Source: Miscanthus floridulus (taxonomy: Eukaryota > Streptophyta > Magnoliopsida > Poales > Poaceae). Taken from it: a stretch of 64,000 nt of DNA. Positions within the stretch are counted from its first letter, which is position 1. The number at the start of each line of letters is the position of its first letter. A program made the translations under genes and the position numbers. Under the pieces are notes generated by a model. That model saw only the letters and a list, made by a program, of their open reading frames with translations. It had not been told where the DNA came from and made no database searches. The stretch covers positions 68,862,485 through 68,926,484 of the forward strand of contig NC_089581.1 in NCBI RefSeq assembly GCF_019320115.1, written 5' to 3'. Of the stretch, positions 1-64,000 are shown one piece after another.

Positions 1-860
1 TGGTCGGCCTTCTTTAAGAGCCAATAGAGGGGGAGACCTCATTCACCGAGGTGCGAGATAAAGCGACTGAGCATGGCGAGGCACCCTATAACTCATTGTA
101 CCCCCTTTATATTCTAAATCGGGCCCATCCTCATGATGGCTAAGATCTTCTCTAGGTTGGCATTGATGCCATGCTTAGAATGATAAAACCTAGTAGCATA
201 CCCCTTGGGACCCCGAAAACACACTTCTCGGGGCTGAGCTTGATGTCATTTGCTTAGAATTTCAAGAATGAGCTTGACCTAGTCAGCCCGTTTGGATCTG
301 ACCACGATGTCATCCACGTAGGCCTCAATGGTTCACCAGATGAGGTCCTTGAAACACTTGAGAATGCAACGCTGGTATGTAGCCCCCTCGTTTTTAGACC
401 GAACGGCATTGTGACATAGCAGAACGATCCAAATAGGGTGATAAAATATGTCATGAGCTAGTTAGACTCTTTCATCATGATTTGATGGTACCCAGAGTAC
501 ACATCAAGGAAACAAAGGGTTTCACACCCTAAGGTTGAGTCGACTACTTGGTCTATGTGTGGCAAAGGAAATAGATCCTTTGGACATGCTTTGTTGAGAC
601 ATGTGTAGTCAACACATATTCTCCATTTCTTGCTCTTTTTTCATACAAGAATGGGATTGGCTGACCACTCAAAGTGGTATACTTCCTTGATGAACCCGAC
701 CACTAAAAGCTTTGCAATCTTCTCACTGATCGCCCTGTGTTTCCCCTCGTAGAAGCGATGCATGTGCTGCTTCACCGGCTTGGAGCCTAGCCTGATCTTC
801 AAGGCATGCTCGATGACTTCTCTCATAATGCCTGGCATGTCTAAGGGTTTCCAAGCAAAG
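1..860 (-). pseudogene. Element C reverse transcriptase remnant
   Basis: Minus-strand translation gives the RT amino-terminal region (about 838-641, with the pattern VKQ...RFYEGKHRAI...GFIKEV) and then the palm region with MPFGLK at about 400-430. The catalytic YVDD box is encoded at 309-320. RT would copy element RNA into cDNA in the virus-like particle. The reading frame changes several times and has in-frame stops between these blocks, so no functional enzyme is made. The sequence continues past the left edge toward the RNase H domain. Confidence 0.78.
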
Positions 861-901
861 ATGTCTCTGTTGGCGCAGAGGAAGTCAATGAGCGTGCTTT
901 C

Positions 902-1560
902 CTATTCGAAGGAAAGTGTGGTGCCAATGCACACCACATTGCCCTTAGAGCCACTAAGGTCTATGAGAACCTCCTTGGTGCCCTCTACATGACCAAAAGA
1001 CCTAGCTGACCGCTTGGGGTTGGGTGCTTCTTCGGCGACCTCCTTCCTGATGGCCACAAGCTCCTTGGAGGCGTTGATTGTCGTGGCATGTTCATAGCAC
1101 TCGACCTCGTACTTGAAAGCATGCTGGAAGGAGGTGCCGATGGTGATGACCCCACATGGTCCTAGCATCTTTAGCTTCAGATATGTGTAGTTGGGGACGG
1201 CCATGAACTTTGCGTAGCATGGATGTCCTAGGATGGCGTGGTAGGTTCTGTGGAACCCAACCACCTCAAATGTAAGGGTCTTCATCCTATAATTGGTCAG
1301 ATCCCCAAAGGTGATGGGCAGATCAATCTACCCAAGTGGCATAGCTTGCTTTCCAGGCACGATGCCATGGAAAGGCACTCTGGTCGGTCAGATACGTGAT
1401 TGGGCCGATGCCCATAGCATCGAGCGTCTTGATGTACATGATGTTGAGGCCGCTGCCTCCATCCATCAGTACCTTGGTGAGCCGCTTCATGTCGATGATT
1501 GAGTCGACCACAAGTGGATATCTCCCTAGTTATGGGACACTATCCGAGTGGTCAGTTCAA
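902..1560 (-). pseudogene. Element C aspartic protease and linker remnant
   Basis: The minus strand encodes KVLMDGGSGLN (DGG at about 1455-1466), the usual flap-to-active-site motif of Tat retrotransposon proteases, followed by a segment matching the region between protease and RT (1285-902, with the block GHPCYAKFMAVPNYTYLKLK). The protease would process the Gag-Pol polyprotein. The same order occurs in A and B. The blocks are in different frames and separated by stops. Confidence 0.72.
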
Positions 1561-1689
1561 TCAAAGGTTATGGTAGACTCTAACCATCAAAGGATGGTAG
1601 GCACGGCTGGCTTGGCCGTATAGATCTCACGGCCCATGAGCTTCTAGTGGTGCTTGGAGTTGTAGGCTGCTGACCCTCCGAATATCATG

Positions 1690-3345
1690 AGGCAGCCTTC
1701 CAATGTCAGAAAGTCATTGTCCTTCCCCTTGGCATCATCTATGCGGGCAGCTTAGGGTCCTTCCTATGCTCCCCCTTATTGGAGCCTTTGAACAAGAACT
1801 GCTTCATGAGACCATAGTCCTTGTATAGATGCTTGATAGGGAAGGCATAGGTTTGTACATGGTCCTTCGAACAACTTCTTGAAGTGGTCTGAGGTACCCT
1901 CAGTGGGCTTCCGACACCCCTTACAGTCTGTGGTGGCCACGAGCGAGCCCTCGTGTCTAGTGGTGATGTTGAGGAGCTCCTTGGTGGTTCACGGGCCCTT
2001 ACATCCTAGCTTATAGACTAGGGACTCGCAGGTGGTCCTAGATAGGAAAGCTCCTATGATGTCAGCATCAGCGATGTTGGGTAGCTCATTGCACTATTGG
2101 GAGAAGCGCCAGATGTACCCATGAAGGGTCTCTCCGGTCTTCTGTCAGTAGTTTTTGAGATCCCATGGGTTCCCAACATGCGCATATGTGCCCTAGAAGT
2201 TTCCCACGAAGGTCTCTTTCAGGTCCGCTTAACTTTGGATTCTATTGGGTAGAAGGTGTTCCTACCATGTTCATGTTGAATCGACTAGGAACAATGGAAG
2301 GTTGTGGATAATGAAATCGACATTATCTGCTCCACCGGCTTGGCAAGTAAGCCCATAATCCTCAAGCCATAGTTTAGGGGTTCATTTCCCTAGAGTATTT
2401 TAGGATGTTTGTTAGTGGTATGGTACCATGGTGGGAAGACAACAGTTGAGGATGCGTCAGCAAAAGGCCTGAGGTCCTGGCAAGTTAGGGCTTGAGCTTC
2501 GGTCCTAGCCATTATCATAGCGTCCGCCATGATGAGGGTGGTAGTCATGGCTAGCCCCCTCCCTTGCATCATCAGTGGGCACACCTGTGGGCATCGAGGG
2601 TGTCCGCGGCATCACTAGTGGTGGCCAATACATTGATGCACTAGGGACCACGGTGCATGGCTTGCTGCCTTGCGGTGCCTATTGGACCTGACGTGTCCTT
2701 GTTGGGTCGTTTTGAGGACTTGCACTGGCTAGCATCGAGCTCGCATTGTTGGGATAGCGAGCTCTTGGCCTTGCTGCTGCCACTACACGCTCGAGTAGCA
2801 TGCGAATCTCGCGATAGGGCCCTGATGATTCTTAGGTGTCATGGGCCCCAGAAAGCCCCTAGAGCAAGGCCTATCGCAACAGCGATGTTCTAGCTTGCCC
2901 ATGGTGAAGTGTGGGAGGACTTCATCATCCTCGACTGTTCCTTCAGTTCACATCATGAGCCATGGCATGCTGCACGCCCACCATCTCCATGGCACACAAG
3001 TTCCACACATTCCTGCTCGAGCTGGAGTCATGCTTCCTCGAGCTCTTGGTGCTAGGCATTCAGCTACTCTAGCTGTAGGTGAGGTGGGGCCCCTACATCC
3101 CTCTCGACCTCATCATCATAGTCATTCGTTAGGGTAGCCTCTCCCTCGTGGATGCTTTCAACATGTCCCTCAGGGTTACCTGCCATGAAACATTCATGAG
3201 AGGGATGATGGCTCCCCCTATAGGAGTCAGAGCTAGAGGGTGACTCTGATTCTCCTACGAGGAGGTCATGGAAAGATTCCGTGACATATTCAGTCATCCC
3301 CATGAACTCATCATTCATGGGGGATGGAGGAGTGCGTTGCGCCAC
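1690..3345 (-). pseudogene. Element C gag remnant
   Basis: The minus strand has a gag-like amino-terminal segment (3345-3064, acidic and Ser-rich) and, further along, the retrotransposon gag core at about 2170-2010, with recognisable pieces such as YIWRFSQ, CNELPNIADADIIGAF and CESLVYKLGC. The same core is found in A (around 27960-27790) and B (37950-37720). Gag forms the particle. Several stops and frame changes are present; the stop after RFSQ-like sequence is TAG where the relatives have CAG. Confidence 0.7.
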
Positions 3346-3833
3346 AAGGTGGCCAACGGTCTCTGCGGCATTGCATAGACCGAACGAGAGTGCTATTGGG
3401 GTGCTCTAGATGAGGTATTCTAAAGAGAACAACTCTCCTCCAGCAAGCTATGCCATGATGTTGGCAATGAGAAGGTGAGGTGGCAGTAGGTCCTTCCGGG
3501 ACTGGTCAGGGGTCCTAGGAAGGCGTTGAGCTAGCATTCTAACCTCCCATAGTCAAAGCCGAGGAGCTAGGTTGCTCCTAGTGGTGTGGGCCTCTGGTGC
3601 ATGTAGCTGTAGCTCCTCAAGCGCCTCGGCGATCACATCAAGGCTGATGGAGTGGAGAGGTTGGACAGCGGTGGGAGCCTACGCCAACTCTCCCTCCATT
3701 GTGATGATCAAGTCTAGGTCCCCGAAGCAGCACGTGTGCGCCTAGGGACCCAGCTGACGCTATGACTGGCCATCTGAGACCTAAAGTGGACTGTCAAGAT
3801 GCGTACAAAAGGCCACTACTTGGCACTGCCAAC

Positions 3834-3874
3834 TGTTAGTGTTTCGAGTTAACACCGATGAGAAAATTTCTAGT
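3834..3874 (-). mobile_element. 5' LTR of element C, first piece
   Basis: The LTR of C starts TGTTAGTG at 3834 and is cut by element A after 41 bases. The sequence resumes at 42081 and, after the T2 insertion, at 55956, ending CTCGACA at 56207. The three pieces give an LTR of about 1.1 kb. The last five bases, CTAGT (3870-3874), are the left target-site duplication of A; the right copy is 42076-42080. Confidence 0.78.
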
Positions 3875-5013
3875 TGTCGGTGTAGAAAGTGACCAACATA
3901 TAAATATTTGTAGTTTTGTCATACTGTTGTGATTGGATGTGGCCTAGCACTCAATGACATAGGGTTTATACTAGTTCAGGCAATGTGCCCTACATCTAGT
4001 TTGAGTCGATCAGTGACTTTATTCCTGAGCCTAGTTGCTCAAAGTTTGTTGTGGGGTTACAAATGGATGGGAGTAAGATGGGGGGTTCAAGAGGTTTGGT
4101 GGGGTCCGGACTTGAAGGACCGAGAGCTGACGGGAAGCTCCTATGTGCAGCTAAGTATTCGAGCAAGTGCTCTGTGTTTGTGAGATTGGTCGTGAATGGA
4201 TCCTGCTAGTGGTTGAATCGTCCCTATTTGGAGATAGCATCCCCTTTGTTAGATGAAGGGGATGGCCTTTACAAGTGAGAGGGAGTACAGTATGCTACTA
4301 AGTCTTGTTGCCCACACATGTCGGGTACAAGATAATTGTAAGCGCCCATAACACTGTTAATGTCAGATGCATGTAGGAGGTTTCATCATCTTCTTCTAGT
4401 ATGGTGGATGCCGATGCCTACCATACATCGGCACCCACAACACTGCTAGGGGCTTGAAACATGCCTGGAAGATGGTAGGGCACTCTTCTGACATGCCCTA
4501 TTGGTACTGTGTTGTAGGTGTACAGGGTATGATCCTTGGTATTGCGGTTGACTCAAGCGCCCTGCCTTTACTTGCTCCGCTCGTTTCCTAGGGTCCTCAT
4601 CAAGCGGGCTGTCCCTAGTCAGTTGATCCTAGTCGGCTCCAACTACGGCCAGTTGGAGAAGAGCTATAAGTAAGTGGTTCGAATGTATCCCCCTATCCAA
4701 GACGTGGTCTTAGAGTCAGGAAGCGGTGTTTGGCCAGGCCTTTCGGTCAGAGAGACGGGACAGGAGTCAAAAGCGAGCAGTCGTTCCTCCTGGCCAGGCC
4801 TTTTGGTCGGAGAGGTGGGCTAGAGTCGGAAGTGGATGCCATTCCTCTTTGGCCAGGCCTTTCAGTCGGAGATTGGGTCGCCCTTCTGGCCTATCAGTTA
4901 GGTATATGGGCTAGGCCTAGGAGTTGATGCATCATTCGCAAACATCATCTGCTAGGCCAAGCTTTTGCTAGGGAAGCAGGTCCATGAGGGACCCTGGGTT
5001 TATGAACCCGACA
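3875..5013 (-). mobile_element. 3' LTR of element A
   Basis: 1139 bases from TGTCGGTGTAG to AACCCGACA. It aligns with the split 5' LTR (29720-29750 plus 40903-42075) at roughly 86-88% identity by eye, the most diverged LTR pair in the window, which fits A being the oldest insertion with two visible LTRs. The sequence to its right (5014 onward) is purine-rich on the minus strand, as expected for a polypurine tract before a 3' LTR. Confidence 0.85.
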
Positions 5014-5290
5014 GAAGCCCCTGAGCCCCAAGGCGATTCCGGTAGAATTGTTTGGGGGATCTTTTGTCTTGACGGTGGGTGTGCACGAGCGCACCCATGG
5101 GTGTAGCCCTTGAGCCCCTGAGCAATTTAGGTAGGATCGTCTATGGGGGTTTTTGTGTTGCCAGCAGGGGAATTTTTTGTTTTCGACAGCGGGTGCGTGC
5201 GAGCGCACCCACGGGAGTAGCCCCCAAGCCCCTGGGCGATTCAGGCAAAATTGCTTAGGGGGGTTTTGTCAGTGGGTGTGAGTGTGTGCA
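5014..5290 (-). repeat. Three tandem blocks with polypurine-tract-like ends, element A
   Basis: Three blocks starting near 5014, 5098 and 5215 each begin with AGCCCC(T)GAGCCCC-like sequence (polypurine on the minus strand), followed by a GATTCxGG...GTC piece and the string GAGCGCACCCACGGG-like near the end. The block nearest the LTR probably holds the working polypurine tract. B has the same arrangement with two blocks from 30971. The spare copies could be vestiges of tract duplication. Confidence 0.6.
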
Positions 5291-5449
5291 CCTTGGTGGG
5301 TGCAACCTCTTTTTCTAGTTTCTGACCCATCAGTTTCTAGGAGTGTGATCCTAGGCGGTTTGGTCACGGTCGAGGGACTGGGTGAGTTGGAGTCATCAAC
5401 CAGGGCATTGGGCACACTGAGGGTTTAGGTGAGTCAGAGTTGTGGATCT

Positions 5450-5690
5450 AGGGATCGGGCGACCCAGGCATCGAGCGACCCAGGCATCAAGCGTAGCCAA
5501 GGGATCATGCGAGATGGACTCATGGACCTAGGCATCAGACATAGCTAAGGCAGGCGAGGGATCGGGCAAGATGGAGTCATAGATCTAGGCATCGGGCGTA
5601 GCCAAGGGCTCAGGCGAGATGGACTCGTGGAGTCAGAGTCATGATCCAGGCGTAGCTGAGGCAAGCGAGGTGTTGGGCGTCCTGAGCCCC
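5450..5690. repeat. Degenerate tandem repeat in the 3' region of A
   Basis: Imperfect units containing GGCATCGGGCGTAGCCAAGG and GCGAGATGGACTC(A/G)TGG recur four to five times. B has a similar repeat at 31200-31760 built on GTCGGTGCGCGCCGTGG. No open frame runs through it. Confidence 0.55.
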
Positions 5691-6780
5691 TGAGCCCTAT
5701 TGGGCTTGGAAGGGGTTGATTGAGTTTCGTGCATTACACCATCCACAGTTTCCATAATCGAAGGGGTTGAGCTAACATTGCTTGCCTTGATAGCTCGAGT
5801 GACGCACTCGGTGAGCTCGTTGATGGGCATGTTCGAGTGAAATCCGGGACCATTGTTCATGACGGGGTTGGCATAGCCCTCATGTGGCATTCCACTGCTC
5901 CTTAACCCATGTCCCGGTAGATGCCTAGGTCATTCTAGAGACTGACCCAGGTGGCCCGTTGGCCTCTCCTCAATGGAGATTCTATGGGCATGGCTCATGG
6001 TTAGGATCGAATGAAAAGGTTGAGATGACCCTATCTACTTTGGGGTAGACTAGGCAAGGGTCGCTTGGGGCTCATCTATGTTTTCTCCCCTGGCTCTATT
6101 TGATGTGGGGTGGCCTTGAGCCCTTCATGGGCTGGCCTTTGAACCTTGGTCGGTCGTTGCTCATGTTGAATAAGGCAACTACTGCTTCATGATGCAACAT
6201 GGAGCATTGTGATGCATTTAACTACATATACGATGCTTTGGATGCTCGGGATGAATGATTGCGTGCATGGATGAATGTGTGAATGCATGTATGAATGATC
6301 ATATAAAGAAATAGTGGGGTTTGGAAATGTTACCTTGATGACTCGAGTGATGGGGTTTGAGGAGCTCCTATTAGATATGCCTAACCAAGATCCGCGCTCA
6401 TCGTTAGTGGTGGAGTCGGCATGGCCCACATGACGCATCCCTCTGCTCCTTACCTGTCTATAGGTGTTCGCCTAAGTCATCCAAATGACTCAGGAAGACC
6501 ACTGGTCTCTCTTGGGTGGAGATCCCATTGTTGGGCCTTTCCAAGTCCCGCCTGGGAAGGCGGAGGGCCACCTATGCACAGTTGCACCTTGTTTCTCATG
6601 CCTAGCATGCGGTAGTGGTGGGCCATACCCAGGCCACATCCTATCTGACTAGGCACCATTTCGTCAGCAGGGCGTGTCCCATCGGTCAGGGCACATCCCG
6701 TCATTTCCCATCCGCATTGAATGGGGGAAGGGAGAGGGTTTTTCGCCCCAATCCCTCACATTTCCCCAACTATTGTGCCT
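5691..6780. other. Element A 3' region without a recognisable gene
   Basis: This stretch aligns with 31800-32560 of B (shared strings such as CATTCCACT(G/A)CTCC and CCGGTAGATGCCTAGGTCATTC). It separates the antisense gene from the 3' LTR. Short open frames on both strands show no known motif and are not shared with B. I see nothing else in it. Confidence 0.5.
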
Positions 6781-6785
6781 CCTCC

Positions 6786-6792
6786 TTAAATA
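6786..6792 (+). promoter_or_regulatory. TATA-like box of the antisense gene in A
   Basis: TTAAATA lies in CTCCTTAAATAGGGG, about 100 bases before the first ATG (6890) of the plus-strand antisense gene. The sequence between is pyrimidine-rich, like a plant 5' leader. This suggests the antisense gene had its own promoter. No experimental support is visible here. Confidence 0.4.
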
Positions 6793-6889
6793 GGGGAAGG
6801 GAGAGGGCTTTCGTTCCGTTCCTTCACCTATTCCTCATCTGCCACCTCTTCTCCTTATTCCTTCTTGCCAAGAGCATTTGAGTGCCACG

Positions 6890-9800
6890 ATGGTTCCTAG
6901 GGGAGAAAAGGGGAGAGCGAGGGAGAGGAGAAAACTCATAGATCCATTCACGAATCCAAAGCACAATGTCAAGCTGGAGGTCATCTGTTGTAAGGGAGTC
7001 GATGCTGGCCACCTTTGCTGAGAAGGGGGTGCTACCATTGAAGGAGGTGGCGCACTGGAGGGCTCCTATGGGGGAGGTTTCCCACAACCTCAGGATGGCG
7101 AGGTTGTCTCCTTCCTTGCCTTCCATGAGTGTGGGTTAGGATACCCCATGCACTAGTTGTGTGGGCTCCTCAATGAGTGGGGCCTAGAGCTACAGCACCT
7201 CAATCTGACTGGGGTGCTACATATTGCCGACTTTGTCACAATGTGCGAGGCCTTCCTCAGGATGGATCCACACGTGGATTTCTTCCGATGGATGCTCTTT
7301 GGGTGAGCATTGTTGAAGGGGAAGCCGCTCAGGATCACGCTGGTGGGGGGCTTCGTGATGTAGAAGAAATCGAGCGCATCGAGCTCGTACCCCTCATACA
7401 CCCCCTATGATTCCAATCGGGAGTGGCACGGGGAATGGTTCTACATCAGGAACCCAGCAGAGGAGCCATTCCCACATTTTATTGGTAGGAGGCTGGAGAG
7501 GCAGGAGAGCTGGTCGTGGGGCCTTGTTAGTCAATAGAACAAGAAGCTGGAGATTATCGGGGTAGAGCTTCAGAAGCTGGTGCAGTAGGGACTCGATGGG
7601 GTGTGAGGGTTCCACACCTTCTTCTGCCATTGGGTCACCTTGCTGGTAGAGAGGACACGGGCAATGTGGATGTACAATGGCCCGATGGACCCCGACCGTG
7701 CATCACCGGAGGAGCTACAGAATGACGAGGTCTGGAGTCACCTTGATCAAGTGCTGTAGCTGAGGGCTAAGGAGACCCTTGATGGAAAGCCTGGACCTCT
7801 TCACATCATGAAGCTATCCAAACTAGTATGCTCCCCTCTCCTTCGTGTTCTTTCCCCCTTTTGCTCTTCTGTATCTTGACTTCGAGTAGTCCATTTCATA
7901 GGGACTCGGAGTTTACAAGTCCTGACCACATCTTCTAAAGGGGCCGGAGGGCATGGCTCAGCAAGCTACCCTAAAGGAGGCAGCAGATGCTAAGAAGAAG
8001 AAGAGAGCTAAGAAGGCTCGATGGAAGCATGAGAAGGAGATGGAGATCACTCGTTGTGTGCGGGCCGGGGAAAATAGGACCGATGTCGAGTTAGAGCTTG
8101 AGTCAGAGGATCCCACAGAGATGGGTGATGATGTGATCTCCTCCAAGGACAAGAGGGGCTGGGAGGTTGTCGTGACCTTGATGGAGCATCGCGAGCCTAT
8201 AGCTACATTCGCTGGTGGCAAGCGGGAGGTGGAGGGGCATGGTGATGTTCCCATGTCGGGAGGAAGCATGCCGAGAGCTCGGACATAGCAGGAGGCAAAG
8301 CGGACGTGGTCACCGTGCCCTTTGGAGGCATCGCTGGCCTCATCCCCACCTACCTCGAGTGCGGTGGGGTAGGCTAGGCAGTCCGAGGAGTAGGCTCACA
8401 CCCACACATCATCGAGGTTGGCACTAGCGTGCGACCCACAATGGGGGGATGCCTTGCTAGCTGCTCCAGTCGGTGCGCCTCGAGCTGGTAGTCGTGGCGA
8501 CGCACGGGCCAAATGGGTGCCGACCGGGTCGACTCCCCCCCGGTCAAAGTGAGGGGGCATCGGTCTCGCCCTGTGAGTGGTCCTTGCCCGATAGGTTCAT
8601 TGCCAGCGGGTCTGGGCTTCAGAGCCCTGCCGCTTATGTCCTGGTATGCACTGTTTGATTTCATAGTTTGAGTTTTTTGGAGTGCAACTAACCTATACTT
8701 TTTCCACAATGGCCAGATGCTGCCAGGGTTGAGCATTGTCCCACCTCCTGAGTGGGAGGAGTGGTGGCCTACCTTGCTAATGGAGACGGGGATCCTGATC
8801 TTCCATCAGGTGATAGTAACTATCATTGTGGCGGAGAGTGACACACCGATCTGGCTTCAGATCGAAAGATCGAACCCTGCAATCTTAGCACCATAGCTCC
8901 TCTGGTTATCAACCAAGTCATGGACTAGGTTGACCTCGCCAAGAAGGCTAATCCCTACCTGCGCAACGAAGAACACAAGCAAGAACAAGAAAGAACGCAA
9001 TCAAATTGCAGATGAATGATTATCTCACGAAGTTGGAGTCTCACAAACCGATGAACGGCAAAACTGTTCTTGATAGAATAATCTAAGCAAAACCCGAACC
9101 CTAATGGAGGGGCAGCGGCTATTTATGAAGACTCTAGGGTCATGCAAGACCCCTAGATGCGCCCCTAATGGGCCCAAACTCGATACATGGTCCAACGGAC
9201 CAAATGACGGTGTCGCAGCACCCTGACAGATTCTAAATGTTGAATTGTTTCGACAATTCCCATTGATTCCGAGCAGGTTTTGACGTGAAACCACTTGGAT
9301 TGGCTTCTTATCAAATTATCTTTCCACCCATATGTGGATCATCAAAAATGGAGTCTAGATGCGTCCTGAGTGACCAGTTTATGGCAGACTGGTCCTAGAG
9401 GCCGAGGCAGACTCGAATTCTTGTTGGACTGGGCCTCCGGCTTGTCTTGGATGTCCTTGCTGGTCATCATCACCTCCACCACTTCCTCTAAGTCCTTCAT
9501 GACCTTCTCCAATGTTCCTAAGAAAGATAACTTCATTAGGTAGTAGTCTATTCTCAAAAGTATGAAAAGTATCGCTTAAGAACGAGCTCACCTCTAAATT
9601 GAGTTGTCGCTTTTGAGCCCAGGTCATTGGACCTTGCATGATGGTTAAAGGATCAGCGGGTACCTCTAAAGAAGTGATGTCCTCATCACTTGCACCACAT
9701 CATAATGAGTGGCAGGGAGAGTAGGGTGGCGGCTGTGCGACCTTCCCTTCTAGGGGCGGCGCGCCTCTCGGGTCAGTCGCCAGTACGGTGGCAGCGGCGG

Positions 9801-11513
9801 CAACGGTGTTGGCGGTGATCCCAGTGGTGATGGCAAAGGCCACGTCAGAGGTGACATTTGCAACCCCTCTTGTACTGGCTATGGTAGAAGAGGAGAGGGA
9901 GACCAGGCTCCCTACCTCACCCGACGAAGGGCTGCACAGCTCACCCTCCTAGTCAGAGTCGAAGGTGTCGGGGGGGATGCAGCTAGGCCGGAGCCAGAGG
10001 TAGTGGAGGTCTCCTCCGATGGCAAAGTAGGTGATGGGGTGGACCCATCGGCACCATCGCAGGGGCTGGTAGTGGTCTAATCATCGACTGGGCCTTCCAA
10101 TGAGCAAGGACCCGAGGAAGGTTTGGTTCATCCTTCGGGATGAGCAGGAGTGTTAGCTCTGGGACATGCTTGGGGGGAGAGGACTTGCAATGGAGTCCGA
10201 TCTCGCCCAAACTAGGGTGAAGCTAGAGGCCCTAGAGCGGGTCAAGTCCATCCAGCAGGCGGTCATGGTTAGCCTGCCCTGTGTCATAGAGGTGAGTTTT
10301 CTGCATTCATCCTTGACTCCTTGGTCTTTCATCAGTTGCCTTAGCATGCTTGCTTCTTGTTTTGTAGGGTCTGGAGGAGATGTCGAGCCGCAAGTCTCGT
10401 TTCCTATGGATGGAGCATGATCGGGAGGCTGAGATGTCATGGAAGGTCACTGAGCTCGAGTGTGAGCTAGAGTCCACCAGCCGTGAGTCCCAAGACCAGT
10501 TGGCGGAGGTGACCGAGGCATGGGCGGCGAAGCTACTCGTGGTGGAGTGGGCAACCACCGCCGAGCGAGGGCTTGAAGCGACAAAGGTCCACCAGGTGGA
10601 GACCGAGGTGGCACTGTAGAAGTCCCTGGCAGAGACTGAGGTGGCACTCCAAAGTACCCTAGAGACCCTAGAGGTGGAGCAGAAGGACCTGGAGTCAAAG
10701 TGGAAGGCCCGGTCAGAGGTCAACCAGGAAGTGCTCACGCTCCGGGGCTAGGTGCTTGGCACTAAGGAGTTGAATGCCTAGTTGCGCGAGCAGGTGACTC
10801 GGCAGGAGGATGGACTCTCCATCCTCGAGAACACCTGCCTTGGTATGTATCCATTCTATTTTTGATGTCTTGTTTTTTTCCTTTAGCCTGCTTCTGAGCT
10901 TGTCATCCTTCTTCTAGGGCTAGGCAGAAAGGTTGGGTTGCTAGAGTAGGACCTGGAGACAGCTAGGGTGATAATTGGCCAGAATGCAAAGGCACTGGCC
11001 AAGTCCCTTGAAGTGCGACATGCTCTCAAGGGGGAGCTCAACCAGCTTTGCAATGTCACCTAGGTCATTGTCTCGGAGGTCTTTGGGTTGGCGCCGAGCA
11101 CCAGCAAGCCCACCGTCCGACTGGCGGAGGTCCTGGATGAAGTATAGGCGCTCATCACCGATGAAATGTTCTATGGAACATTGGGGGTGCTAACATTGGT
11201 GGCGATGCACCACCCGGAGCTAGACTTCACCGCCATCTACAGCGGGTACGCCAATGGCTAGAGCCTAGAGGCCATCCATGCACTCAGGGAAAGCTTGCTG
11301 CCACATGCACAGTTGGTGGCTGAGCAAGTCTCCGTGCAATGGGTGATGGATGCCCACCGTGTGAATGCGGCCAAAGGCGCACACCAAGAGGACATCGCTG
11401 AGCCTACAGATGGTGTGGAGCCTGGCTTGGAACCGAATGTTGTCCCACCGGAGGATGAGCAGCCCCTACTTTCGCTGGTCGCGCCGACAGCCGATGTCGC
11501 TGGCCAGCCATAA
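6890..11513 (+). pseudogene. Antisense gene of Tat element A (Transposase_28-like protein with coiled coil), decayed
   Basis: From ATG 6890 one frame can be read to about 7828 with only a handful of stops. It contains the block IADFVTMCEAFLRMDPHVDF, typical of the putative gypsy-type transposon domain (Transposase_28) found in grass Tat elements opposite to gag-pol. A Lys-rich exon follows (7953-8288), then a coiled-coil part (10166-10740) split by a likely intron (GTGAGT at about 10291 to TTTTGTAG at about 10368), and a carboxy-terminal part ending GQP-stop at 11511-11513. Most stops are TAG or TGA where CAG or CGA is expected. Fragment D interrupts it. Antisense genes are known in the Tat lineage; their function is not known. 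It is missing from B. Confidence 0.65.
8827..9695 (-). mobile_element. Fragment D: truncated gypsy element (3' LTR plus pol C-terminus)
   Basis: On the minus strand, 9639-9380 encodes a pol carboxy-terminal segment with GPMTWAQKRQLNLEVSSFLS, close to the GPMTRARARQL-type ending of grass gypsy polyproteins. A purine-rich stretch (about 9314-9330) follows, then an LTR-like block, 8827-9313, which begins TGATAAG and ends CCGCCACA on the minus strand and has a TATA-like CATAAATAG at about 9120-9128. The 5' part is missing. ATCAT occurs just left of 8827 and again near 9697, so a duplication is possible. The LTR limits are approximate. Confidence 0.5.
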
Positions 11514-11936
11514 TTAGCATGTAAAAGTAGAAACAAGTAATTTGTGTAAGGGATAACTTCATGGGGGAACCCATGTTAACAGTTCATATTTATGAATACA
11601 TCCATTTCATTTTGTGATGAATCACTTTGTTCGGGGAAGCTTGTCCCATCCGTTCCTTATTTTTACCTTAGCATAATTTTGTTTTTTATTCTTTCTTTTT
11701 TTCACCTTCTCGTTCATCCCATAGGCTGCAACTTTAAGATCCTGGGCATGGCCCACGAGGCTTAGCTACTCATAACCTTAGGTAGAGGTGGGGTGCGATC
11801 AGTCAGAATATTTAAAGCAAAGTTACGTAAGGTAATTAAAGGAACGGACTACCCTTTCGTTCAGGTTGAAAGGTATTTACCATATGATAGTAAACAAAAA
11901 GAGATGTGGTACCGCACCTCCATAGGATAGGGTGCT
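11514..11936 (-). other. Element A region between antisense gene and integrase tail
   Basis: Noncoding. It aligns with 32815-33170 of B (shared pieces AATGAATACATC, TAGCATAAT, TTGCTCAT...GTAGGG(A)AAGGC), showing that A continues across the T1 insertion. GTGCT at 11932-11936 is the left target-site duplication of T1; the right copy is 26496-26500. Confidence 0.6.
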
Positions 11937-12469
11937 TGTAACACCCCAGTGTTAAGCCTACATTTGGGCACTGCAAATCACGCATAGCATGCATCATAAA
12001 GCATAATTAATCATGCATGCCTAATCATGCAAATAACAACTGAAACACTGTTTCGAAACATATGAAACATGCTCGTGAAACATGAATGTTGCATATACTT
12101 GTTTAGAATTGTGTTTGCCCGAAATTCTTGCTAGATTAGTAAAACATGTTTAGCTATTATTGTAAATCATCTAGCAATGTTTAGTTCAATTTTTGGAGCA
12201 ATGTTTGTATTCCAATTTAATTCAAAATTTGGCTTCAAAGATAAATTTCCAAAAATTAGGGTTTTGAGATAAACGTGGACTTTGATGTTACAATTCAAAA
12301 TCTAGAAAGAATTTGGCTTTGGTCATAAAAGCAAAGTTGTAGAGAATTAAATTCTAAACAACTTTCATTTTTGGTACATTTTCAAAAGAGGTCATTTTCT
12401 TGCTCAAAATAATATTTGAAAGAGGGCATTTAAAAATTTCTTGAAAAATATAATTGAAAAAGGATTTTT

Positions 12470-13330
12470 CCTCCTTCGTGGGCCTTGCGCCTCGTTTCTG
12501 GCCCGCCTGCCGAAGCCGGCCTGGCCCGCGTCCCCACCAGCCACGCGCCTCGCGCGTCTCCCGCGCCGGCCCGCAGCGCCCCGGCCCAGCCTAGCTCCGC
12601 GCTCTGGCCCGTCTCCCGCGCGCCGCGCCGTTCCCCTGCTGGTCACCGCGCCACGCCACGACCGCGGTAGAGGACGTCCGCCGCGTGGCGACCGCATGCC
12701 GGCGTCGCCCGCCGTGCGGCAGCCGCGGCCTGGACACCGCGCCCACGCGCCCGCCTTCAACTGCCAGTGCCCGCGCGCTCACTCACTCCCGCCCGCATTT
12801 CTTCTTCTTCCCTCCAGAGCCGAGCGCCCGAGCTCCGCCCTCGCCGCGCCCACAGCTCCGCCAGCGTCAAGCTCCCGCACCGCCGCGCCATTCCTCGATT
12901 GCTCGCGCCCACAACTCCGCCTCGCCTTCCTTCGGCTCACGCTCGCGCTTGCGCCACCTTCCGAGCCCTGGGTGAGCTTCCCCGCACCTCGCCATCGACG
13001 GCCATGGCGCCGCCGTGCTCGGCCCCCATGGAAACCGTCTTCCTTCTCCCCTCCAGCCTCGCCTAGCTACCCTGCCGAACTCGCCTTCTCCTCGCACACC
13101 TCCTACGCTCGCTTGCTTGCGCTGCCATGGCCGGAGATGGCCGCCGGCCGCTGGCCGAGCCGCACCGTCGCGCTAGCGCGCACCCCGGCGAAGCACCCTG
13201 CCTTGGCTGGCCAGGCCGAGCCAGGCCATGGGCTGACGCCTATTGGGCCGTCTCCCCTCCCTCGCGCTCGGGCCGCGCAGGGCGGTGATGGTCGTGGGCC
13301 AGCTGTTCCCCACGGGCCGGCCCAGTATTT
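12470..13330 (+). other. GC- and CpG-rich segment in T1 LTR with a splice donor
   Basis: About 860 bases of very GC-rich sequence inside an AT-rich LTR; the second copy is about 23093-23950. It looks like a grass 5' leader (CACTCACTCCCGCCCGC and TTCTTCTTCCCTCCAG-type strings) and has a good 5' splice site, CTGG|GTGAGC, at 12972 (23596 in the other LTR). It is open for 305 codons on the plus strand, but the product is Pro/Arg/Ala low-complexity sequence and the frame breaks in the 3' LTR, so I do not call a protein. A first exon or leader is more likely. T2 has a GC-rich segment with the same GTGAGC donor. Confidence 0.5.
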
Positions 13331-14247
13331 CTTAAATGAATTGATTTCCATTTATTAATTGTTATTTGAAATCTGAAATGGTTTGAAAAATGTTTGGATG
13401 ATCAAACTTGCTCCAAATTTGTTGAAACAAATTTTTGCTAGGTTCCTTATCATCAGATCTACTTGGGAAAATTTTTGCATGTCATTTTTGGGATACTTTT
13501 CTATAGGATTTTATTTAATCATGGATATTGCTGATAACTTGAAAAATATGTAGAAAAATCTATAGTCTGCAGAAAAATATGATTTCAAGTTTGTTAATCT
13601 TCTTAGGTCATGTACTTCCTAGGAAAAATATGTGTCATGCATGTGCTGTGGAAAACTTTGGAGGTGTAGTTCAAGTGCCTTTAATGGCTGATTTTTGTTA
13701 TTTTTGCTAGAGAGCAAACTTTGTATAAAACATGCATGTGGTAATTTTTGGACAGTCATTATATGCTATTAAGAACCTAGGAAAAATACTAATTCTGTTG
13801 TTTGACACTTTTCATAGTACAAAGTAATTTCATGCTCATTTTTATGCTATAGCTTGTCATTTTTGTGTAGGGTAGTTTACTTATCCAAATGCCATGAAAT
13901 TTTTATGGTAGTTTGTTTAGGATAGTATTAGGCTACTGTAATTTTCTCAGATTTTTAGGAGCATCAGAAATGTATGTTGCTATTCAAACCTATTATTATT
14001 TAGGGTTTAAGCAAGTGTTGCTTTAAGTGTGATTAAGAAATTAGTAAAGCTTTGGTGTATCTTTGAAGCATTTCATAAGATATGTTGATTTAACATATTA
14101 GTAGTAGAAGAGAATGCAGTAGATGACATGTGCTTGTAGTATAGTTTCTTGGATGATGTTGACTACCTTGCATTTAAACATATCCATTGCATTCATCTCC
14201 TTCGATGCACCGTTTGCATAATCACTTACGCGCATTGCATCATACAG

Positions 14248-14395
14248 GATCGCAAACCGAGAACCCAAGTCGTCATACCCGAGGAGCCCGAGGAGCAGTT
14301 CGAGGTGCAGCAGCAGGAAGTGCCAGAAGCCGACGAGGAGGACGTTGAGGAGCTTCCGGAGTGCCCCGATCACCGTCCGAGCTCCTTCGAGAGAG
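14248..14395 (+). other. Acidic exon-like block in T1 LTR
   Basis: A 148-base block follows ATCATACAG (3' splice site) and is followed by AG|GCAAGC, which fits a GC-type 5' splice site. It is fully open in one frame and encodes Glu/Asp-rich sequence (for example PEEPEEQFEV and DEEDVEELPE). The 3' LTR copy is 24872-25018 with one base deleted. T2 has a counterpart (53680-53787) with the same kind of acceptor, the same GCAAGC donor and an acidic open frame. I could not show that it joins in frame to a downstream gene. Confidence 0.45.
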
Positions 14396-15877
14396 GCAAG
14401 CCCCGGAGCATTTTTCTCCCGGTTTGCAATTATTTAATTAAATGCTTTACTTAATTGAATGCATTACGTTCAGGAGTTGTTTGCAACCGTTGCTGCATTA
14501 TACCTTGCTTACCTTTGTTATACTATATCCTTGTTACCCTGGTATCCACAGTCGAGTCAATGCTTAGCTGGCTTAGACCAGTAGAAGTCAGGTGATTTCC
14601 TGTCACCTGCGAGCTATAGGTGGTTACCTGGATCTGCTTGGATGACTATGAAGTCATGGTATAACCTAAGTGTTAAATGAAGTTGAGACCGGACGGAGAC
14701 TTGCAGAGTTTTGGACTGTAGTGCTTTCCGTCTGTGTCGATTAAGGACCGACCGTTGTTGGGCCTCGAGTCATGTTGAACGCATGCCTTACATTTAGCTG
14801 GCCGGATAAAGTACCTTCCGACCGCTGAAGCTGGGAGATTTTTCGGGCCGAGTAGATTGCCCGCAACGCACTAGTACCGGAGCAGGTGTGGTAGGACACG
14901 GGGGCGGGATGATAAGACCAAAGTGCAGTCGGTCGGCCCCCAGGTACATGTGGTTCCTGGCAAACTCGAGATTCCTGGAAAGTTGACTCGGTGATCAATA
15001 TCTCACTTTAGCAGGGTGAGTGAGGTTTGTGTAAGGAACAAATCACCAGCTGGTTAGGAATCGATTCGAATCGCCATCGCTCCTGGATAGTGAGCACTTG
15101 ACTTGAGTTACTTCATCGTAGTAAATGTTATGGAACACTTGGACAGTTATAATGAATATGACAGTAAGGAAGTTGTTTAATGATCATGGGTTATCAGTTA
15201 TCTGCTTAATCACATGTTTACTCTAGTATAGGTGCAAATCTAGTTGACTAGGTTAATAATAATTAACTTGGCAATAATGCTTTTAGAAAGGTTCTTGAAA
15301 TGCTAAAAATGCTTCTTTTTGCAAACGAGTCAGCTACCCTACTATAAAGCCCTTCATAATCCTTGGTGTCATTTATTTTCGGTTATGTCGGGTAAGTCTG
15401 GCTGAGTACCTTCTAGTACTCAGGGTTTTATTCCCACTTGTTGCAGATGGGCAGATGTATTACGGCTACTGTATCAACTGCCTTTATCCTACGATGGGTG
15501 ATGCTTAGGACCATGGGCATGGTCATTCCCTACGTCTCATCTGATGCTTTTGTTGGAGATGATCATTCGCTGGCACTATATTTAAACTCCGCGTGAGTGC
15601 GTGTGTGATTTGAACAAATGACTTCCGCTACTTTTATTCGAACTGGTTTGTAATAACTATGTTTAAACTCTGATGTATCTGAGATTGTGAACTTTTATGT
15701 AATATGTGATGGTGACCGCTAAACTTATTACGATCATGGCTGGGACACGAGTTGGTTTGAAATCCTTCGTGATTTCACGGACTACCGGGTTATACGGGCT
15801 TAAGTTTGTTCGAATCGTCTGCTCTGGTGGATGATTTTCTTACTTAATTTCGTATAATTGGTCGGTTCTATCACAGC

Positions 15878-15889
15878 TGGTATCAGAGC
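15878..15889 (+). other. Primer binding site of T1 (initiator tRNA-Met)
   Basis: TGGTATCAGAGC, complementary to the 3' end of plant initiator tRNA-Met, two bases after the 5' LTR end at 15875. This is the usual primer site of plant chromodomain gypsy elements. Confidence 0.92.
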
Positions 15890-16672
15890 ATGGTTTAGCG
15901 TGTTACTCTTCACAAGTGTATTTAAAACAAAAAGGCATTTGGAAAACGTGATTTTAAAAAAACTATAAAGTGTGCCAGTGATCATATCCTTTATGCCCAG
16001 TTAAGGACTTTAGGTGGCTTAATTAAGTACTGACTGGGGTTCTTGCATCATATTTCTCTTTCGTCGCTCATACGGCGTGCTATTGTATGAGTGCCACTTG
16101 TTTGAGTGGTAATGAATGGATCATTTGCCTCTACGCCTCGGTAAGTGTGAGTTGTGAGAGCATGATCGGATACACCGCCGATCTAGGGTGAATGCTTATA
16201 TGATGCTGGAGTAATTACATGTTCTACGCATGTTTTACAAAGGCATCCCATGTATGGGTCTTCCGTCTGTGGAGGCGATGCCATCAATAGGACGATGGTT
16301 CGGGTAGTTACTACCGTTGTACACGTATCTGGGGATCCGTGTAGAGCGTGTAGATAAAAAATTTTACTGCTTTTATGCATTCATTGGGAATTGGGCTGAA
16401 ATGAATCTTCTGCAGGTACATAACAACGCTATCGTGTAGAACGTATTAGCTACGTATTTGAGAGATCGTTGTTATGCCACCGAATTCGTCGTTAGAAATT
16501 ATTTATTTCCTAAGTTTGTGAGAACGTACGACACGTACATACATCATGTTTACTTGTGCATCTCATTCATCTCATGCATTCCTCCCCTTATAAATTGATT
16601 ATCTCATTTTGATACAAGTTGTATCACCTAAAATATGTTTCCCTGAGGGTAATAAGAGAACTTTTGCTACAG
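15890..16672 (+). other. T1 leader between PBS and extra gene
   Basis: AT-rich and without a supported open frame. It ends CTTTTGCTACAG directly before ATG 16673, a good plant 3' splice site (pyrimidine-rich then CAG), so part of the leader is probably intron in the message for the extra gene. Confidence 0.5.
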
Positions 16673-17293
16673 ATGGCCCGCACGAAGCAGACCGCCCGTA
16701 AGTCCACCGGAGGAAGAGCACCTCGACGTCCGTTGGCCCTAAGGGAGCACCGCACCACGGACACCTTCTTGAGCGAATTTGGCATGCCAACTTTGCTTTG
16801 GAGAGTGCTCCATGATGTGGGGTACCCAGAGGGTCAAGAGCCGGTGTACTCTTGGAATGAAAGCCAGTTAGCAGATGATGGACTTGCAGTGGTGGAGATC
16901 ACGGTTCCTGCTCTCGGTGATGCTCCAGATTGGGATGGTTGGCATTTGGAGTTTGAGGGTCGCACTCCAGCTGAGGGTGCAGAGGGAGCAGCCTTCCGTG
17001 TCATCAGGGACATTATGAGCAGATTTCCCAGTGAGCTTGCTGCAGCTCTAGCTAGTACTTTTCCTAGGGATGATCCTCGTGATGCCATTTGGGTTCAGCC
17101 TCCAGGAAGTGCATTGGTCAGAGGTCCAGCTGAGGGACAGGCTAGCGACAACCAGGCAATGAGTGCTATGTTCGCCGCCATCAGAGCGTATGAGGGTCTC
17201 GAGAGTACCTACTGGACTTTGACTGGCTTGCGTAGTGAGGATAAGCTCAAAGGGAAGAAGCAGAAGAAGAGGCAGGCATCGAGCTATAGCTAG
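16673..17293 (+). CDS. T1 extra gene, part 1: histone H3-tail-mimic protein
   Basis: 206 codons from ATG 16673, chosen because it follows the splice-acceptor-like CTACAG and starts the H3 similarity; an upstream in-frame ATG at 16619 would add 18 residues. After Met the protein reads ARTKQTARKSTGG, identical to residues 1-13 of histone H3, then RAPRRPLALR, which follows H3 with Lys14, Lys18 and Lys23 replaced by Arg. The histone fold is absent. Residues 25-190 form a domain I cannot name, with Trp-rich pieces and repeated Glu-Gly. It ends in the basic stretch KLKGKKQKKRQ, a possible nuclear signal. A frameshift at about 17280 separates it from the coiled-coil part. Histone mimicry is inference; the identity is visible. 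Confidence 0.8.
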   Translation: MARTKQTARKSTGGRAPRRPLALREHRTTDTFLSEFGMPTLLWRVLHDVGYPEGQEPVYSWNESQLADDGLAVVEITVPALGDAPDWDGWHLEFEGRTPAEGAEGAAFRVIRDIMSRFPSELAAALASTFPRDDPRDAIWVQPPGSALVRGPAEGQASDNQAMSAMFAAIRAYEGLESTYWTLTGLRSEDKLKGKKQKKRQASSYS

Positions 17294-17663
17294 CTTGCAG
17301 GAGCAGTTGGCTGATATGAACTTACAGCGAGATCAAGCGGTTGAGAGAGGTGATAGAGCTATGCAGCGAGTGCATACGTTGACTCAAGCCAACAACAATG
17401 CAGACCACATGATTGGACAGTTGGTTCAAGAAAGGAATGAAGCCTGGAACGCAAGAAACCTTCTGCTGCAGAGGGTCGATGAGCTAGAGGAATACAACGG
17501 CTACTTGCACGAGGAGTTTCACGCGCTCTACAATGGGGTTGGCCCATATGCTCCACCGAACGTCGCTGGCATGGACGTTGACAACGACAACGAGGACGAG
17601 CCTGCAGTTTCACCTGGGGGCGATGGTGACGTCTCCGATCCCGACGATGGCCCCGAGGAGTAG
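17235..17663 (+). CDS. T1 extra gene, part 2: coiled coil and acidic tail
   Basis: This frame overlaps the end of part 1 and is most likely its continuation after a one-base indel near 17280. From about 17295 it encodes a heptad-like coiled coil (SLQEQLADMNLQRDQAVERG onward, about 85 residues) and then an acidic tail rich in Asp and Glu (MDVDNDNEDEP... to DPDDGPEE, stop 17661-17663). T2 has the same order and a similar end (GMDMDTDD). Acidic tails are common in histone-binding proteins, but binding is not shown here. The ATG at 17235 is probably not a real start. Confidence 0.7.
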   Translation: MRISSKGRSRRRGRHRAIASLQEQLADMNLQRDQAVERGDRAMQRVHTLTQANNNADHMIGQLVQERNEAWNARNLLLQRVDELEEYNGYLHEEFHALYNGVGPYAPPNVAGMDVDNDNEDEPAVSPGGDGDVSDPDDGPEE

Positions 17664-18028
17664 GCTAGTTGCTTTGCGCTAGTATCTAGGTCTTGTCGCG
17701 ATGACCTTTCTTTTGTTGGCATGTAACCTATCGTATGTTGCTTCGAACGTATGCGACTTGCCTATGGTTGGAACTTGATTTTCGAATGCGATATCTGAAC
17801 GCATAAAAAGTCCAGTGTATGTATGCTGGCAATGTGATTGTATGGACGCGATGTTTGCCGTTGAAGTAATTCGATTAAGTGCTGTTGTTTTAATTGGAAT
17901 GCGATTGTTGTGCCTCTGTTTTTATTGTATGAATTTATTCTCTCCAGTAAATTCAGTATGGCATAATTTTTCCTTCACTCGCAATTATTACAGCTTCACT
18001 CAATCGTACTTGTTGCTGAAATATGCAG
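17664..18028 (+). other. Intron-like spacer between the T1 extra gene and gag
   Basis: 365 bases, AT-rich, no supported gene. It ends TTGCTGAAATATGCAG directly before the gag ATG at 18029, again a good 3' splice site. The matching spacer in T2 is 51210-51369. Confidence 0.5.
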
Positions 18029-19256
18029 ATGACAAACACTCGCCGAACCACGTATGAGGCCGCTGAGCCCGGTGCCAACGGTGCAGGGACCGGTGGTGGT
18101 GGTGGTGGTGGTGGAAACCACGGCAACAACAATGAACCTCCCCATGAACCGCATTTGCCACCTCCTCCCCTGTTTACCCCCGAGATGTTCCTCGCACAGC
18201 TGCTCGGGAGTCAGCGCAACGCGGAACAATCTCAGAAGAACATGGAGGATCTTCTTCGAACCATCGCCAACAACGTTCAACAGTGGTAACAATCAAGGTG
18301 GTGGCATGGGAGTGAACCAATATAGCAGCTTCAAAGATTTCATGGACACCAGGCCACCAGTATTCAAGGAAGCAACAGAGCCACTCGATGCTGAGGAATG
18401 GATCAACACGATGGAAGATAAATTCCGTGTGTTGAGGATGACTGAGGTTCTGAAAACGGAGTATGCTGCACTTCAATTGCAAGGACCGGCGGGAATGTGG
18501 TGGAAGCACCATCGCACCACCTTCCCTCCAAATGCTCAAATTTCTTGGAGAGAGTTTGCTGAGGCCTTCCGTGGAGTCTATATTCCACCCGGGCTGACCG
18601 AGATGAAGTTGGGAGAGTTTCTAGCGTTGAACCAGGGCACCAAGACCTGTGACGCAATACCTGCATGCCTTCAACAACTTGTGTCGCTATGCTCCCGACA
18701 TGGTTGACACAGATGCTAAAAGGATAGCCAGTTTTAAGAGGGGTCTCAATCCAAAAATGATGAAGCATGTTGGTACCAACAACCGCGTCAGATTCAACGA
18801 CTTCATCAGCGACTGTCTGAAGCAGGAGAAGAATAACAACGCCAGCACCGCAGCCAAGACACGCAAGAGAGCCTTTGAAGGTGGGCCGTCTCAAGCTAGA
18901 GCACCTATGGGAGGTCGTCCTCCTTATCGCCCATCGGCACCTGGCGCTAGATTCAGGCCACCTCAGCCAAGAAGTCAGAATTTCCGTGGACCTCAAAAGC
19001 CGTACAAGATGGCAGTACAGCCCAACAAAGCAGCCGCAACTGCGGTACAAGGCAGTTCCAAGGGAGCTGTGGGATCTGCCGGGACAGTAAGAGGACCCTG
19101 CTATAACTGTGATCAACCCGGTCATTTCTCGAGGTTTTGTCCGTACCCGCCTAAGAAGAAGCAGCAGACTTATAATGCTAGAGTGCATAGTACAACAGTG
19201 GATGAAATTCCAGAGGGAGAGCCCGTCACTGCTGGTAAGTTTCCTGTCAACTGAAA
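18029..19256 (+). pseudogene. T1 gag, frameshifted
   Basis: Gag forms the particle and binds RNA. ATG 18029 directly follows a CAG splice-acceptor-like site. The amino-terminus has a Gly tract from a (GGT)n repeat (18092-18114). The gag core follows (FKDFMDTRPPVFKEATEPLD, WMK-like GMWWKHHRTTFP, REFAEAFRGVYIPPGL). The zinc knuckle CYNCDQPGHFSRFC (C-x2-C-x4-H-x4-C) is at 19099-19140. Three frame changes are needed, near 18285, 18645 and 19252, so no full Gag is made from this copy unless these are sequencing errors. Confidence 0.85.
18092..18114 (+). repeat. (GGT)n microsatellite in T1 gag
   Basis: Seven to eight GGT units encode a poly-Gly tract in Gag. Such repeats change length easily. Confidence 0.85.
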
Positions 19257-19321
19257 ACCCTGTAGTTGTTCTATTTGATTCTGGATCATCGCATTCTTTT
19301 ATGAGTCAAGCATTTGCATAG
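19109..19321 (+). pseudogene. T1 protease, amino-terminal part
   Basis: From about 19253 the frame encodes VVVLFDSGSSHSFMSQAF, with the catalytic Asp codon at 19277-19279 (DSG). This is the usual aspartic protease active site of chromodomain gypsy elements, right after the zinc knuckle. A TAG at 19319-19321 ends the frame, and the rest of the protease continues in the same frame at the start of the long pol frame ([12 protein letters not shown] onward). The upstream codons of this frame (19109-19250) are gag read out of frame. Confidence 0.8.
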
Positions 19322-19345
19322 AAACATGGACAACTATGCACAGAA

Positions 19346-22300
19346 TTGGGTTATGGGTACCGTATAAGTTCAGCAGGGGCTGATGTTTTGACCAACCGGA
19401 TGGTTCGAGGGGCAACCCTTGAATTAGGTAGCAGGAAGTTCCGAGTGAACTTAATAGTTATGCCTGGATTAGTTTTGGATGTCATTATAGGGATGAATTG
19501 GATGAAGGATTGGGGAGCAGTCATAGATACGGGAAGTCGAGTACTTACCCTTAAGGATCCCCTGGGTGAGGGTACTTTCCAAGTACCATTGCCTCGAAGG
19601 ACAGACCTTATAAGTGTTACATGTGCTACGGCAGTCACTCCTATTCATCAGATTCCGATAGTGTGTGAATTCCCGGACGTATTTCCGGATGAGCTACCTG
19701 GTCTTCCGCCAGATAGGGAGATTGAGTTTGGAATTGAGCTAGTCCCCGGAACAGCTCCAATTTCAAGGAGACCATATCGGATGCCTCCAGATGAGTTAGC
19801 TGAGCTGAAGAAGCAATTAGAAGATTTGTCGAAAAAGGGGTTTATTCGACCAAGCAAGTCTGAATGGGGATGTCCCGCTTTGTTTGTGAAAAAGAAGAAA
19901 GAGGGCACGTTGAGAATGTGCGTAGATTATAGGCCACTCAACGCTGTGACCATCAAGAATAAATATCCCTTGCCTCATATTGATGTTCTGTTTGACCAAT
20001 TATCCAAGGCCAAGGTGTTCTCAAAAATAGATTTGAGATCCGGTTATCATCAGATCAAGATTAGGCCACAGGATATACCGAAAACTGCATTTTCCACCAG
20101 ATACGGGTTGTATGAGTATCTTGTCATGTCTTTTGGCTTGACGAATGCTCCCGCATACTTTATGTTTTTGATGAATACAGTTTTCATGCCAGAATTGGAT
20201 AAGTTTGTGGTAGTGTTCATCGATGACATTCTGGTGTACTCCGAGAACGAAAAAGATCATGAAGAGCATCTGAGAACTGTCTTGACCAGACTTAGAGATC
20301 ATCAATTGTATGCTAAGTTTAGCAAATGCGAATTCTGGTTGAAGGAAGTTCCTTTCCTTGGTCACATTCTGTCAGAGAATGGAGTTTCAGTCGATCCAAG
20401 TAAGGTGCAAGAAGTTATGAATTGGAAAGCACCGACCACAGTTCCTGAGATTAGAAGTTTCTTAGGATTAGCAGGTTATTACCGTCGCTTTATACCAGAT
20501 TTCTCGAAGATCGCCAAACCAATGACAAGCCTCCTTCAGAAGGATCATAAATTTGTGTGGACAGAAGAGTGTGAAGCAGCTTTCCACACTTTGCGGAAAC
20601 TGTTGACCACTGCTCCTGTTCTAGCACAACCAGATATTGAGAAACCATTTGATGTGTTTTGCGACGCATCGAAGACTGGATTGGGTTGTGTCCTTATGCA
20701 AGAAAGGAGAGTCATTGCTTATGCATCACGACAGTTGAGAAAGCACGAGGTCAACTATCCAACACATGATCTTGAACTTGCTGCAGTTGTGCACGCCCTC
20801 AAAATTTGGAGACATTATCTACTTGGTAATGTGTGCAATATTTTCACGGATCATAAGAGTCTTAAGTATATCTTTACCCAACCAGAGCTAAACATGAGAC
20901 AGCGTAGATGGTTGGAATTGATCAAAGATTACAACTTGAATGTGCAATATCATCCTGGTAAAGCCAATGTAGTGGCAGATGCTTTGAGCAGAAAGTCACA
21001 TTACTTGAATGTGCAGCCATTACTTGAAGATGGATTCGATCTAATGCATCCTGCTGTGTTACATAGTATTCAGATTAGTTGCTCGTTGGAGAGTAAGATA
21101 ATAGAAGGTCAGAAAACTGACAAGGGGATATTCCACATCAAAGAGAAAATAAAAGAAAAGCCGTCTCAACACTTTAAAGTGGATGAACAGGGCGTGTTGT
21201 GGTTTGACAACCGTCTTGTGGTTCCCAAGGATCGAGAGCTTAGGAATAAACTCATGGATGAAGCTCACCTTTCTAAGCTATCTATCCATCCCGGAAGTAG
21301 TAAGATGTATCAAGGACTAAGATCCCGCTATTGGTGGACCAAAATGAAGAAAGAGATTACAGCATATGTTGCCAGATGTGACATATGTTGTCGAGTGAAA
21401 GCCATTCACATGAAACCTACCGGTATGTTGCAACCCTTATCAGTCCCTAGTTGGAAGTGGGACGATATCAGTATGGATTTTATCACGGGTTTGCCCACTA
21501 CTCAAAAAGGACATGATTCGATATGGGTAATTGTGGATCGTCTTACCAAGACCGCTCATTTCTTGCCTGTCAAAACAGATTATCGACCACCTCAATATGC
21601 CGAGAGATATATCGCAGAAATTGTGAGGTTGCATGGAATACCAAAGACCATAGTGTCTGATAGAGGCTCACAGTTCACGGCTCATTTTTGGGAACATTTA
21701 CACAAAGGCTTAGGAACTAGTTTGATTCGCAGTACCGCTTATCATCCTCAGACAGATGGTCAGACTGAACGAGTAAATGCTATTTTGGAGGATATGTTGA
21801 GAGCCTGTGTATTGTCTTCCAAGGGATCTTGGGAGTCATGGTTACCGTTAGCTGAATTTTCTTATAATAATAGTTATCAAGAAAGCATCAAGATGGCCCC
21901 ATTCGAAGCTTTATATGGCAGAAAATGTAGAACACCATTGAATTGGGTCGAGCCTGGTGATAGAAGGTATTATGGCATTGACTTTGTAGAAGAAGCCGAG
22001 AAGAAAGTTCATATTATTCAGCAGAATATGAAAGCTGCCCAATCACGTCAGAAAAGCTATGCAGACAAAAGAAGGAGACCCCTTGTGTTTGAAGTTGGTG
22101 ACTATGTTTATCTGAAAGTCACGCCAATGAAGAAGAAAAGGTTTGGAATCCGAAGAAAGCTTGCCGCGAGATTCGTAGGACCATACAAGATCTTGGAACG
22201 AAGAGGTCCGGTAGCCTACAAGTTAGAGTTACCTGAAACAATGAGTACCGTTTTCCCAGTTTTCCATGTATCGCATCTCAAGAAATGTTTGCGTGTTCCG

Positions 22301-22564
22301 GAGGAAAGAATAGAACCTCGAGGTATTCAACTCAAATCAGATTTGGTGTATCGTGAGCAACCAGTCCGGGTGTTAGACACTAAGGAACGTGCTACTCGGA
22401 ATAGTGTGGTGAAAACATACAAGATACAGTGGGATCATCATGATGAGGGAGATGCAACTTGGGAAACAGGAGAGTATCTACAAAAAGCTTATGAAGAATT
22501 TTATAACAAATGGTTCGTAACCCAAATCTCGGGACGAGATTTTTATAAGGGGGGAGGGCTGTAA
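19346..22564 (+). CDS. T1 pol: protease end, RT, RNase H, integrase, chromodomain
   Basis: 1072 codons, open to the end. Order: protease remainder (1-60); RT with FIDD catalytic box near residue 291 (20216-20227); RNase H with CDAS near 437; integrase zinc finger HPGSSKMY...CDICCRV (about 648-685); catalytic triad D711, D772, E808 (D-x60-D-x35-E); and a carboxy-terminal chromodomain (about 1005-1053, with [14 protein letters not shown] and GDATWE). The first and third aromatic cage positions seem absent, as in group II chromodomains. It would copy and integrate the element. The tail [12 protein letters not shown] is encoded by the polypurine-tract region, and the TAA stop (22562-22564) lies inside the 3' LTR. 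Expression needs the upstream protease stop to be bypassed. Confidence 0.93.
22524..22542 (+). promoter_or_regulatory. Hairpin before the T1 polypurine tract
   Basis: AAATCTC-GGGAC-GAGATTT: a perfect 7-bp stem with a 5-base loop, five bases before the polypurine tract. T2 has the same stem with loop AGGAC on its coding strand (46569-46587). It overlaps the pol tail. Confidence 0.7.
22547..22559 (+). other. Polypurine tract of T1
   Basis: AAGGGGGGAGGGC, immediately before the 3' LTR start at 22560. It primes plus-strand DNA synthesis. Confidence 0.9.
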
Positions 22565-25500
22565 CACCCCGGTGTTAAGCCTACATTTGGGCACTGCAAA
22601 TCACGCATAGCATGCATCATAAAGCATAATTAATCATGCATGCCTAATCATGCAAATAACAACTGAAACACTGTTTCGAAACATATGAAACATGCTCGTG
22701 AAACATGAATGTTGCATATACTTGTTTAGAATTGTGTTTGCCCGAAATTCTTGCTAGATTAGTAAAACATGTTTAGCTATTATTGTAAATCATCTAGCAA
22801 TGTTTAGTTCAATTTTTGGAGCAATGTTTGTATTCCAATTTAATTCAAAATTTGGCTTCAAAGATAAATTTCCAAAAATTAGGGTTTTGAGATAAACGTG
22901 GACTTTGATGTTACAATTCAAAATCTAGAAAGAATTTGGCTTTGGTCATAAAAGCAAAGTTGTAGAGAATTAAATTCTAAACAACTTTCATTTTTGGTAC
23001 ATTTTCAAAAGAGGTCATTTTCTTGCTCAAAATAATATTTGAAAGAGGGCATTTAAAAATTTCTTGAAAAATATAATTGAAAAAGGATTTTTCCTCCTTC
23101 GTGGGCCTTGCGCCTCGTTTCTGGCCCGCCTGCCGAAGCCGGCCTGGCCCGCGTCCCCGCCAGCCGCGCGCCTCGCGCGTCTCCCTGCGCCGGCCCGCAG
23201 CGCCCCGGCCCAGCCCAGCTCCGCGCTCTGGCCCGTCTCCCGCGCGCCGCGCCGTTCCCCTGCTGGTCGCCGCGCCACGCCACGACCGCGGCAGAGGACA
23301 GTCCGCCGCGTGGCGACCGCATGCCGGCGTCGCCCGCCGCACGGCAGCCGTGGCCTGACACCGCGCCCACGCGCCCGCCTTCAACTGCCAGTGCCCGCGC
23401 GCTCACTCACTCCCGCCCGCATTTCTTCTTCTCCCCTCCAGAGCCGAGCGCCCGAGCTCCGCCCTCGCCGCGCCCGCAGCTCCGCCGGCGTCAAGCTCCC
23501 GCACCGCCGCGCCATTCCTCGATTGCTCGCGCCCACAACTCCGCCTCGCCTTCCTTCGGCTCACGCTCGCGCTTGCGCCGCCTTCCGAGCCCTGGGTGAG
23601 CTTCCCCGCACCTCGCCATCGACGGCCATGGCGCCGCCGTGCTCGGCCGCCATGGAAACCGTCTTCCTTCTCCCCTCCAGCCTCGCCTAGCTACCCTGCC
23701 GAACTCGCCTTCTCCTCGCACACCTCCTGCGCTCACTTGCTTGCGCTGCCGTGGCCGGAGATGGCCGCCGGCCGCTGGCCGAGCCGCGCCGTCGCGCCAG
23801 CGCGCACCCCGGCGAAGCACCCTGCCTCGGCTGGCCAGGCCGAGCCAGGCCGTGGGCTGACGCCCTGTTGGGCCGTCTCCCCTCCCTCGCGCTCGGGCCG
23901 CGCAGGCCGGTGATGGCCGTGGGCCAGCTGTTCCCCACGGGCCGGCCCAGTATTTCTTAAATGAATTGATTTCCATTTATTAATTGTTATTTGAAATCTG
24001 AAATGGTTTGAAAAATGTTTGGATGATCAAACTTGCTCCAAATTTGTTGAAACAAATTTTGCTAGGTTCCTTATCATCAGATCTACTTGGGAAAATTTTT
24101 GCATGTCATTTTTGGGATACTTTTCTGTAGGATTTTATTTAATCATGGATATTGCTGATAACTTGAAAAATATGTAGAAAAATCTATAGTCTGCAGAAAA
24201 ATATGATTTCAAGTTTGTTAATCTTCTTAGGTCATGTACTTCCTAGGAAAAATATGTTTCATGCATGTGCTGTGGAAAACTTTGGAGGTGTAGTTCAAGT
24301 GCCTTTAATGGCTGATTTTTGTTATTTTTGCTAGAGAGCAAACTTTGTATAAAACATGCATGTGGTAATTTTTGGACAGTCATTATATGCTATTAAGAAC
24401 CTAGGAAAAATACTAATTCTGTTGTTTGACACTTTTCATAGTACAAAGTAATTTCATGCTCATTTTTATGCTATAGCTTGTCATTTTTGTGTAGGGTAGT
24501 TTACTTATCCAAATGCCATGAAATTTTTATGGTAGTTTGTTTAGGATAGTATTAGGCTACTGTAATTTTCTCAGATTTTTAGGAGCATCAGAAATGTATG
24601 TTGCTATTCAAACCTATTATTATTTAGGGTTTAAGCAAGTGTTGCTTTAAGTGTGATTAAGAAATTAGTAAAGCTTTGGTGTATCTTTGAAGCATTTCAT
24701 AAGATATGTTGATTTAACATATTAGTAGTAGAAGAGAATGCAGTAGATGACATGTGCTTGTAGTATAGTTTCTTGGATGATGTTGACTACCTTGCATTTA
24801 AACATATCCATTGCATTCATCTCCTTCGATGCACCGTTTGCATAATCACTTACGCGCATTGCATCATACAGGATCGCAAACCGAGAACCCAGTCGTCATA
24901 CCCGAGGAGCCCGAGGAGCAGTTCGAGGTGCAGCAGCAGGAAGTGCCAGAAGCCGACGAGGAGGACGTTGAGGAGCTTCCGGAGTGCCCCGATCACCGTC
25001 CGAGCTCCTTCGAGAGAGGCAAGCCCCGGAGCATTTTTCTCCCAGGTTTGCAATTATTTAATTAAATGCTTTACTTAATTGATGCATTACGTTCAGGAGT
25101 TGTTTGCAACCGTTGCTGCATTATACCTTGCTTACCTTTGTTATACTATATCCTTGTTACCCTGGTATCCGCAGTCGAGTCAATGCTTAGCTGGCTTAGA
25201 CCGGTAGAAGTCAGGTGATTTCCTGTCACCTGCGAGCTATAGGTGGTTACCTGGATCTGCTTGGATGACTATGAAGTCATGGTATAACTAAGTGTTAAAT
25301 GAAGTTGAGACCGGACGGAGACTTGCAGAGTTTTGGACTGTAGTGCTTTCCGTCTGTGTCGATTAAGGACCGACCGTTGTTGGGCCTCGAGTCATGTTGA
25401 ACGCATGCCTTACATTTAGCTGGCCGGATAAAGTACCTTCCGACCGCTGAAGCTGGGAGATTTTTCGGGCCGAGTAGATTGCCCGCAACGCACTGTACCG

Positions 25501-26495
25501 GAGCAGGTGTGGTAGGACACGGGGGCGGGATGATAAGACCAAAGTGCAGTCGGTCGGCCCCCGGGTACATGTGGTTCCTGGCAAACTCGAGATTCCTGGA
25601 AAGTTGACTCGGTGATCAATATCTCACTTTAGCGGGTGAGTGAGGTTTGTGTAAGGAATAAATCACCAGCTGGTTAGGAATCGATTCGAATCGCCATCGC
25701 TCCTGGATAGTGAGCACTTGACTTGAGTTACTTCATCGTAGTAAATGTTATGGAACACTTGGACAGTTATAATGAATATGACAGTAAGGAAGTTGTTTAA
25801 TGATCATGGGTTATCATTATCTGCTTAATCACATGTTTACTCTAGTATAGGTGCAAATCTAGTTGACAGGTTAATAATAATTAACTTGGCAATAATGCTT
25901 TTAGAAAGGTTCTTGAAATGCTAAAAATGCTTCTTTTTGCAAACTGAGTCAGCTACCCTACTATAAAGCCCTTCATAATCCTTGGTGTCATTTATTTTCG
26001 GTTATGTCGGGTAAGTCTGGCTGAGTACCTTCTAGTACTCAGGGTTTTATTCCCACTTGTTGCAGATGGGCAGATGTATTACGGCTACTGTATCAACTGC
26101 CTTTATCCTGCGATGGGTGATGCTTAGGACCATGGGCATGGTCATTCCCTACGTCTCATCTGATGCTTTTGTTGGAGATGATCATTCGCTGGCACTATAT
26201 TTGAACTCCGCGTGAGTGCGTGTGTGATTTGAACAAATGACTTCCGCTACTTTTATTCGAACTGGTTTGTAATAACTATGTTTAAACTCTGATGTATCTG
26301 AGATTGTGAACTTTTATGTAATATGTGATGGTGACCGCTAAACTTATTACGATCATGGCTGGGACACGAGTTGGTTTGAAATCCTTCGTGATTTCACGGA
26401 CTACCAGGTTATACAGGGCTTAAGTTTGTTCGAATCGTCTGCTCTGGTGGATGATTTTCTTACTTAATTTCGTATAATTGGTCGGTTCTGTCACA
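22560..26495 (+). mobile_element. 3' LTR of T1
   Basis: 3936 bases, TGTAACACCCCGG...GGTTCTGTCACA, followed by the GTGCT duplication at 26496-26500. It repeats the GC-rich segment (about 23093-23950) and the acidic block (24872-25018). Confidence 0.95.
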
Positions 26496-26500
26496 GTGCT

Positions 26501-26690
26501 CTATAGGAGCGAATGTTGAATGAAAAAATCGTAAGACCAAATTTTTAAGGGAAGAAACGACATAACTATTCGATGTTCCAAGTGTTGGTGAGAATGTCGT
26601 CGTTATCGTCCTTTAGTCGGTAGGCGCCCGATCAGATCACTTCAGTCACCATATAGGGTCCTTCCCATGGTGGAGAGAGTTTGACTTGTT
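26501..26690 (-). pseudogene. Element A integrase tail at a deletion
   Basis: Aligns with B at about 33215-33385 (for example CAATGTTCCAAGTGTTGGTGAGA-like sequence and CCTTCCCATGGTGGAGAGAG), which encodes the integrase carboxy-terminus PPWEGPYTV. To the right the sequence jumps to material matching B near 36655, upstream of RT. The deletion in A therefore removes about 3.3 kb, with RT, RNase H and most of integrase. Confidence 0.7.
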
Positions 26691-27480
26691 GTAGTCTGGG
26701 ACTGCTTGGGTCGATAACTCCCCGAGCCATGGGAGCTCAGAAGAGTTGATGATGGTAGTGGCGAGCTCATAATGCTCGTGGTCGCACATGAAGGTGTGCG
26801 AGAAGGTGCTACCCACAGTGATGATGTCATTTAGTCCTTACATATTTAGCTTTAGGTAGGCATAGTTGGGGACCGCCATGAATTTGACATAGCATGGCTG
26901 CCCCATGACGGCATGGTAAGACCCCAGGAAGTCCACCACCTCGAAGGTAAGCACCTCCAAGCGAAAGTTGGCTTGGTCACCAAACATGACGGGTAGGTCG
27001 ATCTACCCGAGCAGGTATGCCTGCACTCTCAGGATCATGCCATGGAAGGGAGAGCTCACCGGTCGGTGCTCCGACCAGGGGATGTGCATGGCATCGAGGG
27101 TGTCAATGTAGAGGATGCTGAGGCCGCTGCCTCCATCCATCAGCACCTTGGTGAGGTGCTTCTTGCAGACGATGGGGTCAACGATGAGTGGGTAGCATCC
27201 TGGTCTGGAATGTGGGATGGATGGTCCCTCTGATCAAAAGTCATCGAAGAATCTAACCAGTGGAGGAAGGTGGGGACCACCATTTCGGTGACGCATGCCT
27301 CTCTATAGCGCACTTTGTGCAGGCGCTTGGAGTAGACAACATTAGATCCCTAGAAGATCATGATGCATTCCTCAAGGTCAAGGAAGTTGTCCCCATCCTT
27401 GCCTATTGCACCTCCTTTCTTGGCTACCGCCTCCTTGCCCTTTCCTTCTTTCAGCCCGTCGGCCTATCGTAGGAAGCGCT
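26691..27480 (-). pseudogene. Element A protease and linker remnant
   Basis: The minus strand has the protease motif KVLMDGGSGLSILY at about 27155-27115 and, further on, the linker segment corresponding to B 36690-36960 (pieces GSYHAVMGQPCYVKFMAVPNY-like). Broken by stops. It would process Gag-Pol. Confidence 0.65.
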
Positions 27481-29695
27481 TCAGGAGCTCACAGTCCTTA
27501 TAGAGGTGTTTGATGGGGTAGGCATGGTTGGTGCATAGGCTATCCATGAGTTTGTCGAAGTGGTTAGACAGTCCCTGCTGGGGATGCTTGCCCATGTGAT
27601 CAGCTGCGGTGACCAACGCGGTGTTGGTCGGTCGGCACCGATCATTTTTGTTCTTCTTGCCCCTCTATGTGGAGGGGCCCTCATCTCAGTTCTCGTGCTT
27701 GGCCCTGCCCTTGTCCTAGCCTCCATTGAAGACTACTCTGACCACCTCCTCGCTAGAGGTGTGGTTTGTGGTGACATCGAGCAGGTCACGTGCGGGTGGT
27801 ACGGGGCTTCAGACAGCCAAGCTTATGGATCAGGGACTCACAGGATGTCTTGGAGAGGAATGAGCTGATGACGTCCACGTCGACAACATTGGGAAGGGAG
27901 TTGCATTGCTTTGAGAACCTATGGATGTAATCCCATAGGGACTCGTTGGGCTCCTGTTGGCAGCTCTTAAGGTCCCAGGAGTTCCCAGGGTAGGCGTACG
28001 TCCTTTTGGAAGTTCCCGATGAAGACCCTCTTGAGGTCCGCCCAGTCACGAATGCTATTGTGTGCTAGGAATTCGAGCCATGCTCAAACATGTTCCCCTA
28101 TGCAGATGGAGAGGTACTGAATGATGAAGTGGTCATCATCTACTCTGGCTCGGTAGGCGAGCCAAAAGTCTTCGAGCCATATACTAGGGTTCATCTCCCC
28201 GGTATACTTGGTGATGTTGGTAAGTGGTTGAAAGCGCTGTGGGAACAATGCTCTCTAGATGCGCTAGCCAAAGGCCCATGGTCCTAGGCCATCCGGGTTG
28301 GGACTCCAGTCATTGGGTCAGTGACCATGCCTAGGGTGTGTTTACCGGTCTCCTCGGTGGTTCGGCCAGAGTCCGTGTCGTCTACTCTCACCACATGCCT
28401 AATGGATGTCATCATCATGCCAAGCCCAACACTGGTTGCTGATGCTGCTGTGAGCATCTTGTTTGGGCCCAAGGCATTCATGCATAGGCGGTTGGTGTGG
28501 AGCAGGTGCTGGGTTAGGCTGTGACATAGCTGCACCCTCCTATTCCATGCCTGGTGGCTATAGTGGCGAGTGGATGGAGCGATGCATCTGGTGCATCCCC
28601 ACCCCTAGTGGGAAGAGAGGCTGCAAGTTGGTGTCATGACACGAAGCTCTCCACCTATTGAACGATGACTATCTCCACTAGTGCCCAGAGGTTTCGGTGG
28701 ACTGGCTGTTCCTGTGGGTCGACGGGCTTGGGAAGGCCACGCAGAAGCATCACTGCCAAAGTGATGTTCTGACTAGCCCAAGCAAACTATGGGGGATTGT
28801 TCCCCCATTAATGATGTTGCACTGAACCTGGCAGGCGCGACCTCTGGCACCGCTCACCAGGTTATGCACATGGGGCACAGCATGTTGCACCAAGCATGCC
28901 AGTGTAGGTGGTGGCTGGTTCTACCGCTGTTGCCGTAGCTCCTTGCTATGCTCCTAGGCACATGCGAGGACATTCACGCGAGGGTCCAGAGGGGTGTGGG
29001 TCTGTAGAGACTCTACCACCATCGGTGGCTATCCTGGAGTGTATGCCATAGCGCACTCCCAAGATAGAGGGTGGCTGGGTGTTGTGACATCGCTGATGCT
29101 AGAGTTGTCGCTCTTAATATCGCCATCCATGGGGTTGTGAAAAGAGGCAGGAGTGTAGCTCGCCATCCCCATGAATTTGAATGTGAGAGGGGGCAGCACC
29201 AGCATCCTTTGGAGCCCCCAGGCATATGTGTCCGTGGGGTACGTGAGGCCATAGGGGAACTAGTCGCATGGTGGTCACAGCAGGGACAACGGGGTCCCTC
29301 CGAAGAGTCGGTGAAAGATAGTAAATAGCGAGTAAATAACAAAGCGTACATTACTCACAGTGGGGTTTGAGCAGAGCGTATGCTTGGAACGAAGCGTAGG
29401 TGCCTCACCATTGAAGTCGTCAGATGTCCTAGAGCTAATGGAGGGCGCCCCTCCAGCGGCCACCAGAACGAGTGCCTCCTCATAGAGGTGAAGCACGCTG
29501 AGCCAGTCGGCGATGAAGTCTAGGCTTCTAAAGAGGTAGGCCTAGGATGGCTCGAAGGCGGGTGGAACCCACATCTCAATAGGTGGTAGTGTGGGAAACT
29601 CCAGTGAGCTGAAGCGAGTCGTATCGCTCAAGCCCACCATGGTGAAGGTGGTGGAAAGGTTGGCCATCCAATGACCAAAAGCGTGAACATACGAC
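27481..29695 (-). pseudogene. Element A gag remnant
   Basis: The minus strand contains the gag core at 28049-27786 (TYAYPGNSWDLKSCQQEPNE, DYIHRFSKQCNSLPN, CESLIHKLGCLKP), close to B 38000-37700. Upstream pieces (28535-28284 and 29496-29275) match the amino-terminal part. Several stops and frame changes are present. Confidence 0.72.
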
Positions 29696-29699
29696 ATCT

Positions 29700-29717
29700 T
29701 CCCCACGGACGGTGCCA
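29700..29717 (-). other. Primer binding site of element A
   Basis: On the minus strand TGGCACCGTCCGTGGGGA, two bases from the LTR start at 29720. The matching site of B reads TGGCGCC at its start. It resembles the tRNA-Asp-type site (TGGCGCCG...GGGGA) used by many Tat and Athila elements; the tRNA assignment is tentative. Confidence 0.6.
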
Positions 29718-29719
29718 AC

Positions 29720-29750
29720 AGTCGAGGTAGAAAGTGACCAACACATAAAT
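29720..29750 (-). mobile_element. 5' LTR of element A, first piece
   Basis: The first 31 bases of the LTR of A (compare 3875-3905), cut by insertion of B. It ends TAAAT (29746-29750), the left duplication of B; the right copy is 40898-40902, where the LTR resumes with ATATTTGTAG. Confidence 0.85.
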
Positions 29751-30970
29751 TGTCAGTGCAGAAAGTGACCAACTAGTGAATATTTGTAGTTTTGCTGTAC
29801 GTTGCGATCGGAGGTGGCCTAGCACTCAATGACACAAGATTTATACTGGTTTGGGCAATGTGCCCTACGTCTAGTCGGGGTCGGTTGGTGACTTTATTCC
29901 TAAGCCCAAGTGCTCAAAGTTTGCAGTGGGGTTACAAATGAGAGGGAGAAAGATGGGTGTACAAGAGGTCCGGTCAGCTCCGACCGGATGGGCCGAGAGT
30001 GACAAGAACTTCACTATGAGCTAAGTGTTCAAGCTGGTGCTTGAGGTCTAAACCTGGTGGTTCAGTGGTTGTGAGCTATCGATCTAAGGAACTCTGGCCT
30101 ACTGGAATCGGTCTCCTTTGTTGGAGGAAGTGCACCCCCTTTTATAGATGAAGGGGATAGCTTTACAAGTGAGAGGGAAAGGGTGCGTATGCTACCGAGC
30201 CTTGTTGTCCACACCTACCGAGCCTTGTTGCCCACACCGGCAGGTACCAGATAATGGTAGGTGCCTACAACACTATTGATGTCACTGTAGAATGTCAGAT
30301 GCATACAGGAGGTCATGCTGCCTTTTTTAGGGATGCTGGACGTCGGTACCTACAAATACTATTTGATGCCTAGAGGCATGTGAGGAGTCTCGCTATGTTC
30401 ACCCAGTATGGTAAATCTTGGCACCCATACCGGTATTGATGCCCAGAGGCACGTGCAGGGCCTTACCGTATGGAGTTTTAGCGGCCCCTACAATACTATA
30501 GAGGGAGATGTCGGTGCCTACAATACTATTCCATGCAGGGTATGGTCCCATGTATAGTTGTTTTGACTTGCGAGCCTTACCTTGCCTTTCTTCGCATGTC
30601 ATCTGGTTCCTACTGAGCGAGCATCCCCGGTCGGATGGCTCCAGTCGGCTCTGAGTGCACCGTTCGGAGAAGAGTGGTGAGTAGGGTTCCTACGAGCCCC
30701 GGTCGTTAGGACGTGGGGTCAGAGTTGGAAGTAGCGCTTTGGGCCAGGCCTTTTGATCGAAGAGGGCATCCGGAGGCGGCTGGAGCCCGAATCGAGTGCT
30801 TCGGTCAGATAGGTGGGCCGAAGTAGCTGACAAGCGGGTGTTGTTCTTCTTGGGCTAGGCCTTCTGGTCGGTCGTTGGACTTCCCCTTTGCTCTGTTATT
30901 TTTAGACTCTTGGGCCAAGCCTAGGCGTAGAAGCCAATCCTCGAGGGACCCTAGGTTTATGAACCTAACC
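29751..30970 (-). mobile_element. 3' LTR of element B
   Basis: TGTCAGTGCAG to AACCTAACC; the final base is C where the other LTR has A. Differences from the 5' LTR are mostly C/T and G/A changes. It contains a TATA-like TTATAGATGAAGG near 30140 and a local repeat of the string TACCGAGCCTTGTTG at 30197 and 30216. Confidence 0.85.
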
Positions 30971-31140
30971 GGAGCCCCCGAGCCCCTGGGTGATTCGGAT
31001 AGAATCGTCCTAGGGATTTTTGTCTTGTCGATAGGTGTGTGTGAGCGCACCCACGGGTGTAGCCCCTGAGCCCCCAGGCGGTTCAGGCAAAGCCATCTGG
31101 GGGGGGTTTGTTTTAGCGGGCGTGTGTGCGTGTTTTTAGT
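30971..31140 (-). repeat. Two polypurine-tract-like blocks, element B
   Basis: Two copies of a block beginning (G)AGCCCCxGAGCCCC followed by GGxGATTC or GGCGGTTC and then GAGCGCACCCACGGG-like sequence. They match the three blocks of A at 5014-5290. The first lies next to the LTR. Confidence 0.55.
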
Positions 31141-31179
31141 CTAAGATGGAATTTTGTCAACCAAGGTGTCGTTGTTCAG

Positions 31180-31770
31180 CCGTGGCATGTTTAGCCACGA
31201 AGATTGGATTGAAACAGAACTTACTGATCCTAGATGCGTGCCATGGATCAGGCGAGGAAGTTAGTTTGGACGTGAGAGGGCTCACTAATCCTGGCGTCGA
31301 TGCACGCCGTGGGATTGGGTGAGGGAGTTAGTTTGGATAGACCCTAGCGTCGGTGCGCGCCGTGGTTTTGAAATGGTTAGTTCAGGGGACTAACAAGATC
31401 GAGCCCGTGGGTCCTAGTGTTGGTGCGCACCATGGGATCAAGCGGATTGGAGTCATGGATCCTTGGCCTTGGAGCAGCCTGGGCAGCCAAGGTAGTTAGT
31501 TCAGTTAGTTTTCACGTGAGTTCGGAGTCGTGGTCCTTGGATTTTTGGAGCGTAGTCGAAAATGAAGCCATTACGCGAGTTCAAAGTCGCGGTCCCAAGC
31601 CATAGCCAGATGTCGTAGATCCTGTCGACACAAGTTTAGGGTTGCGGTCCCTATATTTTTTGGAGTGCAGATGAAGCGTAGTTAGTTAGTTAAAGATCGG
31701 ATGAGGCGGTGCTCGCAGATCCTAGCATCGGTGTGCACCGTGGGACCGGGCGAGTCATAGTCGTGGATCT
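31180..31770. repeat. Degenerate tandem repeat in the 3' region of B
   Basis: Five to six imperfect units with GTCGGTGCGC(G/A)CC(G/A)TGG and GATCxxGCGAG. No gene is visible. Confidence 0.5.
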
Positions 31771-33250
31771 AGCGAGTTTGAGGTTGCTTCCTTGGCGTTT
31801 GTCTTGATCCCTTGAGCCCTGTTAGGACTTCATGGGGGTCGATGTGAGTTGTGTGCGTTACCCCCATCTGGTTCCTCACAAACTGGAGGGGCTAAGTTTC
31901 GTTGCTTGTCCCGATCGCTCGGGCTCAAAGACTAGCTCGGTGAGTTTGCTAATGGGTGTGATCGAGCGGAATCTAGGACCATCGTTTGTGACAGGGTTGG
32001 CATAGCCCTCTTGTGACATTCCACTACTCCTTTACCCATAACCCGATAGATGCCTAGGTCATTCCAGATACTGACCCGGGTGGCCTAACGGCCTCCCCTC
32101 GATAGAGATTCTGTGGGTCTGGCGAGAGGTTTAGGATCAAATGAGAAGGTTGAGATGATCCGGTCTGCCAGATCGGGTGAGGGCCGCACGGTGCTCATCT
32201 ATGGTTTTCTCCCCTGGCTCTGTTAGTTGCTCATGTCGAATGAGGCAACCGCCGCTTTGTGACACAACACGGAGCGTTTTGATGCATTTCGCTGCACGTG
32301 CGATGCTTAGTTCCTGAGCCCTCGGGTGGTTTAGGGCCCGAATCATCCAGGAGGCATGGGCATATGGAATGAAATGCGCGTATGGATGTATGAAATGATT
32401 TATAATGAAATAGAGGGGGTTTGATAGTGTTTACCTTGACGACTGGGGTGACGGGGCTCGGAGAGCTTTAGTCGAAAATGTCCGACCGGGACCTGTGCTC
32501 GTCATCCGTGATGGAATTGGCATGGCCCACATGGGGCATCCCTTTGCTTCCTACCTATGTCTCAGGTTGGCCAGTTAATAAAGTTTGATGATATTTCTTT
32601 TTAGCCATGGTGGCCATACCTTGGTAGCTGCCTCGACTGCATGAGAAGGTTGGGAGCTCCATGTTCTTCTACTGAGCATCTATGGGTGTGATGTCCTTGA
32701 GGTACCTGTTGTGCTTACCGAAGCCGAGGGAGCGGAACCGAGTGGATTCCTAGCGGTTGTAGTGGTATTTGTAGTAGTAGAAAATGTAAAAGTTAAGTTT
32801 GTGGGTGAGTCCTCGTGTGAACAGTTTTTTGTATTAATGAATACATCAGTATTGTCCTTGTGACAGAACCACAACATCTATTCTCTATTTATATCCTAGC
32901 ATAATCTTTGTTCTTATCCTTTTTCTCTCGTACCTGCCCAATTGTCCCGTAGGGTGCCACCTTGGGAGTCTAGGGCGTGGCCCGCGGGGCTCGATTGCTC
33001 ATATCCGTAGGGAAAGGCAGGGTGCGTTCGGTTGGGAGTAAGAATAGAGTTATGTAGGGTAATCAAAGACATGGAATGTGTTTTTGTTTGGAGACAAAGT
33101 TGTTTATTATGTGATAGTAAAAAGAAAAGAGAGGTAATATTCAATATTGTACCCTTATGGAGCCCCCGAGCGACCCAGGCTGAAAGTGTTTCGGGCAGGG
33201 GTGCCCTTACGGGAGCATGTTTTAACTAAAAAGCAGTTTAGACCAAATTT
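31771..33250. other. Element B 3' noncoding region
   Basis: Aligns with 5690-6470 and 11500-11936 of A. The roughly 5 kb of A that holds the antisense gene is replaced here by about 220 bases (32575-32790), probably one deletion. I see no supported gene. Confidence 0.55.
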
Positions 33251-33259
33251 AGGGGAAAA

Positions 33260-34530
33260 ATGACGTAGCTATTCAATGTTCCAAGTGTTGGTGAGAGCAT
33301 TGCCGTTGTTGTCCTCTAGTCGGTAGGTGCTTGGTCAGATTACTTCGATCACTGTATAGGGCCCTTCCCATGGTGGAGAGAGCTTGTGTTTTTCCTTCAT
33401 TGATTGGGTCCTTCGGAGTTCAAGATCGCCGACTTCGAGTATCCTTCCCCTGATCTTCCTTTCGTGGTACCTGCGGAGGGTTTGTTGGTAGTGAGTGGAG
33501 CGGATGATGGTCATTTCATGGGCCTCTTCGAGTAGGTCGATCGTGTCTTGTTGAGCCTCCGTAGCTCGGTCACGGTCGAAAGCCTTCACTCTTGGTGCGC
33601 CATGGTCGAGGTCAGAGGGCAACACTGCCTCAACTCCATAGGCTAGGAAGAAGGGTGTGAATCTTGTGGATCAGTTTGGGGTTGTTCTTAGGCTCTAGAG
33701 GATCGCTGGAACCTCTGCTACCCATTGCCCAGTGTACATGTTGAGTCGATTGAAAATGCATGACTTAAGTCCCCGGAGGACCATGCCATTGGCACGTTCG
33801 ACCTAACTGTTAGTTCATGGATGTCCGACTAAAGCCTAGTCGATCCTGATACCATATCCATCGCTGAAGTCTAGGAACTTTTTTCGGTGAAGTTAGTCCC
33901 GTGGTCAGTGATGATATAATTAGGAACACCAAACCGGTAGATGATGTTGAGGAAGAATTTGACTGCCTCCTCCAACCGAATGTTGGTGATGGGTTTGGCC
34001 TCTATCCACTTGGTGAATTTGTCGACCGCTACGAGTAGGTGGGTGAAACCACCTAGGGCCTTTTTGAGGGGTCCTACCATGTTGAGGCCCTAGACCGCAA
34101 ACGGCCAGGTGATGGGGATGGTTTGGAGCTCTTGTGTCAGCAAATGGGTTTGCCAAGTGTAGAACTGGCATCCTTCACACATGCAGACAACCTCCTTCGC
34201 ATCTCATAGCGTAGTGGGCTAGTAAAAACCTTGGCAGAAGGCTTTTCCGACCAGCAACCTTGGGGCCATGTGATGCCCACAAATGCCAGCATGGACCTCG
34301 ACGAGGAGCTGCCTCCCTTGATCGGTGGGGATACACTTCATGAGTACTCCTGATGGGCTCTGTTTGTAGAGCTTGTCACCGAGCGTGATGAAGGTCTTTG
34401 CACGCCAAGCGATCCATTGGGCTTCAGTCCTTTCGGGTGGGAGAACCTCCTCGAGGAGGTAGGCGAGTAGCAGTACTTGCCAGTCAGTTTGATCGAGTGT
34501 TAGTACGGTAACATTCACGGGTGACATAGA
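33260..34530 (-). pseudogene. Element B integrase
   Basis: The minus strand encodes the zinc-finger start GICGHHMAPRLLVGKAFCQG (about 34310-34220), then VAVDKFTKWIEAKPI (first Asp) and TDHGTNF (second Asp, about 33910), and the carboxy-terminal domain (33625-33335, ending PPWEGPYTVIEVI). No chromodomain follows, as expected for Tat. Integrase would insert the cDNA. Stops and frame changes separate the blocks. Confidence 0.78.
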
Positions 34531-34560
34531 GGTACTAGGGTCGGAGCCCCTAGGCGCTGG

Positions 34561-35400
34561 CTAGGCGTCGGGGTCGGAGCCCCCGAGCACTGGTTGGGCA
34601 TCGGGGTGTGTCTGGGTCAGACCTTCTAGGATGCGGGCGGACGGCTCATGGATGTCATTGATGAAGACCTCGCTTGGGGATGGATCCCGCCAGGCGGCCA
34701 GTTTCGTGAGGAAATTGACGACATCATTGTCCCTTCGACGGACATGATGCAATTCGATCCCCTGGAATTTGTCCTTGAGTTTGCGCACCTCTTGGTAGTA
34801 TGCTATCATGAGGGGGCTTTTGCAGGAGGACTCCTTCATGACTTGATCAATGACTAGTTTTGAGTTGCTGCAGACGTAGAGTCATGTAGCACCGAACTCG
34901 ATGGCGATGCAAAGCCCATTGATAAGGGCCTCATATTCCGTGGCATTGTTTGAAGCCAAGAAGTGGTGGCGGATGGTGTAGCGGAGCCTACTCCTATCTG
35001 GGGATATTAGAACCACTCCGGCCCTCGAGCCAGGTGCCATTATGGACTCGTCAAAGTACATTGTCCAGCACTCTGGGTGACGTCCGGGGTCGGTAGCTAG
35101 ACCTCTGTCAATTCGGCGACAAAATCCGCGAGAGCCTGAGACTTGATAGCGGTGCGGGGGCTATATCTGATGTCATGGCCCATGAGTTCAAGTGCCCACT
35201 TGGAGATTCGTCCCATGGCATCGCGGTTGTGGATGATGTCTCTGAGCGGGTACGAAGTGACAACTGTGGCTTCGTGGTCGGTGAAGTAGTGTAGGAGCTT
35301 CCTGGTCACCATTAGTATGGCGTATAGGAGTTTCTGCACCTGGGGGTACCGACCTTGGGGTTGGTAAGCACTTCTCCAATGAAGTATACAAGTCATTGTA
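34561..35400 (-). pseudogene. Element B RNase H
   Basis: Minus-strand blocks: the RT-RNase H connector (35396-35097, with YPQVQKLLYAILMVTRKLLH and KSQALADFVAE) and the RNase H carboxy-terminus (34839-34561, IELHHVRRRDNDVVNFLTKL). The order and motifs are typical of Tat elements. It would remove the RNA strand during reverse transcription. Broken frames. Confidence 0.72.
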
Positions 35401-35599
35401 CCTTGAGCTGGTGTCCCAGTTCCTCCCTCTCGATGACCAGGGCAGCGCTCACCACATGGTTACTTGCCGCAATGTAAAGGAGGAGGGGTTCTCCCCGTTC
35501 GGGAGCAATGAGGATTGGGGCCAACATAAAGGACACTTTGAGGCTCTCAAGAGCTTGCTGGGCTTCCTTAGTCTAGACAAAGGCATCCGTCTTTTTGAG

Positions 35600-36660
35600 G
35601 AGCCTATAGAGTGGCATCCCCCGTTCGCGGAGCCAAGAGATGAAGTGGCTTAGGGCAGCCAGGCAGCCGGTGAGCCTCTACATGCCTTTGACATTGCGTA
35701 TGGGACCGATGTTGGAGATGGCTGTGATCTTTTTGGGGTTGGCCTCGATGCCGCACTTGGATATGATGTATCCGAGCAGCTTCCCCTTTAGAACCCCGAA
35801 AACACATTTTTTAGGATTCAGCTTGATGTTGAACCTTCGGAGGTTCACGAACGTCGCGGCGAAGTTTGAGATTAGATTGCACGCTTGAGCTATTTTGACC
35901 ACTATGTCATCAACATAGACGGCAATTGTTGGTTTCAGCCGTTTGACCTGATCAGGCTGATTGGGTGGGTCGATTTGGTCAGCGAAGCATTGCTGCATGC
36001 ACCTTTGGTAGGTGGCGCCAGCATTCTTCAAGCCAAAAGGCATGGTCACTTAGCAGTATGAACCATATGGGGTGATGAATGAGGTTGTGAGTTGATCAAA
36101 CTCTTTCATCGCGATCTAGTGATAGCTTGAGTAGGTGTCTAGAAAGGAGAGGATCTCGCAACCCGAGGTGGAGTCAATTATCTAGTCTATGCGCGGCAAG
36201 GGAAAGTGATCCTTTGGACATGCCTTGTTGAGTCTAGTATAGTCAACGCACATTCTCCACTTCTCAGTCTTTTTCTGACAAGGACGGGATTGGTGAGCCA
36301 GTCAGAGTGGAAAACCTCCCTGATGCATCCTGCTGCCAAGAGCTTGGCGATCTCTTCACCTATGGCCCTACGCCTCTCATCGTCGAAATGACGCAGGCAT
36401 TGCTTGGTGGGCTTTGAGCCTGGGATAAGGCATAGTGTGTGCTCGGCGACCTCCTATAGTATCCCTGGCATGTCAGAAGGCTGCCATGAGAAGACATCAT
36501 GATTGTCGCGTAGGAAGTCGATGAGCTCGCATTCCTATTGGGCTAGGAGCTAGGTCCCGATTCACACCATTTTGGCTTGGTCGGTGGGGTCGACACCCAC
36601 CGCCTTGGTTTCCTCGAGCAGGCGGAAGGCCATCGAGGAGGTCGGATTTGTTGCAGTCTA
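35600..36660 (-). pseudogene. Element B reverse transcriptase
   Basis: 123 uninterrupted codons at 36049-35678 carry MPFGLKNAGATYQRCMQQCF and the catalytic VYVDDIVVK box (about 35920-35905). The amino-terminal RT part follows upstream to about 36490 with several stops. Closest in this window to the RT of C, but better preserved. Confidence 0.8.
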
Positions 36661-36689
36661 GGACTACTAGTGTTGATGACTCCTCGAGC

Positions 36690-37394
36690 TACAGGAGCTC
36701 AGATGAGTTGACGACCGTGGTGGCGAGCTCAGTAGTGCTCACGGTCGCATGCTGAAGGCATGCGAGAAGGCGCTACTCACTGGTGATGACTGCCATTTGG
36801 TCCTAGCATCTTCAGCTTGAGGTAGGTGTAGTTGGGGATTCGCCATGAATCTTGTGTAGCATGGCTGCCCTAAGATGGCATGGTAGGACCTAGGAAAGTC
36901 CACCACTTCAAAGGTGAGGACCTCCGAGCGGAAGTTGGCCCAGCTGCCAAACGTGACGGGCAGATCAATCTATCCAAGCAGGTATGCCTACGCTCTTGGG
37001 ATTACCCATGGGAAGGGGGAGCCCACCAGGCGAAGCTCTGATCAGGGGGATGCGCATGGCATCGAGGGTGTCGATGTATAGGATGTTGAGGCCTACTGCC
37101 CCTGTCCATTAGCACCTTGGTGAGGCACTTCTTGCGGAATGATGGGGTCGACAACGAGTAGGTACCATCTTGGTCTTGCGATGTAGGAGGGATGGTCCAT
37201 CTGATCAAAGGTGATTAGGGATTCTGACCAGCTGAGGAAGGAGGGACGGCCATCTCGGCGGTGCATACCACCATGTAGCGTACATTATGCTAGCATTTAG
37301 TCCAGTTGGCATCTGACCCACCGAAGATCATGTTGCACTCTTTAGGTTTGGGGAAACCATCTATGTCCTTGCCTACCGTGCCTCCCTTCTTGGC
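36690..37394 (-). pseudogene. Element B protease and linker
   Basis: The minus strand has LTKVLMDRGS at about 37125-37095, where relatives have DGGSG, so one Gly of the active-site loop is changed and a frameshift follows. The linker to RT lies at 36960-36690. It would have processed Gag-Pol. Confidence 0.6.
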
Positions 37395-39650
37395 TACCGG
37401 CTCCTTACCATCTCCCTCCTTTGACCCACTAGCCTGTCAGAGGAAATGTTTGAAGAGCTCGCACTCCTTGTAGAGGTGCTTGATGGGGTAGGCATGGTTG
37501 GGGCATGGACCATCCATGAGTTTGTTGAAGTGGTCAGGCAGTCCCTATTGGGGCTGCTTGGCCGCATGATCAGCCACGGCGACCAGCACGGGGCTATCCG
37601 ACCGGCGTCGATCTTTTTTGTTTTTCTTGCCCCTCTACATGGAGGGGCCTTCATCTAGGTCTGTGCGCTTGGCTTTGAGCTTGTCCCGGCCTCCACCGAA
37701 GACTGCTCCGACTGCCTCCTTGCTAGAGGCGTGGTTGGTGGTGACGTCGAGTAGGTCGCGGGTTGTATGGGGTTTCAAGCAGCCAAGCTTGTGGATTAGG
37801 GACTCATAGTTTGTCCTAGAGAGGAACGCACTGATGATGTCTGCGTCGAAGACATCGGGGAGAGAGTTGCATTGTTGGGAGAACCTATGGATGTAATCCC
37901 ACGGGGACTCGTTGGGCTTCTGCTGACAACTCTTGATGTCCCAGGAGTTTCCTAGGTGGACGTACGTCCCTAGGAAATTCTTGACGAAGATCCTCTTGAG
38001 GTCCATCCAGTCGCGAATGCTGTCGTGCGGAAGGAATTCGAGCCATGCCCAAACATGTTCCCCACTCAAATGGGAAGGTATTGAATGATGAAATAGTCAT
38101 CATCCACTCCTCCGGCCCGACAGGCGAGCCGGAAGTCTTTGAGCCAAATGCCTGGGTTGGTCTCCCTAGTGTATTTGGTGATGTTAGTGGGCAGCCAGAA
38201 ATGCCACAGGAACGGTGCTCTCTGGATACACCGACTGAAGGCCCATGGCCCTAGGCCCTCAGGGCTGGGGCTCCGATCGTCTAGCCAGCGACCACACCTG
38301 GGGCGCATTTCTTTGCTTCCCTCGATGGTTTGGCTAGGGTCCATGTCGCCTGCTGCCGTATGGTGGACATCATTATCGTGTCGAGCCTGATGCCAGTTGA
38401 TGATGATGTTGCGAGCATCCTGGTGTGGATCGGGCCACTTGTGTACCGATGGTTGTTGTGGAGTAGGCGCTAGGTTGGATCGTGGCATGACTGCCGCACC
38501 CTGAGCCAGGCCTGACGGCTGTGGCGGCGAGCAAATGGAGCGATCTGTTTGGTGCGTCCTCATCCCCCTAGTGGGGAGAGAGGGCGTGGGTTGGAGTTGC
38601 ATCACAGAGCTTTCCGCCTGCTGTTCGGCGGTGGCTTCTACTAGAACCTGTAGGTTCTAGTAGACTGCCCACTCCTAGGAGTCGGCATGCTCGGGAACAC
38701 TACGCAGAAGCATTGCTGCAGTGGCGATGTTCTGGATAGCCTGAGTGAATTGAGGGAGATCATTCCCCTCATTCATGATGTCGTGTTGGACCTGACGGGC
38801 GCAACCATGGGCGCCGCCCGCTGGGCCATGCGCATGGGGCGCAACGGGGTATACTAATGGCACTGACGCAGGCGGCGGCTGGTTCTACCATCGTTGTTGT
38901 AATTCCTCAGTGTGTGCTTGCATAGACACGAGGGTCCCCGCATGTGGGTCCAAAGGGGTGTGAGTTTGCGTAGACTCCGCAACCATCGGCGGCTGTCCTA
39001 GAGCGTCTCCCATAGCGAACTCCTAGGACGGATGGTGGCAGGGCACCACATCACCGATGCTGGAACCATCGCTCTCACCATCACCATCTAGGAGTTCATG
39101 GGAAATGGTAGGAACGTAGCCTGCCATTCCCACGAACTCGGACGTGAGGGTGGATGGTGCCAGCATCCTTGCCCCTGAACATATGCGTCCACAGAGGATG
39201 CAAGGCCATAGGGGAACCGATCGTACGGTGTTTGTGGCATGGGCGGTACATTCCCTCTAGGTGATTGGTGGGAGATAGTAAATAAAGAGCGAATAGTAGT
39301 ACGCATATTACTTATAGTGGGGTTTGAGCAGAGAGTTTGCTCAAAATGAAGCACAGATGCCACGCTGTCGAAGTCACACGTCCCGGAGTCGATGGAGGAT
39401 GTCTCTTCGATGGGTGCCATGTTGCGAGTCTCCTCATGGAGGTGGAGTACGCCGAGCTGATCGGCGACGAAGTCCAGGCTTCTAAAGAGGAAGGCCTAGG
39501 ATGGCTCGAAAATGGGTGGAACCCGCATCTCGGTGGGTGAGAGTGCGGGAAACTCCAACGAGCCGAAGCGAATCGTATCGCCCGAGCCAGCCACGGCGGG
39601 GGTGGCGGAAGTATGGGACATCTAATGAATAAAAAAGTGTTGAATGTATA
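37394..39650 (-). pseudogene. Element B gag
   Basis: Minus-strand gag in pieces: amino-terminal segment (39420-39088), middle (38605-38066, 179 codons ending with ACRAGGVDDDYFIIQYLPI) and gag core (38069-37635, with WAWLEFLPHDSIRDWMDLKR, DYIHRFSQQCNSLPD and CESLIHKLGCLKP). The last two overlap at 38066-38069 and are joined by a one-base frameshift. It would form the particle. Confidence 0.78.
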
Positions 39651-39656
39651 GCATCT

Positions 39657-39674
39657 TCCCCACGGACGGCGCCA
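39657..39674 (-). other. Primer binding site of element B
   Basis: On the minus strand TGGCGCCGTCCGTGGGGA, two bases from the 5' LTR start (39677). Same type and spacing as in A. Confidence 0.7.
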
Positions 39675-39676
39675 AC

Positions 39677-40897
39677 TGTCGGTGCAAAAAGTGACCAACT
39701 AGTGAATATTTGTAGTTTTACTGTACATTGCGATCGGAGGTGGCCTAGCACTCAATGACATAGGATTTATACTGGTTCGGGCAATGTGCCCTACATCCAG
39801 TAGGGGTCGGTCGGTGACTTTATTCCTAAGCCTAGGTGCTCGAAGTTTGCAGTGGGGTTACAAACAAGAGGGAGAAAGATGGGGTATACAAGAGGTCTAG
39901 TCGGCTCCGATCGGAAGGGCCGAGAGTGATAGGAACTTCGCTATGAGCTAAGTGTTCAAGCGGGTGCTTGAGGTCTGAACTTGGTGGTTCTGTGGTTGTG
40001 AGCTATTGATCTAAGGAACTCTGGCCTACTGGAATTGGTCTCCTTTGTTGGAGGAAGCGCACCCTCTTTTATAGATGAAGGGGACAACTTTACAAGTGAG
40101 AGGGAAAGGGTGCGTATGCTACCAAGCCTTGTTGTCCATGCCTACCGAGCCTTGTTGCCCACACTGGTGGGTACCAGATAATGTTAGGCACCTACAACAC
40201 TATTGATGTCACTATAGAATGTCAGATGCATACGGGAGGTTGTGCTGCCTTTTTTAGGGATGGTGGACGTCGGTACCTGCAAATACTGTTTGACACCTAG
40301 AGGCATGTGAGGAGTCTCACTATGTTCACCAGGTATGGTAAATCCTAGCGCCCATACCACTATTGATGCCCAGAGGCACGTGGAGGGCCTTACCGTATGG
40401 AGTTTTAGCAGCCCCTACATTACTGTAGAGGGAGATGTCGATGCCTACAATATTGTTCCATGCAGGGTATGGTCCCTGGTATAGTGGTTTTGACTTGTGA
40501 GCCTTGCCTTGCCTTTCTCCACACGTCTTCTAGTTCCTACCGAGCGAGTGTCCCTAGTTGGATGGCTCCAGTCGGCTCTGAGTGCACTGGTCAGAGAAGA
40601 GCAGCAAGCAGAGTTCCTACGAGCCCCGGTCGGAGGGACACAGGGTCGGAGTCAGAAGTAGAGCTTTGGGCTAGGCCTTCCGATTAGAGAGGGCATCCAG
40701 AGGCAGCTGGTGCTCGAATCGAGCGCTCTGGTCAGATAGGTGGGCCGAAGTAGCTAACGAGCGAGCATTGTTCTTCTCGGGCTAGGCCTTTTGGTCGGTC
40801 ACTGGACCGCCCCTTTGCCCTATTGTTTTTAGACTCTTGGGCCAAGCATGGGCGTAGAAGCCGGTCCCCGAGAGACCCCAGGTTTATGAACCCAACA
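39677..40897 (-). mobile_element. 5' LTR of element B
   Basis: 1221 bases, TGTCGGTGCAA to AACCCAACA, followed by the TAAAT duplication (40898-40902) and the continuation of the LTR of A. Confidence 0.88.
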
Positions 40898-40902
40898 TAA
40901 AT

Positions 40903-42075
40903 ATTTGTAGTTTTATCGTACGTTGTGATTGGATGTGGCCTAGCACTCAATGACACAAGGTTTATACTGGTTTAGGCAACGTGCCCTACATCCAGTTTAA
41001 GTCGATCGGTGACTTTACTCCTGAGCCTAGGTGCTTGAAGTTTGTTGTGGGCTTACAAATGGAAGGGAGTAAGATGGGGGTGCAAGAGGTTCGGTCAGAC
41101 TCCGAACTAAAGGGCCGAGAGCGACGAGAGCTCCTACGTGTGCTAAGCATTCAAGCAAGTGCTCTATGTTTGTGAGATTGATCATGAATGGATCTGTTGG
41201 TGGTTGAATCATCCCTATTTGGTAGAGAGTGCATCCCCTTTTATAGATGAAGGGGATAGCCTTTACAAGTGAGAGATAGTATGCATGCTACTAAGTCTTG
41301 TTGCCCACGCCATTGGGTACAAGATAATTGTAGGTGCCCATATCACTGTTAATGTCAGATGCATGCGGTAGGTTCTATCATCTTCTTCTAGTATGGCGGA
41401 TGCCGGTGCCTACCATACTGTTGATGCCTAGAGGCATGTGGGGGGTTTTACCATGTTTACCCGGTATGGGAGTTGAGGGCGCCCACAACACTATAGGGCA
41501 AATGTTGGCCACCACAACACTGTAGGGGCTCTGACATGCCTAGAAGATGGCAGGGCACCATTTTAACATGCCCTATTGGTACTATGCTGTGGGTGTATGG
41601 GGTATGGTCCTTGGTATTATGGTTGACTTGAGGGCCCTGCCTTTACTTGCTCTGCTTGTTTCCTGGGTCCTCACCTAGCGGGCGTCCCTGGTCGGTTGAT
41701 CCTAGTCGGCTTCGACTACGCTAGTCGGAGAAGAGCTGTAAGCAGAGGTTCGGTGTATCCCCTAGTCAGAGACACAGGGTCAAAGTCAGAAGTGGTGTTT
41801 GGCCAGGCCTTTCGGTCGGAGATATGGGTAGGAGTCAGAAGTGAACATCGTTCCTCCTGGCCAAGCCTTCTGGTTAGAGAGGCAGGTCAGAGTCAGAAGC
41901 AAGCACCATTCCTCTTTGGCCAGGCCTTCCAGTTAAAGATTGGGTTGCCCTTCTAGCCTGTCATTAGGTATATGGGCCAGCCTAGGAGTTGCGTGTCGTT
42001 CGCAACATCGTCTGCTAGGCCAAGCTTTTGCTAGGAAGCAGGTCCATGAGGGACCCCTAGTTTATGAACTCGACA
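40903..42075 (-). mobile_element. 5' LTR of element A, second piece
   Basis: Aligns with 3906-5013 (shared ATATTTGTAGTTTT, GGATGTGGCCTAGCACTCAA, and the end CCATGAGGGACCC...CTCGACA). It is followed by CTAGT (42076-42080), the right duplication of A. Confidence 0.85.
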
Positions 42076-42080
42076 CTAGT

Positions 42081-42882
42081 ATTGTGCGTCTGGCTTGGAT
42101 GGTGTCCTTAAAGGACATGAGGTTTATACTGGTTCAGGCAGAAAGTCCCTACGTCTAGTTCATCGCTGCTGCTCATGTTACTAGTACTAAAAGTTTGCAG
42201 TAGGTGTTACAAATAGGCGAGAGAGGGATAGGTCCCAAGCCTCTAGTGAAAGGAATGAAAGGGTGTTGAGAGCTCGGTTGCTGCTCTTGTGTGTATCTAG
42301 ATCTGATCGGTTCAAGGTTGGATCGGATCCCCTTCATGGGATGCCCTACTTTCCCTTTTATAGGCTAAGGGAAAGCACGAGTTATAGCGGAGGAAAAGAG
42401 AAGAACAAGAGAGAGAAGGATTCCTTCAGGATCGCTGGATCCTTATTATCCTTCATGCTGGTCCCCCCAACCTCATAGATGTCAACAAGGATAGCTCCAT
42501 GTCATGGCCCTATCCATCACCAGTGCCATGTGTTGGTGTCGTTTACTGGTCATGGCATTCTATTCCATCATAGCGGACATCATGGTGAGCTGACACACCT
42601 ATCAGCATCCGTATGGGGGTTAGAGAGAACAGCACTGGTATGCCTGACTCTAGTTCCTGATGTGAATCCTTAGGATATGGCCTATCGTGGCCATGGGTTA
42701 CATCAGGGTGTGCCAATCTCTTCTGTGTTGTTAGAGTTTTGACCCAGGCCCATATGCTTGGACCTGGAGTGGTTGGCGGTGGTATGGGTCTCCATCGGGT
42801 GAGACAGAGCCCAGTGACCTCAGGGTCGGGTGAGGCAGAGCGTGAAACCCAAGGGTTGGGGCAAGGCAAAGCCCATGGCCTC
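42081..42882 (-). mobile_element. 5' LTR of element C, second piece
   Basis: Continues the sequence cut at 3874 (...TTTCTAGT|ATTGTGCGTCTGG). It contains a TATA-like CTTTTATAGGC near 42357. Its right part (from about 42784) is a short-period GC-rich repeat into which T2 inserted. GCCTC at 42878-42882 is the left duplication of T2. Confidence 0.75.
42784..42882. repeat. Short tandem repeat in the LTR of C (continues at 55956-56115)
   Basis: Units of about 30-33 bases built on CAGGGTCGGGTGAGGCAGAGC. Three units lie here and about five more at 55956-56115; T2 split the array. Confidence 0.75.
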
Positions 42883-45800
42883 TATGGTAGAACCTCCTAA
42901 GAAATCGGGCCCACTGTGCATCTATCGTTGTCTCAATAGACCTCTGATAGCATACACAAGTTCCCAACAACTTAACAGGTCTATCGGGTGTCCTTGGGAA
43001 ACCCGAATCATCCACGAATCTTTTTCGAATAGGATCCCAATCACAGACATTGCAGATTACAACAATTTTCAATATACATATCAGAGATTATAAAGCTGGA
43101 AGATTTATGTTTTAATATTACAAACCAGTTGTTTCAAACTTACAAAACCATAAGTGTCATACAACCATAGTAGCGGGATCATATTACATTAACATTATTT
43201 ATCATACAAACTAGTGCCTTGTCCAAAGGCCATTCATCATTCCTCATCGTCATCGACTTTAAACACTGACATGCAGTAGGGACCAAAACAAGCCTGTGCA
43301 TGCGACTCACCTGCAACACGGGTTAACAAACCCTGAGTACAAAAGTACTCAACAAGACTGACCCTACGTAAAAGGGGGTGTAAGACTTTAGAGATGCAGG
43401 AGTTGGGGCAAGGTAAGGATGTAGCAAGACTCCAAAAGTTCTTTGCCAAAAGCTTACTATTTTTATCCTATTTTTAGGTTTTACCCCTAAGTCTTCTTGG
43501 TTCATTATCTCAAACTAAGTGTTCATATCCCATGTTCCAATCCTTCTCATTCCATTCCTTTTCTCAAATTTTAGTAATTCACCAATCCTGCATTGCTTCT
43601 ATAATGAAACGAGTCTCCATATCCACGGAGCACCGGCAATTCGAATTGATTCAAGTCCTAGCTGGGGATTCCTTATCACACGACATATGTAGAACTTAAT
43701 CTTGCATATATCAACCTCGCTATCGGATCCTCCTATACTAAGCCATCTCCACGCCACCTGAGAGCATAGCACACCTCCAATCCGGCCACATTCTAGCCAC
43801 GAGGATACACGCTACTCCCGCCATCTCTCCACTCCTAGTGCGTGGGCATTCGTCTTAGTATCGGATTAGCCGAAGTAGGCTTACCGGAGTATGTGACCAA
43901 TACTACAAAGTGTCTTATTCAGAAGATCCACAATGAGTGGCCTTTAAGCGACATAGTCGGCAACATTACCCAATATTCAGGATAAGTCACCCGACTAGTC
44001 TCTAGTTCATTCTATCTTCTTTCTTTCTTTGGCCAGAATGCCATCTTTGAGTGTATCAAAACTTTTACTTTGAAAGCCTACCATAAAGCATACTAAGCAT
44101 TCTACGCCGTTGTAAACAAAATCATCTTCAAGGATGGTAAACAATTAACAAGGTAGGCAATGCATCAAGTAGGTAACATTTGAATTAATCAACTTAATGC
44201 AATAGGTAATATAGGTGATAAACTTTTCAAAGTAGACAAGGTAATGGTTTAATGCATAAACTGGGGCTTGCCTTCGTTGATGATCTCGGGTTCCGGATCA
44301 GTACCACAAATATCGAATCCTGAGACAACCAGGGATTCTTCCACAACTTGGTCAACTAGGATCGGTTCACTCTCGGATTCTACACAAAATAATAACATAT
44401 GCTTCAACATGATGATAATGTAAACATGATGCTTTCATGGTGCATGAAATATAATAACACCTTGAGTACAACTTTCCTTCATGGTACAGTTGCAAGCCAA
44501 CAAAACCAACTTGCAATTCTAATATCAAGGACCACACAAAAAATGTTTACTAAGAAATCCTACATTCTTCTAAAGAACTACCCAAAGTTTCACTCCAAAG
44601 TTCTTCCTTTAATGAATGTAATCATTCATTAACTATACTCTAACCAAACTTTAATAACCTAGGGCTATTGACCTAAGTGACTTGACTAAATTGATCTTGA
44701 AACCCTACTGGTCACAAAACATGACCAAAACAAGATCAAACCCTAAATTAACACTTAGGGTTTGCTTTTATCCATTTTTGAATTAATTTAGAAATAAGCC
44801 CAAAATGAATTTGTTCCAAATGACCTCAAAATTTTATGTAAGCTTCCTCATGACAAATTAGTGTACCAAAACAAATTTCATAATTTATGGAGTTATATAG
44901 TGGCCTACAAAAATCATGGAAATTATATTTATCAATTAATTGACTGAATTTTTGAACTTAACAATTTATTCAAATTTCAAGTTTCATATTTTTAAACCAT
45001 AATAGAACATGTACAGAAGCTACACACAAATTTTCAGAATTTCTAGAGTGGTAATTATTTTCCTATGAATTTCCAAAGTTTCAGCACTATTCAAAAATCT
45101 AGAAAATACAAAACTTCACTGTTCTCTCCCTCTTCTCTCACTGACAGCTTGGGCCCGTTCGTCAGAGACACAAACAGAGGACACGGCGGCGCTGCCAGCT
45201 CCGGTCGGCCAAAACGCACTGACGGCGAGACTCCGGCGAGGCAGATCACACCAGCATGATCTACAACACCCCGCGAACCTATCCCGACCCCCAAAACAAC
45301 AATAGGCGCACCGGAGGAAGCTCTACGCCGGCCATGGTGGCCATGGTGGCGCAGACACGGTGGTGCACAACACAACGCCGACTACAACACGGTAGAGATT
45401 AAAACGGAGAGAGCATCATGCTCAAGAGCTCACCGCGAACACGACGGTGTGCTTGGTGAAGGCAGAGACGGACTGGAGCATCCTGGCCATGGTGAGGTCG
45501 GTGGTGGCAGTACTTCAGCCGGCTCCGAGGAAGAAGACATCATGTGGTGGCGCTAGACTGCTAGAGGCGAGGCGAGCAGGCCTAGAAGGAGTAGCAGGGC
45601 AAGGTGGAGGTACTGGTAAGCGCAATTGGCATGAGGCGCTACGGTGACGATGAATTTCACGAGCATGGCAAAGTCGCCGGCGACGAGCAGATGAGAAGAA
45701 AAGAAGAACGACGACGGCGGGTGCTCCTATTTGTAGAAGGAGAAGGTGAGTCCAGCTTCGCCAGCTCCCGAACGAGGTCACCACGGTGACAAAAACGTGT

Positions 45801-46551
45801 CACCATGCGAGGAAGCGGTGAAGACGATCGGCGGTGGCAACTCGGTGGCGAGCAGGCAGTGGTGCTCTGCTGTCAACGGATTTTTTTGAAATATTTACAG
45901 AATTGCCACTAAGTTCATTTTACAAGTTACTCTCAAAATTTCTAAAGAAATTGAAAATCTCCAAAAATAAAAGTTGCTCAAAATTCAAAGTTCTACAACT
46001 TTGCTTAAATGAACATTTTCAAATTCTGCCTCCATTTTGAAATTTGGATTTGGGGTGAATGTGAGCATTTGAATCATTTCAAAATTACTCCAAATTTTAT
46101 ATGTAAACTTTAAAACTTTGAATACCAAAGTTGATCCTTATAAAATAAGCTTCAACTTTGCTTTTTGTCACACCCCCAAATTCCAAATGGATTTTGAAAT
46201 AGACAGAAGGGGCAAAAAGGACTTTTATAATTTGAATTTGAATTTGAATTTGAATTCAAATTTAATTTGTTTACCTTTTTACTTAACTATGATTTTTGAC
46301 CAGTTACATGGCCCATTAGGGTTATTTGAGTCAATTGACACATGGTCTCACATGATCACATGAAATTTGACACTTGTGGTCATGATCTTTATTTAGAGTT
46401 TTGGATCACATTACATCACATAACATAACAACTTATGAAATAAAGCTTACTTAGTGATTGTATTCAAAATTTTCTACTTTATGAATGTTTTGCAATGCAT
46501 ATGATGACATGTCAAGTTTTAGTGCTAGGTCAAAACACCAGAGGTGTTACA
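42883..46551 (-). mobile_element. 3' LTR of T2
   Basis: On the plus strand TATGGTAGAACC to GGTGTTACA; the first two bases are TA where the other LTR has TG. On the minus strand it starts TGTAACACC, like T1. It contains the acidic exon-like block near 44270-44380 and a GC-rich segment at about 45120-45860. Confidence 0.92.
46231..46254. repeat. (TTTGAA)4 microsatellite in T2 3' LTR
   Basis: Four copies here, against two at 55642-55653 in the other LTR, so the repeat changed length after insertion or during reverse transcription. Confidence 0.85.
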
Positions 46552-46552
46552 A

Positions 46553-46568
46553 CCCTTCCCCCTTAAAG
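46553..46568 (-). other. Polypurine tract of T2
   Basis: On the minus strand CTTTAAGGGGGAAGGG, next to the 3' LTR boundary at 46551. Confidence 0.88.
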
Positions 46569-46587
46569 AAATCTCGTCCTGAGATTT
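46569..46587 (-). promoter_or_regulatory. Hairpin before the T2 polypurine tract
   Basis: AAATCTC-AGGAC-GAGATTT on the minus strand, a perfect 7-bp stem, directly before the tract. Same stem as in T1 (22524-22542). Confidence 0.7.
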
Positions 46588-46721
46588 AAAACCTAAGGCT
46601 AGGTAATGGAAAAGGAAATGTGTCAAGCTCACACATCATAACTTTGTTCAAGAAGCTAGTGAGGGGGTTTTCCATTCTTTTGACAAAAGAGACAAGTTAC
46701 AACATAGACAAGGTATTGCAA

Positions 46722-49700
46722 CTAAATAGAAGCGAAGAAGTCACGAAAGTTTTCTTCTAAGTAATCCTTAGACTCCCAAGTAGCTTCATCTTCAGTGTGT
46801 TGATTCCATTGTACTTTGTAGAACTTGATTGTACATCTTTGAGTGACTCGATCCTTCTAATCTAAGACTCTAATGGGGTACTCAGCATAAGTCAAATTAG
46901 GTTCTAGTTCTACATCACCAAAGTTGTTCACTTGGTCAGGTACTTGAAGACACTTCTTTAACTAGGATACATGGAAGATATCATGCAAAACTGACATATG
47001 ATCTGGTAGCTTGACGCGATAGGTGACCGGTCCACATCGTTGTTGGATTTGAAAAGGACCGACATAATGGGGCGCCAACTTTCCCCGAATCCCAAAACGA
47101 TGAACTCCTTTCATCGGTGACACCTTGAGGTAGACATGATCTCCCACTTTGAATTCTAGCGGTCGTCTCCTCTTATCAGCATAGCTTTTCTATCGGGATT
47201 GAGCTACCTTCATATTAGCTTGTATGAGTTTAACTTTCTATTCAGCTTCCTTGACCACATCCGGCCCAAAGAACCAACGTTCTCTAGCTTCTGACCAATT
47301 TAAAGGTGTCTGGCATCTATGGCTATACAATGCTTCGAATGGTGCCATTTTAATGCTCTCTTGATAGCTATTGTTATATGAGAATTCAGCTAAGGGAAGG
47401 CATTCATCCCATTTAGCACCACAGGAAAGGACACATGCTCTCAACATATCTTTAAGAATTTGATTTACCCTTTTAGTCTGTCCATCTATTTGCGGATGAT
47501 AAGTAGAACTGCGGATAAGTTTGGTTCCCAAAGACTCATGTAGACTTTTCCAAAACTTGGATACGAACAATGACCCTCTGTCAGAGACAATGGTCTTGGG
47601 TGCCCCATGCAGACTGAAGATTCTATCAAGATAAAGCTTTGCATACTATTCCACTCGATATTTATCTCTGACTGGTAAGAAATGAGCTATCTTGGTTAGG
47701 CGATCAACAATAACCCATATTGAATTATAGCCTGCAGATGTCCTAGGCAATCCCACGATGAAGTCCATACAGATATCTTCCCACTTCCAAGATGGAACTA
47801 GCAATGAATGTAATGGACCTGCAGTCTTCATGTGAACCGCTTTGACTCTCTGACAAGTATCACATTTGGCCACATATTGAGCTATTTCTATTTTCATTTT
47901 GGTCCACCAATATTTCTTTCTCAGATCATGATACATTTTGTTGCTACCTGGATGAATGGAGTATCTTGTAGAATGAGCTTCATCAAGAATCTGCTTTTGC
48001 AGTTCCAGACTTTTGGGTACTACCAATCTATCTTTGAACCATATGACATCGAATTCATCAATATTGAAACATGTTGGTTTTCCAGATCTGACTTTATCTT
48101 TGATATGGGCTATACCCTTACTTTTCCATTGAGCAGCAATGATCTTATCTTTGATAGTGGACTCAACTGCAATATTGGACAGGGAACCTTGTTCTATGAT
48201 TTGTAAATTCAGATGCTCCATCTCTTGACACAATGTTCATTGCATAGGTTTCATAGTCAGACAATGGCAATGACTCTTGCGACTTAGGGCATCGGCAACC
48301 ACATTAGCCTTGTTTGGATGATAATGCACTTCTAAGCCATAATCTTTGATAAGTTCTAACCATCTTCTTTGCCTCATATTCAACTCTGACTGAGTGAAGA
48401 TATATTTCAAACTTTTGTGATCTGTATAGATATGACAGATATTGCCCAATAAATAATGTCGCCAAACCTTGAGTGCATGAACAATAGCGGGTAATTCAAG
48501 ATCATGGGTGGGATAATGTTGTTCATGCTTCTTGAGTTGTCTAGAAGCATACGCTATGACTCTGCCTTCTTGCATAAGAACACAGAAAATACTAATTCCA
48601 GATGCATCACAATAGATATCAAACGGCCTCTCGATATCAGGTTGTGCTAATACTGGTGCAGTTGTCAGCAACTTCTTTAATGTTTGAAAGGCCTTCTCAC
48701 ATTCTATTGACCATACAAACTTAGTTTGATTTTTCAGTAGTTCAGTAATCAACTTCACAATTCTGGAGAAGTCATTAATGAACCAACGATAATAACCTGC
48801 CAACCCCAGAAAACTACAAACTTGATGAATAGTGGTAGGTGCTCTCCAGTTAAGGACTTCTTCTACCTTGCTCGGATCAACAGCTATACCTTCAGCAGAT
48901 AACACATGACCTAGAAATTGTACTTCCTCTAACCAGAATGCACATTTACTGAATTTGGCATATAATTTGTGGTCTCTTAATCGTTGTAGAACAATGCGGA
49001 GATGTTCCGCATGTTCCTCTTTGCTCTTAGAATAGATAAGAATGTCATCAATGAACACCACTACAAACTTATCCAACTCAGGCATGAAAACTGAGTTCAT
49101 CAGGTACATGAAATGAGCTGGGGCATTGGTCAGCCCAAAAGACATGACTAAATACTCATATAGACCATATCGGGTAGTAAACGCTGTCTTCGGCACATCT
49201 TCTTGTCTGATCTTAATCTGGTGATAGCCTAATCTCAAGTCTATCTTCGAGAACACCTTAGCTCCCGCAAGTTGATCAAAAAGCAAATCAATTCGGGGTA
49301 AGGGGTATTTGTTCTTTATGGTGACTTCATTTGACGGCCGATAGTCAATACATAACCTTAAGGTTTGGTTCTTTTTCTTCATGAAGATAGCAAGGCATCC
49401 CCAAGGTGATGAACTGGGTTGAATGAAACCCTTGTCTAACAACTCTTGTAGTTGGATTTTTAATTCTACTAGTTCTTTGGGTGGCATCCTATATGCTCTT
49501 CTGGACACAGGTGTTGTTCCTGGTTTTAGATCAATTCTAAACTCTACATCTCGATCTGGTGGCAGACCATGTAGATCATCGGGAAAGACATCTGTAAATT
49601 CACATACCACCGGAATTTTCTCGGCTTCTTCAACAGTAGTTGCACAGACTATTCCAACCATACTCTTAGGAAAGGGAAGTTGGATAAGAAGTTGGGTTTT

Positions 49701-50050
49701 GCTGTCAGGTACATTTACCCTTATGGTTCTACGCATGACATCTATGATAGCCCCGTGTTGAGTTAACTAGTTCATACCAAGGATCACATCTATATCTTGA
49801 TCCTTTAATATCAGCATGTTGGTAGGGAACTCATATCCTCCCAAATCAATAGGTACATCCTGAACTATCTCCCTTGTACAGATTCATCCCTATATATGAT
49901 ATGGTTCTTTTGTTTCCCCAATAGTTATCCCATGCTTCACAACAAATGTACGATTGATGAATGTATGGGATGCACTAGAATCAAATAAGGTAATTGCAGG
50001 ATGCTTAGCAATGGGAAACATACCAATCATTACTGGTTCTCCTTCTGGAA
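46722..50050 (-). pseudogene. T2 pol: protease, RT, RNase H, integrase, chromodomain
   Basis: Protease with LFDSSASHTFI near 49990-49960 (DSS where T1 has DSG). RT and RNase H lie in a 499-codon open frame (49736-48237) with FIDD at 49044-49055 and the tail [20 protein letters not shown]. Integrase zinc finger HPGSNKMY...CDTCQRV, then MDFIVGLP and SDRGS. The catalytic Glu of the [10 protein letters not shown] motif is changed: T2 reads QIDGQTKRVN (about 47485-47460), a Glu to Lys change that would abolish integration. A chromodomain (about 46880-46725, with IRVLD, YKVQW, DEATWE) ends at a TAG at 46722. In-frame stops occur at about 48236, 47645 and 46962. Confidence 0.88.
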
Positions 50051-50079
50051 TAGATTCCACTTGAGTATAGAAGACCCTT

Positions 50080-51209
50080 CCAGTTTTCTTCTTAGCCTGA
50101 CCCTTTTGACTGTTCTAAGCATTGCCCTTGTACTGATTCTGAGCTTGAGTAACAGGGGCTTTAGGTGCATTAGGATCACTCTTCCTGGGATACGGACATT
50201 CTCAGGAAAAGTGTCCTAGTTTACCACAATTATAACATGGATAATTGTGATTCTAGGGAGTAGCAGTGTAGTTTGCATTATTTGTATTCTTTTGCTGCTG
50301 CGGTGCTTGATGAGGATAAGGCATATTAATTGTAGGGCGAATAAAGATTTGCTACCTGCTTTGGCCTTGTTGTGGGTGGAATGGCGCACGGCCATGATTC
50401 TAAGGATGGTAGACCATCTTTTGATGCTTTCCACTTGATGATCCGGAAGCAGATACTCTCTTTTTCTTTGCCTCCTTGTGTCGGCGGTAATTCTCCTCTG
50501 AAGCGATAGCAATCTTGACTGTCTCATGATAAGTTGCATTGCCACAAGTTGCTATCATGGTCTGAAGTTTGGTGTTTAGGCCTCTTAGGAAATGATTCTT
50601 CTTCTTCCTGTTAGTATTCACATACTTTATAGCATACTGTGATAGATGATTGAAGCGCCCAACATAGTGCATCACCGGGTGCTCCCCTTGCTTAAGAGCC
50701 AAAAACTCTTCTAACTTCATGGTCATCACACCATCTGGAATATAGTGTGCCCTGAAGGCATCCTTAAACTCTATCCAGGTGATTTGATGACCAGCGGGCT
50801 GTACAGCTACCAAATTTGCCCACCAGGCACCAGCAGCTCCTCGGAGTTGCTGTGCCGCAAACCTTGGTTTCTAAATCTCAGTACAGTGAATTAGCTCAAA
50901 CTTTTTCTCTATTGTCCTAAGCCAATCGTTAGCTTCTAAAGGCTCTTCTACCTTAGAGAACATAGGTGGATGTGTGTCAATAAAATCAATATAGGTTGAC
51001 TCATCATTTCCATTATTACGGCGGCCACAATTAGGGTGTGGTGCTTGTTGGTTCTGAGCCAATTCCCTTAACAACCTAGCATTCTCTGCCATTGCATTAA
51101 CGAGTGCGGCTATGGCATCTGCCATAGTCGGAGGCATTGGTGGAGGATTTGGGATATCATCATTATCATGCGAGGTACTTGCACAAGCTTGGGTGATAGG
51201 ACGAGGCAT
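50080..51209 (-). pseudogene. T2 gag
   Basis: ATG at 51209 follows CTCTCTCTAACAG directly, an excellent 3' splice site. 113 codons (IDFIDTHPPMFSKVEEPLEA, WLRTIEKKFELIHCTEI) run to a stop at 50871, then the gag core continues (50813-50400, FKDAFRAHYIPDGVMTMKLE and MHYVGRFNHLSQYA). A zinc knuckle CYNCGKLGHFS-stop-EC lies at about 50240-50200. Gag forms the particle; this copy is broken by at least two stops. Confidence 0.82.
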
Positions 51210-51369
51210 CTGTTAGAGAGACACATTTATTTACATTATTATTTATTGAAAGCAGTTAAAAGGTTTCATGCTACAAAGGTTTACTTATTTATATTACATG
51301 TCTTGTATCCCACAAGACAACCCTGGTTTACTAGAAAAGCAGTAAAGGAACTATTACTACTCCAAGCTC

Positions 51370-51906
51370 TTAGTCATCGGTGTCCATGTCCATACCGGAT
51401 GAAACCTCATCTTCATCTGAGAAGTACACTAATTCCTCAGGGTCCTCCTCCTCTTCTTCATCCTGGACTTCTCCTGGATCTATAATCATTTCTTCATCTA
51501 TAACTTCACCATCCCCATGAGGAGGATGAAGTTGAGCGTACATCATGTGAACATTCTCATGATGAATGGCATTGTCCATCTCTAGGTCTTCTACGTAGAA
51601 CTCCAACTCATGGATGCATTCGTTGGCCGCATCCTCTCATGTCCAGGCTTCATTCCGCAGCTCGGTGTTCATGGTGATGTCCCTTCACATTTCCGCTAGC
51701 TTCTCTTGATCTTTGGCATGAGCTTGATGAAGAGTGTTGAGCTCCATGGTAAGGTTCTTGATGTTGGTGGGATTGCTTGAAGATCCTTCATCTCCTAAGA
51801 TCCTAGAACTTCCTTCACCAAGCTCATAGTTTTGCGGTGCCAACTGGTGACGAGGGACTCCATGAGGTCTGGTGGACTTGCGTGCGGTTATCTTGGTCTT
51901 TGCCAT
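51370..51906 (-). pseudogene. T2 extra gene: histone H3-tail-like protein with acidic tail
   Basis: ATG at 51906, three bases after a splice-acceptor-like TTCTATAG. The start reads MAKTKITARKSTRPHGVPRH, following the H3 tail with Lys4, Lys9 and Ser10 kept (TARKST) and Lys14 and Lys18 not kept. A short coiled-coil-like part follows (LTMELNTLHQAHAKDQEKLA), then two in-frame TGA codons (near 51685 and 51637, probably former CGA), then an acidic tail (VQDEEEEEDPEEL and GMDMDTDD, stop at 51370-51372). About 178 codons in all. It lacks the central domain of the T1 protein but has the same order and position between PBS and gag. Function unknown. Confidence 0.75.
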
Positions 51907-51909
51907 AGC

Positions 51910-52277
51910 CTATAGAAGTTAGGGTAGGACTATAAGAATAGCTTGAGGATAATGGAGGTTATCAAGAATGGGATTGACATTACTTACCCAACCACTTTTA
52001 AGGGGAATTATTATGCAAGGTGTTCAAGCATGATGCATGAATCGATCTTATGAATCTAGGTACAAAAGATTTATATAATCAAAAGTACTAGATTTTTAAT
52101 ACATAGGACAAACCTAATCATATTATCCACCATGAACTTTCAAATAAGATAGGATTGAGACTAGATCAGAGGTAAGAAGAAAGAAATTTGAACTTTAAAA
52201 TATCAAGTTTACTTTCTTTGATCCAAATCAATTTGAAGGTTATCCAAAGTAACCTACAATGATCTTAGATAGAACCC
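51910..52277 (-). other. T2 leader between PBS and extra gene
   Basis: AT-rich, no supported gene. It ends in CTTCTATAG before the H3-like ATG on the minus strand, so it is probably at least partly intron. Confidence 0.45.
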
Positions 52278-52289
52278 GCTCTGATACCA
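52278..52289 (-). other. Primer binding site of T2 (initiator tRNA-Met)
   Basis: TGGTATCAGAGC on the minus strand, two bases from the 5' LTR edge at 52292. Identical to T1. Confidence 0.92.
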
Positions 52290-53679
52290 GCTGTGGCAGA
52301 ACCTCCTAAAAAATTGGGCCCACGTGCATCTATCGTTGTCTCAACAGACCTCTGATAGCGTACATAACTTCCCAACAACTTAACAGGTCTATCGGGTGTC
52401 CTCAGGAAACCCGAATCATCCATGAATCTTTTCCGAACAGGATCCCAATCACAGACATTGCAGATTACAATAGTTTTCAATATACATATCAGAGATTATA
52501 AAGTGGAAGATTTAAGTTTTAATATTACAAACCAGTTGTTTCAAACTTACAAAACCATAAGTGTCATACAACCATAGTAGCAGGATAATATTACATTAAC
52601 ATTATTTATCATACAAACTAGTGCCTTGTCCAAAGGACATTCATCATTCCTCATCATCATCGACTTCAAACACTGACATGCAGCAGGGACCAAAACAAGC
52701 CTGCGCATGCGACTCACTTGCAACAAGGGTTAACAAACCCTGAGTACAAAAGTACTCAACAAGATTGACCCAACGTAAAAGGGGGTGTAAGACTTTAGAG
52801 ATGCAGGAGATGGGGCAAGGTAAGGATGTAGCAAGACTCCAAAAGTTCTTTGCCAAAAGCTTACTATTTTTTATCCTATTTTTAGGTTTTACCCCTAAGT
52901 CTTCTTGGTTCAATATCTCAAACTAAGTGTTCATATCCCATGTTCCAATCCTTCTCATTCCATTCCTTTTCTCAAATTTTAGTAATTCACTAGTCCTGCA
53001 TTGCTTCTATAATGAAACGAGTCTCCTTATCCGTGGAGCACCAGCAATTCGAATTGATTCAAGTCCCAGCTGGGGATTCCTTATCACATGACATATGTAG
53101 AACTTAATCTTGCATATATCAACCTCGCTACTAGATCCTCCTATACTAAGCCATCTCCATGCCACCCGAGAGCACAGCACACCTCCAATCCGGCCACATT
53201 CCAGCCACGAGGGTACATGCTACTCCCGCCATCTCTCCTCTCCCAGTGCGTGGGCATTCATCTTAGTATCGGATTAGCCGAAGTAGGCTTACCGAAGTAT
53301 GTGACCAGCACTACAAAGTGTCTCGTTCAGATGATCCACAATGAGTGGCCTTCAAGCGACATAGTCGGCAACATTACCCAATATTCAGGATAAGTCACCC
53401 GACTAGTCTCTAGTTCATTCTATCTTCTTTCTTTCTTTGGCTAGAATGCCATCTTTGAGTGTATCGAAACTTTTACTTTGAAAGACTACCATAAAGCATA
53501 CTAAGCATTCTACGCCTTTGTAAATAAAATCATCTTCAAGGATGGTAAACAATTAACAAGGTAGGCAATGCATCAAGTAGGTAACATTTGAATTAATCAA
53601 CTTAATGCAATAGGTAACATAGGTGATAAACTTTTCAAAGTAAACAAGGTAATGGTTTAATGCATAAACCGAGGCTTGC

Positions 53680-53787
53680 CTTCGTTGACGATCTCGGGTT
53701 CTGGATTAGTACCACAAATATCGAATCCCGAGACAACCGGGGATTCTTCCACAACTTGCTCAACTAGGATCGATTCACTCTCAGATT
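53680..53787 (-). other. Acidic exon-like block in T2 LTR
   Basis: 108 bases on the minus strand between TTTCGTGTAG and AAG|GCAAGC. Open in one frame and acidic (SESESILVEQVVEESPVVSG). Counterpart of 14248-14395 in T1: same acceptor type, same GC-type donor, same charge, although the sequences barely align. Confidence 0.45.
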
Positions 53788-54529
53788 CTACACGAAATAA
53801 TAACATATGCTTCAACATGATGATAATGTAAACATGATGCTTTCATGGTGCATGAAATATAATAACACCTTGAGTACAACTTTCCTTCATGGTACAGTTG
53901 CAAGCCAACAAAACCAACTTGCAATTCTACCATCAAGGACCACACAAAAAAATGTTTACTAAGAAATCCTACATTCTTCTAAAGAACTACCCAAAGTTTC
54001 ACTCCAAAGTTCTTCCTTTAATGAATGTAATCATTCATTAACTATATTCTAACCAAACTTTAATAACCTAGGGCTATTGACCTAAGTGACTTGACTAAAT
54101 TGATCTTGAAACCCTACTGGTCACAAAACATGATCAAAACAAGATCAAACCCTAAACTAATACTTAGGGTTTGCTTTTATCCATTTTTGAATTAATTTAA
54201 AATAAGCCCAAAATGAATTTGTTCCAAATGACCTCAAAATTTTATGTAAGCTTCCTCATGACAAATTAGTGTACCAAAACAAATTTCATAATTTTTGGAG
54301 TTATACAGTGGCCTACAAAAATCATGGAAATTACATTTATCAATTAATTGACTGAATTTTTGAACATTAAAAATTTATTCAAATTTCAAGTTTCATATTT
54401 TTAAACCATAATAGAACATGTACAAAAGCTACACACAAATTTTTAGAATTTCTAGAGCTGTAATTATTTTCCTATGAATTTCTAAAGTTTTAGCACTATT
54501 CAAAAATCCAGAAAATACAAAACCTCACT

Positions 54530-55136
54530 GTTCTCTCCCTCTTCTCTCACTGACAGTCTGGGCCCGTTCGTCAGAGACACAAACAGAGGACACGGCGGCA
54601 CTGTCGGCTTTGGTCGGCCAAAACGCGCCGACGGCGAGACTCCGGCGAGGCAGATCGCACCAGCATGATCTACAACACCCCGCGAACCTATCTCGACCCC
54701 TAGAACAGCAGTAGGCGCACCGGAGGAAGCTCTACACTGGCCATGGTGGCCATGGTGGCGCAGACATGGCGGCGCATGACACAACGCTAGCTACAACACG
54801 GTAGAGATTAAAATGGAGAGAGCATCACGCTTAGGAGCTCACCGCAAACACGACGGTGTGCTTGGTGAAGGCGGAGACGGACTGGAGTGTCCTGGCCACG
54901 GTGAGGTCGATGGTGGTGGTACTTCGGCCGGCTTCGAGGAAGAAGACGTTGTGCGGTGGCGCTGGACTGCTAGAGGCGAGGCGAGCAGGCCTGGAAGGAG
55001 CAGTAGGGCGAGGCGGAGGTACTGGTAAGCGCAATTGGCATGAGGTGCTACGGTGAGGATGAATTTCACGAGCGTGGCAAAGTCACCGGCGGCGAGCAGA
55101 CAAGAAGAAAAAAAGAACGACGAAGGCGGGTGCTCC
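54530..55136 (-). other. GC-rich first-exon-like segment of T2 LTR
   Basis: Downstream of the TATA box on the minus strand, with a splice donor TTTGCG|GTGAGC at about 54842. One frame (55069-54839) encodes a hydrophobic start, MKFILTVAPHANCAYQYLRL and LLLLPGLLASPLA, then Ser/Pro-rich sequence. It resembles a signal peptide, but the same frame has a stop in the 3' LTR, so I do not call a gene. It may be a captured plant gene fragment or only a leader. Confidence 0.35.
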
Positions 55137-55144
55137 TATTTATA
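55137..55144 (-). promoter_or_regulatory. TATA box of T2 5' LTR
   Basis: TATAAATA on the minus strand within CCTCTATAAATAGGAGC, a perfect plant TATA box. The 3' LTR copy (near 45727-45734) has decayed to TACAAATA. Transcription would start about 30 bases further, near 55110. Confidence 0.65.
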
Positions 55145-55955
55145 GAGGAGAAGGTGAGTCCAGCTTCGCCAGCTCCCGAACTGAGGTCGCCACGGTGACA
55201 AAAACGTGTCACCATGCGAGGAAGCGATGAAGACGATTGGCGGTGGCAGCTCGGTGGCGAGCAGGCGGTGGCGCTTTGCTGTCAACGGATATTTTTTGAA
55301 ATATTTACAGAATTGCCACTGAGTTCATTTTACAAATTACTCTCAAAATTTCTAAAGAAGTTGAAAATCTCCAAAAATAAAAGTTGCTCAAAATTCAAAG
55401 TTCTACAACTTTGCTTAAATGAACATTTTCAAATTCTGCCTCCATTTTGAAATTTGGATTTGGGGTGAATGTGAGCATTTGAATCATTTTAAAATTACTC
55501 CAAATTTTATATGTAAACTTTAAAAACTTTGAATACCGAAGTTGATCCTTATAAAATAAGCTTCAACTTTGCTTTTTGTCACACCCCCAAATTCCAAATG
55601 GATTTTGAAATAGACAGAAGGGGCAAAAAGGACTTTTATAATTTGAATTTGAATTCAAATTTGATTTATTTACCTTTTTACTTAACTATGATTTTTGACT
55701 AGTTACATGGCCCATTAGGGTTATTTGAGTCAATTGACACATGGTCTCACATGATCACATGAAATTTGACACTTGTGGTCATGATCTTTATTTAGAGTTT
55801 TGGATCACATTACATCACATAATATAACAACTTATGAAATAAAGCTTACTTAGTGAATGCATTGAAAATTTTATACTTTATGAATGCTTTGCAATGCATA
55901 TGATGACATGTCAAGTTTTAGTGCTAGGTCAAAACACCAGAGGTGTTACAGCCTC

Positions 55956-56207
55956 GGGGTCAGGCGAGGCAAAGCCCGCCCCTAGAGGTTGGTCAAGGCA
56001 GAGCGCAAACCAAAGGGTCAGGCGAGGTGGAGCCCATGGCCTTGGGGTCGGGCAAGGCAGAGCCTGTGGCCTCAGGGTCAGGCGAGGCGGAGCCTGCGCG
56101 CCTAGGGGTCGGTTGGAGCTATAGTACGGCTCTTGACTGCTCGGATGAATCAATGTTGATGGTCATTAGCTCCTCCTCTTCGGGTACCCTAGTATTGGTC
56201 CTCGACA
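55956..56207 (-). mobile_element. 5' LTR of element C, last piece
   Basis: Resumes the GC-rich short tandem repeat cut by T2 and ends GGTCCTCGACA at 56207. The next five bases, CTTGT, would be the right target duplication of C; the left copy lies outside the window, so this end is not confirmed. Confidence 0.65.
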
Positions 56208-56212
56208 CTTGT

Positions 56213-56730
56213 TATGCCCCAACATCTTGCGGTAGCTAGGTAAGGCCCACATCTTCTGCATGTAGTTGGGTGGATAATCATGTTCTGCTGAGTTGCCATG
56301 TCATCTTCGCCTAAGTGCCACGTCATATCCTACTTGTCAGTTCTTCATGACCCACTACCATGTTCTGCCCCAACATCTTGCACTAGCTAGGTAGGACCCA
56401 CATCTACTACCCGTACGTTGGGTTGGTCATCATGTCCTATTGAATTGCCAAGTCATCTCCGCCTGATTGCCATGTCGTGTCTTAGTTGCTAGTTCTTCAT
56501 GACCTAATACCTTGGTATGCCTCAACACAACTTGCACTAGCTAGGTAGAATGACCCATGTCTTCAGTCCGTAGTTGGGTTGGTCATCATGTTCGTCTGAG
56601 CGCCATGTCATCTCCGCATGATTGCCATGTCATGTCTTGTTAGTTTTTCATGACCCACTACCTTGATATGCCCCAACACATCTTGCACTAGCTAGGTAGG
56701 ACCCATGTTTTATATCTGCAGTTGGGAGAA
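56213..56730. repeat. Tandem repeat, period about 150 bases, 3.4 copies
   Basis: Units start near 56213, 56356, 56515 and 56669, each with GCCCCAACA(T)C...CTTGCACTAGCTAGGTAGG, then TTGGGTTGGTCATCATGT, then TTGCCATGTCATCTCCGCC, and end with AGTTCTTCATGACCCACTACC. The copies are about 75-80% alike by eye. No open frame. Confidence 0.8.
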
Positions 56731-57428
56731 AAAAGCTATCAAGAGACATGTGTATTGATAGATTTTTATTTTATAATTTATTTAATGATGTCCATGACAA
56801 CCATAATATAAATTAATATTGGTAATAATATGACAATGTCATGTTAAATCCATATCAAATTAAAATAGATTTTTTTCTTTCATGGTAAAGTACATAAATA
56901 TTTACTCATGAATATTACATAATTTTAGTTTCCACACTATCCATGTGTTGGTATAGTTAAATATCAAGTTTCACTATTTCCTTTAAGGACCCAAGAAAAT
57001 ATCTATAGCTAATATCATAATTTCATTATGTAAATTTTTTGACAGAATTTAATTTTTATTGGACCAACTACTTTGATTTAGCAAAATCCTTCATCAAATT
57101 CTTCCGCCCCTGAATAAATTTTCCTTCCAAACACATTCCCATGCACAAAAACCAAAGGCCGTGAAAAAATCCCACGCTACCATGGTAGGATACTAGGATT
57201 AGCTTTCATCAGTGGCCCCCATGGTAGGATTAGTTTTAATTAGTGCCCCCACGCATGCGTCCCACCATTCCCATAATTGCGATATGTTCCAAAAAAACGT
57301 GAGGGAGAGGATCAGAGGGGTCCCTTCATTTTTGCCCTACCTCAAGTCCGCTGGCGCCATCACCGCCGGACACCAGGACGCGACATCCCTCCATGGACGT
57401 CGCCTCTTGAGATCCTAGCAAGAGTGCA
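56731..57428. other. AT-rich stretch before the transposase-like gene
   Basis: No gene or clear repeat. It contains a poly-A/T-rich part (56750-57060) and ends in a leader-like sequence before ATG 57429. It may hold the promoter of the next gene; I could not identify CACTA terminal repeats in it. Confidence 0.4.
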
Positions 57429-59366
57429 ATGATGGCGCCTCCATCTAAGAGGATGCCATCGTCTGCTTCACAACGTGATGGCGCCGGAGAACTCAGGAAA
57501 CATCCTGCGAGATCAATCGAACGGCAGCCTCATATTGAAGCCGTCGTTGTGGAAGAAGATGAAGAGGAACACACCAGGTCACTAAGGTTTCGCCACTCCA
57601 GGTATGCAGACGATGTTATAGTACTGCTCGTCTGCTAGGGTTTATGAGTAGTATCGTTTAGAGATATGCTTTACGTCTTAGGACAAGCACACATGCCATA
57701 GGCACACAGGTTACAGGTGCCAAATACTGCTCGTCCGTAGTCCGCTCCCCATTCGGCATGCAGTGGCGGCAGCGGGAGTGTCTAGGCCCGACGTCGAGGC
57801 ACGTAGGATGCGTGGCGGCACTAGGTGCTCTCAGGCTCTATGTCACGCGTGGTTTGCCGCTCCCCTCCCGTTATCGGTCGATGGCTGCTCGATGGGCGGT
57901 CCTACTATTTGCTCTTGTGTGCGACTTCGCTTAGCGCTTTGCGTGGCCGGTGGTTCCCAATGCTGGGAGCGGCCGGGGCAGACGCCCTAGGTCCAAATGT
58001 CTTGGCACCATCTCAAGTATACGCTAGTGTATAAAAGTTCACACATATTATGTTACTACTATACGTCATATGCAGAACTGCTCGGCACATGCAGGACCCA
58101 ATTATCAGTTAGTAGATTTATTTTGAAATGACAATTGCACATTATATTTCGTTTTGTTTTGAATCTTTCAATATACTACTTTATTGATTTGTAACTACAT
58201 ATATTATACACGTAGTGCACCAAAGACCGGAGAGATTTGGACATTATATTTCCAATGCAAGGGGAAGGATCGAGAAAATGAATTTGTTGATGTGCAGTTA
58301 GACAAAGCTGATGTCACATATTTCAACTTGGCATGTTTTAAAGAACAACTTGGGATGGACCTAGGGACTTCATGTACTACAAGATGCGTTGTGGCAGGGA
58401 TGTAGCAAAACTTGACGCCATGGGTTATACACGAGATGCAGATACAGTGCTACGTATGAATGAGGCTGAGAGGGAAATTAGGTTAGTACTGTCGAAAGAG
58501 TAGGAACATGAGGTAGATGTCGCCATAACACGAATTAAGCGACCAAGGGAGAAACGAAACAATGATGACACAAGTACACTTGAAGACATTGATGCCTACA
58601 AGCTGTGGCTAAAAAAGCTTGCAATCCAAGGATCCAAAGAATGGTTTGATTGTTCAACGATTCACTCATGCAAATTGTTATAACAAAGTGTTGCTCTAAC
58701 AAGTGGTATTGTATTTTCATCATCACTCACCGATTTAAGGGATGCCTTTAGGGATGAAACCATCGAAACATACAAGGAATGGCTAAGGCATACAGGCCCG
58801 ACACATGCGTAATTAAATTTCTTTACTGATTTAAACATGTTTACTATTCTGCAAACAATAAAATAATTGTTAACATGTGTTCATTGCATTCTTTTTGTAG
58901 TATCATTTTTGGAAGAAAATACAAATGATGATGACATAACTGAAGGGGAGCAAAATGATAGGCCGAGTCATGCTAGGAAACCAATAAATCTAGGAGATGG
59001 TATGAGCTGGTCCTTCCATTTTATATTTTATATTAAAAACTCTTTTGCTGATCATGGATGTTCCATTATTTGTTAATGTTCAATTAGGAGAAAGTTCCAA
59101 AAAATGTGGAAGAGGATGTGTTTACACCAAAATTTGGGAGAAAGAACGCGGGAACTCGCATGCTTTCAAGGTTGTGCCAGTCAAGAAAGATCGATGTTAG
59201 CCGATTCAAATACAACTCTGGAATCGGATATATTAGGGTAACGTCAGCAGACAGCAATGATGAACTACGGTTGGCACCGAGAAATTACATGTCGGACTCT
59301 ACAAAAAGGGGAAAATTAGAGCCCAAGTTATCTTAAATTAGGAATGTTTCATTTTATGCCAAAGGT

Positions 59367-60917
59367 TGTAACAAATCGTGCTCGGGTAGGACTCGTGTTT
59401 AGGCTCCGGGTATAAATATCAAACCCCGGCTATTGTAAAATCAACCAATCAATCAAATACAAGTCAATTACTTTTTTTGGCTCTGGCCACCCCTTAGGAG
59501 TAGAAGTAGAGTAGATCTTAGCGAGTTCATCAAGTACGGACTGACATCGATCCGGTCGACCTCCACTGCTTGTTGTAAGTACCATCATGGTTTATACCTC
59601 TATTCGTATGGCTGCATCGATCCGGTCGACCCCCCTATGGCTCTGGTATAAACTAGTTATCGACTCTTGCCTAATTCAAGTATGGCCTGTGTGATTCTGC
59701 CTCACACCCCACTGCTTGAATTGGATCAAGGTCAAGTTATCGTCTCTATCTTAGAATGGCAGTCTTTGGTAGATTCATTAAGTTACCAATATTGCTTATT
59801 GCTTTCATTGCTTATCTAATTACAACAATATCACTCTGCCCGATTGAGATTGGTCTGGATCGGCCTTATATCTTGTTTAACTCATCGTTTGCTAATCTAG
59901 AACTGATCTAATCTACATCTTAAGCGATGAGTTATGTTTTTATTGGTTGTTTTATGTCAATCTTAATCGTGCATAGCATGCGGTTAAGGCATGTTCGATC
60001 TTGAGTAGATCTATCGGTTAGCGAGAACCGTTTCATGGCCCGTCATCATGGCCTGTGGGATTCTGCCTCTCACCCCACTGTTGGCACCGTGGAGTGGGGA
60101 TCGTTGGTTGATAGATCCGTTCCTGAGAAGACATGACCTTAACTGTGCGCTATGCATGAATCGACTGTTTAGCCGATATCTAATGCTTTCATGAATAGTT
60201 CACATCACGAGATCAGTTGAAGTAGAGATAAGTTGAAAGATGTGTTAGCCCCATGATCTTGTTATTGTATTACGGCCTACATGATTCTGCCTCATGCCCC
60301 ACTGATATTAGTAATAAGTTAGGGTCATCGAGTCTATTGTTGTTTCTACGGCCTACATGATTCTGCCTCATGCCCCACTGGTCATGGCGATAGATGAGAT
60401 CTAACATGTTTATTAGATTTATATTTATTAAATGATTAAGTCATGTTGAATTGTTTCTTTATATAAAAAGGAGTTCAGTTACTCGTAATCACTGGCTCAG
60501 GTATGGACCGATCATCATTGATATCTTATTGCCATTGATTAATATTCATTTAAATGATGTTTATCCTGAATGATAACCGATTCTCTTCACACGACCCCAT
60601 GAGCTCTAACTGACTTATTCTCACGAATATACTGGAATCGGATATTTAGCCTGATTTCCTTTCATATCGGCTCTCACAGCCGTACATTCGGGACTGTCTA
60701 GTAGCACCGGCAAGTTTCCACCCTTAATTACTGAATGAACTTTCTCTCCTTGTCAATTGCAGGGTTCAAATTAACTGGCACGCCTCGAGAGGATTGCACA
60801 GGATCGACCACCCCTGCGCTGAAGCTAGGCAGATCTACTCCATCGAGCAGACCCGTTTCAGGCTTGCTGCGTGTGTCCTCGGCACGGGACGAAATTCTGT
60901 GTCGACGGGATGTCTCA
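59367..60917 (+). mobile_element. Solo LTR in the transposase-like gene
   Basis: 1551 bases, TGTAACAAATCG...GATGTCTCA, flanked by AAGGT on both sides (59362-59366 and 60918-60922). It has a TATA-like GTATAAATATC near 59409 and a splice-acceptor-like TTGTCAATTGCAG near 60761. No internal coding region, PBS or second LTR is present, so it is a solo LTR. Strand is inferred from the TATA box. Confidence 0.75.
59670..60385 (+). repeat. Four dispersed copies of a 35-40 base motif in the solo LTR
   Basis: GGCCTG(T/C)...GATTCTGCCTCACACCCCACTG-like sequence occurs at about 59681, 60047, 60273 and 60349, at uneven spacing of about 370, 225 and 75 bases. Confidence 0.7.
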
Positions 60918-63077
60918 AAGGTCTGATAGTAACCAAGAAGAGAATTAGGAATTGGACTCAGAAATTAAAAAACAAATTTAATCCTAATCCTAGGCTGGGT
61001 GGCCCGATTGGTGAGAACCGTCGGTCATTCAGTGGATGAGGTGGTAACGTTTACCAGGAAAAATGCTCCAGTTATAGGAGTGAAAACATGGAAGGATGTG
61101 CATCCAACAGTCAAAAAGTCAATAGCAGATGACATACTAGTATGACACTATCTTTTTTTTGTCCATATGTCTTGTTGTCACTAGATGAAATTGTGTATTA
61201 TATTTGTCTTTGCATTGTAACAGCTTAACTGGGACTTACAGAATGTTGAAGAACCTAAAGAAAATATATGGGCCATTGCCAAGGAGAGGTACAAAGGATG
61301 GCGTGCTGCATTTAGTGCTACATACAGGGCTTACCGCACTGATGCTGAAAGAATGAAACATAAACCTGAAGATTTGGATAATGTTGAGTGGTACTACTTG
61401 ATCCAGTACTTTGGAAGAACCTAAAGTGGTACTACTTGATCCAGTACTTGATCCAGTACTTGATCAATTTAGTGTTTTAATCACATCATTTGTAAACCAT
61501 TTATAGAAGAAGAGCACCAAGAACACTAAAAACCGTAAGAAGCAAAAGACACAGCATCTCATGGGATCCAAACCATTTTCCCAAATAAGCTATGATCAGG
61601 TAATTGACAAGGTTTACTGACTTAGTTAATTTTTATAATAGTCAATACCTCATACTACATGTGTTGCCATCTCAGAGAGACCCGACAACTGGTGAGGAGC
61701 CTGCTGATTTGGATCTTTGGATGGCTACTCACACCAAGGGAGGGGAATGGTCAAACCCAGATACAAAGGAAGTATATGTGAGTGATAAATATATCTATTG
61801 TTTTGACTTTACAATTGGTTCATGCTTCATAAAATTTAGGAACACTTCTAATTTTAATCCTTCTAATGTGTTAATTTTGTTTCGCTTAGGACAATGCTTG
61901 TGTCAAAATTTATGAGGCAGGATTATTGAAAGATAAACTTGTTACGATTGCAAGAAGAAAATGCAATTTTCCAGAAACACTACAAAGAAACCATAGGAAC
62001 CAAAACATATAGATGTCATGGTCTTGGATATATGGTGAAATATCCAACACTGAACAGCTCTATTGAATGAGAGAGAAGAGAATTTAGCCCGTAGGTCAGC
62101 TGCAGCCCTACACCGAGAGGAGGTTGGAGATTTAAAACAAAAAATTGCAAATGAAGTTGCTGCAAGGGAAAGAGATAAGGAAGAAAGTATCCGACAAATG
62201 TAGGAACGTAGAGAAGAACTTCGTTTGCAAGTTGCACTGCTGCAAGTAGTAAATATATTATATGCTTGTCTTTTGTCGATTTTTCCCCTAATGTTGCTTG
62301 CCTTTTATATCAGTGCAGGCTAACCTAGGAACCACCACCTGTTCACAGCCTCCAAATAGCACAACTGTGGGCATGAATGACATCACACTACCACGTATAG
62401 AAGATGAAGAACAAGAGGTAACAAAAATGCAGCATGTCAACATACCAAATGCATGCCACTATAATACACCAAATGAATGATTAGAATATGCCCCCAAAGT
62501 AATGTCTCTGCAGATTGGTTTACTGCAGCGTGCAGTTCTCTGGGATGAGCCCATGTCAGTTGAAGATTGCTTTACTTTCAGCGTGTAGTAATTATAAGTA
62601 TTTGAATACAACATATTATTATTTCTATTGAATACAATTTTGTAGGAAACTCAACTTTTGCCCTCTTGCATAGATCAACAATATTGCAAATTAATTACTA
62701 AGTAGTATATATCAGCAATGCTGCAAATTCAGAAGTTTTGCCTGTTGCATTTAGAGAATCTACTACAGTTGTCATTCAACATCAATTTTTTTTTGCATTT
62801 GAACATATGTGTATTAATGCACAGTGTTGTTAATATTTTATATGTTGGCAGGTTCCACCGGCCAGCGTGATAACCATAGTAAAAGAAGTTGATCCACCTA
62901 CTACTCGCACCATAGCTAATACTACTTTAACAAGAAATCTTTTTTCAACAGACACCAGCAACCTAGCAGCAAGTTTAATACATCACAGGAACCGATATGG
63001 CCTTCCGCAAAAACTCGCTCTCAAAAGAAAAAGCTACAGGTATGAATGGTTATATGTGAAATCTGTTTGTTCATTTT

Positions 63078-63519
63078 AATCAAATTCTGTGCCGCATATT
63101 GGAAATGGTGGGTGAGTCATATATGCTATATATGTTGTTAGCAATACTTCGAGTTTCAGACTCATTATGATCCTGCCTAATCATGAAAAAACTGCTACTA
63201 AACATTGACTAATTATGTTACGGCTTATAAAAGGCAGGCAGGCGTGGAGAGCCAAAATAATTAAAGTACTATGGAATATGCCTGCGAGCGTGCTTGTGCT
63301 GATGGAACATCTTGAGATGAATAAGTGAAGCAGTACTTAGAGTGAATGAAGATCAGTTTGTTTTTTTATTGCAAGCATAGTTTAAGACTTGTACCTTGAG
63401 AGGATATTTTGGTTATTGCAAACATATTTGTTCTGGTTCAGACATAATTTTCTAGTTATTGAATTATTGATTTCATATATGTGTGTTGATGATTGAATTT
63501 TTTTCTTTAATTCTATTAT
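63078..63519. other. AT-rich stretch after the transposase-like gene
   Basis: No gene seen. Probably the 3' untranslated and spacer part of the CACTA-like element. Confidence 0.35.
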
Positions 63520-64000
63520 ATCTGTGTTGCAAATATATACAAATGGCAAACGATATAGGCATACACAACAAAAATCCCCTCATCGCAATAAACCGATATG
63601 CATCAATTGTTGTTTGTCACAATACACAATATTGCAACGTAGGCTGTGCGATGCCATAAGACTTAGTAACCACAACAATGTGTCGTTGCAATACCACTTA
63701 TGTGCAACCAAAAATTTGCGTGGCAACATAAGTTACTGCAATGAAACATTGTGCGTCGCAATTACAAATATAGCCACCAAATGATTTTCGTTGCTGAAGA
63801 TTTTATTGCAATGGAACATAGTGCATGGCAATTAGTTCTATTCCCATGAAGCATTGACGTTGCAATATTGTCTCGTTCTTGCAACACAATGTTTGGTGAC
63901 AATATAGTCTATTGCCACAATGTGTGTCGTGGCAACAATTACTAATGCAACAATGCTATTGGTTGCAATATCTCCTATTGCTACCATATCATGCGTGACA
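63520..64000. repeat. Subterminal-repeat-like block (CACTA end)
   Basis: A dense run of short motifs on both strands: CGTTGCAATA, TATTGCAACG, CGTGGCAACA, CATGGCAATT, ACTGCAATGAAAC and variants, more than twelve in about 450 bases. CACTA elements carry such subterminal repeats, which are bound by the TNPA-type protein. It lies downstream of a gene of that type. The terminal CACTA inverted repeat is not inside the window. Confidence 0.55.

Follow-up and report, generated by a model that had tools for sequence, protein, structure and literature searches.

Why should a plant retrotransposon carry, between its primer binding site and gag, a reading frame whose product begins like histone H3? The locus that raises this question lies in a stretch of 64,000 nucleotides from Miscanthus floridulus, the whole of which is called the window here. 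An earlier note had placed such a gene between the primer binding site and gag of an element called T1, had read its first 13 residues as identical to those of H3 with similarity continuing to about residue 23, had seen no histone fold behind them, and had judged a chance match of this kind very unlikely; all of these observations held in the analysis described below. The further proposal of that note, in which chromatin writers or readers are offered a free tail like that of H3 by the element, is taken up after the evidence on origin and constraint.

An H3-like reading frame in two retrotransposons of the window

The features of the two elements concerned, T1 and T2, are as follows.

11937-26495, plus strand: T1, an LTR retrotransposon delimited by its LTR pair and target site duplication
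11932-11936: 5' copy of the target site duplication GTGCT flanking T1
26496-26500: 3' copy of the target site duplication GTGCT flanking T1
11937-15875, plus strand: 5' LTR of T1 (3939 bp)
22560-26495, plus strand: 3' LTR of T1 (3936 bp)
15878-15889, plus strand: primer binding site of T1, TGGTATCAGAGC
16141-16146, plus strand: candidate 5' splice donor TCG/GTAAGT, 532 nt upstream of the ORF0 ATG
16662-16672, plus strand: candidate 3' splice acceptor TTTTGCTACAG, abutting the ORF0 ATG
16673-16744, plus strand: H3-like tail of T1 ORF0, the initial Met and the 23 residues that align with H3 1-23 (1-13 exact)
16673-17293, plus strand: T1 ORF0 in the window copy, 206 codons followed by a stop
16778-17038, plus strand: predicted dsRBD-type domain of T1 ORF0, residues 36-122
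17235-17663, plus strand: C-terminal part of T1 ORF0 with the coiled coil and acidic end, lying in a different frame in the window copy
18023-18031, plus strand: second candidate acceptor ATGCAG, abutting the gag ATG (18029)
18029-19254, plus strand: T1 gag region, in several frames in the window copy, with gag domain and CCHC knuckle
19346-22564, plus strand: T1 pol with protease (partial), RT, RNase H and integrase
22364-22507, plus strand: chromodomain-like C-terminal segment of the T1 integrase (PF00385, E 0.0065, under the curated cut-off)
42882-55953, minus strand: T2, an LTR retrotransposon with LTR blocks 42882-46554 and 52291-55953
51832-51906, minus strand: H3-like tail of T2 ORF0, MAKTKITARKSTRPHGVPRHQLAPQ
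51373-51906, minus strand: T2 ORF0, 178 codons including two in-frame stops, with tail, coiled coil and acidic end

T1 is a Ty3/gypsy element, probably of the Tekay/Del type, a class assigned from its LTRs of more than 3 kb, the extra sense ORF between primer binding site and gag, and the pol order RT, RNase H, integrase. We take its primer binding site to be of the initiator-tRNA-Met (iMet) type. The K2P distance between the T1 LTRs is 0.0087, indicating a young insertion of about 0.3 million years at the rate of 1.3e-8 used for LTR dating; T2, with a K2P of 0.049 between its LTRs, is older. Parts of the two pol regions align at 68-70% nucleotide identity, and T2 is homologous to T1 in the chromodomain region, where the T2 integrase (46734-47195, minus strand) reads AEYPIRVLD versus REQPVRVLD in T1, so that the first cage site may still be aromatic in T2. 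The T1 copy in the window is decayed, with ORF0 stopping early and gag broken over several frames; a 329-codon ORF0 was read in 13 of 68 fetched loci, among which the window copy (L001) has only 206 codons. The T1 LTRs also contain open frames at 12441-13358 (305 codons; no Pfam family found) and at 23064-23690 (208 codons, within a GC-rich, proline/alanine-rich stretch). Elsewhere in the window, direct repeats of about 4.3 kb at 26683-30969 and 36645-40896 are 76% identical and are perhaps an older LTR element, a weak trace of an integrase C-terminus accompanies them at about 33314-33475, and 56208-56726 holds short direct repeats, some 200-375 bp in size, with an identity of about 79%.

The T1 ORF0 protein starts MARTKQTARKSTGG, and the frame opening at 16673 reads MARTKQTARKSTGGRAPRRPLALREHR... 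The 13 residues after the Met equal H3 1-13, and 'APR', 'L' and 'A' beyond them extend the match to about residue 21-23. As a background, all ATG starts of the window that remain open for at least 24 codons were compared on both strands with H3 1-13. Among these 981 starts, 979 match at no more than four positions and the other two at 9 and 13, and a chance match was rejected on this ground; the start with 9 matches is that of T2 ORF0 at 51906 on the minus strand, MAKTKITARKST... When the first 27 residues of ORF0 were searched with phmmer against PDB sequences, 137 matches at E of 10 or below were returned, and the best 60 of the 137 are all H3-type chains (one of them named Cse4), with a best E of 5.4e-8.

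No histone fold was found behind the tail, where Pfam gave no family at E of 1 or below and the AlphaFold models predict a dsRBD-type fold. Pfam and NCBIfam yielded no informative family for ORF0, the top Pfam match of the ORF0 homolog P0050 being a coiled-coil family at E 0.00027, under the cut-off, and a scan of viral contigs with P0050 found no relative. The T1 protein is laid out as tail, dsRBD-type domain, coiled coil and acidic end; the dsRBD-type domain is absent from T2 ORF0 in the window. In both AlphaFold models the tail is disordered, and residues 36-122 are predicted to adopt the alpha-beta-beta-beta-alpha fold common to the dsRBDs of DRB and Dicer-partner proteins, the top structural matches being TRBP dsRBD3 with Dicer, DRB7.2:DRB4, Staufen dsRBD5 and Loqs dsRBD3. 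Canonical dsRBDs carry KKxAK at the start of helix 2. At this place most of the ORF0 motifs counted have TPxEGAEG instead and lack the basic RNA-contact motif, so the domain would be likelier to bind protein than RNA.

Spread, origin and constraint of the tail

Protein searches returned 85, 260 and 131 homologs, giving a list of 263 different proteins. These make up three ORF0 classes, T1, T2 (beginning MAKTKITARKSTGPHGVPRHQLAPR) and T3 (beginning MARTKVTPRKSTGPKGVPRHQLAPR), which have the tail, coiled coil and acidic end in common; only the tail and a coiled-coil motif (NEAW...LHEE) can be aligned across them, and the middle parts cannot. Counting as tail-bearing those with at least 11 positions matching a class reference, 68 of the 263 (29 T1, 30 T2 and 9 T3) carry the tail. 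The other 195 show no tail; many are fragments or start at internal Met codons, so that true losses do not stand out among them and they count neither for nor against the tail. Against PDB sequences, the whole T2 protein gave 21 matches, 17 of them H3-type, the best of these weak (E 0.088) and ranking after the coiled-coil protein SEC2, and the single match of the whole T3 protein was H3, likewise weak (E 0.28); these matches cover H3 1-24/27.

The genome searched comprises 2.68 Gb in 2420 contigs, with C1-C19 chromosome-sized. Each of five whole-genome queries gave at least 150 scored matches, after a loose first pass with 9199, 8446, 8513, 9587 and 4008 candidates; T1, T2 and T3 each reach this number of scored copies, in sets that overlap and are not copy numbers. 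Some T3 copies, on C7, C10, C18, C1839 and C1840, are regularly spaced, four pairs at about 9.40 kb and two at about 12.45 kb, as if they were tandem elements, perhaps sharing LTRs.

The earlier note had named related copies that lack the tail or change there at random as a finding that would speak against it; this was put to the test in two ways and did not hold. All 150 scored T1 copies match from residue 1, in a sample biased to close copies. In addition, a tail-blind query (104 residues from the middle of P0050) gave at least 150 matches, and in 20 of them, sampled at steps along the list, the tail coding sequence was at its expected place every time, with residues 1-13 exact and in frame in 16; the remaining four have G12E, R8C, A7T and a frameshift. 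In three of the 20 the frame is stopped or broken at residue 17-19, and one has a short deletion just after residue 16. As all 20 belong to one subfamily, they test decay and not depth.

To trace the source of the tail, 16 host H3 genes were compared, eight intronless and eight with an intron behind the K23 codon, the latter being called H3.3-type by this gene structure. The T1 tail is identical to the H3.3-type gene L084 at 39 of 42 nt, the three differences all falling at third positions, and the best intronless gene reaches 38 of 42, so close a result that overall identity hardly decides between an H3.3 and an H3.1 source. The codon pattern alone favours H3.3: S10-T11-G12 is written TCC-ACN-GGA in all eight H3.3-type genes and in none of the intronless ones, all eight of which have GGC for G12, and TCC-ACY-GGA is common to the T1, T1b, T2 and T3 representatives (off by one base in T1c, in T1d and in several single T2 copies). 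The distinction thus depends largely on one or two codons, and codon bias could produce the same pattern. In T1, T2 and T3 alike the H3-like block extends as far as R23; in the H3.3-type genes the first coding exon has its end at K23 (AAG/GT). Moreover, AG abuts the ATG in five of the eight H3.3-type genes, two of them with a clear acceptor-like ATGCAG/ATG as in ORF0. RRKS and TRAPR in some T1 subfamilies might carry the H3 likeness on to A24-S28, and this would weaken the exon-1 argument.

We are highly confident that the tail is homologous to H3 by descent, and the codon and exon comparisons indicate that its source was probably coding exon 1 of a host gene of the H3.3 type. The alternative is that the tail converged on H3 inside ORF0, with nothing captured from a histone gene. 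The T2 and T3 tails are indeed less H3-like, with R2K in T2, A7P in T3, other residues at Q5 and extra residues after G12. Convergence would nevertheless have to account for the nucleotide identity with a host H3 gene, the common TCC-ACY-GGA codons and a further stretch of likeness (PR.QLA), which is spaced roughly as in H3 and ends at the exon-1 border; if the classes are related, their ancestor would have been H3-like throughout. We therefore regard it as very improbable.

The residues kept and lost among the 68 tail-bearing homologs follow a pattern. K9 is lysine in every one, with no exchange for arginine, S10 is present in 65, K4 in 64 (the exceptions being R in three T1-type homologs and W in one) and R8 in 59, its changes to C or H matching what CpG decay of Arg codons would produce. 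Lysine is found at K18 and K23 in none of the 68 and at K14 in only 10 (1 of 29 T1, 0 of 30 T2 and 9 of 9 T3), the lost acetylation-site lysines being mostly replaced by R or H. These counts indicate that the methylation/phosphorylation block has been kept and the acetylation sites replaced.

Substitutions were counted in 46 of the 68 fetched loci, those with an ATG and open over 150 codons (22 were dropped), the 68 having been chosen by total score, tail included. Between T1 and T1b (414 pairs, with 18 of the 21 open T1b copies), pS and pN were 0.51 and 0.004 in residues 1-13, 0.71 and 0.25 in the basic stretch 14-23, and 0.74 and 0.34 in the body. Residues 1-13 thus differ on average by 5.6 synonymous and 0.11 nonsynonymous changes, compared with 99 nonsynonymous differences per 288 sites in the body (Fisher test on the rounded counts 0/28 and 99/288, p 2e-5). 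Silent divergence is itself lower in the tail than in the body, and the tail has only about 11 synonymous sites. The dN/dS of residues 1-13 was 0.04 for T1-T1c and 0.14 for T1b-T1c, against 0.16 and 0.23 in the body, the same direction with a smaller contrast, in a T1c set that is mixed and includes the T1b copies L014, L034 and L060.

Taken at the level of sequence, this makes it very likely that the tail is under strong constraint as protein and that selection maintains an H3-like peptide. A functionless H3 fragment hitch-hiking in recent copies would agree with the fact that the sampled copies are mostly alike and hence recent. It is contradicted by the substitution pattern, in which about half of the silent sites of the tail have changed between T1 and T1b while the protein is nearly unchanged, and the tail also persists over three classes whose middle parts do not align; we give such a relic hardly any credence. 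The same data bear on the possibility that the tail is merely a basic peptide taken from H3 for nuclear localisation or nucleic-acid binding. H3 tails do serve as karyopherin ligands. The 5'aORF proteins of grasses are predicted to be nuclear (excerpts of PMC11728184). Such a peptide would tolerate exchanges of K for R and neutral changes, whereas K9 is invariant and residues 1-13 are nearly frozen beside a basic stretch 14-23 that is relaxed. A role of this sort alone appears quite unlikely.

Predicted expression and possible function of the tail

Candidate splice sites surround ORF0. CAG or TAG abuts its ATG in 66 of the 68 loci, and most of 20 T2 and T3 copies have CTACAG, or something close to it, at 3 and 1 nt upstream of the ATG. 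Nearly every T1 copy, like several related ones, has the donor TCG/GTAAGT at a distance of 523-536 nt upstream; in most T1b copies its place is taken by AAG/GTAAGA at 482-489, and a few loci have neither donor. A gag ATG abutting CAG was found in 55 of the 68 loci, and none was found there in 13. The arrangement of one donor and two acceptors suggests that separate ORF0 and gag-pol messages would be made by alternative splicing. The tail itself includes a perfect 5' splice donor hexamer, GTAAGT, at 16698-16703 within the codons of R8-K9-S10 (CGT AAG TCC); it is present in T1 and T3, and the T1b and T2 representatives have CGC instead.

H3K9 is the lysine that plants mark to silence mobile elements. 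A free and flexible H3-like N-terminus, carried by a coiled-coil protein and frozen at K9, suggests that the H3K9 loop of the host is involved. We propose that Tekay/Del-type retrotransposons encode in ORF0 an accessory protein, the first 23 or so residues of which were taken from a host H3 gene. The protein would be translated from spliced RNA. The Met-Ala start is kept in tail-bearing ORF0, and an initiator Met before Ala is removable, so that its removal may free the H3-like N-terminus. The coiled coil would then display two or more free tails that could not be acetylated at K18 and K23, and the tail K9 might be used by SUVH-type H3K9 methyltransferases or bound by readers of H3K9me2, CMT and similar proteins. 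In this role the tail would serve as a decoy and so weaken the silencing of the element.

The proposal in the earlier note that a free tail is offered to chromatin writers or readers is supported in part and indirectly: the tail is exact, N-terminal, predicted to be disordered, found in three classes and constrained, with K9 invariant and Met-Ala kept. The engagement of K9 writers or readers by the tail is a deduction from these properties, and we consider it reasonably likely. On balance we favour the reading that the tail was captured from host H3 and has been kept by selection as a mimic engaging H3K9 writers or readers. The A7P of T3 and the R2K of T2 might weaken canonical chromodomain or PHD recognition. 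The complete picture, an H3.3 exon 1 captured long ago, with K9 frozen and its acetylation sites gone, forming a soluble and multivalent likeness of heterochromatic H3 by which the host's H3K9 methylation loop is titrated or hijacked and which is expressed from an element splicing ORF0 and gag alternatively, is put forward tentatively, as possible rather than probable.

Engagement of the K9 system could also serve integration, if the type II integrase chromodomain of the element itself, or heterochromatin proteins, bind the K9-methylated tail and the integration complex is thereby brought to its target. Both window elements encode a chromodomain-like C-terminus. According to parts of PMC6317226, the partner of type II chromodomains is unidentified, a question that the ORF0 tail makes testable as well, and a section of PMC12786077 states that their mechanism is yet to be elucidated and that fusions of group II chromodomains go to heterochromatin. 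Against such targeting, the T1 segment seems on inspection to keep one of three cage positions, and type II domains are described as lacking the first and usually the last cage residue (parts of PMC6317226). In sunflower, Tekay groups 1 and 3 possess a type II chromodomain but no 5'aORF (excerpts of PMC11728184), and ORF0 is absent from the dicot homologs of Retrosat2 (excerpts of PMC3485330). We think this tethering role unlikely. If the tail does engage the K9 machinery, a decoy is somewhat likelier than a tether, because the element would gain directly from blunted silencing and because its type of chromodomain lacks cage residues.

Relation to known systems

An extra ORF between LTR and gag-pol, as in T1, is known from the grass Tekay-type elements with an ORF0 or 5'aORF (Retrosat2, RIRE3, RIRE8, FRetro3, ZMsat2, Sorsat2 and Sb7), which are likened to T1 here by their published descriptions. 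In the relevant parts of PMC3485330 and PMC11728184, these elements have LTRs of over about 3 kb and encode fast-evolving proteins, predicted to be nuclear, with a long C-terminal helix; the ORF0 proteins of maize Tekay and sorghum Sb7 show weak similarity to a DRBM protein, and the function is given as unknown or guessed to be hydrolase-like. A word search did not find 'histone' in the main texts of PMC3485330, PMC11728184, PMC7264820 and PMC13317346, and among the open papers searched we found no link between ORF0/5'aORF or retrotransposons and the H3 tail, although an earlier remark is possible. ORF0/5'aORF is thus known already (PMC3485330, PMC11728184), and an H3 tail on it was not found described in the open literature searched.

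Although these ORFs have long been described, they have had no function assigned, and the H3 tail offers a direct and cheap peptide test. The constancy of the tail, above all at K9, suggests an element that copes with its host by imitating chromatin; if this is true, histone mimicry would here be practised by a high-copy mobile element within the host genome and be aimed at the very lysine used for its silencing. We know of no histone mimicry by the anti-silencing protein of VANDAL, presumably VANC, which is a different protein from ORF0 in another class of transposon. The decoy reading of ORF0 is likened to it as a transposon-encoded accessory that counters silencing, as described in parts of PMC11728184 and PMC13317346. 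Sections of PMC9289625 describe an orchid Ty3/gypsy lineage that, like T1, has retained an additional ORF with a host-type domain, in this case an AlkB m6A demethylase domain proposed as a response to host surveillance; the AlkB domain is catalytic, whereas the ORF0 tail is substrate- or ligand-like. The nearest functional precedent is influenza A NS1, likewise a parasite protein resembling the H3 N-terminal tail, which interferes with readers of H3 marks (excerpts of PMC12937675). The mimic of NS1 lies in its C-terminal region according to the same excerpts, in contrast to ORF0, in which 13 exact residues stand at the true N-terminus, are written in H3-gene-like codons and belong to a plant retrotransposon.
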